A DNA stretch of 64,000 nt from Argopecten irradians. Lineage: Eukaryota; Mollusca; Bivalvia; Pectinida; Pectinidae. Each line of letters starts with the position of its first letter. The stretch's first letter is position 1. The position numbers and the translations under genes are program-made. The notes under the pieces are model-generated. The model ran no database searches and was not told the DNA's origin. It saw only the letters and a program-made list of their open reading frames with translations. Below are positions 1 to 64,000 of this stretch, piece after piece. The stretch covers positions 11,517,905 through 11,581,904 of the forward strand of contig NC_091139.1 in assembly GCF_041381155.1 (NCBI RefSeq), in the 5' to 3' direction.

Positions 1-729
1 CGATAAAAAAATGAGGTTTGGTGTTGAACTTTAACACAATAGAGCGGATCTTTTTACTATATATTTTTGGAAGTCGTTGCGTTATTGTTCCATTGTGTCT
101 GATTCCATCTGCTTGGCACATTTAATTTAGTGAAGATATACTTCTAAGACAAGTGTATATATAATGAGGCCCAATAGGCCCTAATGGTCATCTGATTATT
201 ATAAATACATGTACATATGTAGTGCACGTGCACAGTACTACTCACCTTTTCTTTGACAAACAATTAAAGTTCCATTTTTATTTTCACAAAACTTTGCTTA
301 GAGGTACATGTAAGTTAATATGCCTTATGAAACGTCTTTCATTTAGAATCTTTTTAATGAGGATAATTAGGTAAATAATCAATTATACATGGTAGCCCTT
401 CATCCCAACATTTAAACATGTTCTTTAAATTATTATCCTCGCTTTGATAAAAGTGGAACAATGGTGTCTAAAAGTTTAGTCTGAAATTGTTTTGCCGCCA
501 TCACATCCTTTTATGAACCATAAAACAAATTTGTTGGAATTTTTCATTCCTTTGCAGTATTTTATCATCACCATTACACAATGTAGTATACAGGTGAGCG
601 AAACATGCCCTCTGTGACTCGTATTTAAATCTAAATCTACATGTCAACTTAAATTGTCAGCTTTATGTAAAGATAATTTGTAAAACCGAACAAAAAATGT
701 CAAATTCAAAGCAAAGATTCCATATCTAC

Positions 730-3700
730 CTTGCGTTTGGCCTCAATAGAGGAAACAATGCTTCACATACAGCAAGCGTGCCATTAAAGTTGGTTTGGAC
801 GGTCACTTCCGCTTGCTCTGAGAATGGCGCAGTGGAGGCTTGCTGAAACGAAACGCGAACTAATCAGATATTACGAATAAAGTAATTAAATCATAACGTG
901 AAGAAAGCAAAGTAATATCAAATAGCGTTATTGTTTGTACGTTAAAGCAAATAATACTTTAAATTTCACTGTTGAAAACAGAAGACAGGCGATATGTTTT
1001 TGATTTTATAGGAGTGGGGAGGTCGAGCACAATATTATACAAGCATTACACATTTTTTTCAGGCCAAATATGGTTACAATACATGCAGAATTCTATGACT
1101 AGAAGCGATAAAAATAATTTACCACTCTCTCCTTCCCCAGGTCAAAGCCATGGCCCTGCGAACCAGGTGAGCTAAAAACTGCTTTGTGCTTTTATGCGAA
1201 GAACCCTCAAAAATATTGTAGATGTCTTATGTTTGAAATTTAACATAAGCACAATCAGCTTGCATTTTCCCCTTTTGATTCATTTTTATTGCGACTCATT
1301 TTACATTTAATTGATATTTTCACGGAAGATAAGAAATCCATATAAATTTCTACCTTAATTCTTAACATAACAGGCTCCTTTGTCAGTAGGTATCCATTGT
1401 GACGTCCTTGTTTTGTGAGCATCGTTTTTTCACTGAATTGTATGACGTTATGCTCACAAACACGTGACGTCACAATCAATACCTGCTCCCAAGGACAGAT
1501 AATTCTGAAAAATGCAAAGACGAAATGATAAGTTACTAGGAGGGGGGGGGTGTCAAGCACAATATTAAACAAGCTTTATACATTTTTTTCAGGCCAAATA
1601 TGGTTAAAATCCATGCAGAATTTTATGTCTAGAAGCGATAAAAATGATTTACCACTATTTCACCCCAATGGGCCCCGTCTCTCCTTCCCCAGGGTCAAAG
1701 CCATGACCCTGCGGACCAGGTGAGCTAAAACGTCATTATTCTTTTATGCGAAGAACCACAAAAATATTGTAAATGTCTTATGCTTGATATCGAACATATG
1801 CACAATAAGCTTGTAATTTCCCCTTTTGATTCATTTTTATTGCGACTCATTTTACATTTATTTGATATTTTCAAGGATTTCAAGAAATCCACATAAGTTT
1901 CTACCTTAATTCTTAACATAACATTATGAGTTTTACAAAAAAAATCAATTTATTCGTCTCTGCTTATTACAGAGTTGGCTCCTTTGCCAACAGGTATCCA
2001 ATGTGACGTCCTGGTTTTGTGAGCGAAGCTCACGTCGATTTTTCTCTGAAAAGTATGATGTTACGCTCACAAACACGTGACGTCAAAATCAATACCTACT
2101 CACAAGGGCAGATAACTCTGCAATATGCAAAGACGGAATAATAATTAAGCTACTCTAAAATTACCTTGTATGCAATACCAGCGTTATTCACGAGAACATC
2201 CAGACCTCCATAAGTCTCCTGAAGGAATGATTTCAGCTTATTTATCGTGTCCGTCTTAGTTATGTCCAGTTGGTGGAACTTGGCGTTGCAGCCTTCCTTC
2301 TTAAGATCCTCTACGGCTTTAAGACCGAGGTCCTTATTTCTGGCTGTTAAAATATACTGAACTCAATCTAATTGTTGTTGTTTTTTTACTTCAGATAAAG
2401 GAATCAATTTAATAGTGAAAACGTTAAAACGTAGGAACATTATGTAGTAGTAATTGTGTAAGGCATATGTGAAATAATTACCATTGACACAACGCATTAA
2501 TTTATTTCAAAATGGAATTTGTTGATACAATGATTCCATAAGAAAATGGTATAAAACAATGATTAATGAAGATTTCAGAAGTCATTTAAATAAACATGAT
2601 AGTTCTATCGCACTATTTTAATTAAATCTGTCAAAATTGGTTAGTTTGTCTCTGGATATACATAAACGTTCATATATGAAATGATCTAGGTAAGTAGTTG
2701 AGAAAATAAGTTAACGCTTATCTCGGCGGAAGACAGACGTCAGACCGGGAGAGCTTGAATTTTTGTATCATCTCTACTTTCTAAGCCGTGCACCAAAAGA
2801 AACCTTGTATTTTAAGATACTAACCATTTATCTCTGTATCAAATGTTTTAATATTAAATATAATTGAAGAAATATATATATGAGAACAAAATCACATGAA
2901 CAAACACGCGGCCTTACCTGTCAGGAAAACATCCCCTTGAAACTGTTTACACAGCCCACGGACTATAGCATATCCGATACCCTTATTGGAGCCGGTCACC
3001 TATACACAATATAGAACTACATGTACCCACTTGTATGTCGTGTTTATACATTAAGCGTCATTTTCAATAGTGACAAGATCATTCTATTACTTATTAGCAT
3101 GTAAAACCCTAGCCGCTCAAAGAACTTTGAATATTGACCAATATTTTTAGCTTTGACTGAAAGTTTGATAGTTTGATTAGCTAATGAACTCTACTTATAT
3201 AACACTGAAGAAATTACAATGTATGTACATTTTGAAAGATAATTAGCAATATTACTTGTTCTCCTTAAAGGGCCACTACCTTTCCGGAGGAAAACATAAA
3301 GGTTTCTTAAAAACATTAATAACATCAGAAAATATATACCAATGGCCTAAGATGAGGTTACAACACCAAACATAATGCAAGATTTCCTGCGTAATGTTTG
3401 ATAACAGTGGAGAGTAATTTCGCTGTTTTGCCGTCTGACGCCGTGATAGTCAACTACCGCGCGGTATTTAGGACGAGCGGCGGGAAACATAAGACGACCC
3501 GTGTTATGAAAATTAACATTTTATTTTTGTTAATCAAATTGTTCAGAATGTGATGACACGTGTAGTATTAACGGTAAGGTAATAACTTTAGCGACTATAC
3601 AAAAATGTCGATCTCGTATTACTTTCCCATTTTAAAGGGCCACTACCTTTCCGAAACGGCTTTCAATTTTTAAAATAGGAATGTAAAACGAGATCGATAA

Positions 3701-4948
3701 TTTTGTAGAGTCGCAGAAGTTATTAACTATACGTTTACTAGCACACTTATCATCACCTTCAGAACTGTTTAATAAGAATAAATAAAATGTTAATTTTCAT
3801 AACGCGGGTCGTTTTATGTTTCCCGCCGTCGTCCTAAATGCCGCGCGGTAGTTGACTATCACTGCGCCAGACGGCAAAACAGCGAAATTAATCTCCACTG
3901 TTATAGTACATTAGACAGGAAATCTTGCATATGTTTGGTGTTGTAACCTCATCTTAAGCCATCGATATATATTTTCTTTTGTTATTAATGTTTTTAAGAA
4001 ACCTTTAAATTTTGCTCCGGAAAGGTAGTGGGCCTTTAAAAATTTAAAGCCGTTTCGGAAAGGTAGTGGGCTTTTAACTCACATATATATATAAACAAAT
4101 GCTGTATACCATTATCGAACACTAATGATTATATATTACATTAACCGTGGACATGTTTTCTCTGTGCATATACATGTATATATGTATATGTATTATAATA
4201 AAGAGAAATAAAATGAATTTGAAACTGAAAGTTTTAAACTACTAAACGTAATGTCAGGTAATATTAAAGCCCGTTATGTTTTGTTAAAATACCTAATTTA
4301 GCTTACTGATATAATTATTAATTCCAAAACCGCACCTTCCGCACAGAAGAATAATATCAATCATATTATTTATTGTATAAACGTATACACTTGCAAATGT
4401 TTTAGCTCGGGCTCTCGCATCGAAGCAGGGCGCCCGTTTTTTAAACTTCAGGATGTAACCAGAATTGCACAGAAAACGATAGAAACTAGCTTAGAGGTAC
4501 ATAAAAGAAATGTCCCATACCGAAAGATGCATATTTTTCATGAAGTCAATATGCTCTTACGTAGTGTCGGAGGTATTAAGGCATAATTCTATTAATAAAT
4601 ATTGAATAGACGTCCAAACAAAAAAATATACTCGAAAAACTATCGCATGAAACTGCTATAGAACTGAAAAATTGTCGATTGTTTGCTTTTAAAAAGCGCT
4701 ATTTAAAGAATGTTCTAAGTTCAAGCTCATGATCAGTCGCTCTCGTCTTTGGCCGAAGTATACGAGACTTCGGTTGTGACGTTAGAGCAACCTATCTCGA
4801 CAATACATTCACATACCCGTACACGTATACATTGTAAATCATTTGCAGATACAATAGTTTAGTTTAATTATATTGTGCAGACGACTACAATATATAGATT
4901 TATGTCGACACCTACCACAGCGACTCGTGTATTCCCACTAGTACTCAT
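730..4948 (-). CDS. CBR1: carbonyl reductase copy A (CBR1-type SDR), partial, exons 1-4
   Basis: NADPH-dependent short-chain dehydrogenase of the monomeric carbonyl reductase group, which reduces aldehydes and ketones in the cytosol. Exons in transcript order are 4916-4948, 2918-2999, 2165-2343 and 730-842. All have GT-AG borders and their phases join. The protein starts MSTSGNTRVAV, followed by the cofactor glycine motif TGSNKGIG. The motif NNAG follows in exon 3 (LDVLVNNAGIAYK), and exon 4 carries QAEVTVQTNF, which matches QAEVTMKTNF of human CBR1. The start is the ATG at 4948, the first in-frame ATG 53 bp below a TATA box. Exons 5-8, including the catalytic Tyr and Lys, must lie beyond the left edge. 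Base 1 already aligns with the intron sequence beside exon 5 of copy B. No break is visible in the four exons. Family assignment is firm; the exact substrate is unknown. Confidence 0.92.
1371..1522. repeat. short palindromic MITE-like element, TGACGT type
   Basis: About 150 bp with imperfect terminal inverted repeats (GGTATCCATTGTGACGTC and its complement-like end). It contains TGACGTC and CACGTGACGTCA motifs. Related copies lie at 1955-2136, 15313-15465 and 29799-29966. The left end is shorter than in the fullest copy. It lies in intron 3 of the carbonyl reductase copy A. Confidence 0.65.
1955..2136. repeat. short palindromic MITE-like element, TGACGT type, fuller copy
   Basis: The ends are imperfect inverted repeats: CGTCTCTGCTTATTACAGAG on the left, and CAGAGTTATCTGCCCTTG read from the right. 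It holds TGTGACGTCC and CACGTGACGTCA. The right end stops 28 bp from the splice donor of exon 3 of carbonyl reductase copy A, so it has been tolerated very near a functional junction. Confidence 0.7.
3265..4077. repeat. composite foldback MITE in intron 1 of carbonyl reductase copy A
   Basis: A long imperfect palindrome. The left arm starts TTAAAGGGCCACTACCTTTC and the right end reads as its complement. An internal copy of the terminus lies near 3634, and its partner is the outermost right end, so the structure looks like two copies nested or joined head to head. The arms share GCGCGGTAGTTGACTATCA and CGACCCGCGTTATGAAAAT blocks. A single degraded arm recurs near 31316-31500. No coding capacity is seen. 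The family is unknown; the elements mobilising it cannot be named from this window. Confidence 0.8.
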
Positions 4949-5000
4949 GTTGAAGGTCCGTTGTATAATGTCGGGGATACCCGCTGTAGGAGTAGTGCTA

Positions 5001-5010
5001 CTATTTATAG
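5001..5010 (-). promoter_or_regulatory. TATA box of carbonyl reductase copy A
   Basis: On the minus strand the sequence reads CTATAAATAG, 53 bp above the ATG at 4948. The same motif sits at the same place in copy B, although the sequence between motif and ATG differs. A start of transcription about 25-30 bp downstream would give a very short 5' UTR. Confidence 0.65.
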
Positions 5011-7311
5011 ATATCACCGACGTGTTACAGTTTCTCACCCGTTATTGTTTCTTTTCGTTTATTCGGAACAACCGGTTTGACCGTTGGTTAAAGTCATTAT
5101 TTCATGTATAAATCCTGGCGGACCTGCAGTTTTTGATACAGGCCTGTGATGGCTTTGTCAAGGCTCGTCTGAAAACTATATTAATAAACGAACAGCTACG
5201 TCCAACCAGTCAAACCGTATAATCGAAAACGGCCCAGTAACATGAAGGTTCGTGTATGGAAAACTTAGTTCGCTTATCCTGATACACTGTATATCATTAG
5301 GCTTTTGTTTGTTGTTTTTTTTAAATGCCTAATTGTAGCAAAATATCACAATAAAATCAAATAAAACAACTAATAAAGGCAGGTTTAGCGGACTAGGTAA
5401 ATCTAGTTATATTTTGCATGCCAATGAATTACTACACAAAAGAAACTTAATAAATTGTTAGTATACATCCAAATAAAAAAATGGTATGATCAGTGTACAC
5501 AAAAATTATTATGTACATGTATTAGCCAAAACTTTGATTTTAGCACAGCTGTTTGGCTCTATAGATATTTTCTATATATACAATGTACATATATATACGA
5601 TACGGTACGATATATGTACAGGTATGTAACAACGAATACTCATTGACTTGCATTGTTGTATACTGTTCTTATTTGGGTACATAAATGATGTGTGTATAAA
5701 AGTATATAAAATCATAACGATAGATCGTAAATAGACTTGAAGATGACTGTTTTTAGTCAAATAAAAATAATCCTCTGCTATGGAAAGACGCAATCAAATT
5801 AATCGTTGGTTCAATGTTTATCACACACACACAAAATCCTCTCGATCATGTTCTTATATTTATGCACATCTTGAGATATGTATACATTAATGTACTTTGG
5901 TGTTTAACTTAATGGCATGTTTACAAGTTGTTTTTTCTTCAAATTAACATGCACAAAATAATGTTCTTTTTTAATCAACTTTATTCATAAAGATACCAAC
6001 AATAAGTTAGTAACACAGTCAATGTCTGGAATGCAGCAAAAAGTCACAACAAAAATATCAAATAGGTTCACAGCTGTAACTTTCCTGACACTTAAGTTAT
6101 ATTAGTTAAAAAATAGCAACCATTATTGTTCGATTAAGGTATGTAAAACTTCATAATATGCATAACTTGCATCAAGGAGTTGTTAGTTATCCTAATACAT
6201 TTGTAGATATACATAATTTCGTCGGTGTTTACAATGTTTGATATTCACGATAAACCACTTTAAATTTATCTCTCCTACGACTTATTTCTTTTTTCAGTCT
6301 GAAGAATACATACTTTCTGATGGCTCAGATGTTAAAGCAAAAGGGCCTTAGCTTGTGAAAAAGACGGAAAGCTCGGATATCAATTTTAATGAATATTTAT
6401 TCATTTTCAAACATTTTATGAAAAACAATTCTGTGTTTTTGAATTTGTTATTTTTTTGGGAAAAAAGTAAATAAATGGCGAATACATACTTGCTTATGAC
6501 CAAGATGTTAAAACATAAAGGGTCTTATATAAAAAAAATGACAGAGGGCCCGGATAACAATTTTAATGACTATCAATTTTAATGAATGTTTAGCAAACGA
6601 TGGTAGAAATATTTCATAATATCTTTATTTTAATCCATTTTAACTTAGTGTCGAAGTTAAATTTTTCTTACATTTCATCATGTGATGCAAATGGATAATG
6701 TTCAATTCTTTAAGTATACAATGATGTTCTGTCGAGTTGTATCAAATAACCAGCTGGCAATCAAACCGCTTATGACTTTATATTCTGTATTGTATATGTT
6801 TAATAAAAACACATGCGTGGATACATACTGACTAGCGATCGGACAATTGATGTATCAAGAGAAAAAAGAAGACAACTTGTTCTGTTAAGTTTATTATCGA
6901 GTTATATTTCAATTTTGATTGTTACCAGCATTTTCATTGGCTTAAAAATGTACTTTATCAGCCCATAAAGGAAAAAAATGGCGTCGCCGTTTGTGACGTT
7001 GCTTCTGATTGACTGAATTTTTATTAGTTTAACGTCCTATTAACAGCCAAGGTCATTTAAGGACGTACCAGGTTTGTTGTACACAAACCAAGTTTGTTGA
7101 ACACAAAAATTTGAGTGTACTCTAAATAAACCGCGAAGCGGTTTATGATGAGAGTACACTCAAATTTTTGTGTTATATCTCCATAACATAAAATATCTAT
7201 TCAAGTTAATCCTTAAATATATAATTACAGATATATTGCTAACAACATGACAACTGCCAGTCAATAAATGGTGAAATGACCAATAGTTTTATGAACCATG
7301 AATCTTTCTTT
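5011..7311. other. intergenic spacer between the two carbonyl reductase genes
   Basis: No convincing exon was found on either strand. The part to about 6600 aligns with 17065-18760 upstream of copy B, so it belongs to the duplicated unit. It is AT-rich, with simple repeats such as (CA)n near 5822. The stretch 7018-7066 matches a common mollusc repeat type (TTAACGTCCTATTAACAGCC). The 3' UTR of copy B should lie in the last few hundred bases. A reverse-strand AATAAA occurs near 7018. Confidence 0.6.
7101..7173. repeat. hairpin downstream of carbonyl reductase copy B
   Basis: A near-perfect inverted repeat with arms of about 30 bp. It begins ACACAAAAATTTGAGTGTAC, has an inner stem AAACCGC-GAA-GCGGTTT, and ends with the complement of the start. 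It lies about 140 bp below the stop codon of copy B and may fall in its 3' UTR. It resembles a terminal hairpin of a mobile element, but no second end was found. Confidence 0.7.
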
Positions 7312-10300
7312 TTAAGATTTAGCCGCTTCCCATGGTCCAATCTTCCTATCAGACACATAATTTCCTTTTGGACTTGTTGTGTTTGGAGGCAGCAAGGCGA
7401 GGTAAAGAGGCGTGTCAGCACCTTGAATATGGAAAACAATAAAATTTGAATATAATTGAATTGATTTACTTTATATTTCAACAGATTAGTTTAATTTTAT
7501 TATGAACAAGGACATAGTCATTCAGATCCCCCGCCAATGGAGATATCAAAGCTGAAGTAAGTTTGATTGTGGAGACTTATGTGTATGAAAAAAACCAGGA
7601 AAAAGTGCAAAAAATGAAAACCTAAAAATAGCGAAAGGTACTACTAGACCATAAAATGAATGTGTCTATGAAGTGGAAATATCTTTGCTGGTTTAAGAGT
7701 TATGCTCCGGAAATGAACCTGGTACAAAAAATGATATTTTCAGCAATGCTTCCATGGTTACGGAAAAAGTGCAAAAAATGAAAATATAAAAATAGCAAAT
7801 GGCACTACTAGACCATAAGGATAATGTGTCTATGAAGTTTCATGGAAATGTCTCTGATGGTTTTAGAGTTGTGCTCCGGAAGCGATTCTTACACAAAAAT
7901 CTACAATTTTTAGCAAAGTTTCCATAGTTACAGAAAAAAGTACAAAAAGTGAAAACCATAAAATAGCAAAAGGCACTACTAGACCATAAGACCAATGTGT
8001 CTATGAAGTTTCGTGGAAATATCTCTTCTGGTTTTAAAGTTATGCTCCGGAAACGAATCTGGTACAAAAATATGATATTTTCAGCAATATTCCCATGGTT
8101 ACGGAAAGAATGCAAAAAATGAAAACCTAAAAATAGCAAAAGGCACTACTAGACCATAAGACCAATGTGTGTATGAAGTTTCGTGGAAATATCTCTACTG
8201 GTTTTAGAGTTATGCTCCGGAAACCATTCGTACGGACGGACGGACGGAACCCATTTGTATATCCCCCGCCAACTTCGTTGGGCGGGGGATAACAATTGAC
8301 CAACATGTTACATAACGTGACGCTACTCAAAATGGTACACTTTTAATTTATATGAAGCAGAAAGTTTAGTTTACACAGGCATTAATTGTCCTGAACATAA
8401 TTAAGGTGCTTCATAGTAAATTTGACATTTATTATATGTCAATTTCTTTCATGTTGCTTATTATCACAATTTAAATATAAAAATAATGAAATTGTGAAAA
8501 CAAATCCGGGAAACGACGTCGTGCGAGAACACCATTTATTTTAAAACAAGGAAAACAATAGCTGAATGATATATTTTTGACAGATATGTGACTTAAATAA
8601 ACTAATAAAAGGTTTCCTTAAATGAACATCTTTTATCATGTCTAGACACTTTTTAATCAAATGAAATTTAGGAAGTGTGTCATTTTTGATACTCAAATCT
8701 GTTGAAACACAAGACTGTACCAGGGATGCTTGTCTTATAAACATATCTGACAAGTAAACAAATCATGAAATTAAAACCAAAGACATCTGTTAGTTTAATG
8801 TTAAAAGAAAATTCTTAATTCAAGCACACGTTAGAAAATTTTAACATGTATCATCAAAATGTGTACCGATTTGGGTAGCGTCACGATAAGATACGATTGG
8901 TAATTAAGTATTTCAGTAAGTAACCGAAGCAAGCAAGAAATTAGGTAAGCACTGTAAGTAAGTAAGGAATGAATGACACGAACGAACGAAGAAAGGAAAC
9001 AAACAAGAAAAGAAGAAACGAGGAAAGAAATGAAAAAAAAATGTGCATGCGTATATGATGAAGAATACCTTAGTCTATTGTTTGTTTGATTAAATTAATG
9101 TCCTATTACCTTGGTCGATGGTTTTATGACCTTTATGGGAGGTCATGTCGGTATCCACATACCCAGGACAACACTGGAAGATAAAACATATTATTATTCA
9201 CGATTTATCATTTGTTCTAGTATTCATGTTCGATGTTAGTAATATTATAATATTTTTGTTTTTGTTTAATTTCATATACACATCATATAAATATCACCGT
9301 AATATCCTGAAAAACTACTTTTATTGGGTTAAATTTTATTACTCGTGAATGTTCCCCTACTGATTACCAAACGCCTATTCCATATTTATATCTGTAGCTA
9401 CCGAGCGTTATTCTACACCCCGTTCGCTGTAGCCATGTATTTTTTGTTTGTTTTTTTGTTTGTTCCAATTGAAAAATTACTGCTTTAGCCAGCGTCTATA
9501 ACACTATCTTGTTAAACACTACATATGTTATTCATATTATCCAACATATTAATACACTGCATCTACTGTCTCCCAGAATATTATCCATTATCTATTTATA
9601 ATGAGGATCCTTTTTATTCATTTGTCAAATAGAACGTTTCATGCATTATTCAAACTCTGAACGATTTTAAAAATTGAAAGATTAAAAAAAACGTTCATCA
9701 CAATATCATTACTTTGCTGTTATATTAAGAATCGAAAATAGCATCATGTGTCAAGTGGACAGGAGTATTTCAACCCTTTTATAAAATTTTCCACGCCAAC
9801 ACATAGTATTGAGACGTCTTACACTCGAGGTGAAATATTCTTGCATATCTGTAATATTCTAATCACTTCAGTATGTTTAAATTGTTCAGCGTAATACTAT
9901 GTAGACTCAATGGCCATAATACAGTTCGCAAATGAAAATTTTGCTTTACATTATTAGTAATTTTACATATCTTTAATTGTCATCTTTTTATTCAATCGTA
10001 ATAAGAGTTTATGTACTGACTAAAAACCACTTTAGCATTAAAATCGATTATCTGAAATATTTTTTGTGCCATATTTATCGCAAAATCGATCTTAATTGTA
10101 TTTTTATGGCGTCATTTTACTATAGACAAAGAAGGAAATGGCGACGCTATCAAACGTTTTTTGGATAAAATCGCCCACAACTCGGACATATTGCAACGGA
10201 ATAACATTGCTAGTTGAGTAGCTTCTATGTTGTCAGCTTTGAAGTTTTTACGTTGGCGATTGATTTCTGGAAAGAAGTGTTTTTAAAATGTAAAATTATT

Positions 10301-13300
10301 AAGAATACATGTATATAATTAAAACTAACTTGCATGCTGTATTATTGCCATTGACTATAGATAATTGCTCATCTCATCAGCGTCTTACCGCGTTCACTAC
10401 TATATCCTTTCTCGTATCTTTTAACAGATCTCGTTGTTGGATCAAAGTCATGACAGTGACGCCAATCTTGGAGACGCCATAGGCACTCTCAGGCCATCCT
10501 AGGTCGGCATGCTTTCCCTTCTTAGCTGCACTGGAAACCCAGATAAAACAATGCAATTAAATATTTTCGTCAGTATTGCAACCTGATTGTGGAAAAGACG
10601 CAAAGCTCGGATATCCTTAGATATGATTGGATCTAATTATAAGCATACGATTCAGCTTGAAGTTTACATTCATAGATTTGCCCTGTGTATAACGACTACT
10701 TGACCACAAAGTCCTTTTTAGCTCACCTGGCCCGAAGGGCCGGTGAGCTTATGTCATGGCGCGGCGTCCGTCGTCCGTCGGCGTCCGTCGTCCGTCGTCC
10801 GTCTGTCCGTCAACATTTCTTTTAAATCGCTACTAGTCATAGAGTTCTGCATGGATTGTAACCAAATTTGGCCACAAACATCCTTGGGGGAAGGGGAACA
10901 GAACTTGTATAAATTTTGGCTCTGACCCCCCGGGGGCAGGAGGGGCGGGGCCCAATAGGGGAAATAGAGGTAAATCCTATAAATCGCTACTTGTCCTAGA
11001 GTTCTGAATGGATTGTAACCAAATTTGGCCACAAACATCCTTGGGGGAAGGGGAACAGAACTTGTATAAATTTTGGCTCTGGTCCCCCGGGGGCAGGAGG
11101 GGCGGGGCCCAATAGGGGTAATAGAGGTAAATCCTTTAAATCGCTACTTGTCCTAGAGTTCTGCATGAATTGTAACCAAAATTAGCCACAAACATCCTTG
11201 GGGGAAGGGGAACAGAACTTGTATAAATTTTGGCTCTGATCCCCCGGGGGCAGGAGGGGCGGGGCCCAATAGGGGAAATAGAGGTAAATCCTTTAAATCG
11301 CTACTTGTCCTAGAGTTCTGCATGGATTGTAACCAAATTTGGCCACAAACATCCTTGGGGGGAGGGGGAACAGAACTTGTATAAATTTTGGCTCTGATCC
11401 CCGGGGGCAGGAGGGGCGGGGCCCAATAGGGGAAATAGAGGTAAATCCTTTAAATCGCTACTAGTCATAGAGTTCTGAATGGAATGTAACCAAATTTGGC
11501 CACAAAAATCTTTTGGAAAGGGGAACAGAACTTGTATAAATTTTGCCTCTGGTCCCCCGGGGGCAGAAGGGGTGGGGCCCAATAGGGGAAATAGAGGTAA
11601 ATCCTTAAATCGCTACTAGTCATAGAGTTTACTTGAATTGTAACCAAATTTGGCCATAAACATCCTTGGGGGAAGAGGAACAGAACTTGTATAAATTTTA
11701 GCTCTGGCCCCCCAGGGGCTGGAGGGGTGGGGCCCAATAGGGGAAATAGAGGTAAATCCTTTAAATCGCTACTAGTCATAGAGTTCTGCATGGAATGTAA
11801 CCAAATTTGGCCAGAAATATCTTTTGGGAATAAGAACTGAGTTTGTATAAATTTTGGCTCTGACCCCGCGGGGGCAGGAGGGGTGGGGCCCAATAGGGGA
11901 AATAGAGGTTAATTCTATAAATCGCTACTTGTCATAGAGTTCTGCATGGATTGTAACCAAATTTGGCCATGAACATCCTTGAGGGGAAGGGGAACAGAAC
12001 ATGTATAAATTTTGGCTCTGATACCCCGGGGGCAGGAGAGGTGGGGCCCAATAGAGGAAATAGAGGTAAATCCTTTAAATCGCTACTAGTCATAGAGTTC
12101 TGCATGGATTGTAACCAAATTTGGCCACAAACATCCTTGGGGGACGGGGAACAGAACTTGTATAAATTTTGGCTCTGGCCCCCGGGGGCAGGAGGGTGGG
12201 GCCCAATAGGGGAAATAGAGGTAAATCCTATAAATCGCTACTTGTCCTAGAGTTTTGCTTGGATTGTGACCAAAATTGCCAAAAACATCTTGGGGGAAGG
12301 GGAACAGAACTTGTATAAATTTTGGCTCTGGCCCCCGGGGCAGGAGGGGCGGGGCCCAATAGGGGAAATAGAGGTAAATCCTTTAAATCGCTACTTGTCA
12401 TAGAGTTCACATGAATTGTAACCAAATTTGGCCACAAACATCCTTGGGGGAAGGGGAACAGAACTTGTATAAATTTTGGCTCTGACCCCCCGGGGGCAGG
12501 AGGGGCGGGGCCCAATACGGGAAATAGAGGTAAATCCTTTAAATCGCTACTAGTCATAGAGTTCTACATGGAATGTAACCAAATTTGGCCAAAACATCCT
12601 TGGGGGAAGGGGAACAGAACTTGTATAAATTTTGGCTCTGACCCCCCCCCCCCAGGGGCAGGAGGGGCGGGGCCCAATAGGGGAAATAGAGGTAAATCCT
12701 TTAAATCGCTACTAGTCATAGAGTTCTGCATGGAATGTAACCAAATTTGGCCAGAAATATCTTTTGGAGAATAAGAACTGAGTTTGTATAAATTTTGGCT
12801 CTGGTCCTTGGGGGCAGGAGGGGTGGGGCCCAGTAGGGGAATTATAGGTAAATCCTATTAATCGGTACTTGTCCTAGAGTTCTGCATGGAATGTAACCAA
12901 ATTTGTCCACAAACATCCTTGGGGGAAGGGAAACAGAACTTGTATAAATTTTGGCTCTGATACCCCGGGGGCAGGAGAGGTGGGGCCCAATAGAGGAAAT
13001 AGAGGTAAATCCTTTAAATCGCTACTAGTCATAGAGTTCTGCATGGAATGTAACCAAATTTGGCCACAAACATCCTTTTTGGAAGGGGAACAGATCTTGG
13101 GTAAATTTTGGCTCTGGCCCCCCGGGGGCAGGACGGGTGGGGCCCAATAGGGGAAATAGAGGTAAATCCTATAAATCGCTACTTGTCCTAGAGTTTTGCT
13201 TGGATTGTGACCAAATTTGGCCATAAACATCCTTGGGGGAAGGGGAACAGAACTTGTATAAATTTTGGCTCTGACCCCCTGGGGGCAGGAGGGGTGAGGC

Positions 13301-16300
13301 CCAATCGGGGATTTAAAGGTTAATATTAAAATTCTCTCAGAAAAGAAACAATTAACCAGTATTCAGAATATTACTTGGCATTACAAACCAGGTGAGCGAT
13401 ACAGGCCCTCCGGGCCTCTTGTTTGTCCCTGGTGTGGTCTTTATAGACAGGTTTTATTGTTATTAGTAAATTTTAATTGCTATTTTGTGCATAGCTAATT
13501 ACGGATGCCAACTGATAATACTGTACTGTACAAAGTTCTTCATTAATGTTTTCTTTCATTGTAATTAGTTAATTTTAATTACTATTTTTGTACATATGAC
13601 GGATCTCAACTGATACATACTCTACAAAGTCCTTCATCAATGTTTTTAAGTCTTCCATACTAAGACGTGGGATATCTACCAATCTCTTCTGTAGGTCCAA
13701 TTTACATTTCTTAAGAGCAAACTGGGACACCATACTTGATACATTGACCACCCTGAAAAATGGAGAATTTGAAATTACGACGAGAAAAATAAACGAGGTT
13801 TTGGTGTTGAACTCGCAACAGAACGGGCTTTTTTACTATATATTGTTTGAACTCCTTGCGTTATTGTTCTATGGTGTCAAATTCCATCTGCTTGACACTT
13901 ATAAGTGAAAATATTTTTCCAAAACAGACAAAGCATGAAAAAACTATGCCAGATGGACCTTTATGGCCATCTGAATACTGTAAACCAACTGTTGCGGCTA
14001 TCAAATTTCAAGATTTCAATTTCAAATTAAGTTCGTGAAGATATTTATTCGCGGATTTAACAATTGAATGATAATTCCTGTCAAAACAAATGATTTAGAT
14101 ATTAATTCGAGGAGAAAAACATTCGCAAATTTACTTGGGTCGCGAAATTCGTGAAAGTAAATCGCACACGAATGAAAGTTTACAGTATCATAAATAGTAT
14201 ATAGTGCACGTACGCAGTAAACGCTCACATTTTCTTTGACAAACCATTAAATTCACATTATGTTTTCGTAGCACTTTGTCAAGAGGAACATGTACGTTAA
14301 CATCCCTTATGACAAATCCTTCATTTGGAATCTTTCTGATGAGGATATTTAGATTACAAATCAATTAAACATAGTATCTCTTCATCCCAGCATTTAAACA
14401 GGTTCTTTAAATTATTATCCTCGCTTTGATAAAAGTGGACCAATTGTGTCTCAAAGATTGGTCTGAAATTGTTTTGCCATCACATCCTTTTATGAAAATT
14501 AAAACAAATTTGTTGAAATTTTTCATTCTCTTTCCAATTCAGTTAATCATTATAATATCCAGGTGCCCTCTGTGCCTCTTGTTTAAATCTAAATCTACAT
14601 GCTAACTTAAATTGCCAGCTTTATGTAAAGACAATTTGTAAAACTGAACAAAAAAGATCTACCAGATCTACCTTGCGTTTGGCCTCAATAGAGGAAACAA
14701 TGCTTCACATACAGCAAGCGTGCCATTGACGTTGGTTTGGACGGTCACTTCCGCTTGTTCTGAAAATGGCGCTGTAGAGGCTTGCTGAAACGAAACGCGA
14801 ACTAATAAGATATTACGAATAAAGTAATTAAATCATATCGTGAAGAAAACAAAGTTATATCAAAAAGCGTTATTATTTGTACGTTAAAGCAAATAATACT
14901 TTAGATTTCACTGTTGAAAACAGAAGCCAGGCGATATGTTTTTGATTTTATAGGGGCGGGGAGGTCGAGCACAATCTTATACAAGCATTACACATTTTTT
15001 CAGTCCAAATATGGTTACAATCCATGCAGAATTCTATGACTAGAAGCGATAAAAAATGATATACCACTCACTCCTTCCCCAGGGTCAAAGCCATGGCCCT
15101 GCGGACCAGGTGAGCTAAAAACGTCATTGTGCTTTTATGCGAAGAACCACAAAAATATTGTAGATGTCTTATGCTTGATATTGAACATATGCACAATTAG
15201 CTTGTATTTTCCCATTTTGATTCATTTTTGTTGCGGCTCATTTTACATTTAATTGATATTTTCACGTAAGATAAGAAATCCGCATAAATTTCTACCTTCA
15301 TTCTTAACATAACAGGCTCCTTTGTCAGTAGGTATCCATTGTGACGTCATTGTTTTGTGAGCGAATTTCATGTCGTTTTTTCTCTGAAATGTATGACGTT
15401 AACACGTGACGTCACAGTCAATACCTACTCGCAAAGACAGATAACTCTGAAAAATGCAAAGACGGAATGATAAGTTACTGTAAACTTTACCTTGTATGCA
15501 ATACCAGCGTTATTCACGAGGACATCCAGACCACCATAAGTCTCCTGAAGGAATGTTTTCAGCTTATTTATCGTGTCCGTCTTAGTTATATCCAATTGGT
15601 GGAACTTGGCGTTGCAGCCTTCCTTCTTAAGATCCTCTACGGCTTTAAGACCGAGTTCCTTATTTCTGGCTGTTGAAATGAACTCAACTCAATCTAATTG
15701 GGTTTTTTTTACTTGATATAAAGACATTTACAAGAATGAATTTGATAGTGAAAACGTAAAAACGTAGGAAAAGGATGTAGTAATAATTGTGTAAGGTATA
15801 CGTGAAATTTAATTTTCATTGATACAACACATTAATTTATTTCAAAATGGTATTTGTTACAATGATTCCAATATACTTTTTCATATGAAAATTGAATAAA
15901 ACAATAATTAATGATGTTTTCAGTGTTCGTTTAAATAAACATGGTATAAATGGAGTTCTATCGCACTGTCTTAATTAAATCTGTCAAAATTGGTTAGTTT
16001 GTCTTTTTCTTCCTGGATAAACAAAAATGTTCATATCTTAAATAACCTAGGTAAGTAGTTAAGAAAATAATTAAATGCTTAACTCGCCGGAAGACAGACG
16101 TCGGACCGGGAGAGCTGGAACTTGTGTATACTATAAGTATCAATTTGAAGACATGTCTAGATCTATGAACTAATAGACAACTCAGCAAAGATACTAACCA
16201 TTTATTCTCTACATCATATTTTGCAATATTACATAACATTAAATAAAATTGTGTATATGAAAAAAAAATCACGTGAGCAAACGTGACCTTACCTGTCAGG

Positions 16301-16996
16301 TAAACATCCCCTTGAAACTGTTTACACAGCCCGCGGACTATAGCATATCCAATACCCTTATTGGAGCCCGTCACCTGGACATAATATATAGAGTGTATGT
16401 CTTGCTTAAATATTTAACATTATTTTCCATAGTGACAAGAGAACTCCGTTATTTATTAGAATGTAAAACCATAGCCGCTCAAAAAACTTTGTAATATTGA
16501 TCAATATTTTTGGCTACGACCGAATACTTTACTTTCATAATAACACTGAAGAAATTGTTTGCATTTATACGGATAATAAGCAGTATTATTTTTTTAGATG
16601 AACAAATCGTGTATACCTTTATCGAACACTAAATTAAGATTGTATATAACATTAATTGTAAATATGTTTTCTCTATGTATATATGATGAAAAAGATATAT
16701 AATTAATTTGAATTTGTTAAAGGCTAGTAAACTGTACACAATATATCACGTATCAACGTTAGAAAAATGTTTAACATATACTATACAACGCGAATAGTTT
16801 TCGTGAGCAGATTAAGGTCAGACCTACTAGCTCTCGTCTTTGGCCTAAAAATAACATAACATCGTCTTTGGCCTAAAAATAACATAACATATACATTGCA
16901 AATCATTTGTAGATAGTTAAATGCAATTTAGCAATCGGTTATAATATTCATGTCGACACCTACCACAGCGACTCGTGTACTTCCACCAGTACTCAT
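7312..16996 (-). CDS. CBR1: carbonyl reductase copy B (CBR1-type SDR), complete, 8 exons, 284 aa
   Basis: Complete NADPH carbonyl reductase gene. Exons in transcript order are 16964-16996, 16293-16374, 15491-15669, 14672-14784, 13621-13752, 10389-10530, 9110-9173 and 7312-7421. Together they give 855 nt with every phase matching and a TAA stop. Human CBR1 has 277 residues. Visible motifs, in order, are TGSNKGIG (cofactor loop), LDVLVNNAGIAYK, QAEVTVQTNF, VVNVSS (catalytic Ser region), SAYGVSKIGVTV (catalytic Tyr and Lys), NACCPGYVDTDM and a C-terminal PKGNYVSD segment. No break was seen. Intron 7 holds a hairpin-ended tandem-core element, and intron 5 a larger one of about 2.7 kb. Likely a cytosolic, xenobiotic or lipid-carbonyl reducing enzyme; the substrate is inference. 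Confidence 0.95.
7525..8293 (-). mobile_element. hairpin-ended tandem-core element (non-autonomous), intron 7 of copy B
   Basis: One end is a strong hairpin at 8261-8290 (ATCCCCCGCC, loop, GGCGGGGGAT), and the other end repeats ATCCCCCGCC near 7525. Next to the hairpin is a CGTCCGTCCG run. Then come about four cores of 164-171 bp, each marked by CACTACTAGACCATAAG and TTATGCTCCGGAAA. The plan (hairpin, CCGTCCGTC run, tandem cores) matches that of the larger element at 10720-13420, with unrelated core sequence. It codes for nothing. Bivalve pearl-type or Helentron-like non-autonomous elements have such a plan; that link is inference. Confidence 0.75.
10720..13420 (+). mobile_element. hairpin-ended element with about 16 tandem cores of 157 bp
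   Basis: The left end is a hairpin AGCTCACCTGG-CCCGAAGGG-CCGGTGAGCT. It is followed by a run of CGTCCGTCGTCCGTC and about 16 direct cores of about 157 bp from 10823 to 13320. Each core carries AAATCGCTAC, CATAGAGTTCTGCATGGA, TTGTAACCAAATTTGGCCA and GGGGCCCAATAGGGG. The right end has CCAGGTGAGC, then a short hairpin AGGCCC-TCC-GGGCCT followed by CTTG. Hairpin plus CTTG at the 3' end fits a Helitron or Helentron-like terminus (inference). Single-core relatives occur at 1012-1177, 1540-1731 and 14953-15120. It sits in intron 5 of carbonyl reductase copy B. Long proteins translated from it are repeat shadows. Confidence 0.8.
14953..15120 (-). mobile_element. single-core remnant of the AGCTCACC hairpin element
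   Basis: Read on the minus strand it starts AGCTCACCTGGTCCGCAGGG. It then carries one diverged core (ATCGCTTCTAGTCATAGAAT, ATTGTAACCATATTTGG). The CCGTCCGTC run and the other cores are missing. It lies in intron 3 of carbonyl reductase copy B. The same remnant is present twice in the equivalent intron of copy A, so it predates the gene duplication. Confidence 0.7.
15313..15465. repeat. short palindromic MITE-like element, TGACGT type, copy in gene B
   Basis: Same family as 1371-1522 and 1955-2136, at the orthologous place in intron 3 of copy B, about 26 bp from the exon 3 donor. It carries TGTGACGTCATTG and ACACGTGACGTCA. Its shared position shows insertion before the gene duplication. Confidence 0.7.
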
Positions 16997-17054
16997 GTTG
17001 AAGGTCCGTTGTGTAATGCCGGAATTACCCCTGTAGCAGATCTAGAAAGTGCTA

Positions 17055-17064
17055 CTATTTATAG
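17055..17064 (-). promoter_or_regulatory. TATA box of carbonyl reductase copy B
   Basis: Minus-strand CTATAAATAG, 59 bp above the ATG at 16996, in the same flanking block as in copy A (GTGATATCTATAAATAGTAG). Conservation of this motif between the duplicates, while the surrounding spacer has changed, supports use as a core promoter. Confidence 0.65.
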
Positions 17065-17139
17065 ATATCACCCTAGCATTAGAGAGACCGTTACTGTTTC
17101 TGACATGACCCCGTTACTGTTTCTGACCCCAAGTAGACA

Positions 17140-17520
17140 TCGGGAACATGACTGGTCATGTATGGCCCCTGTATAGTTACTCCCCGCTTTCACCGAAACG
17201 GAGGATTGTCCATCTGTCCGTCTGCCTGTCTGTAACGCTTGGTTTCCGTACAATAACCACGTGCACCACAACTATAAATTTTGTACCAAGGGCTCGAATG
17301 AGTTCGCTCGGCACTTTCATCGGACCCTATTTGGCGGCATTATGGCCCTTTGATTAACGGAAAACAGCATTTTCGGTTGTTTCCGTTTAATAATTCTCAC
17401 AAATATTACCAGATTTTCTCGAAAGTTGGTAACACATTGTTACATGTTCAATTGGGACTTTGATTGGACCCTATTTAGCGGAGTTGTGGCCTTTTGATTA
17501 ACGAAATTGGGGGATATAAA
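17140..17520. repeat. two-core fragment of a CCGTCTG-type tandem-core repeat
   Basis: A GTCCATCTGTCCGTCTGCC run is followed by two similar cores. Each has a HHGGACCCTATTT-type stretch: CATCGGACCCTATTTGGCGG near 17320 and GATTGGACCCTATTTAGCGG near 17463, then GGCC.TTTGATTAACG. This resembles the general plan of the other hairpin-ended elements here, but no end hairpin was found. It lies just above the promoter of copy B and is absent from the same place in copy A. Confidence 0.5.
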
Positions 17521-17552
17521 TTCCACAAATTTGCTTGTTATATTTTGCGCAT

Positions 17553-17762
17553 GCCAATGAATGCTTGACGGCCGGGGTTCGATCTCTGGCAGGGACGTGA
17601 AAAGGTTAGTGATCACCTGCCCGATCTTCTGGGTTTTCTCCGGGCACTCCGGTTTTCTCCCACATTGAGACCTCTCGCGCGCTTACATCCGAGCCATCCA
17701 AAGTGATTTGCATAAGTTGTATAACTTGTTTTCCCAATCGATGTAAATTAAATAAATTGTAT
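17553..17762 (+). mobile_element. tRNA-derived SINE inserted upstream of carbonyl reductase copy B
   Basis: A Pol III B-box GGTTCGATCTC lies at about 17576. It is followed by the GGTTTTCTCC-GGGCACTCC-GGTTTTCTCC block common in mollusc and other invertebrate SINEs. An AT-rich tail ends AAATAAATTGTATTTGAT. The A-box end looks shortened. The uninterrupted target survives upstream of copy A near 5417 (GCATGCCAATGAATTACTAC), so the insertion came after the gene duplication. Confidence 0.75.
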
Positions 17763-18763
17763 TTGATTACTACACAAGAGAACCTTGATACGTTGTAAGT
17801 ATGCATCCATATAACTAAGTGTACACAATATTTATGTATGTACGCTTGCATATGTATACATATACTTATTATTTAAACTTTGGTTTTAGCATAGATGTTT
17901 GGTTGTATGTATTCATTTAAATATATAAAAGAAGTGTTATTATGTTTGATAATTGTGGATATCTACAAAGCTATATAATACCACACCGCTTCTTCGTAAA
18001 TAGATTTGAAAATGACTTTTTTTAAATAAAATAAATTCAATTAATATATCACAAAAAATCCTCTCGGTCATTTTTTTTACATTTATGCACATTTTGAAAT
18101 ATGCATACATAAATGTACTTTCGTATTCAACTTCTATTTTACACGTTTACAAGTTATGTTTTCAAATAAACATGCACAAAATAATGTTCTTTTTTAATCA
18201 ATTTTATTCATAAATACCAACAATAAGGTAGTAACACAGTCATTGTATGGAATGTAGATATCGAATTATTTAAATTACTGATCATATCATAAAATGGACA
18301 ATTAAAGTTCCAAAATCTTCCCATAAATTTAGATTATTTTATTATTGTTCTTTTCATAGTTATATGTACAGAGAAAACATAGTTACACTACAGTAACCAT
18401 AAGTGTTCGATTAACATACAGCACTTGTTTCATAATATGCATAACTTGCATTAAGGTGTTATTCATCCTATAAATGTACACAACTTCTTCTTTACAAGGT
18501 TCGATATTCACCTTTAATCACTCATACAACTTATTTCTTTCTTCAGTCTGAAGAATATATGCTTTCTGATGACCCAGGTGATATTTTAACGAATATTTCA
18601 AAATACTTTATGAAAAATAACGCTATGTGTTTCTAATTTGTTATTTTTTGAGAAAAAAAGAATAAAGATACGACGAATTTATATATAATTTTGATGACCC
18701 GGATGTTAAAACATGAAGAGTCTTATCTTGTAAAAAAAACGACAAAAGGCCCAGATAAGAATT

Positions 18764-20166
18764 TTAAAGATGCTCCACCGCTGACAAATGGTATTTTTTC
18801 ACTATCAAAAACAGGAGCAGACGATTGAGTATTTTTGTTCAGTTACAAAAGTTACGTACTTCACACCATTAACACATTTGAAAAGTTTGAGCTTCTAATT
18901 TTACATCAAGGTAAAGATATGAAAAATAATTAATTGCATCCCGAAAAATTCCGTGGCACTATATCCTATATGGAATGAAGTACTGATTGCGCATGCACCA
19001 AAGGCAAAATAAATTGTTTTTATATTATTTTTTGTGTTAATAAGACAGATATATCACAGGTGTTCGTTTCTAATATAAGTATAAGTATAATACTGGGTCA
19101 AGGTCTATAACTCGGCCGGCCATATAACACTACCCAATTTCAGAAAAAATATGATTATTAACCAACCGTATAGGATATGATAATAAGAATACTCTCAATC
19201 GACAGCCAGATAATTTATCTTTAATTTGGTATATGATACAATATATATCATGCCGTATAAATGTCACTAGGTATCCAGAAACATCGGAAAACAGCCAGAT
19301 TTCAACTGGTCGGACACTGTGGTGTCCTCCGATAAACACGCCAGGGCTCTAATGGGTAGCTCAAAAACCACTGCATGTCAACACTTCAGCGTCATAAGAA
19401 TAAAAGTTTGGTAGAAAACAAACTTACCGGTTAGTAAATCCATGGATAAATACCATCCATTTGCCTAACGTAGCCCTTTGAAATTTCCGATTGAAAAATT
19501 TATGTCTCTAGCCGCCATGTAAGTATGTGTGCAGTAGATTTGTTTTGTCGGCGTTGATTGGCTCTCGAAAATTAATTGACCAATCAACGCCGAGAAAACA
19601 AATGTACTACACACATATCAACATGACGGCTAGAGACACATTTTTTCAATCGGAAATTTCAAAAGGCTGTATTGAGCAAATGGATGGTTTATAGTTAAAC
19701 ACTAACATACCGGTAAGTTTGTTTTTTACCAAACTTTAATTCCTATGAAGCTGAAATGTTGACATGCAGTGGTTTTTGAGCTACCCATTAGAGCCCTGGC
19801 GTGTTTATCGGAGGACACCACAGTGTCCGACCAGTTGAAATCTGGCTGTTTTCCGATGTTTCTGGATACCTAGTGACATTTATACGGCATGATATATATT
19901 GTATCATATACCAAATTAAAGATAAATTATCTGGCTGTCGATTGAGAGTATTCCTATTATCATATCCTATACGGTTTGTTAATAATCATACTTTTTCTGA
20001 AATTGGGTAGTGTTATATGGCCGGCCGAGTTATAGACCTTGACCCGGTATTATACTTATACTTATATTAGAAACGAACACCTGTGGATTATATACACGAT
20101 TACACACCAATTATTGTTCAAATGATGAATATCATTTATGCTCTGTCGGCGATGGAGCATCTTTAA
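18764..20166. mobile_element. TTAA-flanked MITE (AGATGCTCCACC type), interrupted by a foldback
   Basis: Terminal repeats AGATGCTCCACCGCTGACA and its complement-like end are flanked by TTAA on both sides. The MITE proper is about 370 bp; a 1031-bp foldback (19055-20085) sits inside it. The corresponding place upstream of copy A (near 6575, CAATTTTAATGA) is empty, which supports TTAA as a duplicated target. TTAA duplication fits piggyBac-like or other TTAA-specific transposases (inference). Further copies lie at 23270-23637, 38998-39362 and 51193-51557. Confidence 0.85.
19055..20085. mobile_element. 1031-bp near-perfect foldback element nested in a MITE
   Basis: The ends are CACAGGTGTTCGTTTCTAAT and its complement. 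Arms of about 480-510 bp match closely and meet around a short stem-loop (CGGCGTTGATTGG, loop, CCAATCAACGCCG). The same 69-codon frame appears in both arms because of the symmetry and is not a gene. Possible target repeats are GATATAT on the left and GATTATAT on the right, as for an 8-bp duplication with one base lost. It codes for nothing, so it is non-autonomous. Confidence 0.85.
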
Positions 20167-21553
20167 TGAAAGGTTATTAATTTTCAAATATTTCATTAAA
20201 ATAATATGTTTTTGAAAAAAGTGTAAAGAAATTACTTTGAAAAAACGACATTTAATACAAAAAAGTCGTTACGCACGCGATCTTTGCTTTGACCCTCCAC
20301 ATGACCCAAATAAAAAAAAAAAAAAAATAAAAAAAAATATCAATAATCATAATTATTAGCATGTGTACATTTTATTGCATTATCATGTTGATCAGTTTTA
20401 TTGTTCCAGAACTTTATTTCACGAGATCATGTATATACATATGTATATACGACTAGATTTGAGTAAAGAAAATTGTGTACACGTCATCTCACATGCATTC
20501 ATACCAAACTTAGGAATGCTAAAATATAGTTACATGTAGATAAAAACACTCGCTAACGAAAAAATATAATAAAGTAAAAGTATAAAATGGTCCTGGCCTT
20601 AGGATCATGAAACTGCCTTATGTCCAAATTAGTCTTGGTTTAGAATTAACCAATCAAAACCGAAGTTACAAAAAGTTACGTAATATTTTATTGGCTAAGT
20701 CTAAAGTTAAGTCTAAGATTATTTCATTATCCTGGAGCCTGGAATCATCATCCACCAATCGTTTTTCAAACTTCCTTCTTACGGCTCAACTCGTATACTG
20801 TATAGTTGTTTTAATTAGCGAGGAATTAAATTCCACTATGTTCACGATCAAATGAATTTCCGCGAGAATTAATATCCGGGAATAAAACGGAATGAATTAT
20901 AACTAAAGATAATCATTGTTATTTATAAACGATTCGCGAATATTTCTTCCCGCGAATAAGTATCGAAATTAGACAACTATACAGTAGCATTCGCCCGATT
21001 TCTTACATATGTAGTTTTGGAGACATATTTCACGAGGGACAAAATTACATTCAGTCTTCTGCTCTTACAAGAACAAATGATGTTAGTTTTTCCATACCAC
21101 ACGAAATGCCTTTCACGAATAAATGACAATGCTTAAAACACTATAAGTACAAGTATTAACTTTCATAATGAATAAATTAATATACATTTATTAGTCTTCC
21201 AACGCCCATTGCCTTCCGTTAAAGAATGTCACTGCACAATTACCTTTCACAAATACATGTCCATGTTTGTCTTTCTACAGACTGCAACTTCCTGACTCTT
21301 ATCACCAATCACGAATGAATAATAATTTTCGTTTTCAAAAAATAACAATGTTGGGATTATCACAGTAAGTGTCATTCACAAATAAATCTAATTGTTTATT
21401 TTTAACATGGTATACGCTGTTTTTCCACACATAAAACTGACTTTCATTAATCAGTTAAATAGCAATGGTAATATTCTTTTTTCCCAAAAGTTATTTCCAT
21501 TCGTGAATAATTTTTGACGTCTAAATCTTCTTCAATTTTAATTGTTTCCTTAA
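20167..21553. other. AT-rich spacer below the TRIM-like gene
   Basis: No exon with proper splice borders was found. It includes an A-rich stretch near 20310-20340 and many short AT tracts. The 3' UTR and poly(A) site of the minus-strand TRIM-like gene are expected here. A reverse-strand AATAAA occurs near 21396, about 160 bp below the proposed stop codon. Confidence 0.5.
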
Positions 21554-24500
21554 TTACATGTATTTAAAATTTCTATTTAGCATAAGTTTCCTCTTTTTAC
21601 TCTCACGCTGACCCATTAACGTTTCCCAGTCAAAATTTTCGACCTGTAAATTAAAAGTGTATATATTAGGACGTGTACACGTAATTGTTTTAAGACGCTA
21701 ACGAAAGTTACGTAATTGAATCTTTTAGTGTCACATTCAGGTAATAGTGTTGCTCCCATACTTGACAGGGTTATCCAGGGAAAAGACAGCTTTAATTTTC
21801 ACACGCTTTACAATGACGTCATCGATATATGCGAAGACTACTGATGAGGATGATATAAATTTTTCGATTTTTTTTTTTTTTTTTTTACAGTATTAGAGAA
21901 AAATAATGAAACATGAGTCTGTCAAGTGGACAGGGATATCTCAACCCGAGTGAAAGATTTTGCTCGCCTCGGGTTGACCAGCCAATCTGTTTGAGATATC
22001 CTTGCTCACTTGACAGAACCATGCAAGGTTCAATTATTCCTGATGTCCTATAAAGTTGAGAAAATGTCAATACCAAATCACGTCATTCGCAATGGGAAAA
22101 TCTTAATCAATACCGACAGTGTATTGTGAATTTTGTGTCAAGTGGATAGAGATATATCAACCCTCGTGAAAGAGATTTTGGCTGGTTAACCCGAGGCTTA
22201 CCGAGGGTTGACGATCAAAATCTTTCAAAAGAGTTGAGATATCCCTGTCCACCTGACTGGCCCGTGTACAATTCTTTTTCACTCATACTTTAAAAGGAAA
22301 TGGTGAAAATTAAGTCGACATGAACGTCGCTGTGCGTAAAACGGTTGCCACATGCATTGATGACGTCACTGTCTAGCGCGTGTGAACTATCTTTTCCCTT
22401 CCCCGGTAAAGAGACGGAGTTATCTTTTCCCTAGTAACCGCGGGATAACCCTGTCAAGTATGGGAGAAATTGATATCTTTGACAATGAAATAGCAATCAA
22501 GGTCGGCTGACATAGCATATCCAGTCACCGATACTGTAATTTCAAACACCGTATAGCCAGTTAAATAATTCTAGATATTTTGCGGATCACATTTTCGCGA
22601 TTATAGAAATATACCTGGTTATATGGTATTGTTACTATATTTTAGAGAGTGAAAAAAATCCGGTAAGATACCTTCCTGTGCCAGTATGTTATGTTGGTCG
22701 ATTGTGAGTATTTTGACCTTCGTCTGGAAAAAGAGAGCGACAATTTGCTATGATGCGACGCATTATTTGTTTGAAATGCATAAATTACCTTATTTTATTG
22801 GATAATATAAGAAACAGCAAAATTATAACAATAGAAATACATTAGTAAAGGGTAAACAAAATATTTACCTTTCTTTTACTCCTAGTAAAAAAATAATTAA
22901 AGACTTTCAGAACGCAGGCTTCAACTCACTGTGTAAGTTAATTTAACAAATAAATCATATGAATGTATGCTAGACAGAAATAACATCAAACTTTAACTAT
23001 ATAAACTATATCCCAACCATACGGTAATATCCGGGAGAAATATTTATGTACACAAGAAATTGGGGAAAACAAGTACATTAATCAAAACAGATATTGCCAT
23101 TCATGTTACAGTAACGATCCAGTTTTACCTCCTCGTAATTCTGTAGTAAGCCCTTGGTTTAAATGTAGATGGATCAACAGCTGTAAATAAAATTAATGCA
23201 TGTTGGTATTAGAAGCAGCAACCTTTTGATATCTGAACTATCTATCACGAAACTGCTAATATTATAACTTTAAAGATGCTCCACCGCTGATACAGCATAA
23301 ATAATATTCATTATTTGAACAATAATTAGTATTTAATCGAGTATATATATGTCTAATTAAGACAAAAAATAGTATAAAATAATTGATTTTGCCATTGGTG
23401 CATGCGCAATCAGTACTCCATATATGATATGGTGCAACGGATTTTTTTCGGGATGCAATTAATTATTTTTTATATTTTTAACTTAAAGTAAAATACATTT
23501 TGTAAGTAGCTCAAACTTTTCAATTGTGGTAATGGTGTAAAGTAAGTAACTTTTGTAACTGAAGAAAAATACCAAATCGTTTGCTCCTGTTTTTGATAGT
23601 GAAAAAATACGATTTGTCAGCGGTGGAGCATCTTTAATAAAATTTTGGGATTTCGACTTGCTATAATTAAATTTATCGACTACCACACAATTTATATAAA
23701 AATTATCTATTCTTTAATTATATTCCTTAAATCGAATTAATCATGTAAGATAAATTTAAGGACAACTCGTTTAAGGTTTCAATCCGTCATGGCCACCACA
23801 AGGCGAAGACCCCTAGTTATTTATCATACAAACTTTATATGACTACAGCGTTATAATAGAACAAAATACCTCCAAGTGATCGATACTTTTTGGACGCGAG
23901 GCGTTTTCTCCTGAAACATATTTGAAATATGAGAAAGAAATTAACGTAAATCTAAAGAATGTATTCATATTCCGTATACTTATAGGGTAATATTGTTATT
24001 GCATGAACAATACAATACTGTACTGTTAAAACCCAATACGTATCTAAAAATAAATAAAAACAATAACGACTGACTAGGGAGCGCTCACTAGTCAGTCTTT
24101 ATTGTTTTTATTTCTTATAGATTTCGTCCGTAAGGATTTTTCTTTAAATTTATCATATATCTGTATATATGTATATATATGATAAAGATTATTTTAAATT
24201 GTTATATATCATTGATGTATTTAAAAGTTAAATTTCAAAAGAATAAATCAATCAATTATATCCTATATTTGCACTGCATTATTACATCCACATGTCCATC
24301 CATTCATCAATTAACTATTCGATTATGCCTCTCAATCACCCCTACATACATTTACGATAAGAATTCACACCATCAACGTTTGTTTTAATATGTTATTTTT
24401 GTGTCTTCATGTAAAGTCACATATCATACGCTTAAAATTTGCTGGACAGACAGACCTTAATTTTTCGATGGTCAATTGTGTCATATACATGTATAAACGA

Positions 24501-27500
24501 GTTTCTAATGTTTATTTTACCTCAAAACTCTGTGATAAATTCCGGATGTTTATCTGGAGCTGTGACAATATCATCTGGTCAGGAGATTCGTCCATGGCAT
24601 TAGAAGCTGGCAACCGCCGAAAAAATGTTCAGTATACAAATGTACATTATCTAATGAGCTAATGCTTAGCATTGTTAGAGTTCAACGATGCATGTCAATC
24701 GTATGGGCCATACTTACAAGATAGAGACATGAGCACAATAAAACTCAACTAGTAAGTGATCATCAAATATTATTTTATCAAAACGATGTATTTGTATATG
24801 TGCAAAAGTGGTTTTGAGCTGTTTTACGATCACAGTGACTTAAAATTTCTATTGCAGCTTGATAGTCATGGACTATTTGGTCATAAACATAGCATCTCAA
24901 AAATATTAAAACGTAGGTAATAGGTAGGTAAAACATTGTCGTAAAAATAGAATACCATGAATATTTATCTTTTCAGGTTTTAAAAGAATTTTTTTTTTTT
25001 TTTTGAAATGGTGTCAAGGTGAAATGAAACCAAATGGGTTATATCTCGAACAGTCACCAAAATTTAATATTTCCGTATATACTGCATTGGTACACTTAAA
25101 TTAAGCGAATGTTCCTATAGTATTAATACGTTCTCACAATTCATATTTAAAAAAACCATATACATATCAGTAAACAAATAAAAAACGAAAACCAAATTAT
25201 CTTGTTTACGCGGCATCCATTTCTATCATGTATGATCAACTATCTGATGTGCAAACAAAAGATGTTTCTTTATCAAAAATAACAATAGAAACCAACAGCT
25301 TACCTGTAATAATTAGGATGTGACATGACTTCCCGGGTGTTGTTTCGTACGTCACAGAACTCGTCATCGTCCGGAAGTAAGGAGTAACCTTCATAAGATA
25401 TCTACTGCTTGCATTGAGTAAACACGTATTTGGGGAGTTAAAAAGAAGAGACCCTGGACTGATCCTGCCCTTCCAGAGATGGTCCTGACTGGAACACCCC
25501 TCCTTTATTTCTATGGAGTATGTAATGATGACCGATGGAAGCGGGATATCCGGGGTATCCCACAGTTCGTGTGTTGTGATAGGTGCTTGGATGGTATCTT
25601 CTGGTATATATACCACTCTTTGGTGGGGACGTATTGCTGAACATGCTGATAACAAAATGGTTTCAACAATCCAATCATATATGCATTTTATGTTTCTGCG
25701 TTACGTGTTAACGTGCAATTTCTTTTCTTCATCAGTGAATATTACTTTATATCTTCCAGCAGAGTTCTTTACAAAAAACATGCATCAAGTAAGCTTCGTC
25801 AGATACCTATTTATTGTGGCTCTGATTATTTCTATAATCAATTGTGCAGTGGTATAGATGTATTCTTAATAATAAAACATTCGGCTCGGCCACAATCATT
25901 AAATGATCTTGTTCATTGACAAGAAGCTCAACGAAATGAAGACAAACTTATGTTCTCACTACCCATACATGTATTATGTAATTATACGTAGTCAGATTTG
26001 ATTGCGCTTGACAATTGGTCAATGTCTAGTATTTACAATGTAATGAGTATGAATAAGATAACAATGTCAATTCATGTCTTTTTCGAGTAAAATTCAGGAG
26101 AATTTTTGGACAAGCTCAGTTCAGGTCAAATTGCCTGTGAATTACAATGGGGACAACCTACGTCATCGGAAGTGATATCGGACACACAAAAACAATGAAA
26201 AAACGCCCGCTTCAAGATGAAAATCGGCTGAAATTATGACATAACAGCAATGCATCTTCTAAACCTATCGCGCGTCAAAGACAGTGTATTGTTAGAGATT
26301 ATATGAAGCTATTAAATATCGTCAAACTAGCTCAGTTAATGCAAACACCTCGACACAATATTTTTTGACAGCAGGGATATCGGTCACATTTTATTCAATA
26401 AACTGTTAAAAGTTGTAAATAAATAGATGTTGCTGTCACAAAACCGTCCCGTTTACTAATATGTAATATATGACTGTCGAAAGAAAATATTTCCTTCATT
26501 ATATCTGCTAGTGGAGAAACATAGACGGTGCTTAATTAGAAATTATGAAAGTGATATCGGTCACATCCAAAGTTACGAAAATTGAATATTACAGCATTGT
26601 ACATGTAGTCGTTATTTACGCATTCATGCAACTCCAATGGATACCCATCAAAATACTTTTATTGAATTGATCTTTTTAACCCACCATCAGCAAATGGTTG
26701 GCGAGCTATGAAAATAGCCTCCACCCATTGCTCGTCATCCGTCCGTCTTTAATTTCTGTTATTTCTCTGAAAGTACTGAATCGATTTATTTCGATACCGC
26801 TACATGTATTTACCAGAGAATATTAAGGATCTTTTTTAAATTTCATCTTTAGAAAGTCATCTTTCTTGATTCTAATAGATGAACTTGTTGCTATGGTTCA
26901 AATTCAACATGTGAGCTTAATACTTAATGAACCTTTCTGGAATTTTTTAAGTACTACAGGTATCTCTCTCTTTACTCTTGTTGTGCCTAATGCACCAATG
27001 GGAAAACGCAGTAATCGACAACTTCAAGTTCGTTACCATGTAGACATACAATTATCAAATATTTTGTTCGATATAGATATATTTTGATAATCATTTTTAA
27101 CATAGGATTGTATTTATTAATGCTCATTTTTGAGACAGATAAGATTACAAAATAATGAATATTTGGCTATCTTGAAATTATTTGACTACCACGGTGATTT
27201 ATAGCATTCATATACATATATTTACTTTTTCACTGCAACCCTAATATGTATACCTACCAAGCGCATTTGACATTCAGGGGTGCATGATCTGCTATCCGCT
27301 TATATTTATGTGATGTCATAATTTTTGTGCCATCGATCACAGAAAATGGCTGTTTCGTCCTTGACGATATTGATTTTTTTCTTTATAGATACAAATATCT
27401 TGGGATGTTATCATACAAGTGTTATCAAATGAAAATGTATTCATTAAATTGCATTCAGTTGACAATTAAGGGAGTATGAATGCCAACTGGACATCTGTTA

Positions 27501-30500
27501 ATTCAACATGAAGCGCTAAAGATATTGGACCAACATGTTAAATTGACCGATTTGTAAATCCAATGGTAAACGTCACGATATCTCTTGGCCCTCCTGTTAT
27601 CAACTGATTTGCTTTTATAATTTGTTTGCATATGATCATTTGTGCTATTGTTGTTAAGATATATTCTAAGTACCTTTTCAATCGTTATTGTGTGTGTTAA
27701 ATCTGTGGAGAAATTATTAGTGAACTGACATGTAGAACTGTACTAACGCTATCAGCTAAAAACCCTCAGTGATCCTGTCTATCATGTATTCACGTATTTC
27801 TGTAGCTTATAGATCAGTGTGCTTTTCCTTTTGTTTACATCGGATGCCTTTACATCTTTAAGTTTTATGTAGTTTCTTCTATATTGTCACTGCGAAGTTT
27901 TTAAATTATACGCAAAGACAATGCAAGAACAAAGGGTGTGTACAAATACATGTATAAACAAAAACTAAACAATATACAGTGTACGAATACCAAAGTATTC
28001 AGCAAAAAAATTGTTACGATAAAAGCTAATGATGTATCATGTATCTCGGTAGTATTTCCTCTTTACTTGCATGATTAGTTAGGGAAAACAACGCTGCAAT
28101 ATTTCAGCAATCTTTACGAAGCGACAAAGCATTTCAAAATCTTTGGATGTTACCGTTACCCTGTGAACGACATTCTTTTTAAAAACAACAAAACGTCAGC
28201 TAGGTTATACATGTATGTCACTTTTGTAGCGGATAAAATGAACTATAGCTACTATTTGATATATAAGGTATTTCATGTCAGTAAATAACAGTAAAGTTAA
28301 AAAAAATTACACTTGACATATTTTCGGTGAATAAAATGTGACCAATCGCCACGCTGTGAAAAAAAAGACAGACTGATGATGAGCAATAGACGAAAAGCGA
28401 TTTCAATAGCTCATTAACCATTTGCTGATAGGGGGTTCAAAAGTCGTCTTTCAAGATCAGATAAATTCAATAAAAGTATTTTGGCGTCTTATCCACAGTT
28501 TTCGTAACTTTGGATGTGACCGTCATCCCTAAAGTTCTAAGTGTGACCGATATCACTTTCATAACTTCTAATTAAGCACCGTATATGATTCTCCACTAGC
28601 AGATATAATGAATGAAATATTTTCTTCCAACAGTCATATATTACATATTAGTAAACGGGACAGTTTTGTGGCAGCAAAATTTATTTATTTGCAATTTATA
28701 ACGTTTTAGTGAATATAATGTGACCGATATCCCTGCTGTCAAAAAATATTGTGTCGAGGTGTTTGCATAATCTGAGCTAGTTTGACGACATCTAATAATT
28801 TCACAGAGTCTCTAACAATACACTGTCTTTGACGCACGATAGGTTAAGAAGATGCATTGCTTTTATGTCATAATTTCAGCCGATTTCATCTTGAAGCGGG
28901 CGTTTTTTTCATTGTTTTTGTGTGTCCGATATCACTTCCGGTGACGTAGGTTGTCCCCATTGAATTAGTGCGTGTTGATTCATTGGAAATGTAAAAAAAA
29001 AAACATATCTAATTTTACGAAAAAGGTTCTCCCGATAGAGTTTCAGTGCTGCTCGAAATGACCACAGGGGGCCAACTTAATGAAAATGGATGTTGTCATA
29101 CATTTTTTTGTATTTGGAGGATGGACTGATGAATATAAATGACAGTCATGTGATTTTTTCCCGAAAAATACGAGATTTGAAAAATTATTAAAAAATCGGG
29201 ATATTTACTATAAAACAGAGAAAGGGACGACAGTCGCCATATTCCGATACGTTTGTTTTCGCGGAAAATTTGAATATTAAAACGAATCGGAATATCTCTG
29301 ACGAAACCCATTGAATTACACTGCAGGGGAAGTCACTCTAATCGCTCTTCACTAGGACGTTGCTTTCGATGTCACAAGTCAGAAAGCGCCGGTAATTTTG
29401 GATTAAAATATTGCGTTCGACTATATAGACATCGTTTATATGCTTTTGCATGGTATGTGTGTTATTATGGATTATCGGAGGACTGATGCGTGATTATGAC
29501 TCTAGGAAAAAAGGTATACTATTGTGAAAAAAATTACTTTAATCGAGGTGGGGGTAAAAAATCCAATATGGCGACTGTCGTCCCTTTCTCTGTTTTATAG
29601 TAAATATCCCGATTTTTTAATAATTTTTCAAATCTCGTATTTTTCGGGAAAAAATCACATGACTGTCATTTATACTCATCAGTCCATCCTCCAAATACAA
29701 AAAATGTATGACAACATCCATTTTCATTGAGTTGGCCCCCTGTCGAAATGACCAATATCACGAACCTTACTAAATGTCGTAGTTTATAACATTCTGTATT
29801 TGCATATTACAGAGTTATCTGCCCTTGGGGTAGGTATCAAATGTGACGTCATGTGTTTGCGAGCGTAACGTCATAGTTTTCCGAGAAAATGACGTGAATT
29901 GCGCTCACAAAATAATGACGTGATAATCGATACCTACCCACAAGGGAGCGAACTCTAACATGCAAAGATGGGTAATCAAAGTGAAATGGTATACTCGCAG
30001 AATAAAATATTTAATGTAAGCATACCAACTACAATGGCTGCATTTACTTACCGAATGTTAATTTTAGCTGTTGTAAATGCGTGGTTACTAGGAATAAACT
30101 GAGAGGAGTAGATGAAGGTGTCATGCTTGTTAGATTCACGGTCGGGATAGCTTCGGTTTCTTGTTGAAATTTCCATAACCTAATACAGGAAGAATAAGTT
30201 AACTACATATTCTTTTATATTGCTTATTGTATGGAATAATCGTATAGAATCAGGTCCACTACCATCCGAAACAAAAAACAACAACTTAAAAACAATAACA
30301 ACTAAAAGAAAGCAAACTTATATAGATGCCTAAAATACGATAGCTCATATACGCCTTGTCAATATACACTAAAGCAACATAGTTTTGACAGTAATTTCAC
30401 GTAAAAACGTTGTCAGCAACCACAAAAGCAGTCGTTTTATGTCAAGTGTTGTCCATTCTTTTTTGTCAAATTTTGCTTTGCTTTTAGTTTATTTTGTTGG

Positions 30501-33500
30501 CCCGTAAACGCCTGTCACTTTTCTAACGTTGCTTTGGGATAATTAACATTCCTTTTTTGATAACAACCGACTGATTTATTGGGGAAGGTGATATTTTGAT
30601 ACCTTAAGTTGACATTTTGGTGGTCTCTCGTTATCGTTGTGATCTATTATGGGCATGAAAAGATTACGGAGAAGAAGCGATTATATTTCCGGCTAACCAA
30701 GCTCTGTATCAGTGCTGGCTTGGTTCTGTCAACAGTAAGGGGAGGGGTGAGTGCAGGTCGAAAGGGGTCAGTTTAAACGACCTCGGTGAGATTAGGTCCC
30801 TGAGGAGCTGTCAGCTAATTTTAGTAGGTAATTAAGATGATTGCGATCTATTGTCTGGATAATTAGAGAGACTTTTGGTTAGACAGTTCAGGTTCGGATG
30901 TTGGAGCTGAGATGTTGTGGCGATCTCATTGTATGTGGCTTTGTATAAAATATGTAAATAAACTGTAAATTATTCTACTGATTTGAGTCTGACTTGAACC
31001 ACACTAATCAATTATGGGGCAAGGAGATATTGGGGGTAAGGGAAAGAAGGTTACCTGCTTAGCGTTTAATACCACCTTTGTCCCATCAGACGGCCGAGTG
31101 TTATCAACGTTAGAAAAGTGACAGGCGGATACGGGCCAACACAGCGTTGACGAAATAAACTAAAAGCAAAGCGAAATTTGACCAAAAAAAATTGTACGAC
31201 ACTTGACAAAATTCGACTGCTTTTGTGGTTGCTGACAACGTTTTTGTGTGAAGCTACTGTCAAAACTGTTGCTTAAGTGTATTTTTACAAAGCGTAAATG
31301 GGTCATCGTACTAAAATGAGGTTACAGCATTAAACAAGCTTCCAAGTTTTGTCGTCTGGCAGAAAATATAAGGCGACCCGCGTTATGAAAATTAACATCT
31401 AGTTCTTTTCAATTAAACTGAATGTGATGATAAATGTAATATTAACGGTAAACTTTCGTGAATCTACAAATTTAAAATTACATTTCCATTTTATAAAAGG
31501 AAGCGAACCTTAAACAGAAAGATGGCAAACCAGGTTCCGTGTATAACAATAGTAATTTTATAGATAAAAATAAAATTTCTGCGCGAAATCTAATGTTCCT
31601 GAATATGACAAGATCATACTTGTAGTGTTAAAAGTAAATAAAATAATAAATCACTAATAAATTACAAAACGTTTTCGTTTTCGAGAGAATATTATTTCAC
31701 AAACGACTAATCTTCGCTTTTAAATGTTTTCTGTATGAATTTAAAGTTGTCCAATCTTTTTTATTCTAAGAGGGTTTTAAACAGGACTACTAAATGCTCT
31801 CCTCGACACATATACCCATACATTATAGGTACAAAATATTGTATTAATACACACTCTCACTCACACACGCAGCATTCCGTAACAACAATAGAAAAGGAGA
31901 GAAAATGAGGTACAAAGAAAATATGGGGACGTTTGGGGTGTAAAGAAATTATCTTTTGGAGTCTATGATATATTCGGACACAATTTAAAAAAAAATAGTT
32001 TTTTTAAAGAAACATTATTATTTATGAATCAAATTTTGAGTTAGGATTGATATTTGGAGCCAACTCTTTTGCAAGTTGTAAATCAACTTTACAGGTTGCT
32101 AAATATTAGATATAGCACAATTCATTGACATTTTCCATTTTCAAAGGAATCAGCACAGAAATCAATATTTATGATTTATGCGCAGATTCCCCAGAAGATA
32201 AAAAAACATATTGATATTTTGTGATGTCCAAGATTTCAGTATTTAGAATGTAAAGTTGTAAGTATTTTAAGCTTTAAGTGTTTCTGAATTTGATTTCACG
32301 TATTTACTTACTGTTCCTGTACGCAGTTCACTGTCTGTAAAGGTTAAAATTGTTCAATATGAATAGACTATTGTTCAATATGAATAGACTACATGTTCAA
32401 AGTTAAGGATTTATCTTAGAGAACTCTTCATGATAGCTTTCTCTTTAAACCAATAAACAGGCAATCTGATGTATTAACCCCGGTAACCAGGTTACTTTTA
32501 GTATCTAGCAATTTACTTTCGTATTTTATTAACAAAGCTGAACTAAACAAAATAAACCATGAGAAAGCAAAAAGGAAATTTCCACAAATTAAAAGATAAA
32601 TTGACAAAATTTATTGAACACAAAACGTGCAAAAAGTACGATTATGATAATGACAGGATTCCAAAAGTAATTATTACACTAAACAAAAATAGGGGGAAAT
32701 CCTTAAATCTACAATGTAAAAATTCTACAATTGCCTAAAATAAAAAAATAAAATACTTTTAACGTCACAAGAGTTGGCTGAGCAAAATAATTTGATTGAA
32801 GATAAAAACAATACATGCAATTCGAGTAAACTCTTTCTTGAGTTATGTAAAGCATTTTTAGAAAACATATTTTTAGTCTGTACCTTGAGGAAGTGTGTTT
32901 TCGTGGTTCTATTCACACTGTCCAGCGATACTTGAGCTAGTCTCGCCTCTCTGTCCACAATGTCCCCGTATTTACGCCTTAATAAACTTAAATGACGCAT
33001 CTTGGAATCAAAGTCCTACAACAGATAGTTGAAAGGTTGCGAATAAAATCCTTTGTTGGTTTCATCACGTCATTCAAAGACGGCCTCCCGTGTGTGTGGT
33101 GTCGTGTGTGTGTGTGAAGTGGGTGATGCGTGTTTTAGGAGACTGTGATATACTTGTGTTGTGTCTTCTTGTATAGTGGAAACTCTTGCCCAGTGCTATG
33201 TCACTTAGGCATGCCTCTGAAGACACCAAGTCGAAATTTTGCGAGATCACCTTAGATATTAAACATTGATATCAAGCTATCATATGACTGTTTCTTAATT
33301 CACAGCGAAAACGTTTGCTATGTAGCCGATTATTTTTACGCATCAAAATTTCGCGGTTTAGCTTCAATGGCCGATTATTTTTACGCATCAAAATTTCGCG
33401 GTTTAGCTTCAATGGTATATATAATTTTTAATGTTTCACTGATCAAATGTTTGCGATCATCGCGATGATCCGCAAAATTGGGAAAATATAAATATCTCTG

Positions 33501-36500
33501 ATGGTTATCCGTCCTAATTCTTACCTTCTTCCCTTCCTTGATCAGGCTACATTCTTTCTCGTTTAGTATTTGTCTCAATGCTGCAAATTCATGTTGGATG
33601 TTTTGTTTCTGGTAAATCCACTCAAGCTTGAGATAGAAAAAAAATATTCAAATCAGCATTGGTAATATATTCTTGAAAATTAGACCCATTGGATATCTTC
33701 AAAATATATTAAGTACATGTAGGGTCATCATTGAATTAAATCATTATACAATGAATGTATCAGGTATATCATAAGACCTGTCAGAATAAGTCTTTCCCAG
33801 ACTGTTTGAATTGGGTCACTCCATCTGATTCGTAGAAGCGCTCGTCATACCCTAAAGCCATTGATTTCAATCTCTTGCTCATTTGCGTTACGTTACATAT
33901 TTGGCGTTTCAACTAAGCTTTTCTGAGTTTCGGGGAAATTGACATGTAATACTGACGAGTCCTATGGATATATAGAGAACGCATGGTCAGTGTCCTAAAA
34001 CATAAACTGTATTTTAGTGGGGGTTTGTCTTTCTGTCCCGAACAAAAATACAGCTGATATTGTAAGTCACTGACCATGTGTTCTTTTTATCCTGCAAAAT
34101 AACCCAAATGCATTTGATATTTTTTTATATATTTAGCAGTGTTACATATTCGTAACACACATGTCCGACTTTCAAACAATATATCAATCAATAGGAGATC
34201 GATAGAATCGACGCAAGTGAAAAAATATTGCTATTTTCCGCCAGTGCCGAAGACAACAAAAATACATGTAGTAGGTGTATTCCGACAATGCAAAAATACT
34301 TGCTGCAGGATAAAATTCTGTATCGTTTGCACAACAAACGACTTATTGTGTGCGGGTATACTAACATAGCAATGGTTCAGTGATGTATTATCTAATTACT
34401 AATATCACTGAGAAAATGTGGCAATACCTACTCTTACTGACTCTTCACACTCCTGAAGCGCTGTCAGGTTAATGTGGGCTTTCTCCAAACATCTCGACCC
34501 GACCTCTCTCTGTAACTCAATCAGCTGTCTCTGAAGATAAATCATACAGGTATTACTTTCTCCATTAGTAGTCATGGCATGGTTATTGGTAAAATCTCAT
34601 TAATTTGCATAACTTATACTAGCAGCTTTACCATTATGAAGTGAACTGACACAAACGTACTTTATGACCTAACAATGGTTTTGTAAGCTCGCGATTTGGC
34701 TATAATTAAGGTATTAATTCGAATCATAAACCTCCAAAACACTCATCATAATTTTCAAACATTTTCAACTTGAAGACGTTCATTTACCATAAATGTAGAA
34801 GTACAGGCTAAGAACTTACCAATGACAGCATATAAGATCGGGTAATTTTTTTTATGAAAGTCGATATCATTGCATCAACATACACGAATATCTAATGTTG
34901 CAAAGATAACCCGAATGGCATTCATTACGTAATCATATGATAAATAAGTCTTGTCATAAGTTTTCGCTACAACAGAAGACATTGTTAGAAATTGCAGAAT
35001 AGCATACCATCGTGCCTGCGACAATAGACGGCGGTTTTTACCGAGAGTGACGAAAAAGCTTCCTATATGATGCCGGTAAAATCTGGTTTTGTTGAACTTC
35101 ATTTAATAATGACAATGATAAAATGCATACCTTTTCATTTTTGACGTAAATTTCCAATTTCTCCACGTCATGCAGGGTATGACCGGAATAGGCTAGACTC
35201 GCTGCACAGACTGGATGGTCACAAGTAAGGCAGTACCAATTCAGCGGTTCCTCGTGAACTTCACAGCGTAAGACGGTCTGTCCCTTCTGGATTCTGTGAT
35301 TCCTAAACCGTGTGTGGCGTGAGTGGAGAGCATGTATACATATGGAGCAACAGTTTATGAGACAGTCTTCACATGAATATCGTGCTACTTTTCTATTATC
35401 ACAATATCCACAAATAGCAAGTGTATCAGACTCTTTACAGCGCCGTGTTCTTAGCGCAGCCGATTGCCTCGCTTCCTGTGATTGTTCAGGGTTAGATGTT
35501 TTGAGTGAAGATATTTTCTTTCCTTTTAGTTTATCACAGTATGATGACGTAGGTGTCTCTGATGTTCGACGTAAAGGCGAATCCACTTTGGTAGGACTTT
35601 TGACTTTCAAACAAAGGTCTTTTGAAGAAGCATCTTCGGTTGTTGTTTTTGGCTTAAGAGAATAATGCTGAGATAATGTTTGTACCCGTCTTTTACGACA
35701 TTCAGATGAAAAATGTGTCTTCACTTTCTGTTTTAAGGTTCTCCCGGAGCTATTACTCCGGTACATCGGCATGTGTTTGACTATTTCTTCGTCAGATGGC
35801 CCCATGTTGTCTTCTTCATACGAATCACTTTCTAGTGCACAACTTTGAAATGCATTTGTCAGATTCAGAGATTTGTCTGCTTCTTCCAATAAATGTCTTA
35901 TATTCAAGATTGAATGAGTTTTATGTGGAAATTCATCTTCTTTGAAAATGTCTTCGTCTGTTGTATCGCCCTCCTCCGTACTGTTGTTTACGTCCGTTGT
36001 TGTACCACCCTCCTCCGTACTGTTGTTTACGTCCGTTGTTGTACCGCTCTCCTCCGTACTGTTGTTTACGTCCGTTGTTGTACCGCTCTCCTCCGTACTG
36101 TTATTTACGTCCGTTGTTACACCACCCTCCTCCGTACTGTTGTTTACGTCCGTTGTTGTACCACCCTCCTCCGTACTGTTGTTTACGTCCGTTGTTGCAC
36201 CGCCCTCCTCCGTACTGTTGTTTACGTCCGTTGTTGTACCGCCCTTCTCCGTACTGTTGTTTACGACCGTTGTCGTACCAACCTCCCCTTTATTGTTGTT
36301 TACGACCGTTGTTGCACTGCTCTCCACCGTACTGTTGTTTACGACCGTTGTCGTACCAACCTCCCATTTATTGTTGTTAACGACCGTTGTTACACCGCCC
36401 TCCTCCGTACTGTTGTTTACGACCGTTGTCGTACTAACCTCCCCTTTATTGTTGTTAACGACCGTTGTTACACCGCCCTCCTCCGTACTGCTGTTTACGT

Positions 36501-38200
36501 CCGTTGTCGTACCACCCTCCCCTGTACTGTTGTTTACGACTGTTGTTACACTGCTCTCCTCTATGTGGTTGTTTATGACCGTTGTTACACCGCCCTCCTC
36601 CGTACTGTTGTTTACGTCCGTTGTCGTACCGCCCTCCTCCGTACTGTTGTTTGTGTCCGCTGTCGTACTGCCCTCCTCTGTACTTTTGTTTACGACCGTT
36701 TTCGTACCGTCCTTATCTCTACTATTGTTTACGTCCGTTGTTGAACCGCTCACCTCCGTACTGTTGTTTACGACCGTAGTCCTACCGTTCTCTTCCGTAC
36801 TGTTGTTTACGACCGTAGTCGTACCGCTCTCTTCCGTACTGTTGTTTACGACCGTTTTCGTACCGCTCTCTTCCGTACTGTTGTTTACGACCGTAGTCGT
36901 ACCGTTCTCTTCCGTACTGTTGTTTATGACCGTAGTTGTACCGCTCTCTCTTCCGTACTGTTGTTTACGACCGTAGTCGTACCGCTCTCTTCCGCACTGT
37001 TGTTTACGAGCGTAGTCGTACCGCTCTCTTCCGTACTGTTGTTTACGACCGTAGTCGTACCGCTCTCTCTTCCGTACTGTTGTTTACGACCGTAGTCGTA
37101 CCGCTCTCCTCCGTACTGTTGTTTACGACCGTTGTCGTACCGCTCTCTTCCGTACTGTTGTTTACGACCGTAGTCGTACCGCTCTCTTCCGTACTGTTGT
37201 TTACGACCGTAGTCGTACCCGCTCTCTTCCGTACTGTTGTTTACGACCGTTGTCGTACCGCTCTCTTCCGTACTGTTGTTTACGACCGTAGTCGTACCGT
37301 TCTCTTCCGTACTGTTGTTTATGACCGTAGTTGTACCGCTCTCTTCCGTACTGTTGTTTACGACCGTAGTCGTACTGCTCTCTTCCGTACTGTTGCTCTT
37401 TACCCGTAGTTCGACCGTAGTCCGCTCTCTTCCGCACTGTTGTTTACGACCGTAGTCGTACCGCTCTCTTCCGTACTGTTGTTTACGACCGTAGTCGTAC
37501 CGCTCTCCTCCGTACTGTTGTTTACGACCGTAGTCGTACCGCTCTCTGTTGTTTATTCCGTACTGTTGTTTACGACCGTTGTCGTACCGCTCACCTCCGT
37601 ACTGTTGTTTACGACTACGCTTCCGTACTGTTGTACCGCTACGCTCTTCCGTACTGTTGTTTACGACCGTAGTCCTACCGTTCTCTTCCGTACTGTTGTT
37701 TATGACCGTAGTTGTACCGCTCTCTTCCGTACTGTTGTTTACGACCGTAGTCGTACTGCTCTCTTCCGTACTGTTGTTTACGACCGTAGTCGTACCGCTC
37801 TCTTCCGCACTGTTGTTTACGACCGTAGTCGTACCGCTCTCTTCCGTACTGTTGTTTACGACCGTAGTCGTACCGCTCTCTTCCGTACTGTTGTTGATGT
37901 CCGTTGTCGTATCACTCTCCTCTGTACTGTTGTTTACATCCGTTGTTGTACCGCCCTCCTCCGTCCTGCTGTTTACGACCGTAGTCGTACCGCTCTCTCC
38001 TCCGTACTGTTGTTGATGTCCGTTGTCGTATCACTCTCCTCTGTACTGTTGTTTACATCCGTTGTTGTACCGCCCTCCTCCGTCCTGCTGTTTACGACCG
38101 TTATCGTACCGCCCTCTTCCGTACTACTGTTTATGAATGTTTTCTTTTTTTCCTCCTCTCCTTCATCACATTCATCTTCAGGTTTGTCTGTGTTTTCCAT
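21554..38200 (-). CDS. TRIM-like protein: repeat-array N terminus, two B-boxes, coiled coil, no RING
   Basis: Proposed exons in transcript order are 35131-38200, 34438-34530, 33525-33626, 32884-33015, 32312-32334 (23 nt), 30052-30179, 25304-25645, 24521-24606, 23870-23910, 22672-22723 and 21554-21643. Phases agree from the end of exon 1 to TAA. The start MENTDKPEDECDEGEEE leads into a 13-residue repeat of the NNSTEESGTTTVV type. After a linker come B-box 1 (CGYC..CEDC, 35266-35412) and B-box 2 (CEVH..CLTCDHPVC, 35170-35265), where the expected sixth zinc ligand is Ser. Exons 2-4 are coiled coil (RQLIELQREV, LEWIYQKQNI, MRHLSLLRRKYGDIV). Exon 7 could be a beta-sandwich, perhaps FN3-like. The array carries frame slips, so its true length is uncertain; about 1,380 residues if continuous. 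A 52-nt candidate exon at 23129-23180 would end the frame early. Role: probably an intracellular scaffold; without a RING, ligase activity is not expected. Confidence 0.75.
21753..22466. mobile_element. 714-bp TIR element in the last intron of the TRIM-like gene
   Basis: Terminal inverted repeats of 24 bp begin CTCCCATACTTGACAGGGTT. Subterminal parts also match in reverse (GGGAAAAGA). The interior has two diverged blocks with TGTCAAGTGGACAGGGATAT and stretches of GGGTTGA, which are themselves inverted. No coding capacity. A related fragment (GTGTCAAGTGGACAGGAGTA) occurs near 9747. The family is not identified, and the target repeats are unclear. Confidence 0.8.
23270..23637. mobile_element. 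TTAA-flanked MITE (AGATGCTCCACC type), intact copy
   Basis: Inserted in an intron of the TRIM-like gene and flanked by TTAA. The ends are AGATGCTCCACCGCTGATA and GTCAGCGGTGGAGCATCT. About 360 bp; the interior is the reverse of the other copies (ATTGAACAATAATTAGT side first). Non-coding. Confidence 0.85.
24052..24113. repeat. short hairpin in an intron of the TRIM-like gene
   Basis: An imperfect inverted repeat of about 27 bp per arm: AAATAAAAACAATAA, GACTGACTAG, a short loop, CTAGTCAGTC, then TTATTGTTTTTATTT. It could fold strongly in the intron RNA. No further copy was noticed. Confidence 0.7.
26145..28961. mobile_element. 2.8-kb non-autonomous element with about 570-bp terminal inverted repeats
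   Basis: The ends read CAATGGGGACAACCTACGTC and its complement, flanked by GAATTA on both sides (a likely 6-bp target repeat). The inverted arms span about 26145-26715 and 28395-28961. They share AAAACGCCCGCTTCAAGATG, AGTGATATCGG and ACAGTGTATTGTTAGAGA. The middle (26720-28390) has no frame worth calling. It fills much of the intron between exons 6 and 7 of the TRIM-like gene. The long arms suggest a foldback-type DNA transposon; no transposase is present. Confidence 0.8.
29065..29742. mobile_element. 678-bp palindromic element with a 12-bp flanking direct repeat
   Basis: The ends are CAGGGGGCCAACTTAATGAA and its complement. Arms of about 190 bp carry CGGGATATTTACTATAAAAC and GACGACAGTCGCCATAT; the middle is about 280 bp of unique sequence. 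Immediately outside, TCGAAATGACCA occurs on both sides (29053-29064 and 29743-29754). Matching short frames in both arms reflect the symmetry. It lies in the same TRIM-like intron, next to the 2.8-kb element. Confidence 0.85.
29799..29966. repeat. short palindromic MITE-like element, TGACGT type, best copy
   Basis: Inverted ends TTTGCATATTACAGAGTTAT and the complement-like TCTAACATGCAAA, with the inner AGGTATCAAATGTGACGTCA also mirrored. It sits about 85 bp below the donor of exon 6 of the TRIM-like gene. It is the fourth copy in the window and the only one outside the carbonyl reductase introns. Confidence 0.75.
30366..31290. mobile_element. foldback element upstream of exon 6 of the TRIM-like gene
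   Basis: Inverted arms at about 30366-30530 and 31100-31290 share TTGTCAGCAACCACAAAAGC, TTTGCTTTGCTTTTAGTTTA and CGCCTGTCACTTTTCTAACG. Weaker similarity continues inward (TTGATAACA). The unique middle of about 0.5 kb carries no frame of note. Its right part ends with AATAAACTG and a CA-ended stretch. The element type is uncertain. Confidence 0.65.
31316..31500. repeat. degraded arm of the GGGCCACTACC foldback family
   Basis: It shares AAATGAGGTTACA, GGCGACCCGCGTTATGAAAA and TAATATTAACGGTAA with one arm of the element at 3265-4077. It lacks clear ends. Old remnant, no coding function. Confidence 0.6.
35968..38135 (-). repeat. 39-bp coding minisatellite, unit 1 (about 55 copies)
   Basis: Direct 39-bp units encode 13 residues of the type NNSTEESGTTTVV (variants NNSTEEGGTTTDV and NNNKGEVGTTTVV). 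The period is a multiple of three, so frames stay open across the array on both strands. Variants group by zone: DV types are mostly at the B-box side and both outer ends, VV types in the middle. Short extra bases (for example CTCTCTCTTCC near 36945 and 37070) change the frame. The array forms the N-terminal half of the TRIM-like protein. Confidence 0.9.
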
Positions 38201-38997
38201 TGTCAATCGTCTAATGAATAAAACACATTTAGGTAACATATCAACAAAAACATAATCCCAACTTCAACTCAGTAAAACAATGGTGAAGTACAGTATACCA
38301 AGAAGGTTCAAAGAGAGTACATCCAGCTAGTTAGTCACAATAAACAGATGTCGTCAATCTCGTCGTAACTACGTAATTACCTTCACTTAAATCGCTGATG
38401 ATACTTATTTTTTATTACTTAAAGATATTTTTAATCCACGAATTTTATCTCGACGAACTAGATTTGAACGAGAACTCGTAAAATTAAGTAGCCGCGAATG
38501 GAAGTTTACAGTAACCGATTGAATGTTTACCATAAAACTTTTCTTTAGTCTTTGACTCTCATTGTTTTTGTTTTTTCGTCAGTAACTAAAATTGGTAACA
38601 AAAAATATTGAAAAAGATGATGCACGTGAACACCTTATGTAGATACGAAAATGGTGCTACTATCTAGAAATGGAAAGTAAATAATTTGGCAATAGCTATC
38701 ATCACACTATCTACACAGCTTAGTGGTAGGATGGCAATTTCAAAAGCAAAAATATATATAAAAAAGTTTTGGCTTCCTATATTTAACATTTTTTATGTTA
38801 TAATCTTGAGAATTACCAATTGTGTAACCATTTGAAAAATATAGTTATTTGGGCTTTGTATAAAGATATAAAAAGTTGTCTTTTTGTATTTTTGAACGCG
38901 AAAGATGATAGTTCTATAAAACTATCCGTCCGTATAGTTCATACAACCTGACACACCGTGGTATTAATCCCACCTCAATCCCATTTCGACCAGTTCC

Positions 38998-39362
38998 TTA
39001 AAGATGCTCCACCGCTGACAAATGGTATTTTTTCACTATCAAAAACAGGAGCAGACGATTTAGTATTTTTCTTCAGTTACAAAAGTTACTTACTTTACAC
39101 TATTACCACCATTGAAAAGTTTGAGCTTCTAATTTTACTTAAAGTTAAATATATGAAAAATAATTAATTGCATCCCGAAAAAAATCCGTGGCACTATATC
39201 TTATATGGAATGAAGTAATGATTACGCATGCACCAAATGCGAAATAAATTATTTTATGTTATTTTTTTGTGGTAATTATGCATATATATACACGATTAAA
39301 CATCAATTATTGTTCAAATGATGAATATCATTTATGCTCTGTCGGCGATGGAGCATCTTTAA
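38998..39362. mobile_element. TTAA-flanked MITE (AGATGCTCCACC type), unit 1
   Basis: Flanked by TTAA, with ends AGATGCTCCACCGCTGACAA and CGGCGATGGAGCATCT. 365 bp, non-coding. The same insertion is present in unit 2 at 51193-51557, so it predates that duplication. Confidence 0.85.
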
Positions 39363-39924
39363 ATTAAGATACCCCAATATATATAATGAGAAACTCTCCC
39401 TGTTCATCTTTGCAACTTACACACAGAAATTCTTCATGTCTACTAAGGTTAGAAATTGACATACGGGTCCTTAAATTGGGATATCAGAGCGTAAGTACAT
39501 ATAAACAATAAAGTTTCACACATCCGAATTTCATCTCAAAAATTCGATATATAGTAGATCTATTTAATCCTTCAGGATATCCATTTTCCGAAACATCATA
39601 AAAGCGTAATCATTCATGAACATGACTCCATACACTACGGTAAACAAAGTAATTTTCGTGTGCTAATATTTCACGTATATCGCGACGATTGGACATCGCG
39701 AAATTTTATCTTCGCGAACATGTTTTGATCAAGAATGCGGTAAAATGACCGTGAAAAAGTCGTTAGCCCAAAATAAGATGGTATACAGTAAATCAAAATG
39801 CTTGCCACGGAAAGTATATTTCGGTTTTGTGAGTTGAGTTACAACGGTTGTTGTGACATTTTTTATCGACATCATTGGTTAAAGATTTTCCGCTGCCGAG
39901 AGAGAATATAAAACAATATTTATC

Positions 39925-40232
39925 CGCATTCGTACAATAATTGATGTTTAATCCTGTAATCTAATTAACACAAAAATACATATAAATAAGTTGTTTTGGT
40001 TTTTGTTGTCTGTAAAATTAGTACCTCATTCCATATAGGCCATAGTGTCTTGATTGTTTTCGGGATGCAATTAATTATTTTAGATAATTTTATATTGAAG
40101 TAAAATAAGAAACTCAAACTTTTCAATGATGGTAATAGTGTAAAGTAAAATTAACTTTTGTTACTGAAGAAAAATACTAATTCGTCTGCTCCTGTTTTTA
40201 TTAGATTCGTCGGCGTTGAAGTATATTTAACC
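39925..40232. mobile_element. older reversed relative of the AGATGCTCC MITE
   Basis: In reverse orientation it shares TTCGGGATGCAATTAATTAT, TTACTGAAGAAAAATACTAA and CTGCTCCTGTTTTTATTAGA with the younger copies. Its ends are eroded (GGCGTTGAAGTATATTTAA). The copy at about 52130-52445 is its duplicate. Confidence 0.65.
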
Positions 40233-41667
40233 GCCCGTCTGTGTTAGTAAAATGTGTTCAACTCTAAAAGTTTTGCATTTGTACATAGCATACACACCCA
40301 TTTCTTGTGTATTGAAGGGTCCATTACTTTGGCTGAGACAGAGAGTGGTACTAGTAGTTTGATGAAATACGGTGAAGTTTTTAATCCGTCAGAGGTGGAT
40401 ACGGCGAATATCTATACCTGGTATCAGCTTTAATTTCTCATATGGATGAGAAATACCGCTTTATCGCTCTCAGACGGTTCTAACTTATTACCTCGTGTAG
40501 AAGTAACGAATGGAAGGTGACAACACATGGGGGTTGGGGGGGGGGGGGGGGAGGGACAAAGCCCGAACTTTTTCGTCGTTCTGCCGTCATTTTTAACGGC
40601 AGATATAATTCTGACTAACAGGGGTTCTGACCTTGGAATCGAGGACGCTGCCTGTCCCAGGTAAACATTGTGTATAGGGTGTGTATGTATACACAAGGCA
40701 TTGTGGAATCGGTTTCCCTTATAAGGAGTTGTTTACTGAAGGGAGCTGTGTCTCGGGCTGCTTGGTGATTGACAGGTTGAGTAAGACGCGCGACGAGAAG
40801 GTCGGAAGAATCGGAGGAGCCGGCACTGACCAATCAGAATGGAGTGATTGATGGGCAAAATGCATGACGGTAGGAAGGATGGATGTTGGCTAATCAAAGT
40901 AAAGTATGCACGTGAAGTTTTGAACCTCGAATTATACGATTTTTTACTTGATTCATTTGGATATATTTTGTGTTTTTAACAATGTAATTTATTGCATTGG
41001 CAGTATAGTTGATTGTCCTTACCATAATGTGGACATTTACTTGTAGATTTATGTGACTCGACAGTTTATGTGTACGTTTTTTGAGTCTTTTAATTTTGTG
41101 TAATGTTCAATAAAATGTATGGAGTGTAAGTAACTCAATTTGAGCTTTGGAGGCTTTTTTTAGTTACCCCTGTCGTAGAGGGCTTCCGTCTCAGAGTTAT
41201 ATATAGAACAATGTCTCGCGGTATGTTCAAAAAATGTTTTACGTTTACAGATAGGCCTAATTCTTATAGGTATGTTCACTTGTTTAGGTTTTACACTCAT
41301 TTGGATAATATTTGTTGATATTTGTTCACTTGCAATACAGTGTGCCAGATGTTGTTACCAATTCGATTTTAATAAACGACATATAAGTGCCTCGGCAATT
41401 ACTTGATAATATGATTATTAGTACTTGGTCTTTCCCTAGGTAACAGTATACCGGGTGGGCCCCCAAAGCATAAATAATTTGAATTAGAACAGTAACCTCG
41501 TGATTTGTATTGTGTCTGATTCCTCGGTTGTTTTTTTCGTTGTAGTAAGATGATTTTATGTAATGCTTTCCTATAGGAAATTCTAGGCTGAACATTTTTC
41601 TCGAGTAATGAACTTTGAATGCCTATAAACATCAACATGTTCACACATGATATGTTGTTTACTTACA

Positions 41668-41700
41668 TGTACATCACGGTCTGTCAGCTCGTGACCCATT
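41668..41700 (-). other. candidate 5' exon (11 codons) upstream of the TRIM-like gene
   Basis: On the minus strand an ATG begins the frame MGHELTDRDVH, directly followed by a good donor GTAAGT. The same is found in unit 2 at 53831-53863. Its phase (0) does not fit the acceptor at about 38211 in the frame of MENTDK, so if used it would be a leader exon with an upstream start codon, or belong to another transcript. Weak evidence. Confidence 0.25.
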
Positions 41701-42009
41701 ATCGTTCTAAGCAGATATATCCTACTAAGCGTTTGTGCTGATGACGAGTGTACACAAAACTGAGATTAAACAATGGTTTACATATAACATGTGATTTCAT
41801 ATAAATATTCACGTTTCGTAAAACTACCTACCTCTTATTCGTCCTACATTGTATTCAATTTATTTTGTGATACCCGGAACTCCCGTGGGTTTACTTTCGA
41901 TTTGACAATATGAAAATAAAATTTATCAAGGGAGACGATTCTGTCATTCTTACGCTGACGCTCCTACATTTCCTGAAATCTTATCATTGAACTCGGCTAA
42001 CATCGGCTA

Positions 42010-42180
42010 GTTACGGAAACTACCGACAGTTTCCGGAAGTTCCGAAGATTTCCGGAAATTTCTCCGAGATGTTATAATTGCTTGTGATTGGTGACGAACG
42101 CTGCCGATGAAGACAATATTGACTTTCGACACCTTCCGGAAATTTACGGAAATTATCGAAGGCTTCCGCCGTTGAATGAT
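42010..42180. promoter_or_regulatory. cluster of TTCCGGAA motifs upstream of tRNA-Met, unit 1
   Basis: At least four TTCCGG or CCGGAA cores lie within 170 bp (TTTCCGGAAGTTCCG, TTTCCGGAAATTTC, CTTCCGGAAATTTACGG). CCGGAAGT is the core bound by ETS-family factors. The cluster is also in unit 2 near 54170-54340. Whether it serves the tRNA, a nearby start of transcription or nothing is unknown. Confidence 0.3.
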
Positions 42181-42217
42181 AGGTCCCAATAGCACATTTT
42201 CCAGTCTACATGTATCC

Positions 42218-42309
42218 GCCTCGGTAGCGCAGTAGGTAGCGCGTCAGTCTCATAATCACACTTAAACAGAGCGATCTGAAGGTCGTGAGTTCGATCCTCA
42301 CCCGGGGCA
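42218..42309 (+). tRNA. tRNA-Met-CAT: tRNA-Met (CAT), elongator type, with a 19-nt intron, unit 1
   Basis: Full cloverleaf: acceptor GCCTCGG with CCGGGGC, D stem GCGC with GCGC, anticodon loop CTCATAA, T arm GTGAG-TTCGATC-CTCAC, discriminator A. The mature length is 73 nt once the intron at 42255-42273 (ATCACACTTAAACAGAGCG) is removed. The intron lies after position 37, the standard place for nuclear tRNA introns. The internal A and B boxes are intact, and a T5 Pol III stop lies at 42316-42320. The mature sequence closely follows animal elongator tRNA-Met. CCA is not encoded, as expected. Confidence 0.95.
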
Positions 42310-43655
42310 GGTTTATTTTTCTACTTTTCCCAAGTAAGAAATGAATATATACATTTGTTCAGATAGACAAGATGATATAGAAAATAATTTTCCTAAAACT
42401 GCATGACCTACAATACAGTAGTTATTGTAACCGAAGCTACAAAAAGCCTTGAGTCGAGGCCCAATCCATTCTCGAGTTCTTAAAAACTGAATCCTTGGTA
42501 ATATTTGTAGATTTACAATCAATCACTTTCAAAATGGTTGAAATCATCTGTGTGGGCTGGATGATCAGTTTTATTTGTGTAAATAACTCCCATCATTGTT
42601 GGTAATGGTAGATCTGTCTGTCCTAAAGGGTTCTTGAAACTAAGTTCGTCATCAGAGACAAAAAGATGTAGAATTTAACGATTTTATTTTTCTAGAAGGA
42701 AAATTGAAAATTTAATTGTTTTATTAATGTGACAAACACACAAAATATACAGTGCTTTGATATACTCTGTATTTTTTCTGTATTATGTATGCTAATAATG
42801 ATAATGAGTTAAGTTTTAGCCCGAGTCTATTTCTGGGGAACAAACATCTGAATGGTTAGTAATGAAAACTTTTTACAAATTTAAATTGCCATGATTGGTC
42901 AATTGATGCATTTTGACAGCTAATACATAATATAGAGGAGGGTCTAAAAATGACGGGATAAAACCCACAAAACAGCATTGAAATATTTTTGGGGAAAGTA
43001 AAATCAACATTGAGTTGAAAAATAGAGGGTAAAACCCCTTTGACCTAAAATCCCATCTGTGAGTTCTGGAAATTAAGATAAGTTCGTAGTGGATCGATTA
43101 AAGAACTTATATTCACCATGCAGCACGCCCTATTACAAAGACTTCCTTCAAAATGGACATTATTATTAAAGTGTTGTGCTTTAAAAGGACTATATCTTCC
43201 CTATTATACCATGAATGTCATTTACAATGAAGCGAGGATCTCAAGTGCCCTGTAGACAGGAGAATGTAAAATTTTTCACAGAAAGTCCAAGGCCAAACAA
43301 GCACGGGCTTTAATGTATAGGTAGTCACAAAAGGACCATAAAAAGGTCAATAGGATGATCATCTGAAGGTTTGGTTTGTTTATTTGGTATATCAAAGTTA
43401 TCTAAGTTAAGTTAGGATAACTTATTATAAACTATCGGGTGAAAATGATATGAAATAGAAATATGATTTACTAAACTGCTCTCCTCGAGTTTTTCTTGAG
43501 TACATGTATACACGATCTAGTCGATATCCCAGGGTCACTATCTAGGCCATAGCCAAAAAACTGCAGGGCTCCTATATTCGGTTTGTTCATTTGAACCGCC
43601 TTTCAATTTTACTATGAGATCGTCCAGCGATGGGGATTAACCGGACAACCATTAA
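42310..43655. other. spacer below the tRNA, unit 1, with an indel-rich end
   Basis: No gene is seen. It aligns with 54465-55870 of unit 2, but from about 42600 the two show frequent 1-3 base insertions in either copy, most in runs of one base. The last part (43570-43655) is a remnant of the exon at 55819-56115. Confidence 0.6.
43570..43655 (-). pseudogene. truncated remnant of the neighbouring gene's last exon at the duplication junction
   Basis: On the minus strand CCATCGCTGGACGATCTCAT, then AAAATTGAAAG and AAATGAACAAACCG, match the end of the exon at 55819-56115 with several one-base insertions. The sequence above it is replaced by the start of duplication unit 2. The breakpoint of the tandem duplication therefore lies within this exon. 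Confidence 0.75.
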
Positions 43656-44122
43656 ACTGTCGCAGCATTCCGTAAGCAACAAAAGAAAAGGAGAGAAAGA
43701 TGAGGTACAAAGAAAAAATAAAAATGGGGACGTCCTGGGGTGGTAAAGAAATAATCTTTTGGAGTCAATGATATATTCGGACAACAATTTAAAAAAATAT
43801 TATTTATAAAGAAACATTAATTATTTTAATGAATCAAATTTTGAGTTAGGAGATTGAATATTTGGAGCCAACTCTTTTGCAAGTTGTAAATCAACTTTAC
43901 AGGTTGCTCTAAATATTAGATATAGCACACAATCATTGACATTTTCCATTTTCAAAGGAATCAGCACAGAAATCAAAATTTATGATTTATGCGCAGATTT
44001 ACCCAGAAGATATAAAAAAAACAATATTTTGTGATATCCAAGATTTCAGTATTTAGAATGTAAAGTTGTAAGTATTTTAAGCTTTAAGTGTTTCTGAATT
44101 TGATTTTCACTAATTTACTTAC

Positions 44123-47100
44123 TGTTCCTGTACGCAGTTCACTGTCTGTAAAGGTTAAAATTGTTCAATATGAATAGCATACGCGCTAAAATTAATGTAA
44201 ATATGACTACATGATTCAAAGTTAAGGATTTATCTTACAGAACTACTTCAATAATTAGCTTTCTCTTTAATACCGAATAAAAAGTCAAACTTATGTATTA
44301 ACCCCTGTAACCAGGTTACTTTTAGTAACTACAATTTACTTTCGTATTATTATTAACAAAGCTAGAACTAAAACAAAATAAGACATGAGAAAGCAAAAAA
44401 GGAAAAATTTCCACAAATTAAAAGATTAAACTAGACAAAATTTATTTGAACACAAAACGCTGCAAAAAGTAACGATATGATAACGTACAGGAATCCAAAA
44501 GTAATTATTACACTAGACAAAAATGGGGGAAATCCTTAAATCGACAATGTAAAACAATTCTACAATTGCCTAAAATAATTAAAAAAAATTACTTTTAAAC
44601 GTCACAAGAGTATGGCTGAGCAAAATAATATTGATTGAATATAAAAACAATACATGCAATTCGAGTAAAACTCTTTCGTGATTTATGTAAAGCTTTTTTT
44701 AGAAAAAAAACATGTTTTTAGTCTGTAGACTTGAGGAAGTGTGTTTTCGTGGTTCTATTCAAACACTGTCCAGCATACTTTGAGCTATTCTCGCCTCTCT
44801 GTTCCACAATGTAGCCCCGTATTTACGCCTTAATAAACTTAAATGACTGCATCTTTTGAATGAAAGTCCTACAACAGATAGTTGAAAGGTTGCGAATAAA
44901 ATCCTTTGTTGGTTTCATCACTTTCATTCAAAGACGGCCTACCGACCGTGTGTGTGGTGTCGTGTGTGTGTGTGAAGTGGGTGATGCGTGTTTTAGGAGA
45001 CTGTGATATACTTGTGTTGTGTCTTCTTGTATAGTGGAAACTCTTGCCCAGTGCTATGTCCACTTAGGCATGCCTCTGAAGACACCAAGTCGAAAATTTT
45101 GCGAGATCACCTTAGATATTAAACATTGATATCAAGCTATCATATGACTGTTTCTTTAATTCACAGCGAAAACGTTTGCTATGTAGCCGATTATTTTTAC
45201 GCATCAAAATTTTCGCAAGCTGGACCTCATACTAGAAATCTAATTTTAACGAATCAAAATTTCGCGGTTTAGCTTCAATGGTATATAAAATTTTTAATGT
45301 TTCACTGATCAAATGTTTGCGATCATCGCGATGAACGCGCAAAATTGGGAAAATATAAATATCTCTGATGGTTATCCGTCCTAATATCTTACCTTCTTCC
45401 CTTCCTTAGATCAGGCTACATTCTTTCTCGTTTAGTATTTGTCTCAATGCTGCAAAATTCATGTTGGATGTTTTGTTTCTGGTAAATCCACTCAAGCTTG
45501 AAATAGAAAAAAAAAATATTCAAATCAGCATTGGTAATATACTCTTGAAAAATTAGACCCATTGGATATCTTCAAAATATATTAAGTACATGTAGGGTCA
45601 TCATTGAATTAAATCATTATACAATGAATGCATCAGGTATATCATATGACCTGTCAGAATAAGTCTTTCCCAGACTGTTTGAATTGGGTCACTCCATCTG
45701 ATTCGTAGAAGCGCTCGTCATACCCTAAAGCCATGGATTTCAATCTCTTGCTCATTTTGCGTTACGTTACATATTTGGCGTTTCAACTAAGCTTTTCTGA
45801 GTTTCGGGGAAATTGACATGTAATACTGACGAGTCCTATGGATATTATAGAGAACGCATGGTCAGTGTCCCTAAAAACATAAACTGTATTTTAGCGGGGG
45901 TTTGTCTTTCTGTCCCGAACAAAAATACAGCTGATATTGTAAGTCACTGACCATGTGTTTTCTTTTTATCCTGCAAAATAACCCAAATGCATTTGATATT
46001 TTTTTTTATATATATTTAGCAGTGTTACATATTCGTAACACACATGTCCGACTTTCAAACAATATATCAATCAATAGGAGATCGATAGAATCGACGCAAG
46101 TGAAAAAAATATTGCTATTTTCCGCCAGTGCCGAAGACAACAAAAATACATGTAGTAGGTGTATTCCGACAATGCAAAAATACTTGCTGCAGGATAAAAA
46201 TCTGTATCGTTTGCACAACAAACGACTTTATTGTGTGCGGGTATACTAACATAGCAATGGTTCAGTGATGTATTATCTAATTTACTAATATCACTGAGAA
46301 AATGTGGCAATACCTACTCTTACTGACTCTTCACACTCCTGAAGCGCTGTCAGGTTATTGTGGGCTTTCTCCAAACATCTCGACCCGACCTCTCTCCTGC
46401 AACTCAATCAGCTGTCTCTGAAGATAAATCATACAGGTAATTACTTTCTCCATTAGTAGTCATGGCATGGTTATTGGTAAAATCTCATTAATTTGCATAA
46501 CTTATACTAGCAGCTTTACCATTATGAAGTGAACTGACACAAACGTACTTTATGACCTAACAATGGTTTTGTAAGCTCGCGATTTGGCTATAATTAAGGT
46601 ATCAATTCGAATCGTACACACCTCCAAAAACACTCATCATAATTTTCAAACATTTTCAACTTGAATACGTTCATTTACCATAAATGTAGAATTACAGTCT
46701 AAGAACTTACCAATGACAGCATATAAGATCGGGTAATTTTTTTATGAAAGTCAATATCATTGCATCAACATACACGAATATCTAATGTTGCAAAGATAAC
46801 CCGAATGGCACTCATTACGTAATCATATGATAAAGACGTCTTGTCATAAGTTTTCGCTACAACAGAAGACATTGTTAGAAATTGCAGAATAGCAAACCAT
46901 CGTGCCTGCGACAATAGACGGCGGTTTTTACCGAGAGTGACGAAAAAGCTTCCTATATGATGCCGGTAAAATCTGGTTTTGTTGAACTTCATTTAATAAT
47001 GACAATGATAAAATGCATACCTTTTCATTTTTGACGTAAATTTCCAATTTCTCCACGTCATGCAGGGTATGACCGGAATAGGCTAGACTCGCTGCACAGA

Positions 47101-50100
47101 CTGGATGGTCACAAGTAAGACAGTACCAATTCAGCGGTTCCTCGTGAACTTCACAGCGTAAGACGGTCTGTCCCTTCTGGATTCTGTGATTCCTAAACCG
47201 TGTGTGGCGTGAGTGGAGAGCATGTATACATATGGAGCAACAGTTTATGAGACAGTCTTCACATGAATATCGTGCTACTTTTCTATTATCACAATATCCA
47301 CAAATAGCAAGTGTATCAGACTCTTTACAGCGCCGTGTTCTTAGCGCAGCCGATTGCCTCGCTTCCTGTGATTGTTCAGGGTTAGATGTTTTGAGTGAAG
47401 ATATTTTCTTTCCTTTTAGTTTATCACAGTATGATGAAGTAGGTGTCTCTGATGTTCGACGTAAAGGCGAATCCACTTTGGTAGGACTTTTGACTTTCAA
47501 ACAAAGGTCTTTTGAAGAAGCATCTTCGGTTGTTGTTTTTGGCTTAAGAGAATAATGCTGAGATAATTTTTGTACCCGTCTTTTACGACATTCAGATGAA
47601 AAATGTGTCTTCACTTTCTGGTTTAAGGTTCTCCCGGAGCTATTACTCCGGTACATCGGCATGTGTTTAATTATTTCTTCATCAGATGGTCCCATGTTGT
47701 CATCTTCATACGAGTCACTTTCTAGTGCACAACTTTGAAATGCATTTGTCAGATTCAGAGATTTGTCTGCTTCTTCCAATAAATGTCTTATATTCACGAT
47801 TGAATGAGTTTTATGTGGAAATTCATCCCCTTTGAAATGTCTTCGTCTGTTGTACCGCTCTCCTCCGTACTGTTGTTTACGTCCGTTGTTGTACCACCCT
47901 CCTCCGTACTGTTGTTTATGTCCGTTGTTGTACCGCTCTCCTCCGTACTGTTGTTTACGTCCCGTTGTTGTTACGGCTCTCCTCCGTACTGTTGATTACA
48001 TCCGTTGTTACACCACCCTCCTCCGTACTGTTGTTTACGTCCGTTGTTGTACCGCCCTCCTCCGTACTGTTGTTTACGTCCGTTGTTGCACCGCCCTCCT
48101 CCGTACTGTTGTTTACGTCCGTTGTTGTACCGCCCTTCTCCGTACTGTTGTTTACGACCGTTGTCGTACCAACCTCCCCTTTATTGTTGTTTACGACCGT
48201 TGTTGCACTGCTCTCCTCCGTACTGTTGTTTACGACCGTTGTCGTACCAACCTCCCATTTATTGTTGTTAACGACCGTTGTTACACCGCCCTCCTCCGTA
48301 CTGTTGTTTACGACCGTTGTCGTACCAACCTCCCCTTTATTGTTGTTAACGACCCATGTTACACCGCCCTCCTCCGTACTGCTGTTTACGTCCGTTGTCG
48401 TACCACCCTCCCCTGTACAGTTGTTTACGACTGTTGTTGCACTGCTCTCCTCTATGTGGTTGTTTATGACCGTTGTTACACCGCCCTCCTCCGTACTGTT
48501 GTTTACGTCCGTTGTCGTACCGCCCTCCTCCGTACTGTTGTTTGTGTCCGCTGTCGTACTGTCCTCCTCTGTACTTTTGTTTACGACCGTTTTCGTACGG
48601 TCCTTATCTGTACTATTGTTTACGTCCGTTGTTGAACCGCTCACCTCCGTACTGTTGTTTACGACCGTAGTCCTACCGTTCTCTTCCGTACTGTTGTTTA
48701 CGACCGTAGTCGTACCGCTCTCTTCCGTACTGTTGTTTACGACCGTTGTCGTACCGCTCTCTTCCGTACTGTTGTTTACGACCGTAGTCGTACCGCTCTC
48801 TTCCGTACTGTTGTTTATGACCGTAGTTGTACCGCTCTCTTCCGTACTGTTGTTTACGACCGTAGTCGTACCGCTCTCCTCCGCACTGTTGTTTACGACC
48901 GTAGTCGTACCGTTCTCTTCCGCACTGTTGTTTACGACCGTAGTCGTACCGCTCTCTTCCGTACTGTTGTTTACGACCGTTGTCGTACCGCTCTCTTCCG
49001 TACTGTTGTTTACGACCGTAGTCGTACCGCTCTCTTCCGTTCTGTTGTTTACGACCGTAGTCGTACCGCTCTCCTCCGTACTGTTGTTTACGACCGTAGT
49101 CGTACCGCTCTCCTCCGCACTGTTGTTTACGACCGTAGTCGTACCGTTCTCTTCCGTACTGTTGTTTACGACCGTAGTCGTACCGCTCTCTTCCGTACTG
49201 TTGTTTACGACCGTTGTCGTACCGCTCTCTTCCGTACTGTTGTTTACGACCGTAGTCGTACGGCTCTCTTCCGTACTGTTGTTTACGACCGTAGTCGTAC
49301 CGCTCTCCTCCGTACTGTTGTTTACGACCGTAATCGTACCGCTCTCTTCCGTACTGTTGTTTATGTCTGTTGTCGTACCGCTCTCTTCCTTACTGTTGTT
49401 TACGACCGTAGTCGTACTGCTCTCCTTCGTACTGTGGTTTACGACCGTAGTCGTACCGCGCTCTTCCGCACTGTTGTTTACGACCGTAGTCGTACCGCTC
49501 TCTTCCGCACTGTTGTTTACGACCGTAATCGTACCGCTCTCTTCCGTACTGTTGTTTACGACCGTAGTCGTACCGCTCTCCTCCGTACTGTTGTTTACGA
49601 CCGTAGTCGTACCGCTCTCTTCCATACTGTTGTTTATGTCCGTTGTCGTACCGCCCTCCTCTGTACTGTTGTTTACATCCGTTGTTGAACCGCTCACCTC
49701 CGTACTGTTGTTTACGACCGTAGTCCTACCGCTATCTTCCGTACTGTTGTTTACGACCGTAGTCCTACCGCTCTCTTCCGTACTGTTGTTTACAACCGTA
49801 GTCGTACCGCTCTCTTCAGTACTGTTGTTTACGACCGTAGTCGTACCGCTCTCTTCCGTACTGTTGTTTATGTCCGTTGTCCTACCGCTCTCTTCCGTAC
49901 TGTTGTTTACGACCGTAGTCGTACTGCTCTCTTCCGTACTGTTGTTTACGACCGTAGTCGTACCGCTCTCTTCCGTACTGTTGTTGATGTCCGTTGTCGT
50001 ACCGCCCTCCTCTGTACAGTTGTTTATGTCCGTTGTCGTATCACTCTCCTCTGTACTGTTGTTTACATCCGTTGTTGTACCGCCCTCCTCCGTCCTATTG

Positions 50101-50368
50101 TTTACGTCCTCTGTCGTTCCGCCCTCTCTTCCGTACTGTTGTTGATGTCCGTTGTCGTACCGCCCTCCTCTGTACAGTTGTTTATGTCCGTTGTCGTATC
50201 ACTCTCCTCTGTACTGTTGTTTACATCCGTTGTTGTACCGCCCTCCTCCGTCCTGCTGTTTACGACCGTTGTCGTACCGCCCTCCTCCGTACTACTGTTT
50301 ATGAATGTTTTCTTTTTTTCCTTCTCGCCTTCATCACATTCATCTTCAGCTTTGTCTGTGCTTTCCAT
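44123..50368 (-). pseudogene. TRIM-like copy 2, 3'-truncated
   Basis: The first exon (47021-50368) repeats copy 1. It starts MESTDKAEDECDEGEKE, carries the repeat array, and has the same B-box 1 and B-box 2, with Ser at the same zinc position. Coiled-coil exons 2 (46324-46417), 3 (45393-45496) and 4 (about 44731-44866) carry extra bases that break the frame, and the exon 4 donor is altered. The 23-nt exon (44123-44145) is intact. The exons that follow in copy 1 are absent: the sequence runs into unit 1's tail. Within exon 1 there are slips near 47829, 47960 and 50120. Either a decaying duplicate or a badly resolved assembly. The B-box part itself is unbroken, and a short product cannot be ruled out. 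Confidence 0.7.
47850..50308 (-). repeat. 39-bp coding minisatellite, unit 2 (about 63 copies)
   Basis: Same 39-bp unit as in unit 1, but about 290 bp longer overall. There are more NNSTEESGTTTVV units in the middle and fewer frame slips there: 580 codons are open on the minus strand between about 47955 and 49697. The difference in copy number between the two units shows array expansion or contraction since the duplication, or assembly collapse. Confidence 0.9.
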
Positions 50369-53300
50369 TTTCAATCGTCTATATGAATAAAACACATTTA
50401 GGTAACATATTAGCAAAAACATAATCCAAACTTCAACTCAGTAAAACAATGGTGAAGTACAGTATACCAAGAAGGTTCAAACAGAGTACATCCAGCTAGT
50501 TAGTCACAAATAAACAGATGTCGTCAATCTCGTCGTAACTACGTAATTACCTTCACTTAAATCGCTGATGATACTTATTTTTTATTACTTAAAGATATTT
50601 TTAATCCACGAATTTTATCTCGACGAACTCGATTTGAACGAGAACTCGTAAAATTAAGTAGCCGCGAATGGAAGTTTACAGTAACCGATTGAATGTTTAC
50701 CATGAAACTTTTCTTTAGTCTTTGACTCTCATTGTTTTTGTTTTTTCGTCAGTAACTAAAATTGGTCACAAAATGTGTTATGGTGGGTATAGAAACTATT
50801 GATATTGAAAAAGATGATGCAGGTGAACACCTTATGTAGATAAGAAATGGTGCTACTATCTAGAAATGGAAAGTAAATAATTTGGCAATAGCTATCATCA
50901 CATTATCTACACAGCTTAGTGGTAGGATGGCAATTTCAAAACCCAAAAATATATGAAGAAGTTTTGGCTTCCTATTTTTAACAATGTTTATGTTATAATC
51001 TTGAGAATTACCAATTGTGTAACCATTTGAAAAATATAGTTATTTGGGCTTTGTATAAAGATATAAAAAGTTGTCTTTTTGTATTTTTGAACGCGAAAGA
51101 TGATAGTTCTATAAAACTATCCGTCCGTATAGTTCATACAACCTGACACACCGTGGTATTAATCCCACCTCAATCCCATTTCGACCAGTTCCTTAAAGAT
51201 GCTCCACCGCTGACAAATGGTATTTTTTCACTATCAAAAACAGGAGCAGACGATTTAGTATTTTTCTTCAGTTACAAAAGTTACTTACTTTACACTATTA
51301 CCACCATTGAAAAGTTTGAGCTTCTAATTTTACTTAAAGTTAAATATATGAAAAATAATTAATTGCATCCCGAAAAAAATCCGTGGCACTATATCTTATA
51401 TGGAATGAAGTAATGATTACGCATGCACCAAATGCGAAAATAAATTATTTTATGTTATTTTTTGTGGTGATTATGCATATATATACACGATTAAACATCA
51501 ATTATTGTTCAAATGATGAATATCATTTATGCTCTGTCGGCGATGGAGCATCTTTAAATTAAGATACCCCAATATATATAATGAGAAACTCTCCCTGTTC
51601 ATCTTTGCAACTTACACACAGAAATTCTTCATGTCTACTAAGGTTAGAAATTGACATACGGGTCCTTAAATTGGGATATCAGAGCGTAAGTACATATAAA
51701 CAATAAAGTTTCACACATCCGAATTCATCTCAAAATTCGATATAGTAGATCTATTTAATCCTTCAGGATATCCATTTTCCGAAACATCATAAAAGCGTAA
51801 TCATTCATGAACATGACTCCATACACTACGGTAAACAAAGTAATTTTCGTGTGCTAATATTTCACGTATATCGCGACGATTGGACATCGCGAAATTTTAT
51901 CTTCGCGAACATGTTTTGATCAAGAATGCGGTAAAATGACCGTGAAAAAGTCGTTAGCCCAAAATAAGATGGTATACAGTAAATCAAAATGCTTGCCACG
52001 GAAAGTATATTTCGGTTTTGTGAGTTGAGTTACAACGGTTGTTGTTTTATCGACATCTTCCATTTTCACTTGTTATAAGGAGATGTGAAACATTGGTTAA
52101 AAATTTTCCGCCGCCGAGAGAGAATAAACAATATTTTTCCGCATTTGTACAATAATTGATGTTTAATCCTGTAATCTAATTAACACAAAAATACATATAA
52201 ATAAGTTGTTTTGGTTTTTGTTGTCTGCAAAATTAGTACCTCATTCCATATAGGCCATAGTGTCTTGATTGTTTTCGGGATGCAATTAATTATTTTAGAT
52301 AATTTTTATATTGAAGTAAAATAAGAAACTCAAGCTTTTCAATGATGGTAATAGTGTAAAGTAAAATTAACTTTTGTTACTGAAGAAATATACTAATTCG
52401 TCTGCTCCTGTTTTTATTAGATTCGTCGGCGTTGAAGTATATTTAACCGCCCGTCTGTGTTAGTAAAATGTGTTCAACTCTAAAAGTTTTGCATTTGTAC
52501 ATAGCATACACACCCATTTCTTGTGTATTGAAGGGTCCATTACTTTGGCTGAGACAGAGAGTGGTACTAGTAGTTTGATGAAATACTGTGAAGTTTTTAA
52601 TCCGTCAGAGGTGGATACGGCGAATATCTATACCTGGTATCAGCTTTAATTTCTCTGATGGATGAGAAATACCGCTTTATCGCTCTCAGACGGTTCTAAC
52701 TTATTACCTCGTGTAGAAGTAACGAATGGAAGGTGACAACACATGGGGGTTGGGGGGGGGGGGGGGGAGGGACAAAGCCCGAACTTTTTCGTCGTTCTGC
52801 CGTCATTTTTAACGGCAGATATAATTCTGACTAACAGGGGTTCTGACCTTGGAATCGAGGGACGCTGACTGTCCCAGGTGTACATTGTGTATAGGGTGTG
52901 TATGTATACACAAGGCATTGTGGAATCGGTTTCCCTTATAAGGAGTTGTTTACTGAATGGAGCTGTGTCTCTCGGGCTGCTTGGTGATTGACAGGTTGCG
53001 TAAGACGCGCGACGAGAAGGTCGGAAGAATCGGAGGAGCCGGCACTGACCAATCAGAATGGAGTGATTGATGGGCAAAATGCATGACGGTAGGAAGGATG
53101 GATGTTGGCCAATCAAAGTAAAGTATGCACGTGAAGTTTTGAACCTCGAATTATACGATTTTTTACTTGATTCATTTGGATATATTTTGTGTTTTTAACA
53201 GTGTAATTTATTGCATTGGCAGTGTAGTTCGATTGTCCTTACCATAATGTGGACATTTACTTGTAGATTTATGTGACTCGACAGTTTATGTGTACGTGTT

Positions 53301-54372
53301 TTTGAGTCTTTTAATTTTGTGTAATGTTCAATAAAATGTATGGAGTGTAAGTAACTCAATTTGAGCTTTGGAGGCTTTTTTTAGTTACCCCTGTCGTAGA
53401 GGGCTTCCGTCTCAGAGTTATATATAGAACAATGTCTCGCGGTATTTACAAAATGATAACGTTTCAGATAGGCCTAATCATATAGGTATGTCACTAGTTT
53501 AGGTTTTCACTCATTGGATAATAAATGTTGCTAATTGTTCCATGCAATACGTGTGCCGAGTTGTTACCAAATCGATTTTCATAACGACCATAAGGACGGA
53601 TAATTGAAAATTAAGTCCTGGTCTATTAGGACAGTATACGCCAGCATAAATATTACTTAGGAAGAACTCGTGCATAGAAAAGTATTACATGGAAGTTAAA
53701 ATGTTGTCTTAAGATGATTTTATGTAATGCTTTCCTATAGGAAATTCTAGGCTGAACATTTTTCTCGAGTAATGAACTTTGAATGCCTATAAACATCAAC
53801 ATGTTCACACATGATATGTTGTTTACTTACATGTACATCACGGTCTGTCAGCTCGTGACCCATTATCGTTCTAAGCAGATATATCCTACTAAGCGTTTGT
53901 GCTGATGACGAGTGTACACAAAACTGAGATTAAACAATGGTTTACATATAACATGTGATTTCATATAAATATTCACGTTTCGTAAAACTACCTACCTCTT
54001 ATTCGTCCTACATTGTATTCAATTTATTTTGTGATACCCGGAACTCCCGTGGGTTTACTTTCGATTTGACAATATGAAAATAAAATTTATCAAGGGAGAC
54101 GATTCTGTCATTCTTACGCTGACGCTCCTGAAATCTTATGATTGAACTCGGCTAACATCGGCTGGTTACGGAAACTACCGACGGTTTCCGGAAGTTCCGA
54201 AGATTTCCGGAAATTTCTCCGAGATGTTATAATTGCTTGTGATCGGTGACGAACGCTGCCGATGAAGACAATATTGACTTTCGACACCTTCCGGAAATTT
54301 ACGGAAATTGTCGAAGGCTTCCGCCGTTGAATGATAGGTCGGAATAGCACATTTTCCACTCAACGTGTATCC
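50369..54372. other. upstream region of TRIM-like copy 2, up to the second tRNA gene
   Basis: Repeats 38201-42217 with few changes to about 53400: the TTAA MITE, the older MITE relative (52130-52445), a G-run at about 52753-52767, the TTCCGG cluster near 54170-54340 and the candidate 11-codon exon at 53831-53863. The stretch 53430-53720 differs strongly from unit 1. Proline-rich frames across the G-run are not supported as genes. Confidence 0.5.
51193..51557. mobile_element. TTAA-flanked MITE (AGATGCTCCACC type), unit 2
   Basis: Duplicate of 38998-39362, nearly identical, with TTAA at both ends. Its presence is explained by the segmental duplication rather than by a second insertion. Confidence 0.85.
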
Positions 54373-54464
54373 GCCTCGGTAGCGCAGTAGGTAGCGCGTC
54401 AGTCTCATAATCACACTTAAACAGAGCGATCTGAAGGTCGTGAGTTCGATCCTCACCCGGGGCA
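54373..54464 (+). tRNA. tRNA-Met-CAT: tRNA-Met (CAT) with a 19-nt intron, unit 2
   Basis: Identical over all 92 bases to the gene at 42218-42309, intron included (54410-54428). It is followed by a T5 stop at 54471-54475. The flanks just outside differ (CAACGTGTATCC against CTACATGTATCC), so it is a separate genomic copy or a separate allele. Expected to be functional. Confidence 0.95.
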
Positions 54465-55818
54465 GGTTTATTTTTCTACTTTTCCCAAGAAAGAAATTAA
54501 AATATACATTATTTCAGATAGAAACAATATGATGAAGAAAATAATTTTCCTACTAAAACATAGACGCATGACCTACTATACTGTATTTATACAACTCAAA
54601 ATACTGTTCATTGCAATCGAAGCTACAAAAAGCGTTGAGTCGAGGTCCAATCCATTCTCGAGTTCTTAAAAACTGAATCCTTGGTAATATTTGTAGATTT
54701 ATATAATCAATCACTTTCAAAATGGTTGAAATCATCTGTGTGGGCTGGATAATCAGTTTTATTTGTGTAAATTACTCCCATGCATTGTTGGTAATGGTAG
54801 ATCTGTCGATCTGTCCTAAAGGGTTCTTGAAACTAAGTTCGTCATCAGAGACAAAAAGATGTAGAATTTAACGATTTTATTTTTCTAGGCGGAAATTGAA
54901 ATTTAATTGTTTTATGTCTCTCGTGCATAATAATAAATGTGACAAACACACAAAATATACAGTGCTTTGAATACTACTCTGTATTTTTTACAAATTTTGC
55001 TGCCAATTATGTGATGCTAATAATAGAGGAGAGTTTAATGAGTGTAAAAACCCAAAAACAGTTTTAGCCCGAGTCTCAAACCAACATTAATCTGGGGAAC
55101 AAACATCTGAATGGTTAGTAATGAAAACTTTTCGATAACAGGTGCTTCTGTAATTTAAATATCGTTAAATGATAAAAATGGTCAATTAAAATTTCTTTTT
55201 GACAGCTAATATATAATATATATAAATCTACTTAGAAGAGTTTCTAAAAAATCAGCATTAAAACCATAGAGCGGGATAAAACACAAATTCAGCATTGAAA
55301 CATTTCTTGGGGAAGTAAAATCAGCATTGAGTTGAAAAAATAGAGGGTAAAAACCCCTTTGACCTAAAATCCCATCTGGAGTTCTGGAAATTAAGATAAG
55401 TTCGTGGATCGATTAAAGAACTTATATTCACCATGCAAGCACGCCCTATTACAAAGACTTCCTATCAAAATGACATTATTATTAAAGTGTGCTTTAAAAG
55501 GACTATATCTTCCCTATTATACCATGAATGTCATTTTACAATGAAGCAGAAGTGCCCTGTAGACAGAGAATGTATTCACAGAAAGTCCAAGGCCAAACAA
55601 GCAGGGCTATAATGTATAGGTCACAAAAGGTCATAAAAGGTCAATAGGATATCATCTGAAGGTTGGTTTGTTTATTTGGTATATCAAAGATATCTAAGTT
55701 AAGTTAGGATAACTTATTAAAACTATCGGGAAATGTTTTGAAATAGAAATATGATTTCAAGAAACTGCTTTTCGTTTTCTGTAACGTATCACACATCTTC
55801 GATATCCCAGGGTCACTA
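54465..55818. other. spacer below the second tRNA
   Basis: Aligns with 42310-43570 with frequent small indels. No gene is seen. It lies between the tRNA and the last exon of a minus-strand gene and probably includes that gene's 3' UTR. Confidence 0.5.
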
Positions 55819-56115
55819 TCATTGGCATAGCAAAACTGCAGGCTCTATATGCGGTTTGTTCATTTGAACAGCCTTCAATTTTACTATGAGATCGTCCAGC
55901 GATGGGTTTAACGACAACAAAGTGATGTCGACATTAATAGGGTTGCCATTTCTCACGTTTTTTGGTGGGAGACTCACGATTTTGATTCCCGAACTATGAA
56001 GGCATTCTCCCAAATCCTCACACCAAGGCATATGAGACTTATTATATACTTGTATATTAACAATTATAACCACAAATTCTGGATCGTAATCAACAGAATA
56101 TACATATGTTCGACC
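55819..56115 (-). CDS. last exon of an unrecognised gene (98 residues to a stop)
   Basis: Minus-strand exon with acceptor GATTAG before GGTCGAACATATG, phase 0, 98 codons and TGA. It begins GRTYVYSVDYDPEFVVIIVN. It alternates likely strands and helices: FVVIIVN strand, WCEDLGECLHSSG helix, IKIVSL strand, VDITLLSL strand, SLDDLIVKLKAVQMNK helix, AVLLC strand. That suggests an alpha/beta domain end. The W-C-E-x-L and G-I-K-I-V spacing loosely recalls SEFIR or TIR domains, but this is too weak to name. Upstream exons would lie at higher coordinates; none could be joined with confidence. Its truncated homologue is at 43570-43655. Confidence 0.6.
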   Translation of the reverse strand, partial: GRTYVYSVDYDPEFVVIIVNIQVYNKSHMPWCEDLGECLHSSGIKIVSLPPKNVRNGNPINVDITLLSLNPSLDDLIVKLKAVQMNKPHIEPAVLLCQ

Positions 56116-59100
56116 CTAATCTATTGTTAACATTTTCTAGTTAGAATTCTTATACTAAATTATCTCCCCTTGTTTGAAACATACTATCGAAACAGACATG
56201 TCGCATGATTAAAAAATGTTTTAGCGATGTTTTTAATATTCTAGAGACTGGTGGCCAGTCTTATGCACAATGTACTTGTAAAGCTACAAATATACAGAGT
56301 TTTTTCTTTTTCACTTTTAATGAATTTTAACAATTTTGAAGTGATGCGGTTATATGATGAAAGTACACACATACACCTACACCAGATCGACACTGCTAGC
56401 CCACTGCGCAAAATATCTCCCACTGAAGTGTCTCTTGAGGGGAATGGGTGTTGCGGTTGTCTTAAGATTTATGTTAAAACTGAACCCCTCCTCCTTTCTC
56501 AACACAGGCTCAGAACTTCAGGGTGTGTGATGGGAATACTGACCATGTCTCTGCCTCATCGAAGCACGTACTAACTGAAGATCACACAAAAACACATAAA
56601 AATACCTAAACCCATTTATTATAAGGCTTCTAAATTATATACAAGAGAGTTTAATTGACTTTAAACATATTTTATTGTCATAATAAGTACAAAAGAGTAT
56701 ACAAATGTATATACATATAGAATGGAAATCTCTGTATGGCCGATATCTTTTACTGTTTCATATAAAGGCAGATATCAAAATGGCTGTTCATCGGAGTCAA
56801 TTAAAAACAGAACTCTGAACACTGTAGATCGATTGATTCTAAAACCAGACGATCGGTAACGTGGTCACTTTTGATTGAAATATTTACAGGAACTTGAGCT
56901 CTCCAATTATAGAAACTCAATATATATAGTGTCTGAACCCAACGAAGCATAAGTTATATCACATTTAACTTACACTGGGCATATTTTGATACTATAATAA
57001 GCTGTTGTCGACATAACACATTTATAAAGTTTCCGAAGAAAAAGAATTGTATTGCACAAGGTTATGAAGGCACCGTGCCAAAGCTTGCATGCTTCTTGGT
57101 ACATTATGTAAGTACCACAGTCAAATGCATTAAGTAGTTGTTTTAAGACGGTAATAACATATAACAGAAATGAAATATAACACAAGACTTGGTATTATTC
57201 TCTTTTCGCAAGGGTCACATAAAATTACAAAGAATCTGTTCAAATTCTTGAAGCGCACGTGCTTGGTGCATATGTAAACTTATGTAAGGTATGTGACGGC
57301 TAATGTAGAATCTGTGCCAAAACATCAACAATTTTTAAGTGCATGCGGCAGACCAATTTGTGGGTGATAGTAATCTATGTGTTGTTGTGTAAGTGAATTG
57401 AGTCGGGCATGTAAATATACAGATCTGAAAGTCTTTATGTCTCCGGGGGAGAAACGATGATTGTAATCCAATATTGTAAATGTTATTGAATGCATTTCAA
57501 CTTTTGATGGGTTTATTTTCATGCTTTGTAAGAAAACCTAAAGATGTGTTTATAGTATTGGCTAACTGTAATAGCTGTAGAACACAGAGGTATTTTAGTG
57601 GATCTTTCTAAATAATTTAATTTCAACTGCCATGAGAAATTTAAAAATCAATATTAGCTTCCTACTCATAACTTATGTAAAATATATACATTTTTTGGAG
57701 TGTGTTGTTGTTTATTTATATATTTTTTTCTTTATTTCGTTTTGTTCTTGTCTGTTGTTGTATCTTTGAGGTAAAAAATATGCCGTTTAAGTTAAACAAT
57801 TGGACCGGACACAAGAATCCCGACTTATATATGAACTCATTACCGTTTATATATCAAAATGCAGACTTATGAATTTCTTATATTGTGTTCATATATGATA
57901 AACACGTATTTCCTAACGTATGCATTAGGTAAATAATTAACTTAATATACAAGTAGATATAGAAATTAACATGTGCATATGTAGATAGTGACACTCTTCT
58001 TTATTTCTCCATGAGTTACTAACTTAATTAGGTCTCCGACCGCCTCCAAGGACGAACCCGGCTCCTAATTGGTACTTTTTGTGTACTGCCATGAAAAAAC
58101 TCGAATTTGAATGTTGAATTCCTCTTTTTGAACACGGGCACATACAATTTGTATTATTGTATAGTCCACCTTGACAGTATTTGTTTCTATTTTAAAAAAC
58201 ACAGAAAACTTTATTTACGACAAATACAACCCAGCGTCCTGCCATTCGAATTTACCCCTTCTGCCCATGTTTACGTGCCGTTTACAGCGCACACGGACTA
58301 GTTGAGATGTACTAACGGGCCCCCACTGTCAGGCCTATACGTGTTTACACCGGTTTGTGGTCATGAACTCCGATCGTTACCACGTGGTGTTATTGATGTA
58401 CAGACAGTAATACATACGACACTAAAATCAGCTGAATAGGCAGATATTTACATAATAAAACAGTAGTGATGATAATGGCTAATAAATCATATCTATAAGC
58501 TATTATGACTATTATATGATATTATGTTATGATAATTTCAAGTCTTAGCTTTATTTTTTCAAAAGAAAATGTGTTTTCCGCTGTAATTCCTACACAATAG
58601 TAATTGGTTCATAACAAAAGAAATATCCTAAGTCTTCTTAGATTGGAATCAGAAGCCTATGGTTATACATTAATTGGTCAACAAAGTGTCATTTTCAGTT
58701 CACCTCCCAGACCCAAAGGGACCTAAGAGTTAGTTACAGTAAATATAATTATGAACCCGCCGATATGTCATAGTGTTCGTATGGCTTATTATTTTTGACA
58801 TGAATCGGCAAAGACACATCATATCGAGCCTATATACGCCCTAAAGGAGAAATAATTAACCTTATTTTCTGAAATCCTTATATTACAGTATTTTTTATAT
58901 TATCTATTAATTAATTAAATTGAAATAAAATACAGTTCACACAAAACTATATCTACTGGGAGAAGGTGTTGATAAGTTGAAATAACCTTTGCAGCAATAA
59001 AAATCGATTAGGTCGCTGATCTGACGAGTCTGTATCTCAAAGTTGAATTGCCGATATAATAGCTAACAGAGTAAAACGTGCCAAACAAACTTCTATAATA

Positions 59101-59819
59101 AATTGCGTACATGTTTACAGAATAATTGCTTGACACTTTACTGCTGTCATTATTCAGGTATTAATTAATTAACGCTACTCTACATAACGGTGAACACGTC
59201 TGTCCAATGACCTCGAGTTTACGGGGTCAATGGTCGATAATTCACTACGCCATGTTAGTCATGGATGCCAGAATGTGATGCTTTGCAATACCATTACACC
59301 AGACTCGAACGTTCTTGATTACCAAGACACTTAACAACACATTCAAACTGGCCTCGGCACCAGTCTTGGATATACATGTATATATATCCCTTATCGACAT
59401 TTTAAATGACACTTACAATAGGACAAACTAACTGACCTTAGTGGCAGATCTGGACATTTTAACAGACTCAATGACATATATGACCTTCAATAAACCTTTT
59501 TTGCAATCTGATAAAAATCATCTGTTCATGGCTTGTTCATTCAGTTGAAGTATTTAGTAAACGAAGCCAAGAATAGATGATAATAATCAGATTGTCTTTT
59601 TTGTCCCTATCTTACTTTTAAATATAGGGGTCAGTAGCGCGAATAACTTTTCGGACAGGACTTACTATACAATAAAGTAAGGTACAATGGCAACTAACAA
59701 TGTTGTTATTTGTTATTATTATTCCATATTATCATACAGACTGGTTTTTTTTATTCATCACAACGAATCCGTGTACAACGCGTCATCTTTATATTTACTT
59801 TCTGTAAAAAAACAATAAA
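56116..59819. other. intergenic or intronic AT-rich region
   Basis: No exon chain could be supported. Upstream exons of the minus-strand gene ending at 55819 may lie here. A plus-strand frame of 107 codons at 56251-56574 has no splice context or family features. Several AT-rich tracts are seen and no recognisable mobile element ends. Confidence 0.4.
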
Positions 59820-61025
59820 AGAAATTAGCATTTTATTAGGACAACGCTACCTTGTTATGACTGTCGGACACATACCTTACCTGGCTGAAAATTCACAGGT
59901 GATAAACAAACTCAGGTGACAGATAACTAATGTGGTGTTATTGCTTACCTTGGAATTTAAATTGTAAGATTAGTTGTTATTTTTTCATGCGATAAAGGCA
60001 CTGTTTACTTCGTTCACAATTAAATGATCTATGTATAGGATTATACACGTATCATGGACATGTATATATTATAATTATATTTATGGTATTAATAGTCACA
60101 CCACTGCACGTCTAAACTCGATCAAAAACTGGGTGCTAAATACCCATGGAACAATGAAATGTTCGATTAGAAGATAGTAACAAAAAGTAAAAGAAATTCA
60201 TTCTTTTTGGTTATTTATCTTGTTGGCAGAAACTTTATGAATATAAATGGATAATAAAATAAAATATATTGGTAACATTTTGCATGTGTATACATGCACA
60301 CCTTAGGAAATCGCTTCAAGGACCTATGGTAGGTAACATGTATTTTAAGATCGTAAAATAAAATATGTTTTCACTATTTTTCTTTTGGAGAGTTGCACAC
60401 AGACACATGCATTTTTAAAAGTTTTTATAAAACATTTAACATAGATATGTACGTATAATCTAGGTCTTTATATAGATGCTTTTGATACAAGTACCACTTG
60501 TGGATGGCACTATACGTGATTCAAATTTTGTGTTATAGAGTAATCGGGGATTTCGGGGACCAAATATACTGAGACAAGGTTTTTTTAATTGATATGATGA
60601 CTGAGAGTAATACATGATAACGGATACATACAGGGATGCAATGTATAATGTACAATACAGGACCTCTGTACCTTTTGCTTTCTCTGCACGTAGCATGCTG
60701 CACAATATGTTGCAGCAACATCTTGGCAGTTATCTGTCTAACGTTCTGAGTCAAATTGTAAACTTGCCAACTCGGATCCGGAACGACTGTCGTATATATA
60801 GGTACATGTGTACCGATCAGAAAAGGAAGCAGACGAAATGGATTTAGAATAATGATTACTAACGTTAGTATTATGTTTTGTATGCACACGACTGACAACC
60901 TTGTTGTATACTCTATAAATAGCAAGATCGGACTAGAAATAGACTCAAGTATTTGTGTTAACCGTATTTGTTACGTTATAAACAATTTAGCTATCTATAT
61001 CAAAATATACCCGTGTACACAACAA
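59820..61025. repeat. diverged direct duplication, copy 1
   Basis: Matches 61860-63225 in order: GTTATGACTGTCGGACACAT, CCTTACCTGGCTGAA, AACTCAGGTGACAGATAA, TTGCAGCAACATC, GATCCGG, GTGTACA. Spacing differs by 2.05-2.2 kb, with many changes, so it is old. No coding capacity. The best conserved block reads on the minus strand as a splice donor (TTCAGCCAG then GTAAGG). Confidence 0.7.
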
Positions 61026-61859
61026 GTGTATTTTTTTGTTCTTTTTTGTCATTGCTATTGATCATTCAATAGTGACATTCATATTGGTAACAGACTTGGT
61101 CACTCGAAATTGGTCATGACTCCAGATTTAGACATGACTTCAGACTCGGACATTTTTCCCAAGTCCTTCACTATCCATGGACATTTGGACTTCACTGATA
61201 CTGTAGAATTTGACATTCTACATACTGTGTCTGGCCATTTCATTAGACTTTGAATTATAACGGCATGCCATTTACACCAGACATGGACATAATGACAGGA
61301 ACGCTATGCTTTTGATATAAAACTTCCACATTTTGTGTGAGGGTCAGTGTCCAAACAGGCATTTCAGTGCCCAGTTTCACGATCATTCCTAAACTATAAG
61401 GAATTCCTTAGCTGAAAAGTCTCCATAGATAAGCATTTCAGAAGCTCAGGACAAAGCTAAATGTTACTTTACAGCTAACGATCGCCTATTTCTACTTAAA
61501 GAATAATTTCGGATTGTTCTGTCTTTCCTATTTCTTTTTATCCTATTCTCTTTTTATTTTGTTAACTAAACGAACTTTCTCCGACTTCAGTAATGTTTCC
61601 CTATGGGAAATAACCGTGAAACTCGACCCCTTTTAGATATGGGATGCTTTTGGGTGGAGTCTGTAGGTAAATAGAACGACAAGGTCAGGAGAAATAGGGC
61701 TACCATTTACCCTACTATAACGGTTAATACTAATATTTGTTTAATGAACTAACCTACTACATGTATTTGTTCGATTTGTAATAAGAAAATGACAAGAATC
61801 GTATAACTCATCTGTATTATTAGGTATCTTGATCACTATATATATATATATGTATTATC

Positions 61860-63225
61860 TATTGTAAAACAAAAGTTTATTAGCATTTTATGATAATGTA
61901 ATTTTGTTATGACTGTCGGATACACACCTTACCTGGCTGAACCTTCAGACGGGATAAACAACCTCAGGTGACAGATAAAACTAACGATATGTTTACCGTA
62001 CCTTGAATTTAAATGTAAACTTATTTGTTTGAGGTGCAAGCAACTTTTTCACTGGTTTAATTAGGTCACAAAAGACCTACATATAGGCACGTGCAACATA
62101 TTACGTATAGTTCTATCACAACATAAAATCCAAATATTGCGAGGAAAATTTTAAGTACTCGATTAAAATTAACAAACTTACAAATAGCATTTCATAAGAA
62201 ATTGTCTGTTTCGTCTATTTTACTTGTTAACAGAACTTAATTTTATTATTTGTGAAAGAATTCTGTTGTTAGTAACCGTTCGGTGCATTTTGTATGTTGT
62301 ATGTGTATACATATCGGAAGGAACACGCCACAATTTATTTATATAGAATTAAGGAAATGATCAAACGTCTTGATAATGAGAAGGGCGCTGACCTTGCTCG
62401 GTTGAAACCACAGGGACCTATATAAGTAATATGATTAGGTACACTAGTGTCTTATATATATGACACATTTTAATTATCTGACTTTTCGAGGACCTGAGCA
62501 TGATATGTGAACTACATGTAGATTAGAAATATCATTATAGTATACCGTAACTATACACTAAGTAGATCTTATAATTGCGCCCCAGCCTGTGAAATCATTT
62601 GCAATTTAATGCTAAAATATATTATGAACGCGACGCATTTTTTATATTTTCATAAGAATGAACTGCGCGACCTGCAAAATGGTTTGTTCGATCAGATCCG
62701 CTAAATATCAGGTTACGTTTGCTCATTTGATGCATGCATCAACTAGCTAACATATACACAGATGCTTAAATTTATTACATGGATATAAAGTATTGACAAC
62801 TTAATAGGTCATGCATATCTGCAGTAAGAGCACAACAGACACGTCTGTGTATTTTACTTCCCCTGTAGCCTAGCTAATTGTTGTGCATCCAGCTGCGCAC
62901 TGCTCATGTTGCAGCAGCATCGCTCCTAGCAGTTTTTCTAATTTGTCGAGTCAAACTGTAAATTGTCAACATAGATCCGGATTGAACGGCTAAATTCCGG
63001 TCTGAAAATGAATTAACTTGTGTTGTATGCACAACTGTCAACATGTTGTTGTTCGCTAACAGACTATTTAAAGATCAAAAATAGACTATCTTTGTTCACC
63101 GTATTTTTAACAACAGATGTCTGACCTTATTTTTAACTTGGAGACAGCCACAAAAGGCATTAATGCTATCGATTTAAACTTATGTGTGAACTCAATAATT
63201 CAAAATATTAACGACCCGTGTACAT
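61860..63225. repeat. diverged direct duplication, copy 2, next to the promoter
   Basis: Second copy of 59820-61025. It ends at ACCCGTGTACATAGCAACTG, about 200 bp above the TATA box of the right-edge gene. The duplicated sequence therefore makes up the upstream region of that gene. The spacer between the copies (61026-61859) has no gene; it holds many short GGACAT and GACATT motifs. Confidence 0.7.
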
Positions 63226-63433
63226 AGCAACTGTACTTAAAAGATTTGTGCTAACATTTCGCCCGAAACATCAATATCTGGCGGCGATCAAAACACGTGG
63301 TCACATGACTCCGGGTCTGAGTAGTGTTAGTAAACACTCGCCCGGCCAACGGCACGTGGTTTTCTCAAGGTCGTTCGAGCAAGTTGTTTACGAAAAATTC
63401 TGTGGGGTTCAATTTCCCGCGACAGGGGCCGGC

Positions 63434-63440
63434 TATATAA
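63434..63440 (+). promoter_or_regulatory. TATA box of the right-edge gene
   Basis: GGCTATATAAACG in a locally GC-rich stretch (CGACAGGGGCCGGC), about 30 bp above the likely start of transcription near 63465. It is the strongest core promoter in the window. Upstream are several CACGTG motifs (63294, 63352). Confidence 0.75.
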
Positions 63441-63464
63441 ACGTCTGCACGCCTTCACGAATCA

Positions 63465-63541
63465 AAACAAACCAGAGACGCAACGACATTCATAGAGAAA
63501 GAAAAGACTCTGCAGTTTTCGCCTGAAAACAACGAAGAACA
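63465..63541 (+). other. 5' UTR exon of the right-edge gene
   Basis: From the expected start below the TATA box to a donor (GAACA then GTAAGT). No ATG in a useful frame leads into the next exon. The intron is 63542-63964 and ends TTTTCAG. The exon start is estimated from the TATA position only. Confidence 0.65.
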
Positions 63542-63967
63542 GTAAGTTTATGTTTTTATTTGGTGTTTCCTACGGATAACAATTTGTGTTTTTAAAATTT
63601 AATGGACTGTCATTGCCATTTATTGGCGTTATACATTGTATGCTGTTAAAAGAAAGTTTTTTTTATATTTTTTATTATTTTGCAAATTTTTAATGCAGAC
63701 ATTGTCAATAAATAAATAAATGCATGCATGCAAGCATTTTTAATCAAAACACAATTTATTTTTGTAATATCGCAAATGTGTTTTTGATATCTCTTGTATT
63801 TTATTAACTGGTGACATTTTCATCTCGTGTTGCACCTGACATATAGAAAACTATTTTACAATATATTGGATTGAATTGCATATTGATCAAAACATCTGCA
63901 GTTTTCAAACACTTGTTACAGAAGTGTTAAATGCAATAAGTGATTCATTTGAATTGATTTTCAGACA

Positions 63968-64000
63968 ATGGACCCAAAAATCTTCCATAAACTGGACGGT
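63968..64000 (+). CDS. start of an unrecognised gene, cut by the window edge
   Basis: After the acceptor TTTTCAG, the exon begins ACAATGGACCC, with a good start context (A at -3, G at +4). The visible peptide is MDPKIFHKLDG. It continues past base 64000, so the family cannot be named. A TATA promoter, a short untranslated first exon and a start codon three bases into exon 2 make a coherent gene start. Confidence 0.75.
   Translation, partial: MDPKIFHKLDG

What the first reader, a model, noticed from the sequence alone, without database searches (positions are those of the whole stretch)
21554..38200. RING-less TRIM-like protein whose N-terminal half is a 13-residue repeat array
Seen: two B-boxes and coiled-coil exons follow about 55 copies of NNSTEESGTTTVV-type repeats; no RING cysteines occur before the B-boxes. 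Known: TRIM proteins normally start with a RING, and variants without it tend to act as scaffolds or regulators. Inference: the Thr/Ser/Asn/Glu-rich array could be a phosphorylatable low-complexity arm that varies in length between alleles.
Basis: partly seen in the sequence, partly recalled or inferred. Interest (0 to 1): 0.7.

Follow-up and report, generated by a model that had tools for sequence, protein, structure and literature searches.

The report
RING-less B-box protein with 13-residue repeats
An animal genome carries a gene for a TRIM-like scaffold protein that lacks the usual RING part and instead seems to begin with a long acidic repeat; the repeat and domains are real, but the assembly shows the locus twice with frame breaks, so whether the repeat is translated whole is unproven.

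Summary
The observation mostly holds. On the minus strand, 38131-35953 is an array of 55 39-bp units (consensus NNSTEESGTTTVV), followed in the same frame by two B-boxes and then by six phase-consistent exons with weak likeness to TRIM coiled coils. No RING pattern was found in 94 kb around the gene; 7 of 7 control loci gave one.

Three things were missed. (1) The locus is present twice side by side (31868-43650, 43661-55918; 55 and 63 units). Indels beside the join are one-sided (55 against 5), controls balanced: more like un-merged read-error sequence or haplotypes than a decayed duplicate. (2) As assembled, no ATG reads through the array to the B-boxes. (3) The sixth zinc ligand of B-box 2 is Ser in both copies.

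The array behaves like coding DNA in the NNSTEE frame: 0 of 107 clean units carry a stop, and synonymous variants have spread most (P about 0.009), though distinct variants look neutral. RING-less B-box ORFs are common here (8 of 11 read). Best reading: RING-less TRIM-like scaffold with an acidic N-terminal arm. New variant of a known kind.

The parts
35953..38131 (-). Copy A repeat array, 55 units of 39 bp, consensus NNSTEESGTTTVV
   Evidence: 7 insertion sites; only the last, partial unit is shorter than 39 bp, by 3 bases, as in copy B; about 25 units in the B-box frame
38132..38210 (-). Copy A lead of the exon: candidate acceptor before 38210, ATG at 38200, acidic lead MENTDKPEDECDEGEEEKKKTFI
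   Evidence: the ATG frame stops after 75 codons as assembled
35413..35952 (-). Linker between array and B-boxes (about 180 aa); in-frame ATGs at 35805, 35772, 35766
   Evidence: over the 813 bp from 35943 to the donor A and B differ by 5 synonymous, 4 non-synonymous and 2 multi-change codons
35296..35412 (-). B-box 1, eight of eight zinc-ligand positions
   Evidence: aligned with MID1 2jun
35170..35265 (-). B-box 2, seven of eight ligand positions (sixth is Ser: VCAAS)
   Evidence: ligand reading is mine from the MID1 alignment
35131..35131 (-). Last base of the array/B-box exon, donor gtatgc
34438..34530 (-). Coiled-coil exon 1 (93 bp)
33525..33626 (-). Coiled-coil exon 2 (102 bp)
32884..33015 (-). 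Coiled-coil exon 3 (132 bp)
32312..32334 (-). Small exon (23 bp)
   Evidence: phase-consistent
30052..30179 (-). Exon after the coiled coil, position of a COS box (128 bp)
   Evidence: COS likeness is by eye only
25304..25645 (-). Exon that looks like a fibronectin-III domain (342 bp)
   Evidence: likeness by eye only: no Pfam fn3 at E <= 10, model pLDDT 32; no other place in the genome matches it
47842..50299 (-). Copy B repeat array, 63 units
   Evidence: 715 aa of array open in one frame; +2 at units 50143 and 47996
47021..47841 (-). Copy B linker and B-boxes, 98% identical to copy A in protein; lacks one T against A at 47838, at the array/linker border
31868..43650 (.). Block A of the side-by-side pair
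43661..55918 (.). Block B of the pair; insertion-rich in 43661-46500 beside the join

Best explanation
One host gene for a RING-less TRIM-like protein: acidic lead, array of 13-residue repeats, basic/Ser linker, B-box 1, B-box 2, TRIM-type coiled coil, then a possibly MID-like tail. It has been assembled twice side by side, either as two haplotypes or as un-merged contig ends. Without a RING it probably does not act as a full ubiquitin ligase. The coiled coil would make an antiparallel dimer with B-boxes at both ends, and the long acidic, probably disordered arm with CK2-type sites would project from each end as a multivalent, phosphorylation-tunable binding or spacing arm, so the protein would be a scaffold or a regulator of RING-bearing TRIM partners. 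Shown here: array, B-boxes, phase-consistent exon chain, no RING pattern, doubled locus in the assembly. Inferred: translation of the whole array, false duplication, dimerisation, disorder, phosphorylation, scaffold role.
For: Array and domains. Exon chain: six further exons, canonical splice sites, all phases fit, 924 codons from 37083 with no stop. PDB sequence matches extend from B-box 2 into the coiled coil of TRIM28 (7z36, E 0.0023) and TRIM72 (7xv2, E 0.032). Array coding in frame NNSTEE: 0 of 107 clean units with a stop in that frame against 101 and 28 in the other two; synonymous variants make up 219 of 459 differences, shuffle P about 0.009, against 0.75 and 0.57 in the other frames. 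None of 217 AGs inside the array looks like an acceptor (best pyrimidine score 0.47; the six chain acceptors score 0.60-0.93), so the B-box exon probably includes the array. Frame breaks resemble read errors: within the arrays the indels are insertions (7 sites in A, 2 in B), and beside the join B has 55 extra events against 5 in A, while two older duplications in the window (8/4 and 6/10) and the 5' core of the pair (6/11) are roughly balanced. RING: none found. Papers: six human B-box proteins lack the RING and may regulate orthodox TRIMs (PMC2533329, passages); MID1 B-boxes alone or in tandem do not polyubiquitinate alpha4 (PMC4160256, passages).
Against: As assembled, neither copy has an ATG-to-B-box frame. 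Both copies have a +2 in the same aligned unit (38014 and 50143), about 0.24 by chance by my arithmetic given 7 sites in 55 units and 2 in B. Copy B has a further one-base break at 47838, so its B-box frame reads its last three units in the other open frame (KQQYGGERYNNGH-type). Distinct variants alone show no purifying selection: 13 synonymous, 40 non-synonymous, 1 stop against 13.8, 39.5, 0.7 expected; third-position excess has P 0.06; units are not independent. An acceptor-like AG at 35652 and in-frame ATGs at 35805-35766 would allow an array-less protein. TRIM16 keeps ligase activity without a RING (PMC8251876, passages). Left of the join the indel bias is weaker (35 extra in A, 20 in B), and no N run marks the join. 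No transcript, ortholog or confident fold was available.
Confidence: 0.42

Rival explanations
1. The array is transcribed but not translated in full: a minisatellite in the 5' part of the exon, with the B-box protein starting at the ATG at 35805 (or by splicing to the AG at 35652), giving an ordinary RING-less B-box/coiled-coil protein.
For: No open frame from an upstream ATG of the exon through the array in either copy; ATG 35805 has the context gacaacATGG; AG at 35652 has pyrimidine score 0.73; distinct-variant counts fit neutrality.
Against: In copy A the array keeps frame with the B-box ORF for about 25 units; 0 of 107 clean units have stops in the NNSTEE frame and synonymous variants have spread most; the upstream ATGs would hinder initiation at 35805 (inference).
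Confidence: 0.3
2. A real tandem gene duplication, with copy B decaying (broken coiled-coil exons) and copy A the working gene.
For: Two blocks of about 12 kb, pieces 88-94% identical; the three coiled-coil exons of B carry extra bases that break their frames; no N run at the join.
Against: Beside the join B has 55 extra events against 5; in the listed stretch 40 of 43 indels are extra in B, 27 of the 40 single bases, in introns and coiled-coil exons alike, while the 813 bp of linker and B-boxes have none; divergence is high in B next to the join (4.5-13% per 200 bp against A 31868-33067) and uneven left of it (0-36%), lower in the core. Block B ends before the equivalents of the exons at 30179 and 25645.
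Confidence: 0.25
3. A RING exon exists further upstream or is split across exons, and the array is an inserted segment in an otherwise orthodox TRIM.
For: The first exon(s) upstream of 38210 were not identified; a RING split by an intron would escape the pattern.
Against: No RING pattern in 94 kb on either strand, while 7 of 7 loci with a RING gave a hit (L038 and L039 had guided the loosening of the pattern); in the RING-bearing loci read (L003, L004, L005, L038, L039, L040, L041) RING and a B-box lie in one ORF.
Confidence: 0.1

Closest known systems
MID1/MID2 (class I TRIM: RING, B-box 1, B-box 2, coiled coil, COS, FN3, SPRY)
   Same: Best solved-structure match of the tandem B-boxes (2jun, E 1.1e-5); B-box 1 ligands; order B-box 1, B-box 2, coiled coil
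   Different: No RING found, no SPRY seen by eye, Ser at the sixth ligand of B-box 2, N-terminal repeat array; with MID1 B-boxes as query the two copies are the last of 16 places listed at E <= 0.01 (33% identity, E 0.0096; best place 9.3e-15), so it is unlikely to be the MID1 ortholog
RING-less TRIM-like proteins (TRIM16 and TRIM66 from PMC8251876; TRIM14, TRIM29 recalled)
   Same: B-box(es) plus coiled coil without RING; ligase kept in TRIM16, absent in TRIM66; regulator role proposed (PMC2533329, PMC8251876, passages)
   Different: No N-terminal tandem-repeat arm in those that I know (recall)
RING-less B-box ORFs of this same genome (for example L034, 545 aa)
   Same: B-boxes near the N terminus, no RING in the ORF
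   Different: None of the 8 read shows the array; several are long single ORFs
Coding minisatellites (mucin-type Thr/Ser repeats; recalled)
   Same: Tandem Thr/Ser-rich unit of fixed codon length, copy number differing between copies
   Different: Acidic and Asn-rich, joined to B-boxes; no signal peptide was looked for

Membership tests
TRIM/RBCC (strict definition) | RING before the B-boxes | tested here: not met
   No RING pattern in 94 kb on both strands; 7 of 7 control loci gave a hit. A RING split by an intron would be missed
TRIM/RBCC (strict definition) | One or two B-boxes | tested here: met
   PF00643 above cut-off, 2 stretches; one ligand of B-box 2 is Ser
TRIM/RBCC (strict definition) | Coiled coil directly after the B-boxes | tested here: met
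   Exon chain; weak matches into the TRIM28/TRIM72 coiled coil, E 0.0023-0.051; hydrophobic period peaks at 3.7, shuffle P 0.027, power at 3.5 low, so helix is supported better than heptad
RING-less TRIM-like | B-box plus coiled coil without RING, related to TRIM genes | tested here: met
MID/class I TRIM | COS box | tested here: inconclusive
   Exon 30179-30052 in the right place; likeness by eye only
MID/class I TRIM | FN3 domain | tested here: inconclusive
   No fn3 match at E <= 10; model pLDDT 32
MID/class I TRIM | SPRY domain | not tested
   None seen by eye among ORFs and candidate exons of 16.4-25.3 kb; no profile search of those ORFs was made
Ubiquitin ligase | Ligase activity | not testable with these tools
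   Needs an assay

The most novel reading that the evidence does not exclude
The frame breaks are real: the 39-bp array is a frame-switching coding minisatellite in an animal gene. Length slips inside it join or disconnect the ATG from the B-box frame, so alleles would make either the full scaffold, a short 75-88-residue repeat peptide, or a protein whose arm changes from the acidic NNSTEESGTTTVV reading to the Q/Y/G/R-rich KQQYGRERYDYGR reading (79 of 107 clean units are free of stops in that frame): an allelic on/off or identity switch like bacterial phase variation.
Probability: 0.05. Interest if true: 0.75.

Novelty: new variant of a known kind. Interest (0 to 1): 0.4.

Why it matters
If translated, a TRIM-like scaffold in which a repeat arm of variable length stands where the RING should be would be a natural test of how disordered multivalent arms tune TRIM assemblies, and its array length could be genotyped across individuals. 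It also warns that doubled loci in animal assemblies can pass for decayed tandem duplicates; counting on which side the extra bases fall helps to tell the two apart.

Tried and rejected
Copy B as a decayed paralog was my first reading and was put second because of the one-sided indels. FN3 and COS labels could not be confirmed: Pfam gave no fn3 and both structure models were poor (161 aa of the copy B B-box exon, mean pLDDT 45.1; 113 aa of the last exon, 32.1), so no fold search was made. A first RING pattern missed two RINGs that are plain by eye in L038 and L039; it was loosened and rerun. The 8 RING-less calls rest on the stricter pattern and on single ORFs; their upstream exons were not examined. 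In one search the exon at 30179 was read in the wrong phase; one search has the phase-correct reading. One search also printed a binomial test with miscounted numbers; the corrected one (56 of 62, P 3e-11) is.

Literature: TRIM with RING-less and bivalve found 0 papers; the string NNSTEE found 19, of which 5 were listed (three on plant LEA proteins, one nematode desiccation genome, one on sesame reference genes) and 14 not seen; B-box with tandem repeat, low-complexity and the like found one, on phase separation in disease. Searches were seen as listings only, apart from the five papers whose passages are cited. I saw no description of this architecture in these searches; that is no proof that none is in print. 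A scallop identity (hits on 16 large contigs, 846 Mb) is a guess from recall; one search gave nothing decisive.

Full report
WHAT IS THERE. The window is G000:C6:11517905-11581904 of an 846-Mb, 1508-contig assembly. On the minus strand, 38131-35953 holds 55 units of 39 bp, consensus NNSTEESGTTTVV; 47 of 55 units have no indel. The same open frame continues with a linker of about 180 residues, B-box 1 (35412-35296) and B-box 2 (35265-35170), and ends at a donor after 35131. Six more exons follow with canonical acceptors and donors and matching phases: 34530-34438, 33626-33525, 33015-32884, 32334-32312, 30179-30052 and 25645-25304. They were picked by eye and checked by script; the joined chain from 37083 is 924 codons without a stop.

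DOMAINS. Pfam finds PF00643 above its cut-off in both copies. The nearest solved structure by sequence is the MID1 tandem B-box, 2jun, E 1.1e-5. All eight ligand positions of B-box 1 are kept; in B-box 2 the sixth is Ser (VCAAS where MID1 has CALC) in both copies (my reading). With the coiled-coil exons added, TRIM28 (7z36, E 0.0023; 6qu1, E 0.003) and TRIM72 (7xv2 0.032, 7xyy 0.043, 7xt2 0.051) match from the B-boxes into the coiled coil. COS and FN3 likeness of the last two exons is by eye; Pfam at E <= 10 and a single-sequence model (pLDDT 32) gave no support. The last exon matches no other place in the genome.

NO RING FOUND. A relaxed RING pattern gave a hit in 7 of 7 control loci of the same genome (two of which had guided its loosening) and none in 94 kb around the gene on either strand. 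A RING split by an intron is not excluded. Lack of a RING is not rare here: of 11 B-box loci read, 3 have a RING in the same ORF and 8 do not (stricter pattern, upstream exons not examined, not a random sample). At least 150 B-box places score in this genome; 150 of 734 first-look candidates were scored, so this is a lower bound.

THE LOCUS IS ASSEMBLED TWICE. Block 31868-43650 matches 43661-55918 in pieces of 88-94% identity. The linker/B-box protein occurs at these two places only (2 matches, 9 candidates scored), and a 961-base piece of array DNA matches only in this window (9 matches). Divergence per 200 bp is 0-1% over 33.9-34.7 kb and 35.1-35.7 kb, 4.5-13% over A 31868-33067 (whose partner in B lies beside the join), and uneven, 0-36%, over 41135-43534 (left of the join). 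Indels are one-sided: over B 43661-46500, 55 extra events in B against 5 in A; left of the join 35 extra in A against 20 in B; the 5' core 6 against 11; two older duplications in the same window 8/4 and 6/10. In the 3' part as a whole the count is 56 to 6, binomial P 3e-11. In 32600-35955, 40 of 43 indels are extra in B and 27 of those 40 are single bases. The 813 bp of linker and B-boxes have no indel, with 5 synonymous and 4 non-synonymous single-change codons (ratio about 0.22, two multi-change codons left out). One-sided insertions are what raw single-molecule read errors look like (recalled), so the frameshifted coiled-coil exons of B are not good evidence of decay. I conclude that the pair is more likely an un-merged overlap or two haplotypes than a decayed duplicate, but there is no N run at the join and I had no reads.

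THE ARRAY AND ITS FRAME. B has 63 units, 60 of them clean. Inside the arrays the indels against the 39-bp period are insertions: A at units 38014 (+2), 37661 (+13), 37570 (+9), 37444 (+8), 37241 (+1), 37084 (+2), 36965 (+2); B at 50143 (+2) and 47996 (+2); the last partial unit is 3 bases short in both. At the array/linker border B lacks one T that A has (35948/47838). As assembled, A reads about 25 units (329 aa) in the B-box frame; B reads 715 aa of array in one frame, but its B-box frame reads its last three units in the other open frame. The ATG at 38200 (A) or 50368 (B) runs to a stop after 75 or 88 codons. The +2 in aligned units 38014 and 50143 is common to both; it may be real or chance (about 0.24 by my arithmetic). 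Tests of coding: 0 of 107 clean units have a stop in the NNSTEE frame, 101 and 28 in the others; synonymous differences are 219 of 459, shuffle P about 0.009, not enriched in the other frames (0.75, 0.57). Against: distinct changes fit a neutral expectation (13/40/1 against 13.8/39.5/0.7), third-position excess alone has P 0.06, and units are not independent because they spread by duplication and because A and B overlap. None of 217 AGs inside the array looks like an acceptor.

HOW IT MOST LIKELY WORKS. Shown: anatomy and frame statistics. Inferred: an antiparallel coiled-coil dimer with B-boxes at the ends and a 700-800-residue acidic arm (net -98 over 697 aa of copy B, one [ST]xx[DE] site per unit) at each end, acting as a scaffold or regulator of RING-bearing partners. 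The MID1 work (PMC4160256, passages) reports weaker E3 activity of B-boxes and no alpha4 polyubiquitination by B-boxes alone; the review PMC8251876 (passages) gives TRIM16 as a RING-less ligase and TRIM66 as one without activity; PMC2533329 (passages) suggests that RING-less members may regulate orthodox TRIMs; PMC3503706 (passages) sees TRIM-like genes lacking part of the signature as derived from TRIM genes by duplication and later change; PMC8382680 (passages) lists a B-box orthogroup in its table for bivalves.

PLACE AMONG KNOWN KINDS. It fails the strict TRIM definition (no RING found) and is filed as RING-less TRIM-like. It is unlikely to be the MID1 ortholog: with MID1 B-boxes as query the two copies are the last of 16 places listed at E <= 0.01 (E 0.0096), the best being 9.3e-15. 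What is new, if the array is translated, is the repeat arm in the RING's place.

Noticed in passing
L037:3389-5260 (G000:C15:6593388-6595259): Another 39-bp array, one frame reading CSTEERVLTTVVK: about 8 of 13 residues as in NNSTEESGTTTVV in register, with the shared codons differing at the third base (my comparison by eye); open in several frames, frame-broken, no B-box noticed nearby. Chance or a shared origin is open.
   Followed up: partly
window 15428-15688 (-), with blocks 216-3152 and 14198-16515: Short-chain dehydrogenase exon (PF00106, E 2.1e-11) beside the gene; the region is partly repeated (pieces 81-86% identical).
   Followed up: no
window 10821-13311: Satellite of about 16 copies of a 157-bp unit.
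   Followed up: no
window 26140-26565 / 28542-28966 and 29064-29243 / 29565-29743: Two inverted repeat pairs, 92% and 98% identical, inside the long intron; possibly mobile elements.
   Followed up: no
array, frame offset 2: The alternative open frame of the unit reads KQQYGRERYDYGR, a Q/Y/G/R-rich peptide; 28 of 107 clean units carry a stop in it.
   Followed up: partly
G000:C4:36233956-36314713: Cluster of 8 listed MID1-like B-box places in about 81 kb; the two read (L040, L041) carry a RING.
   Followed up: no
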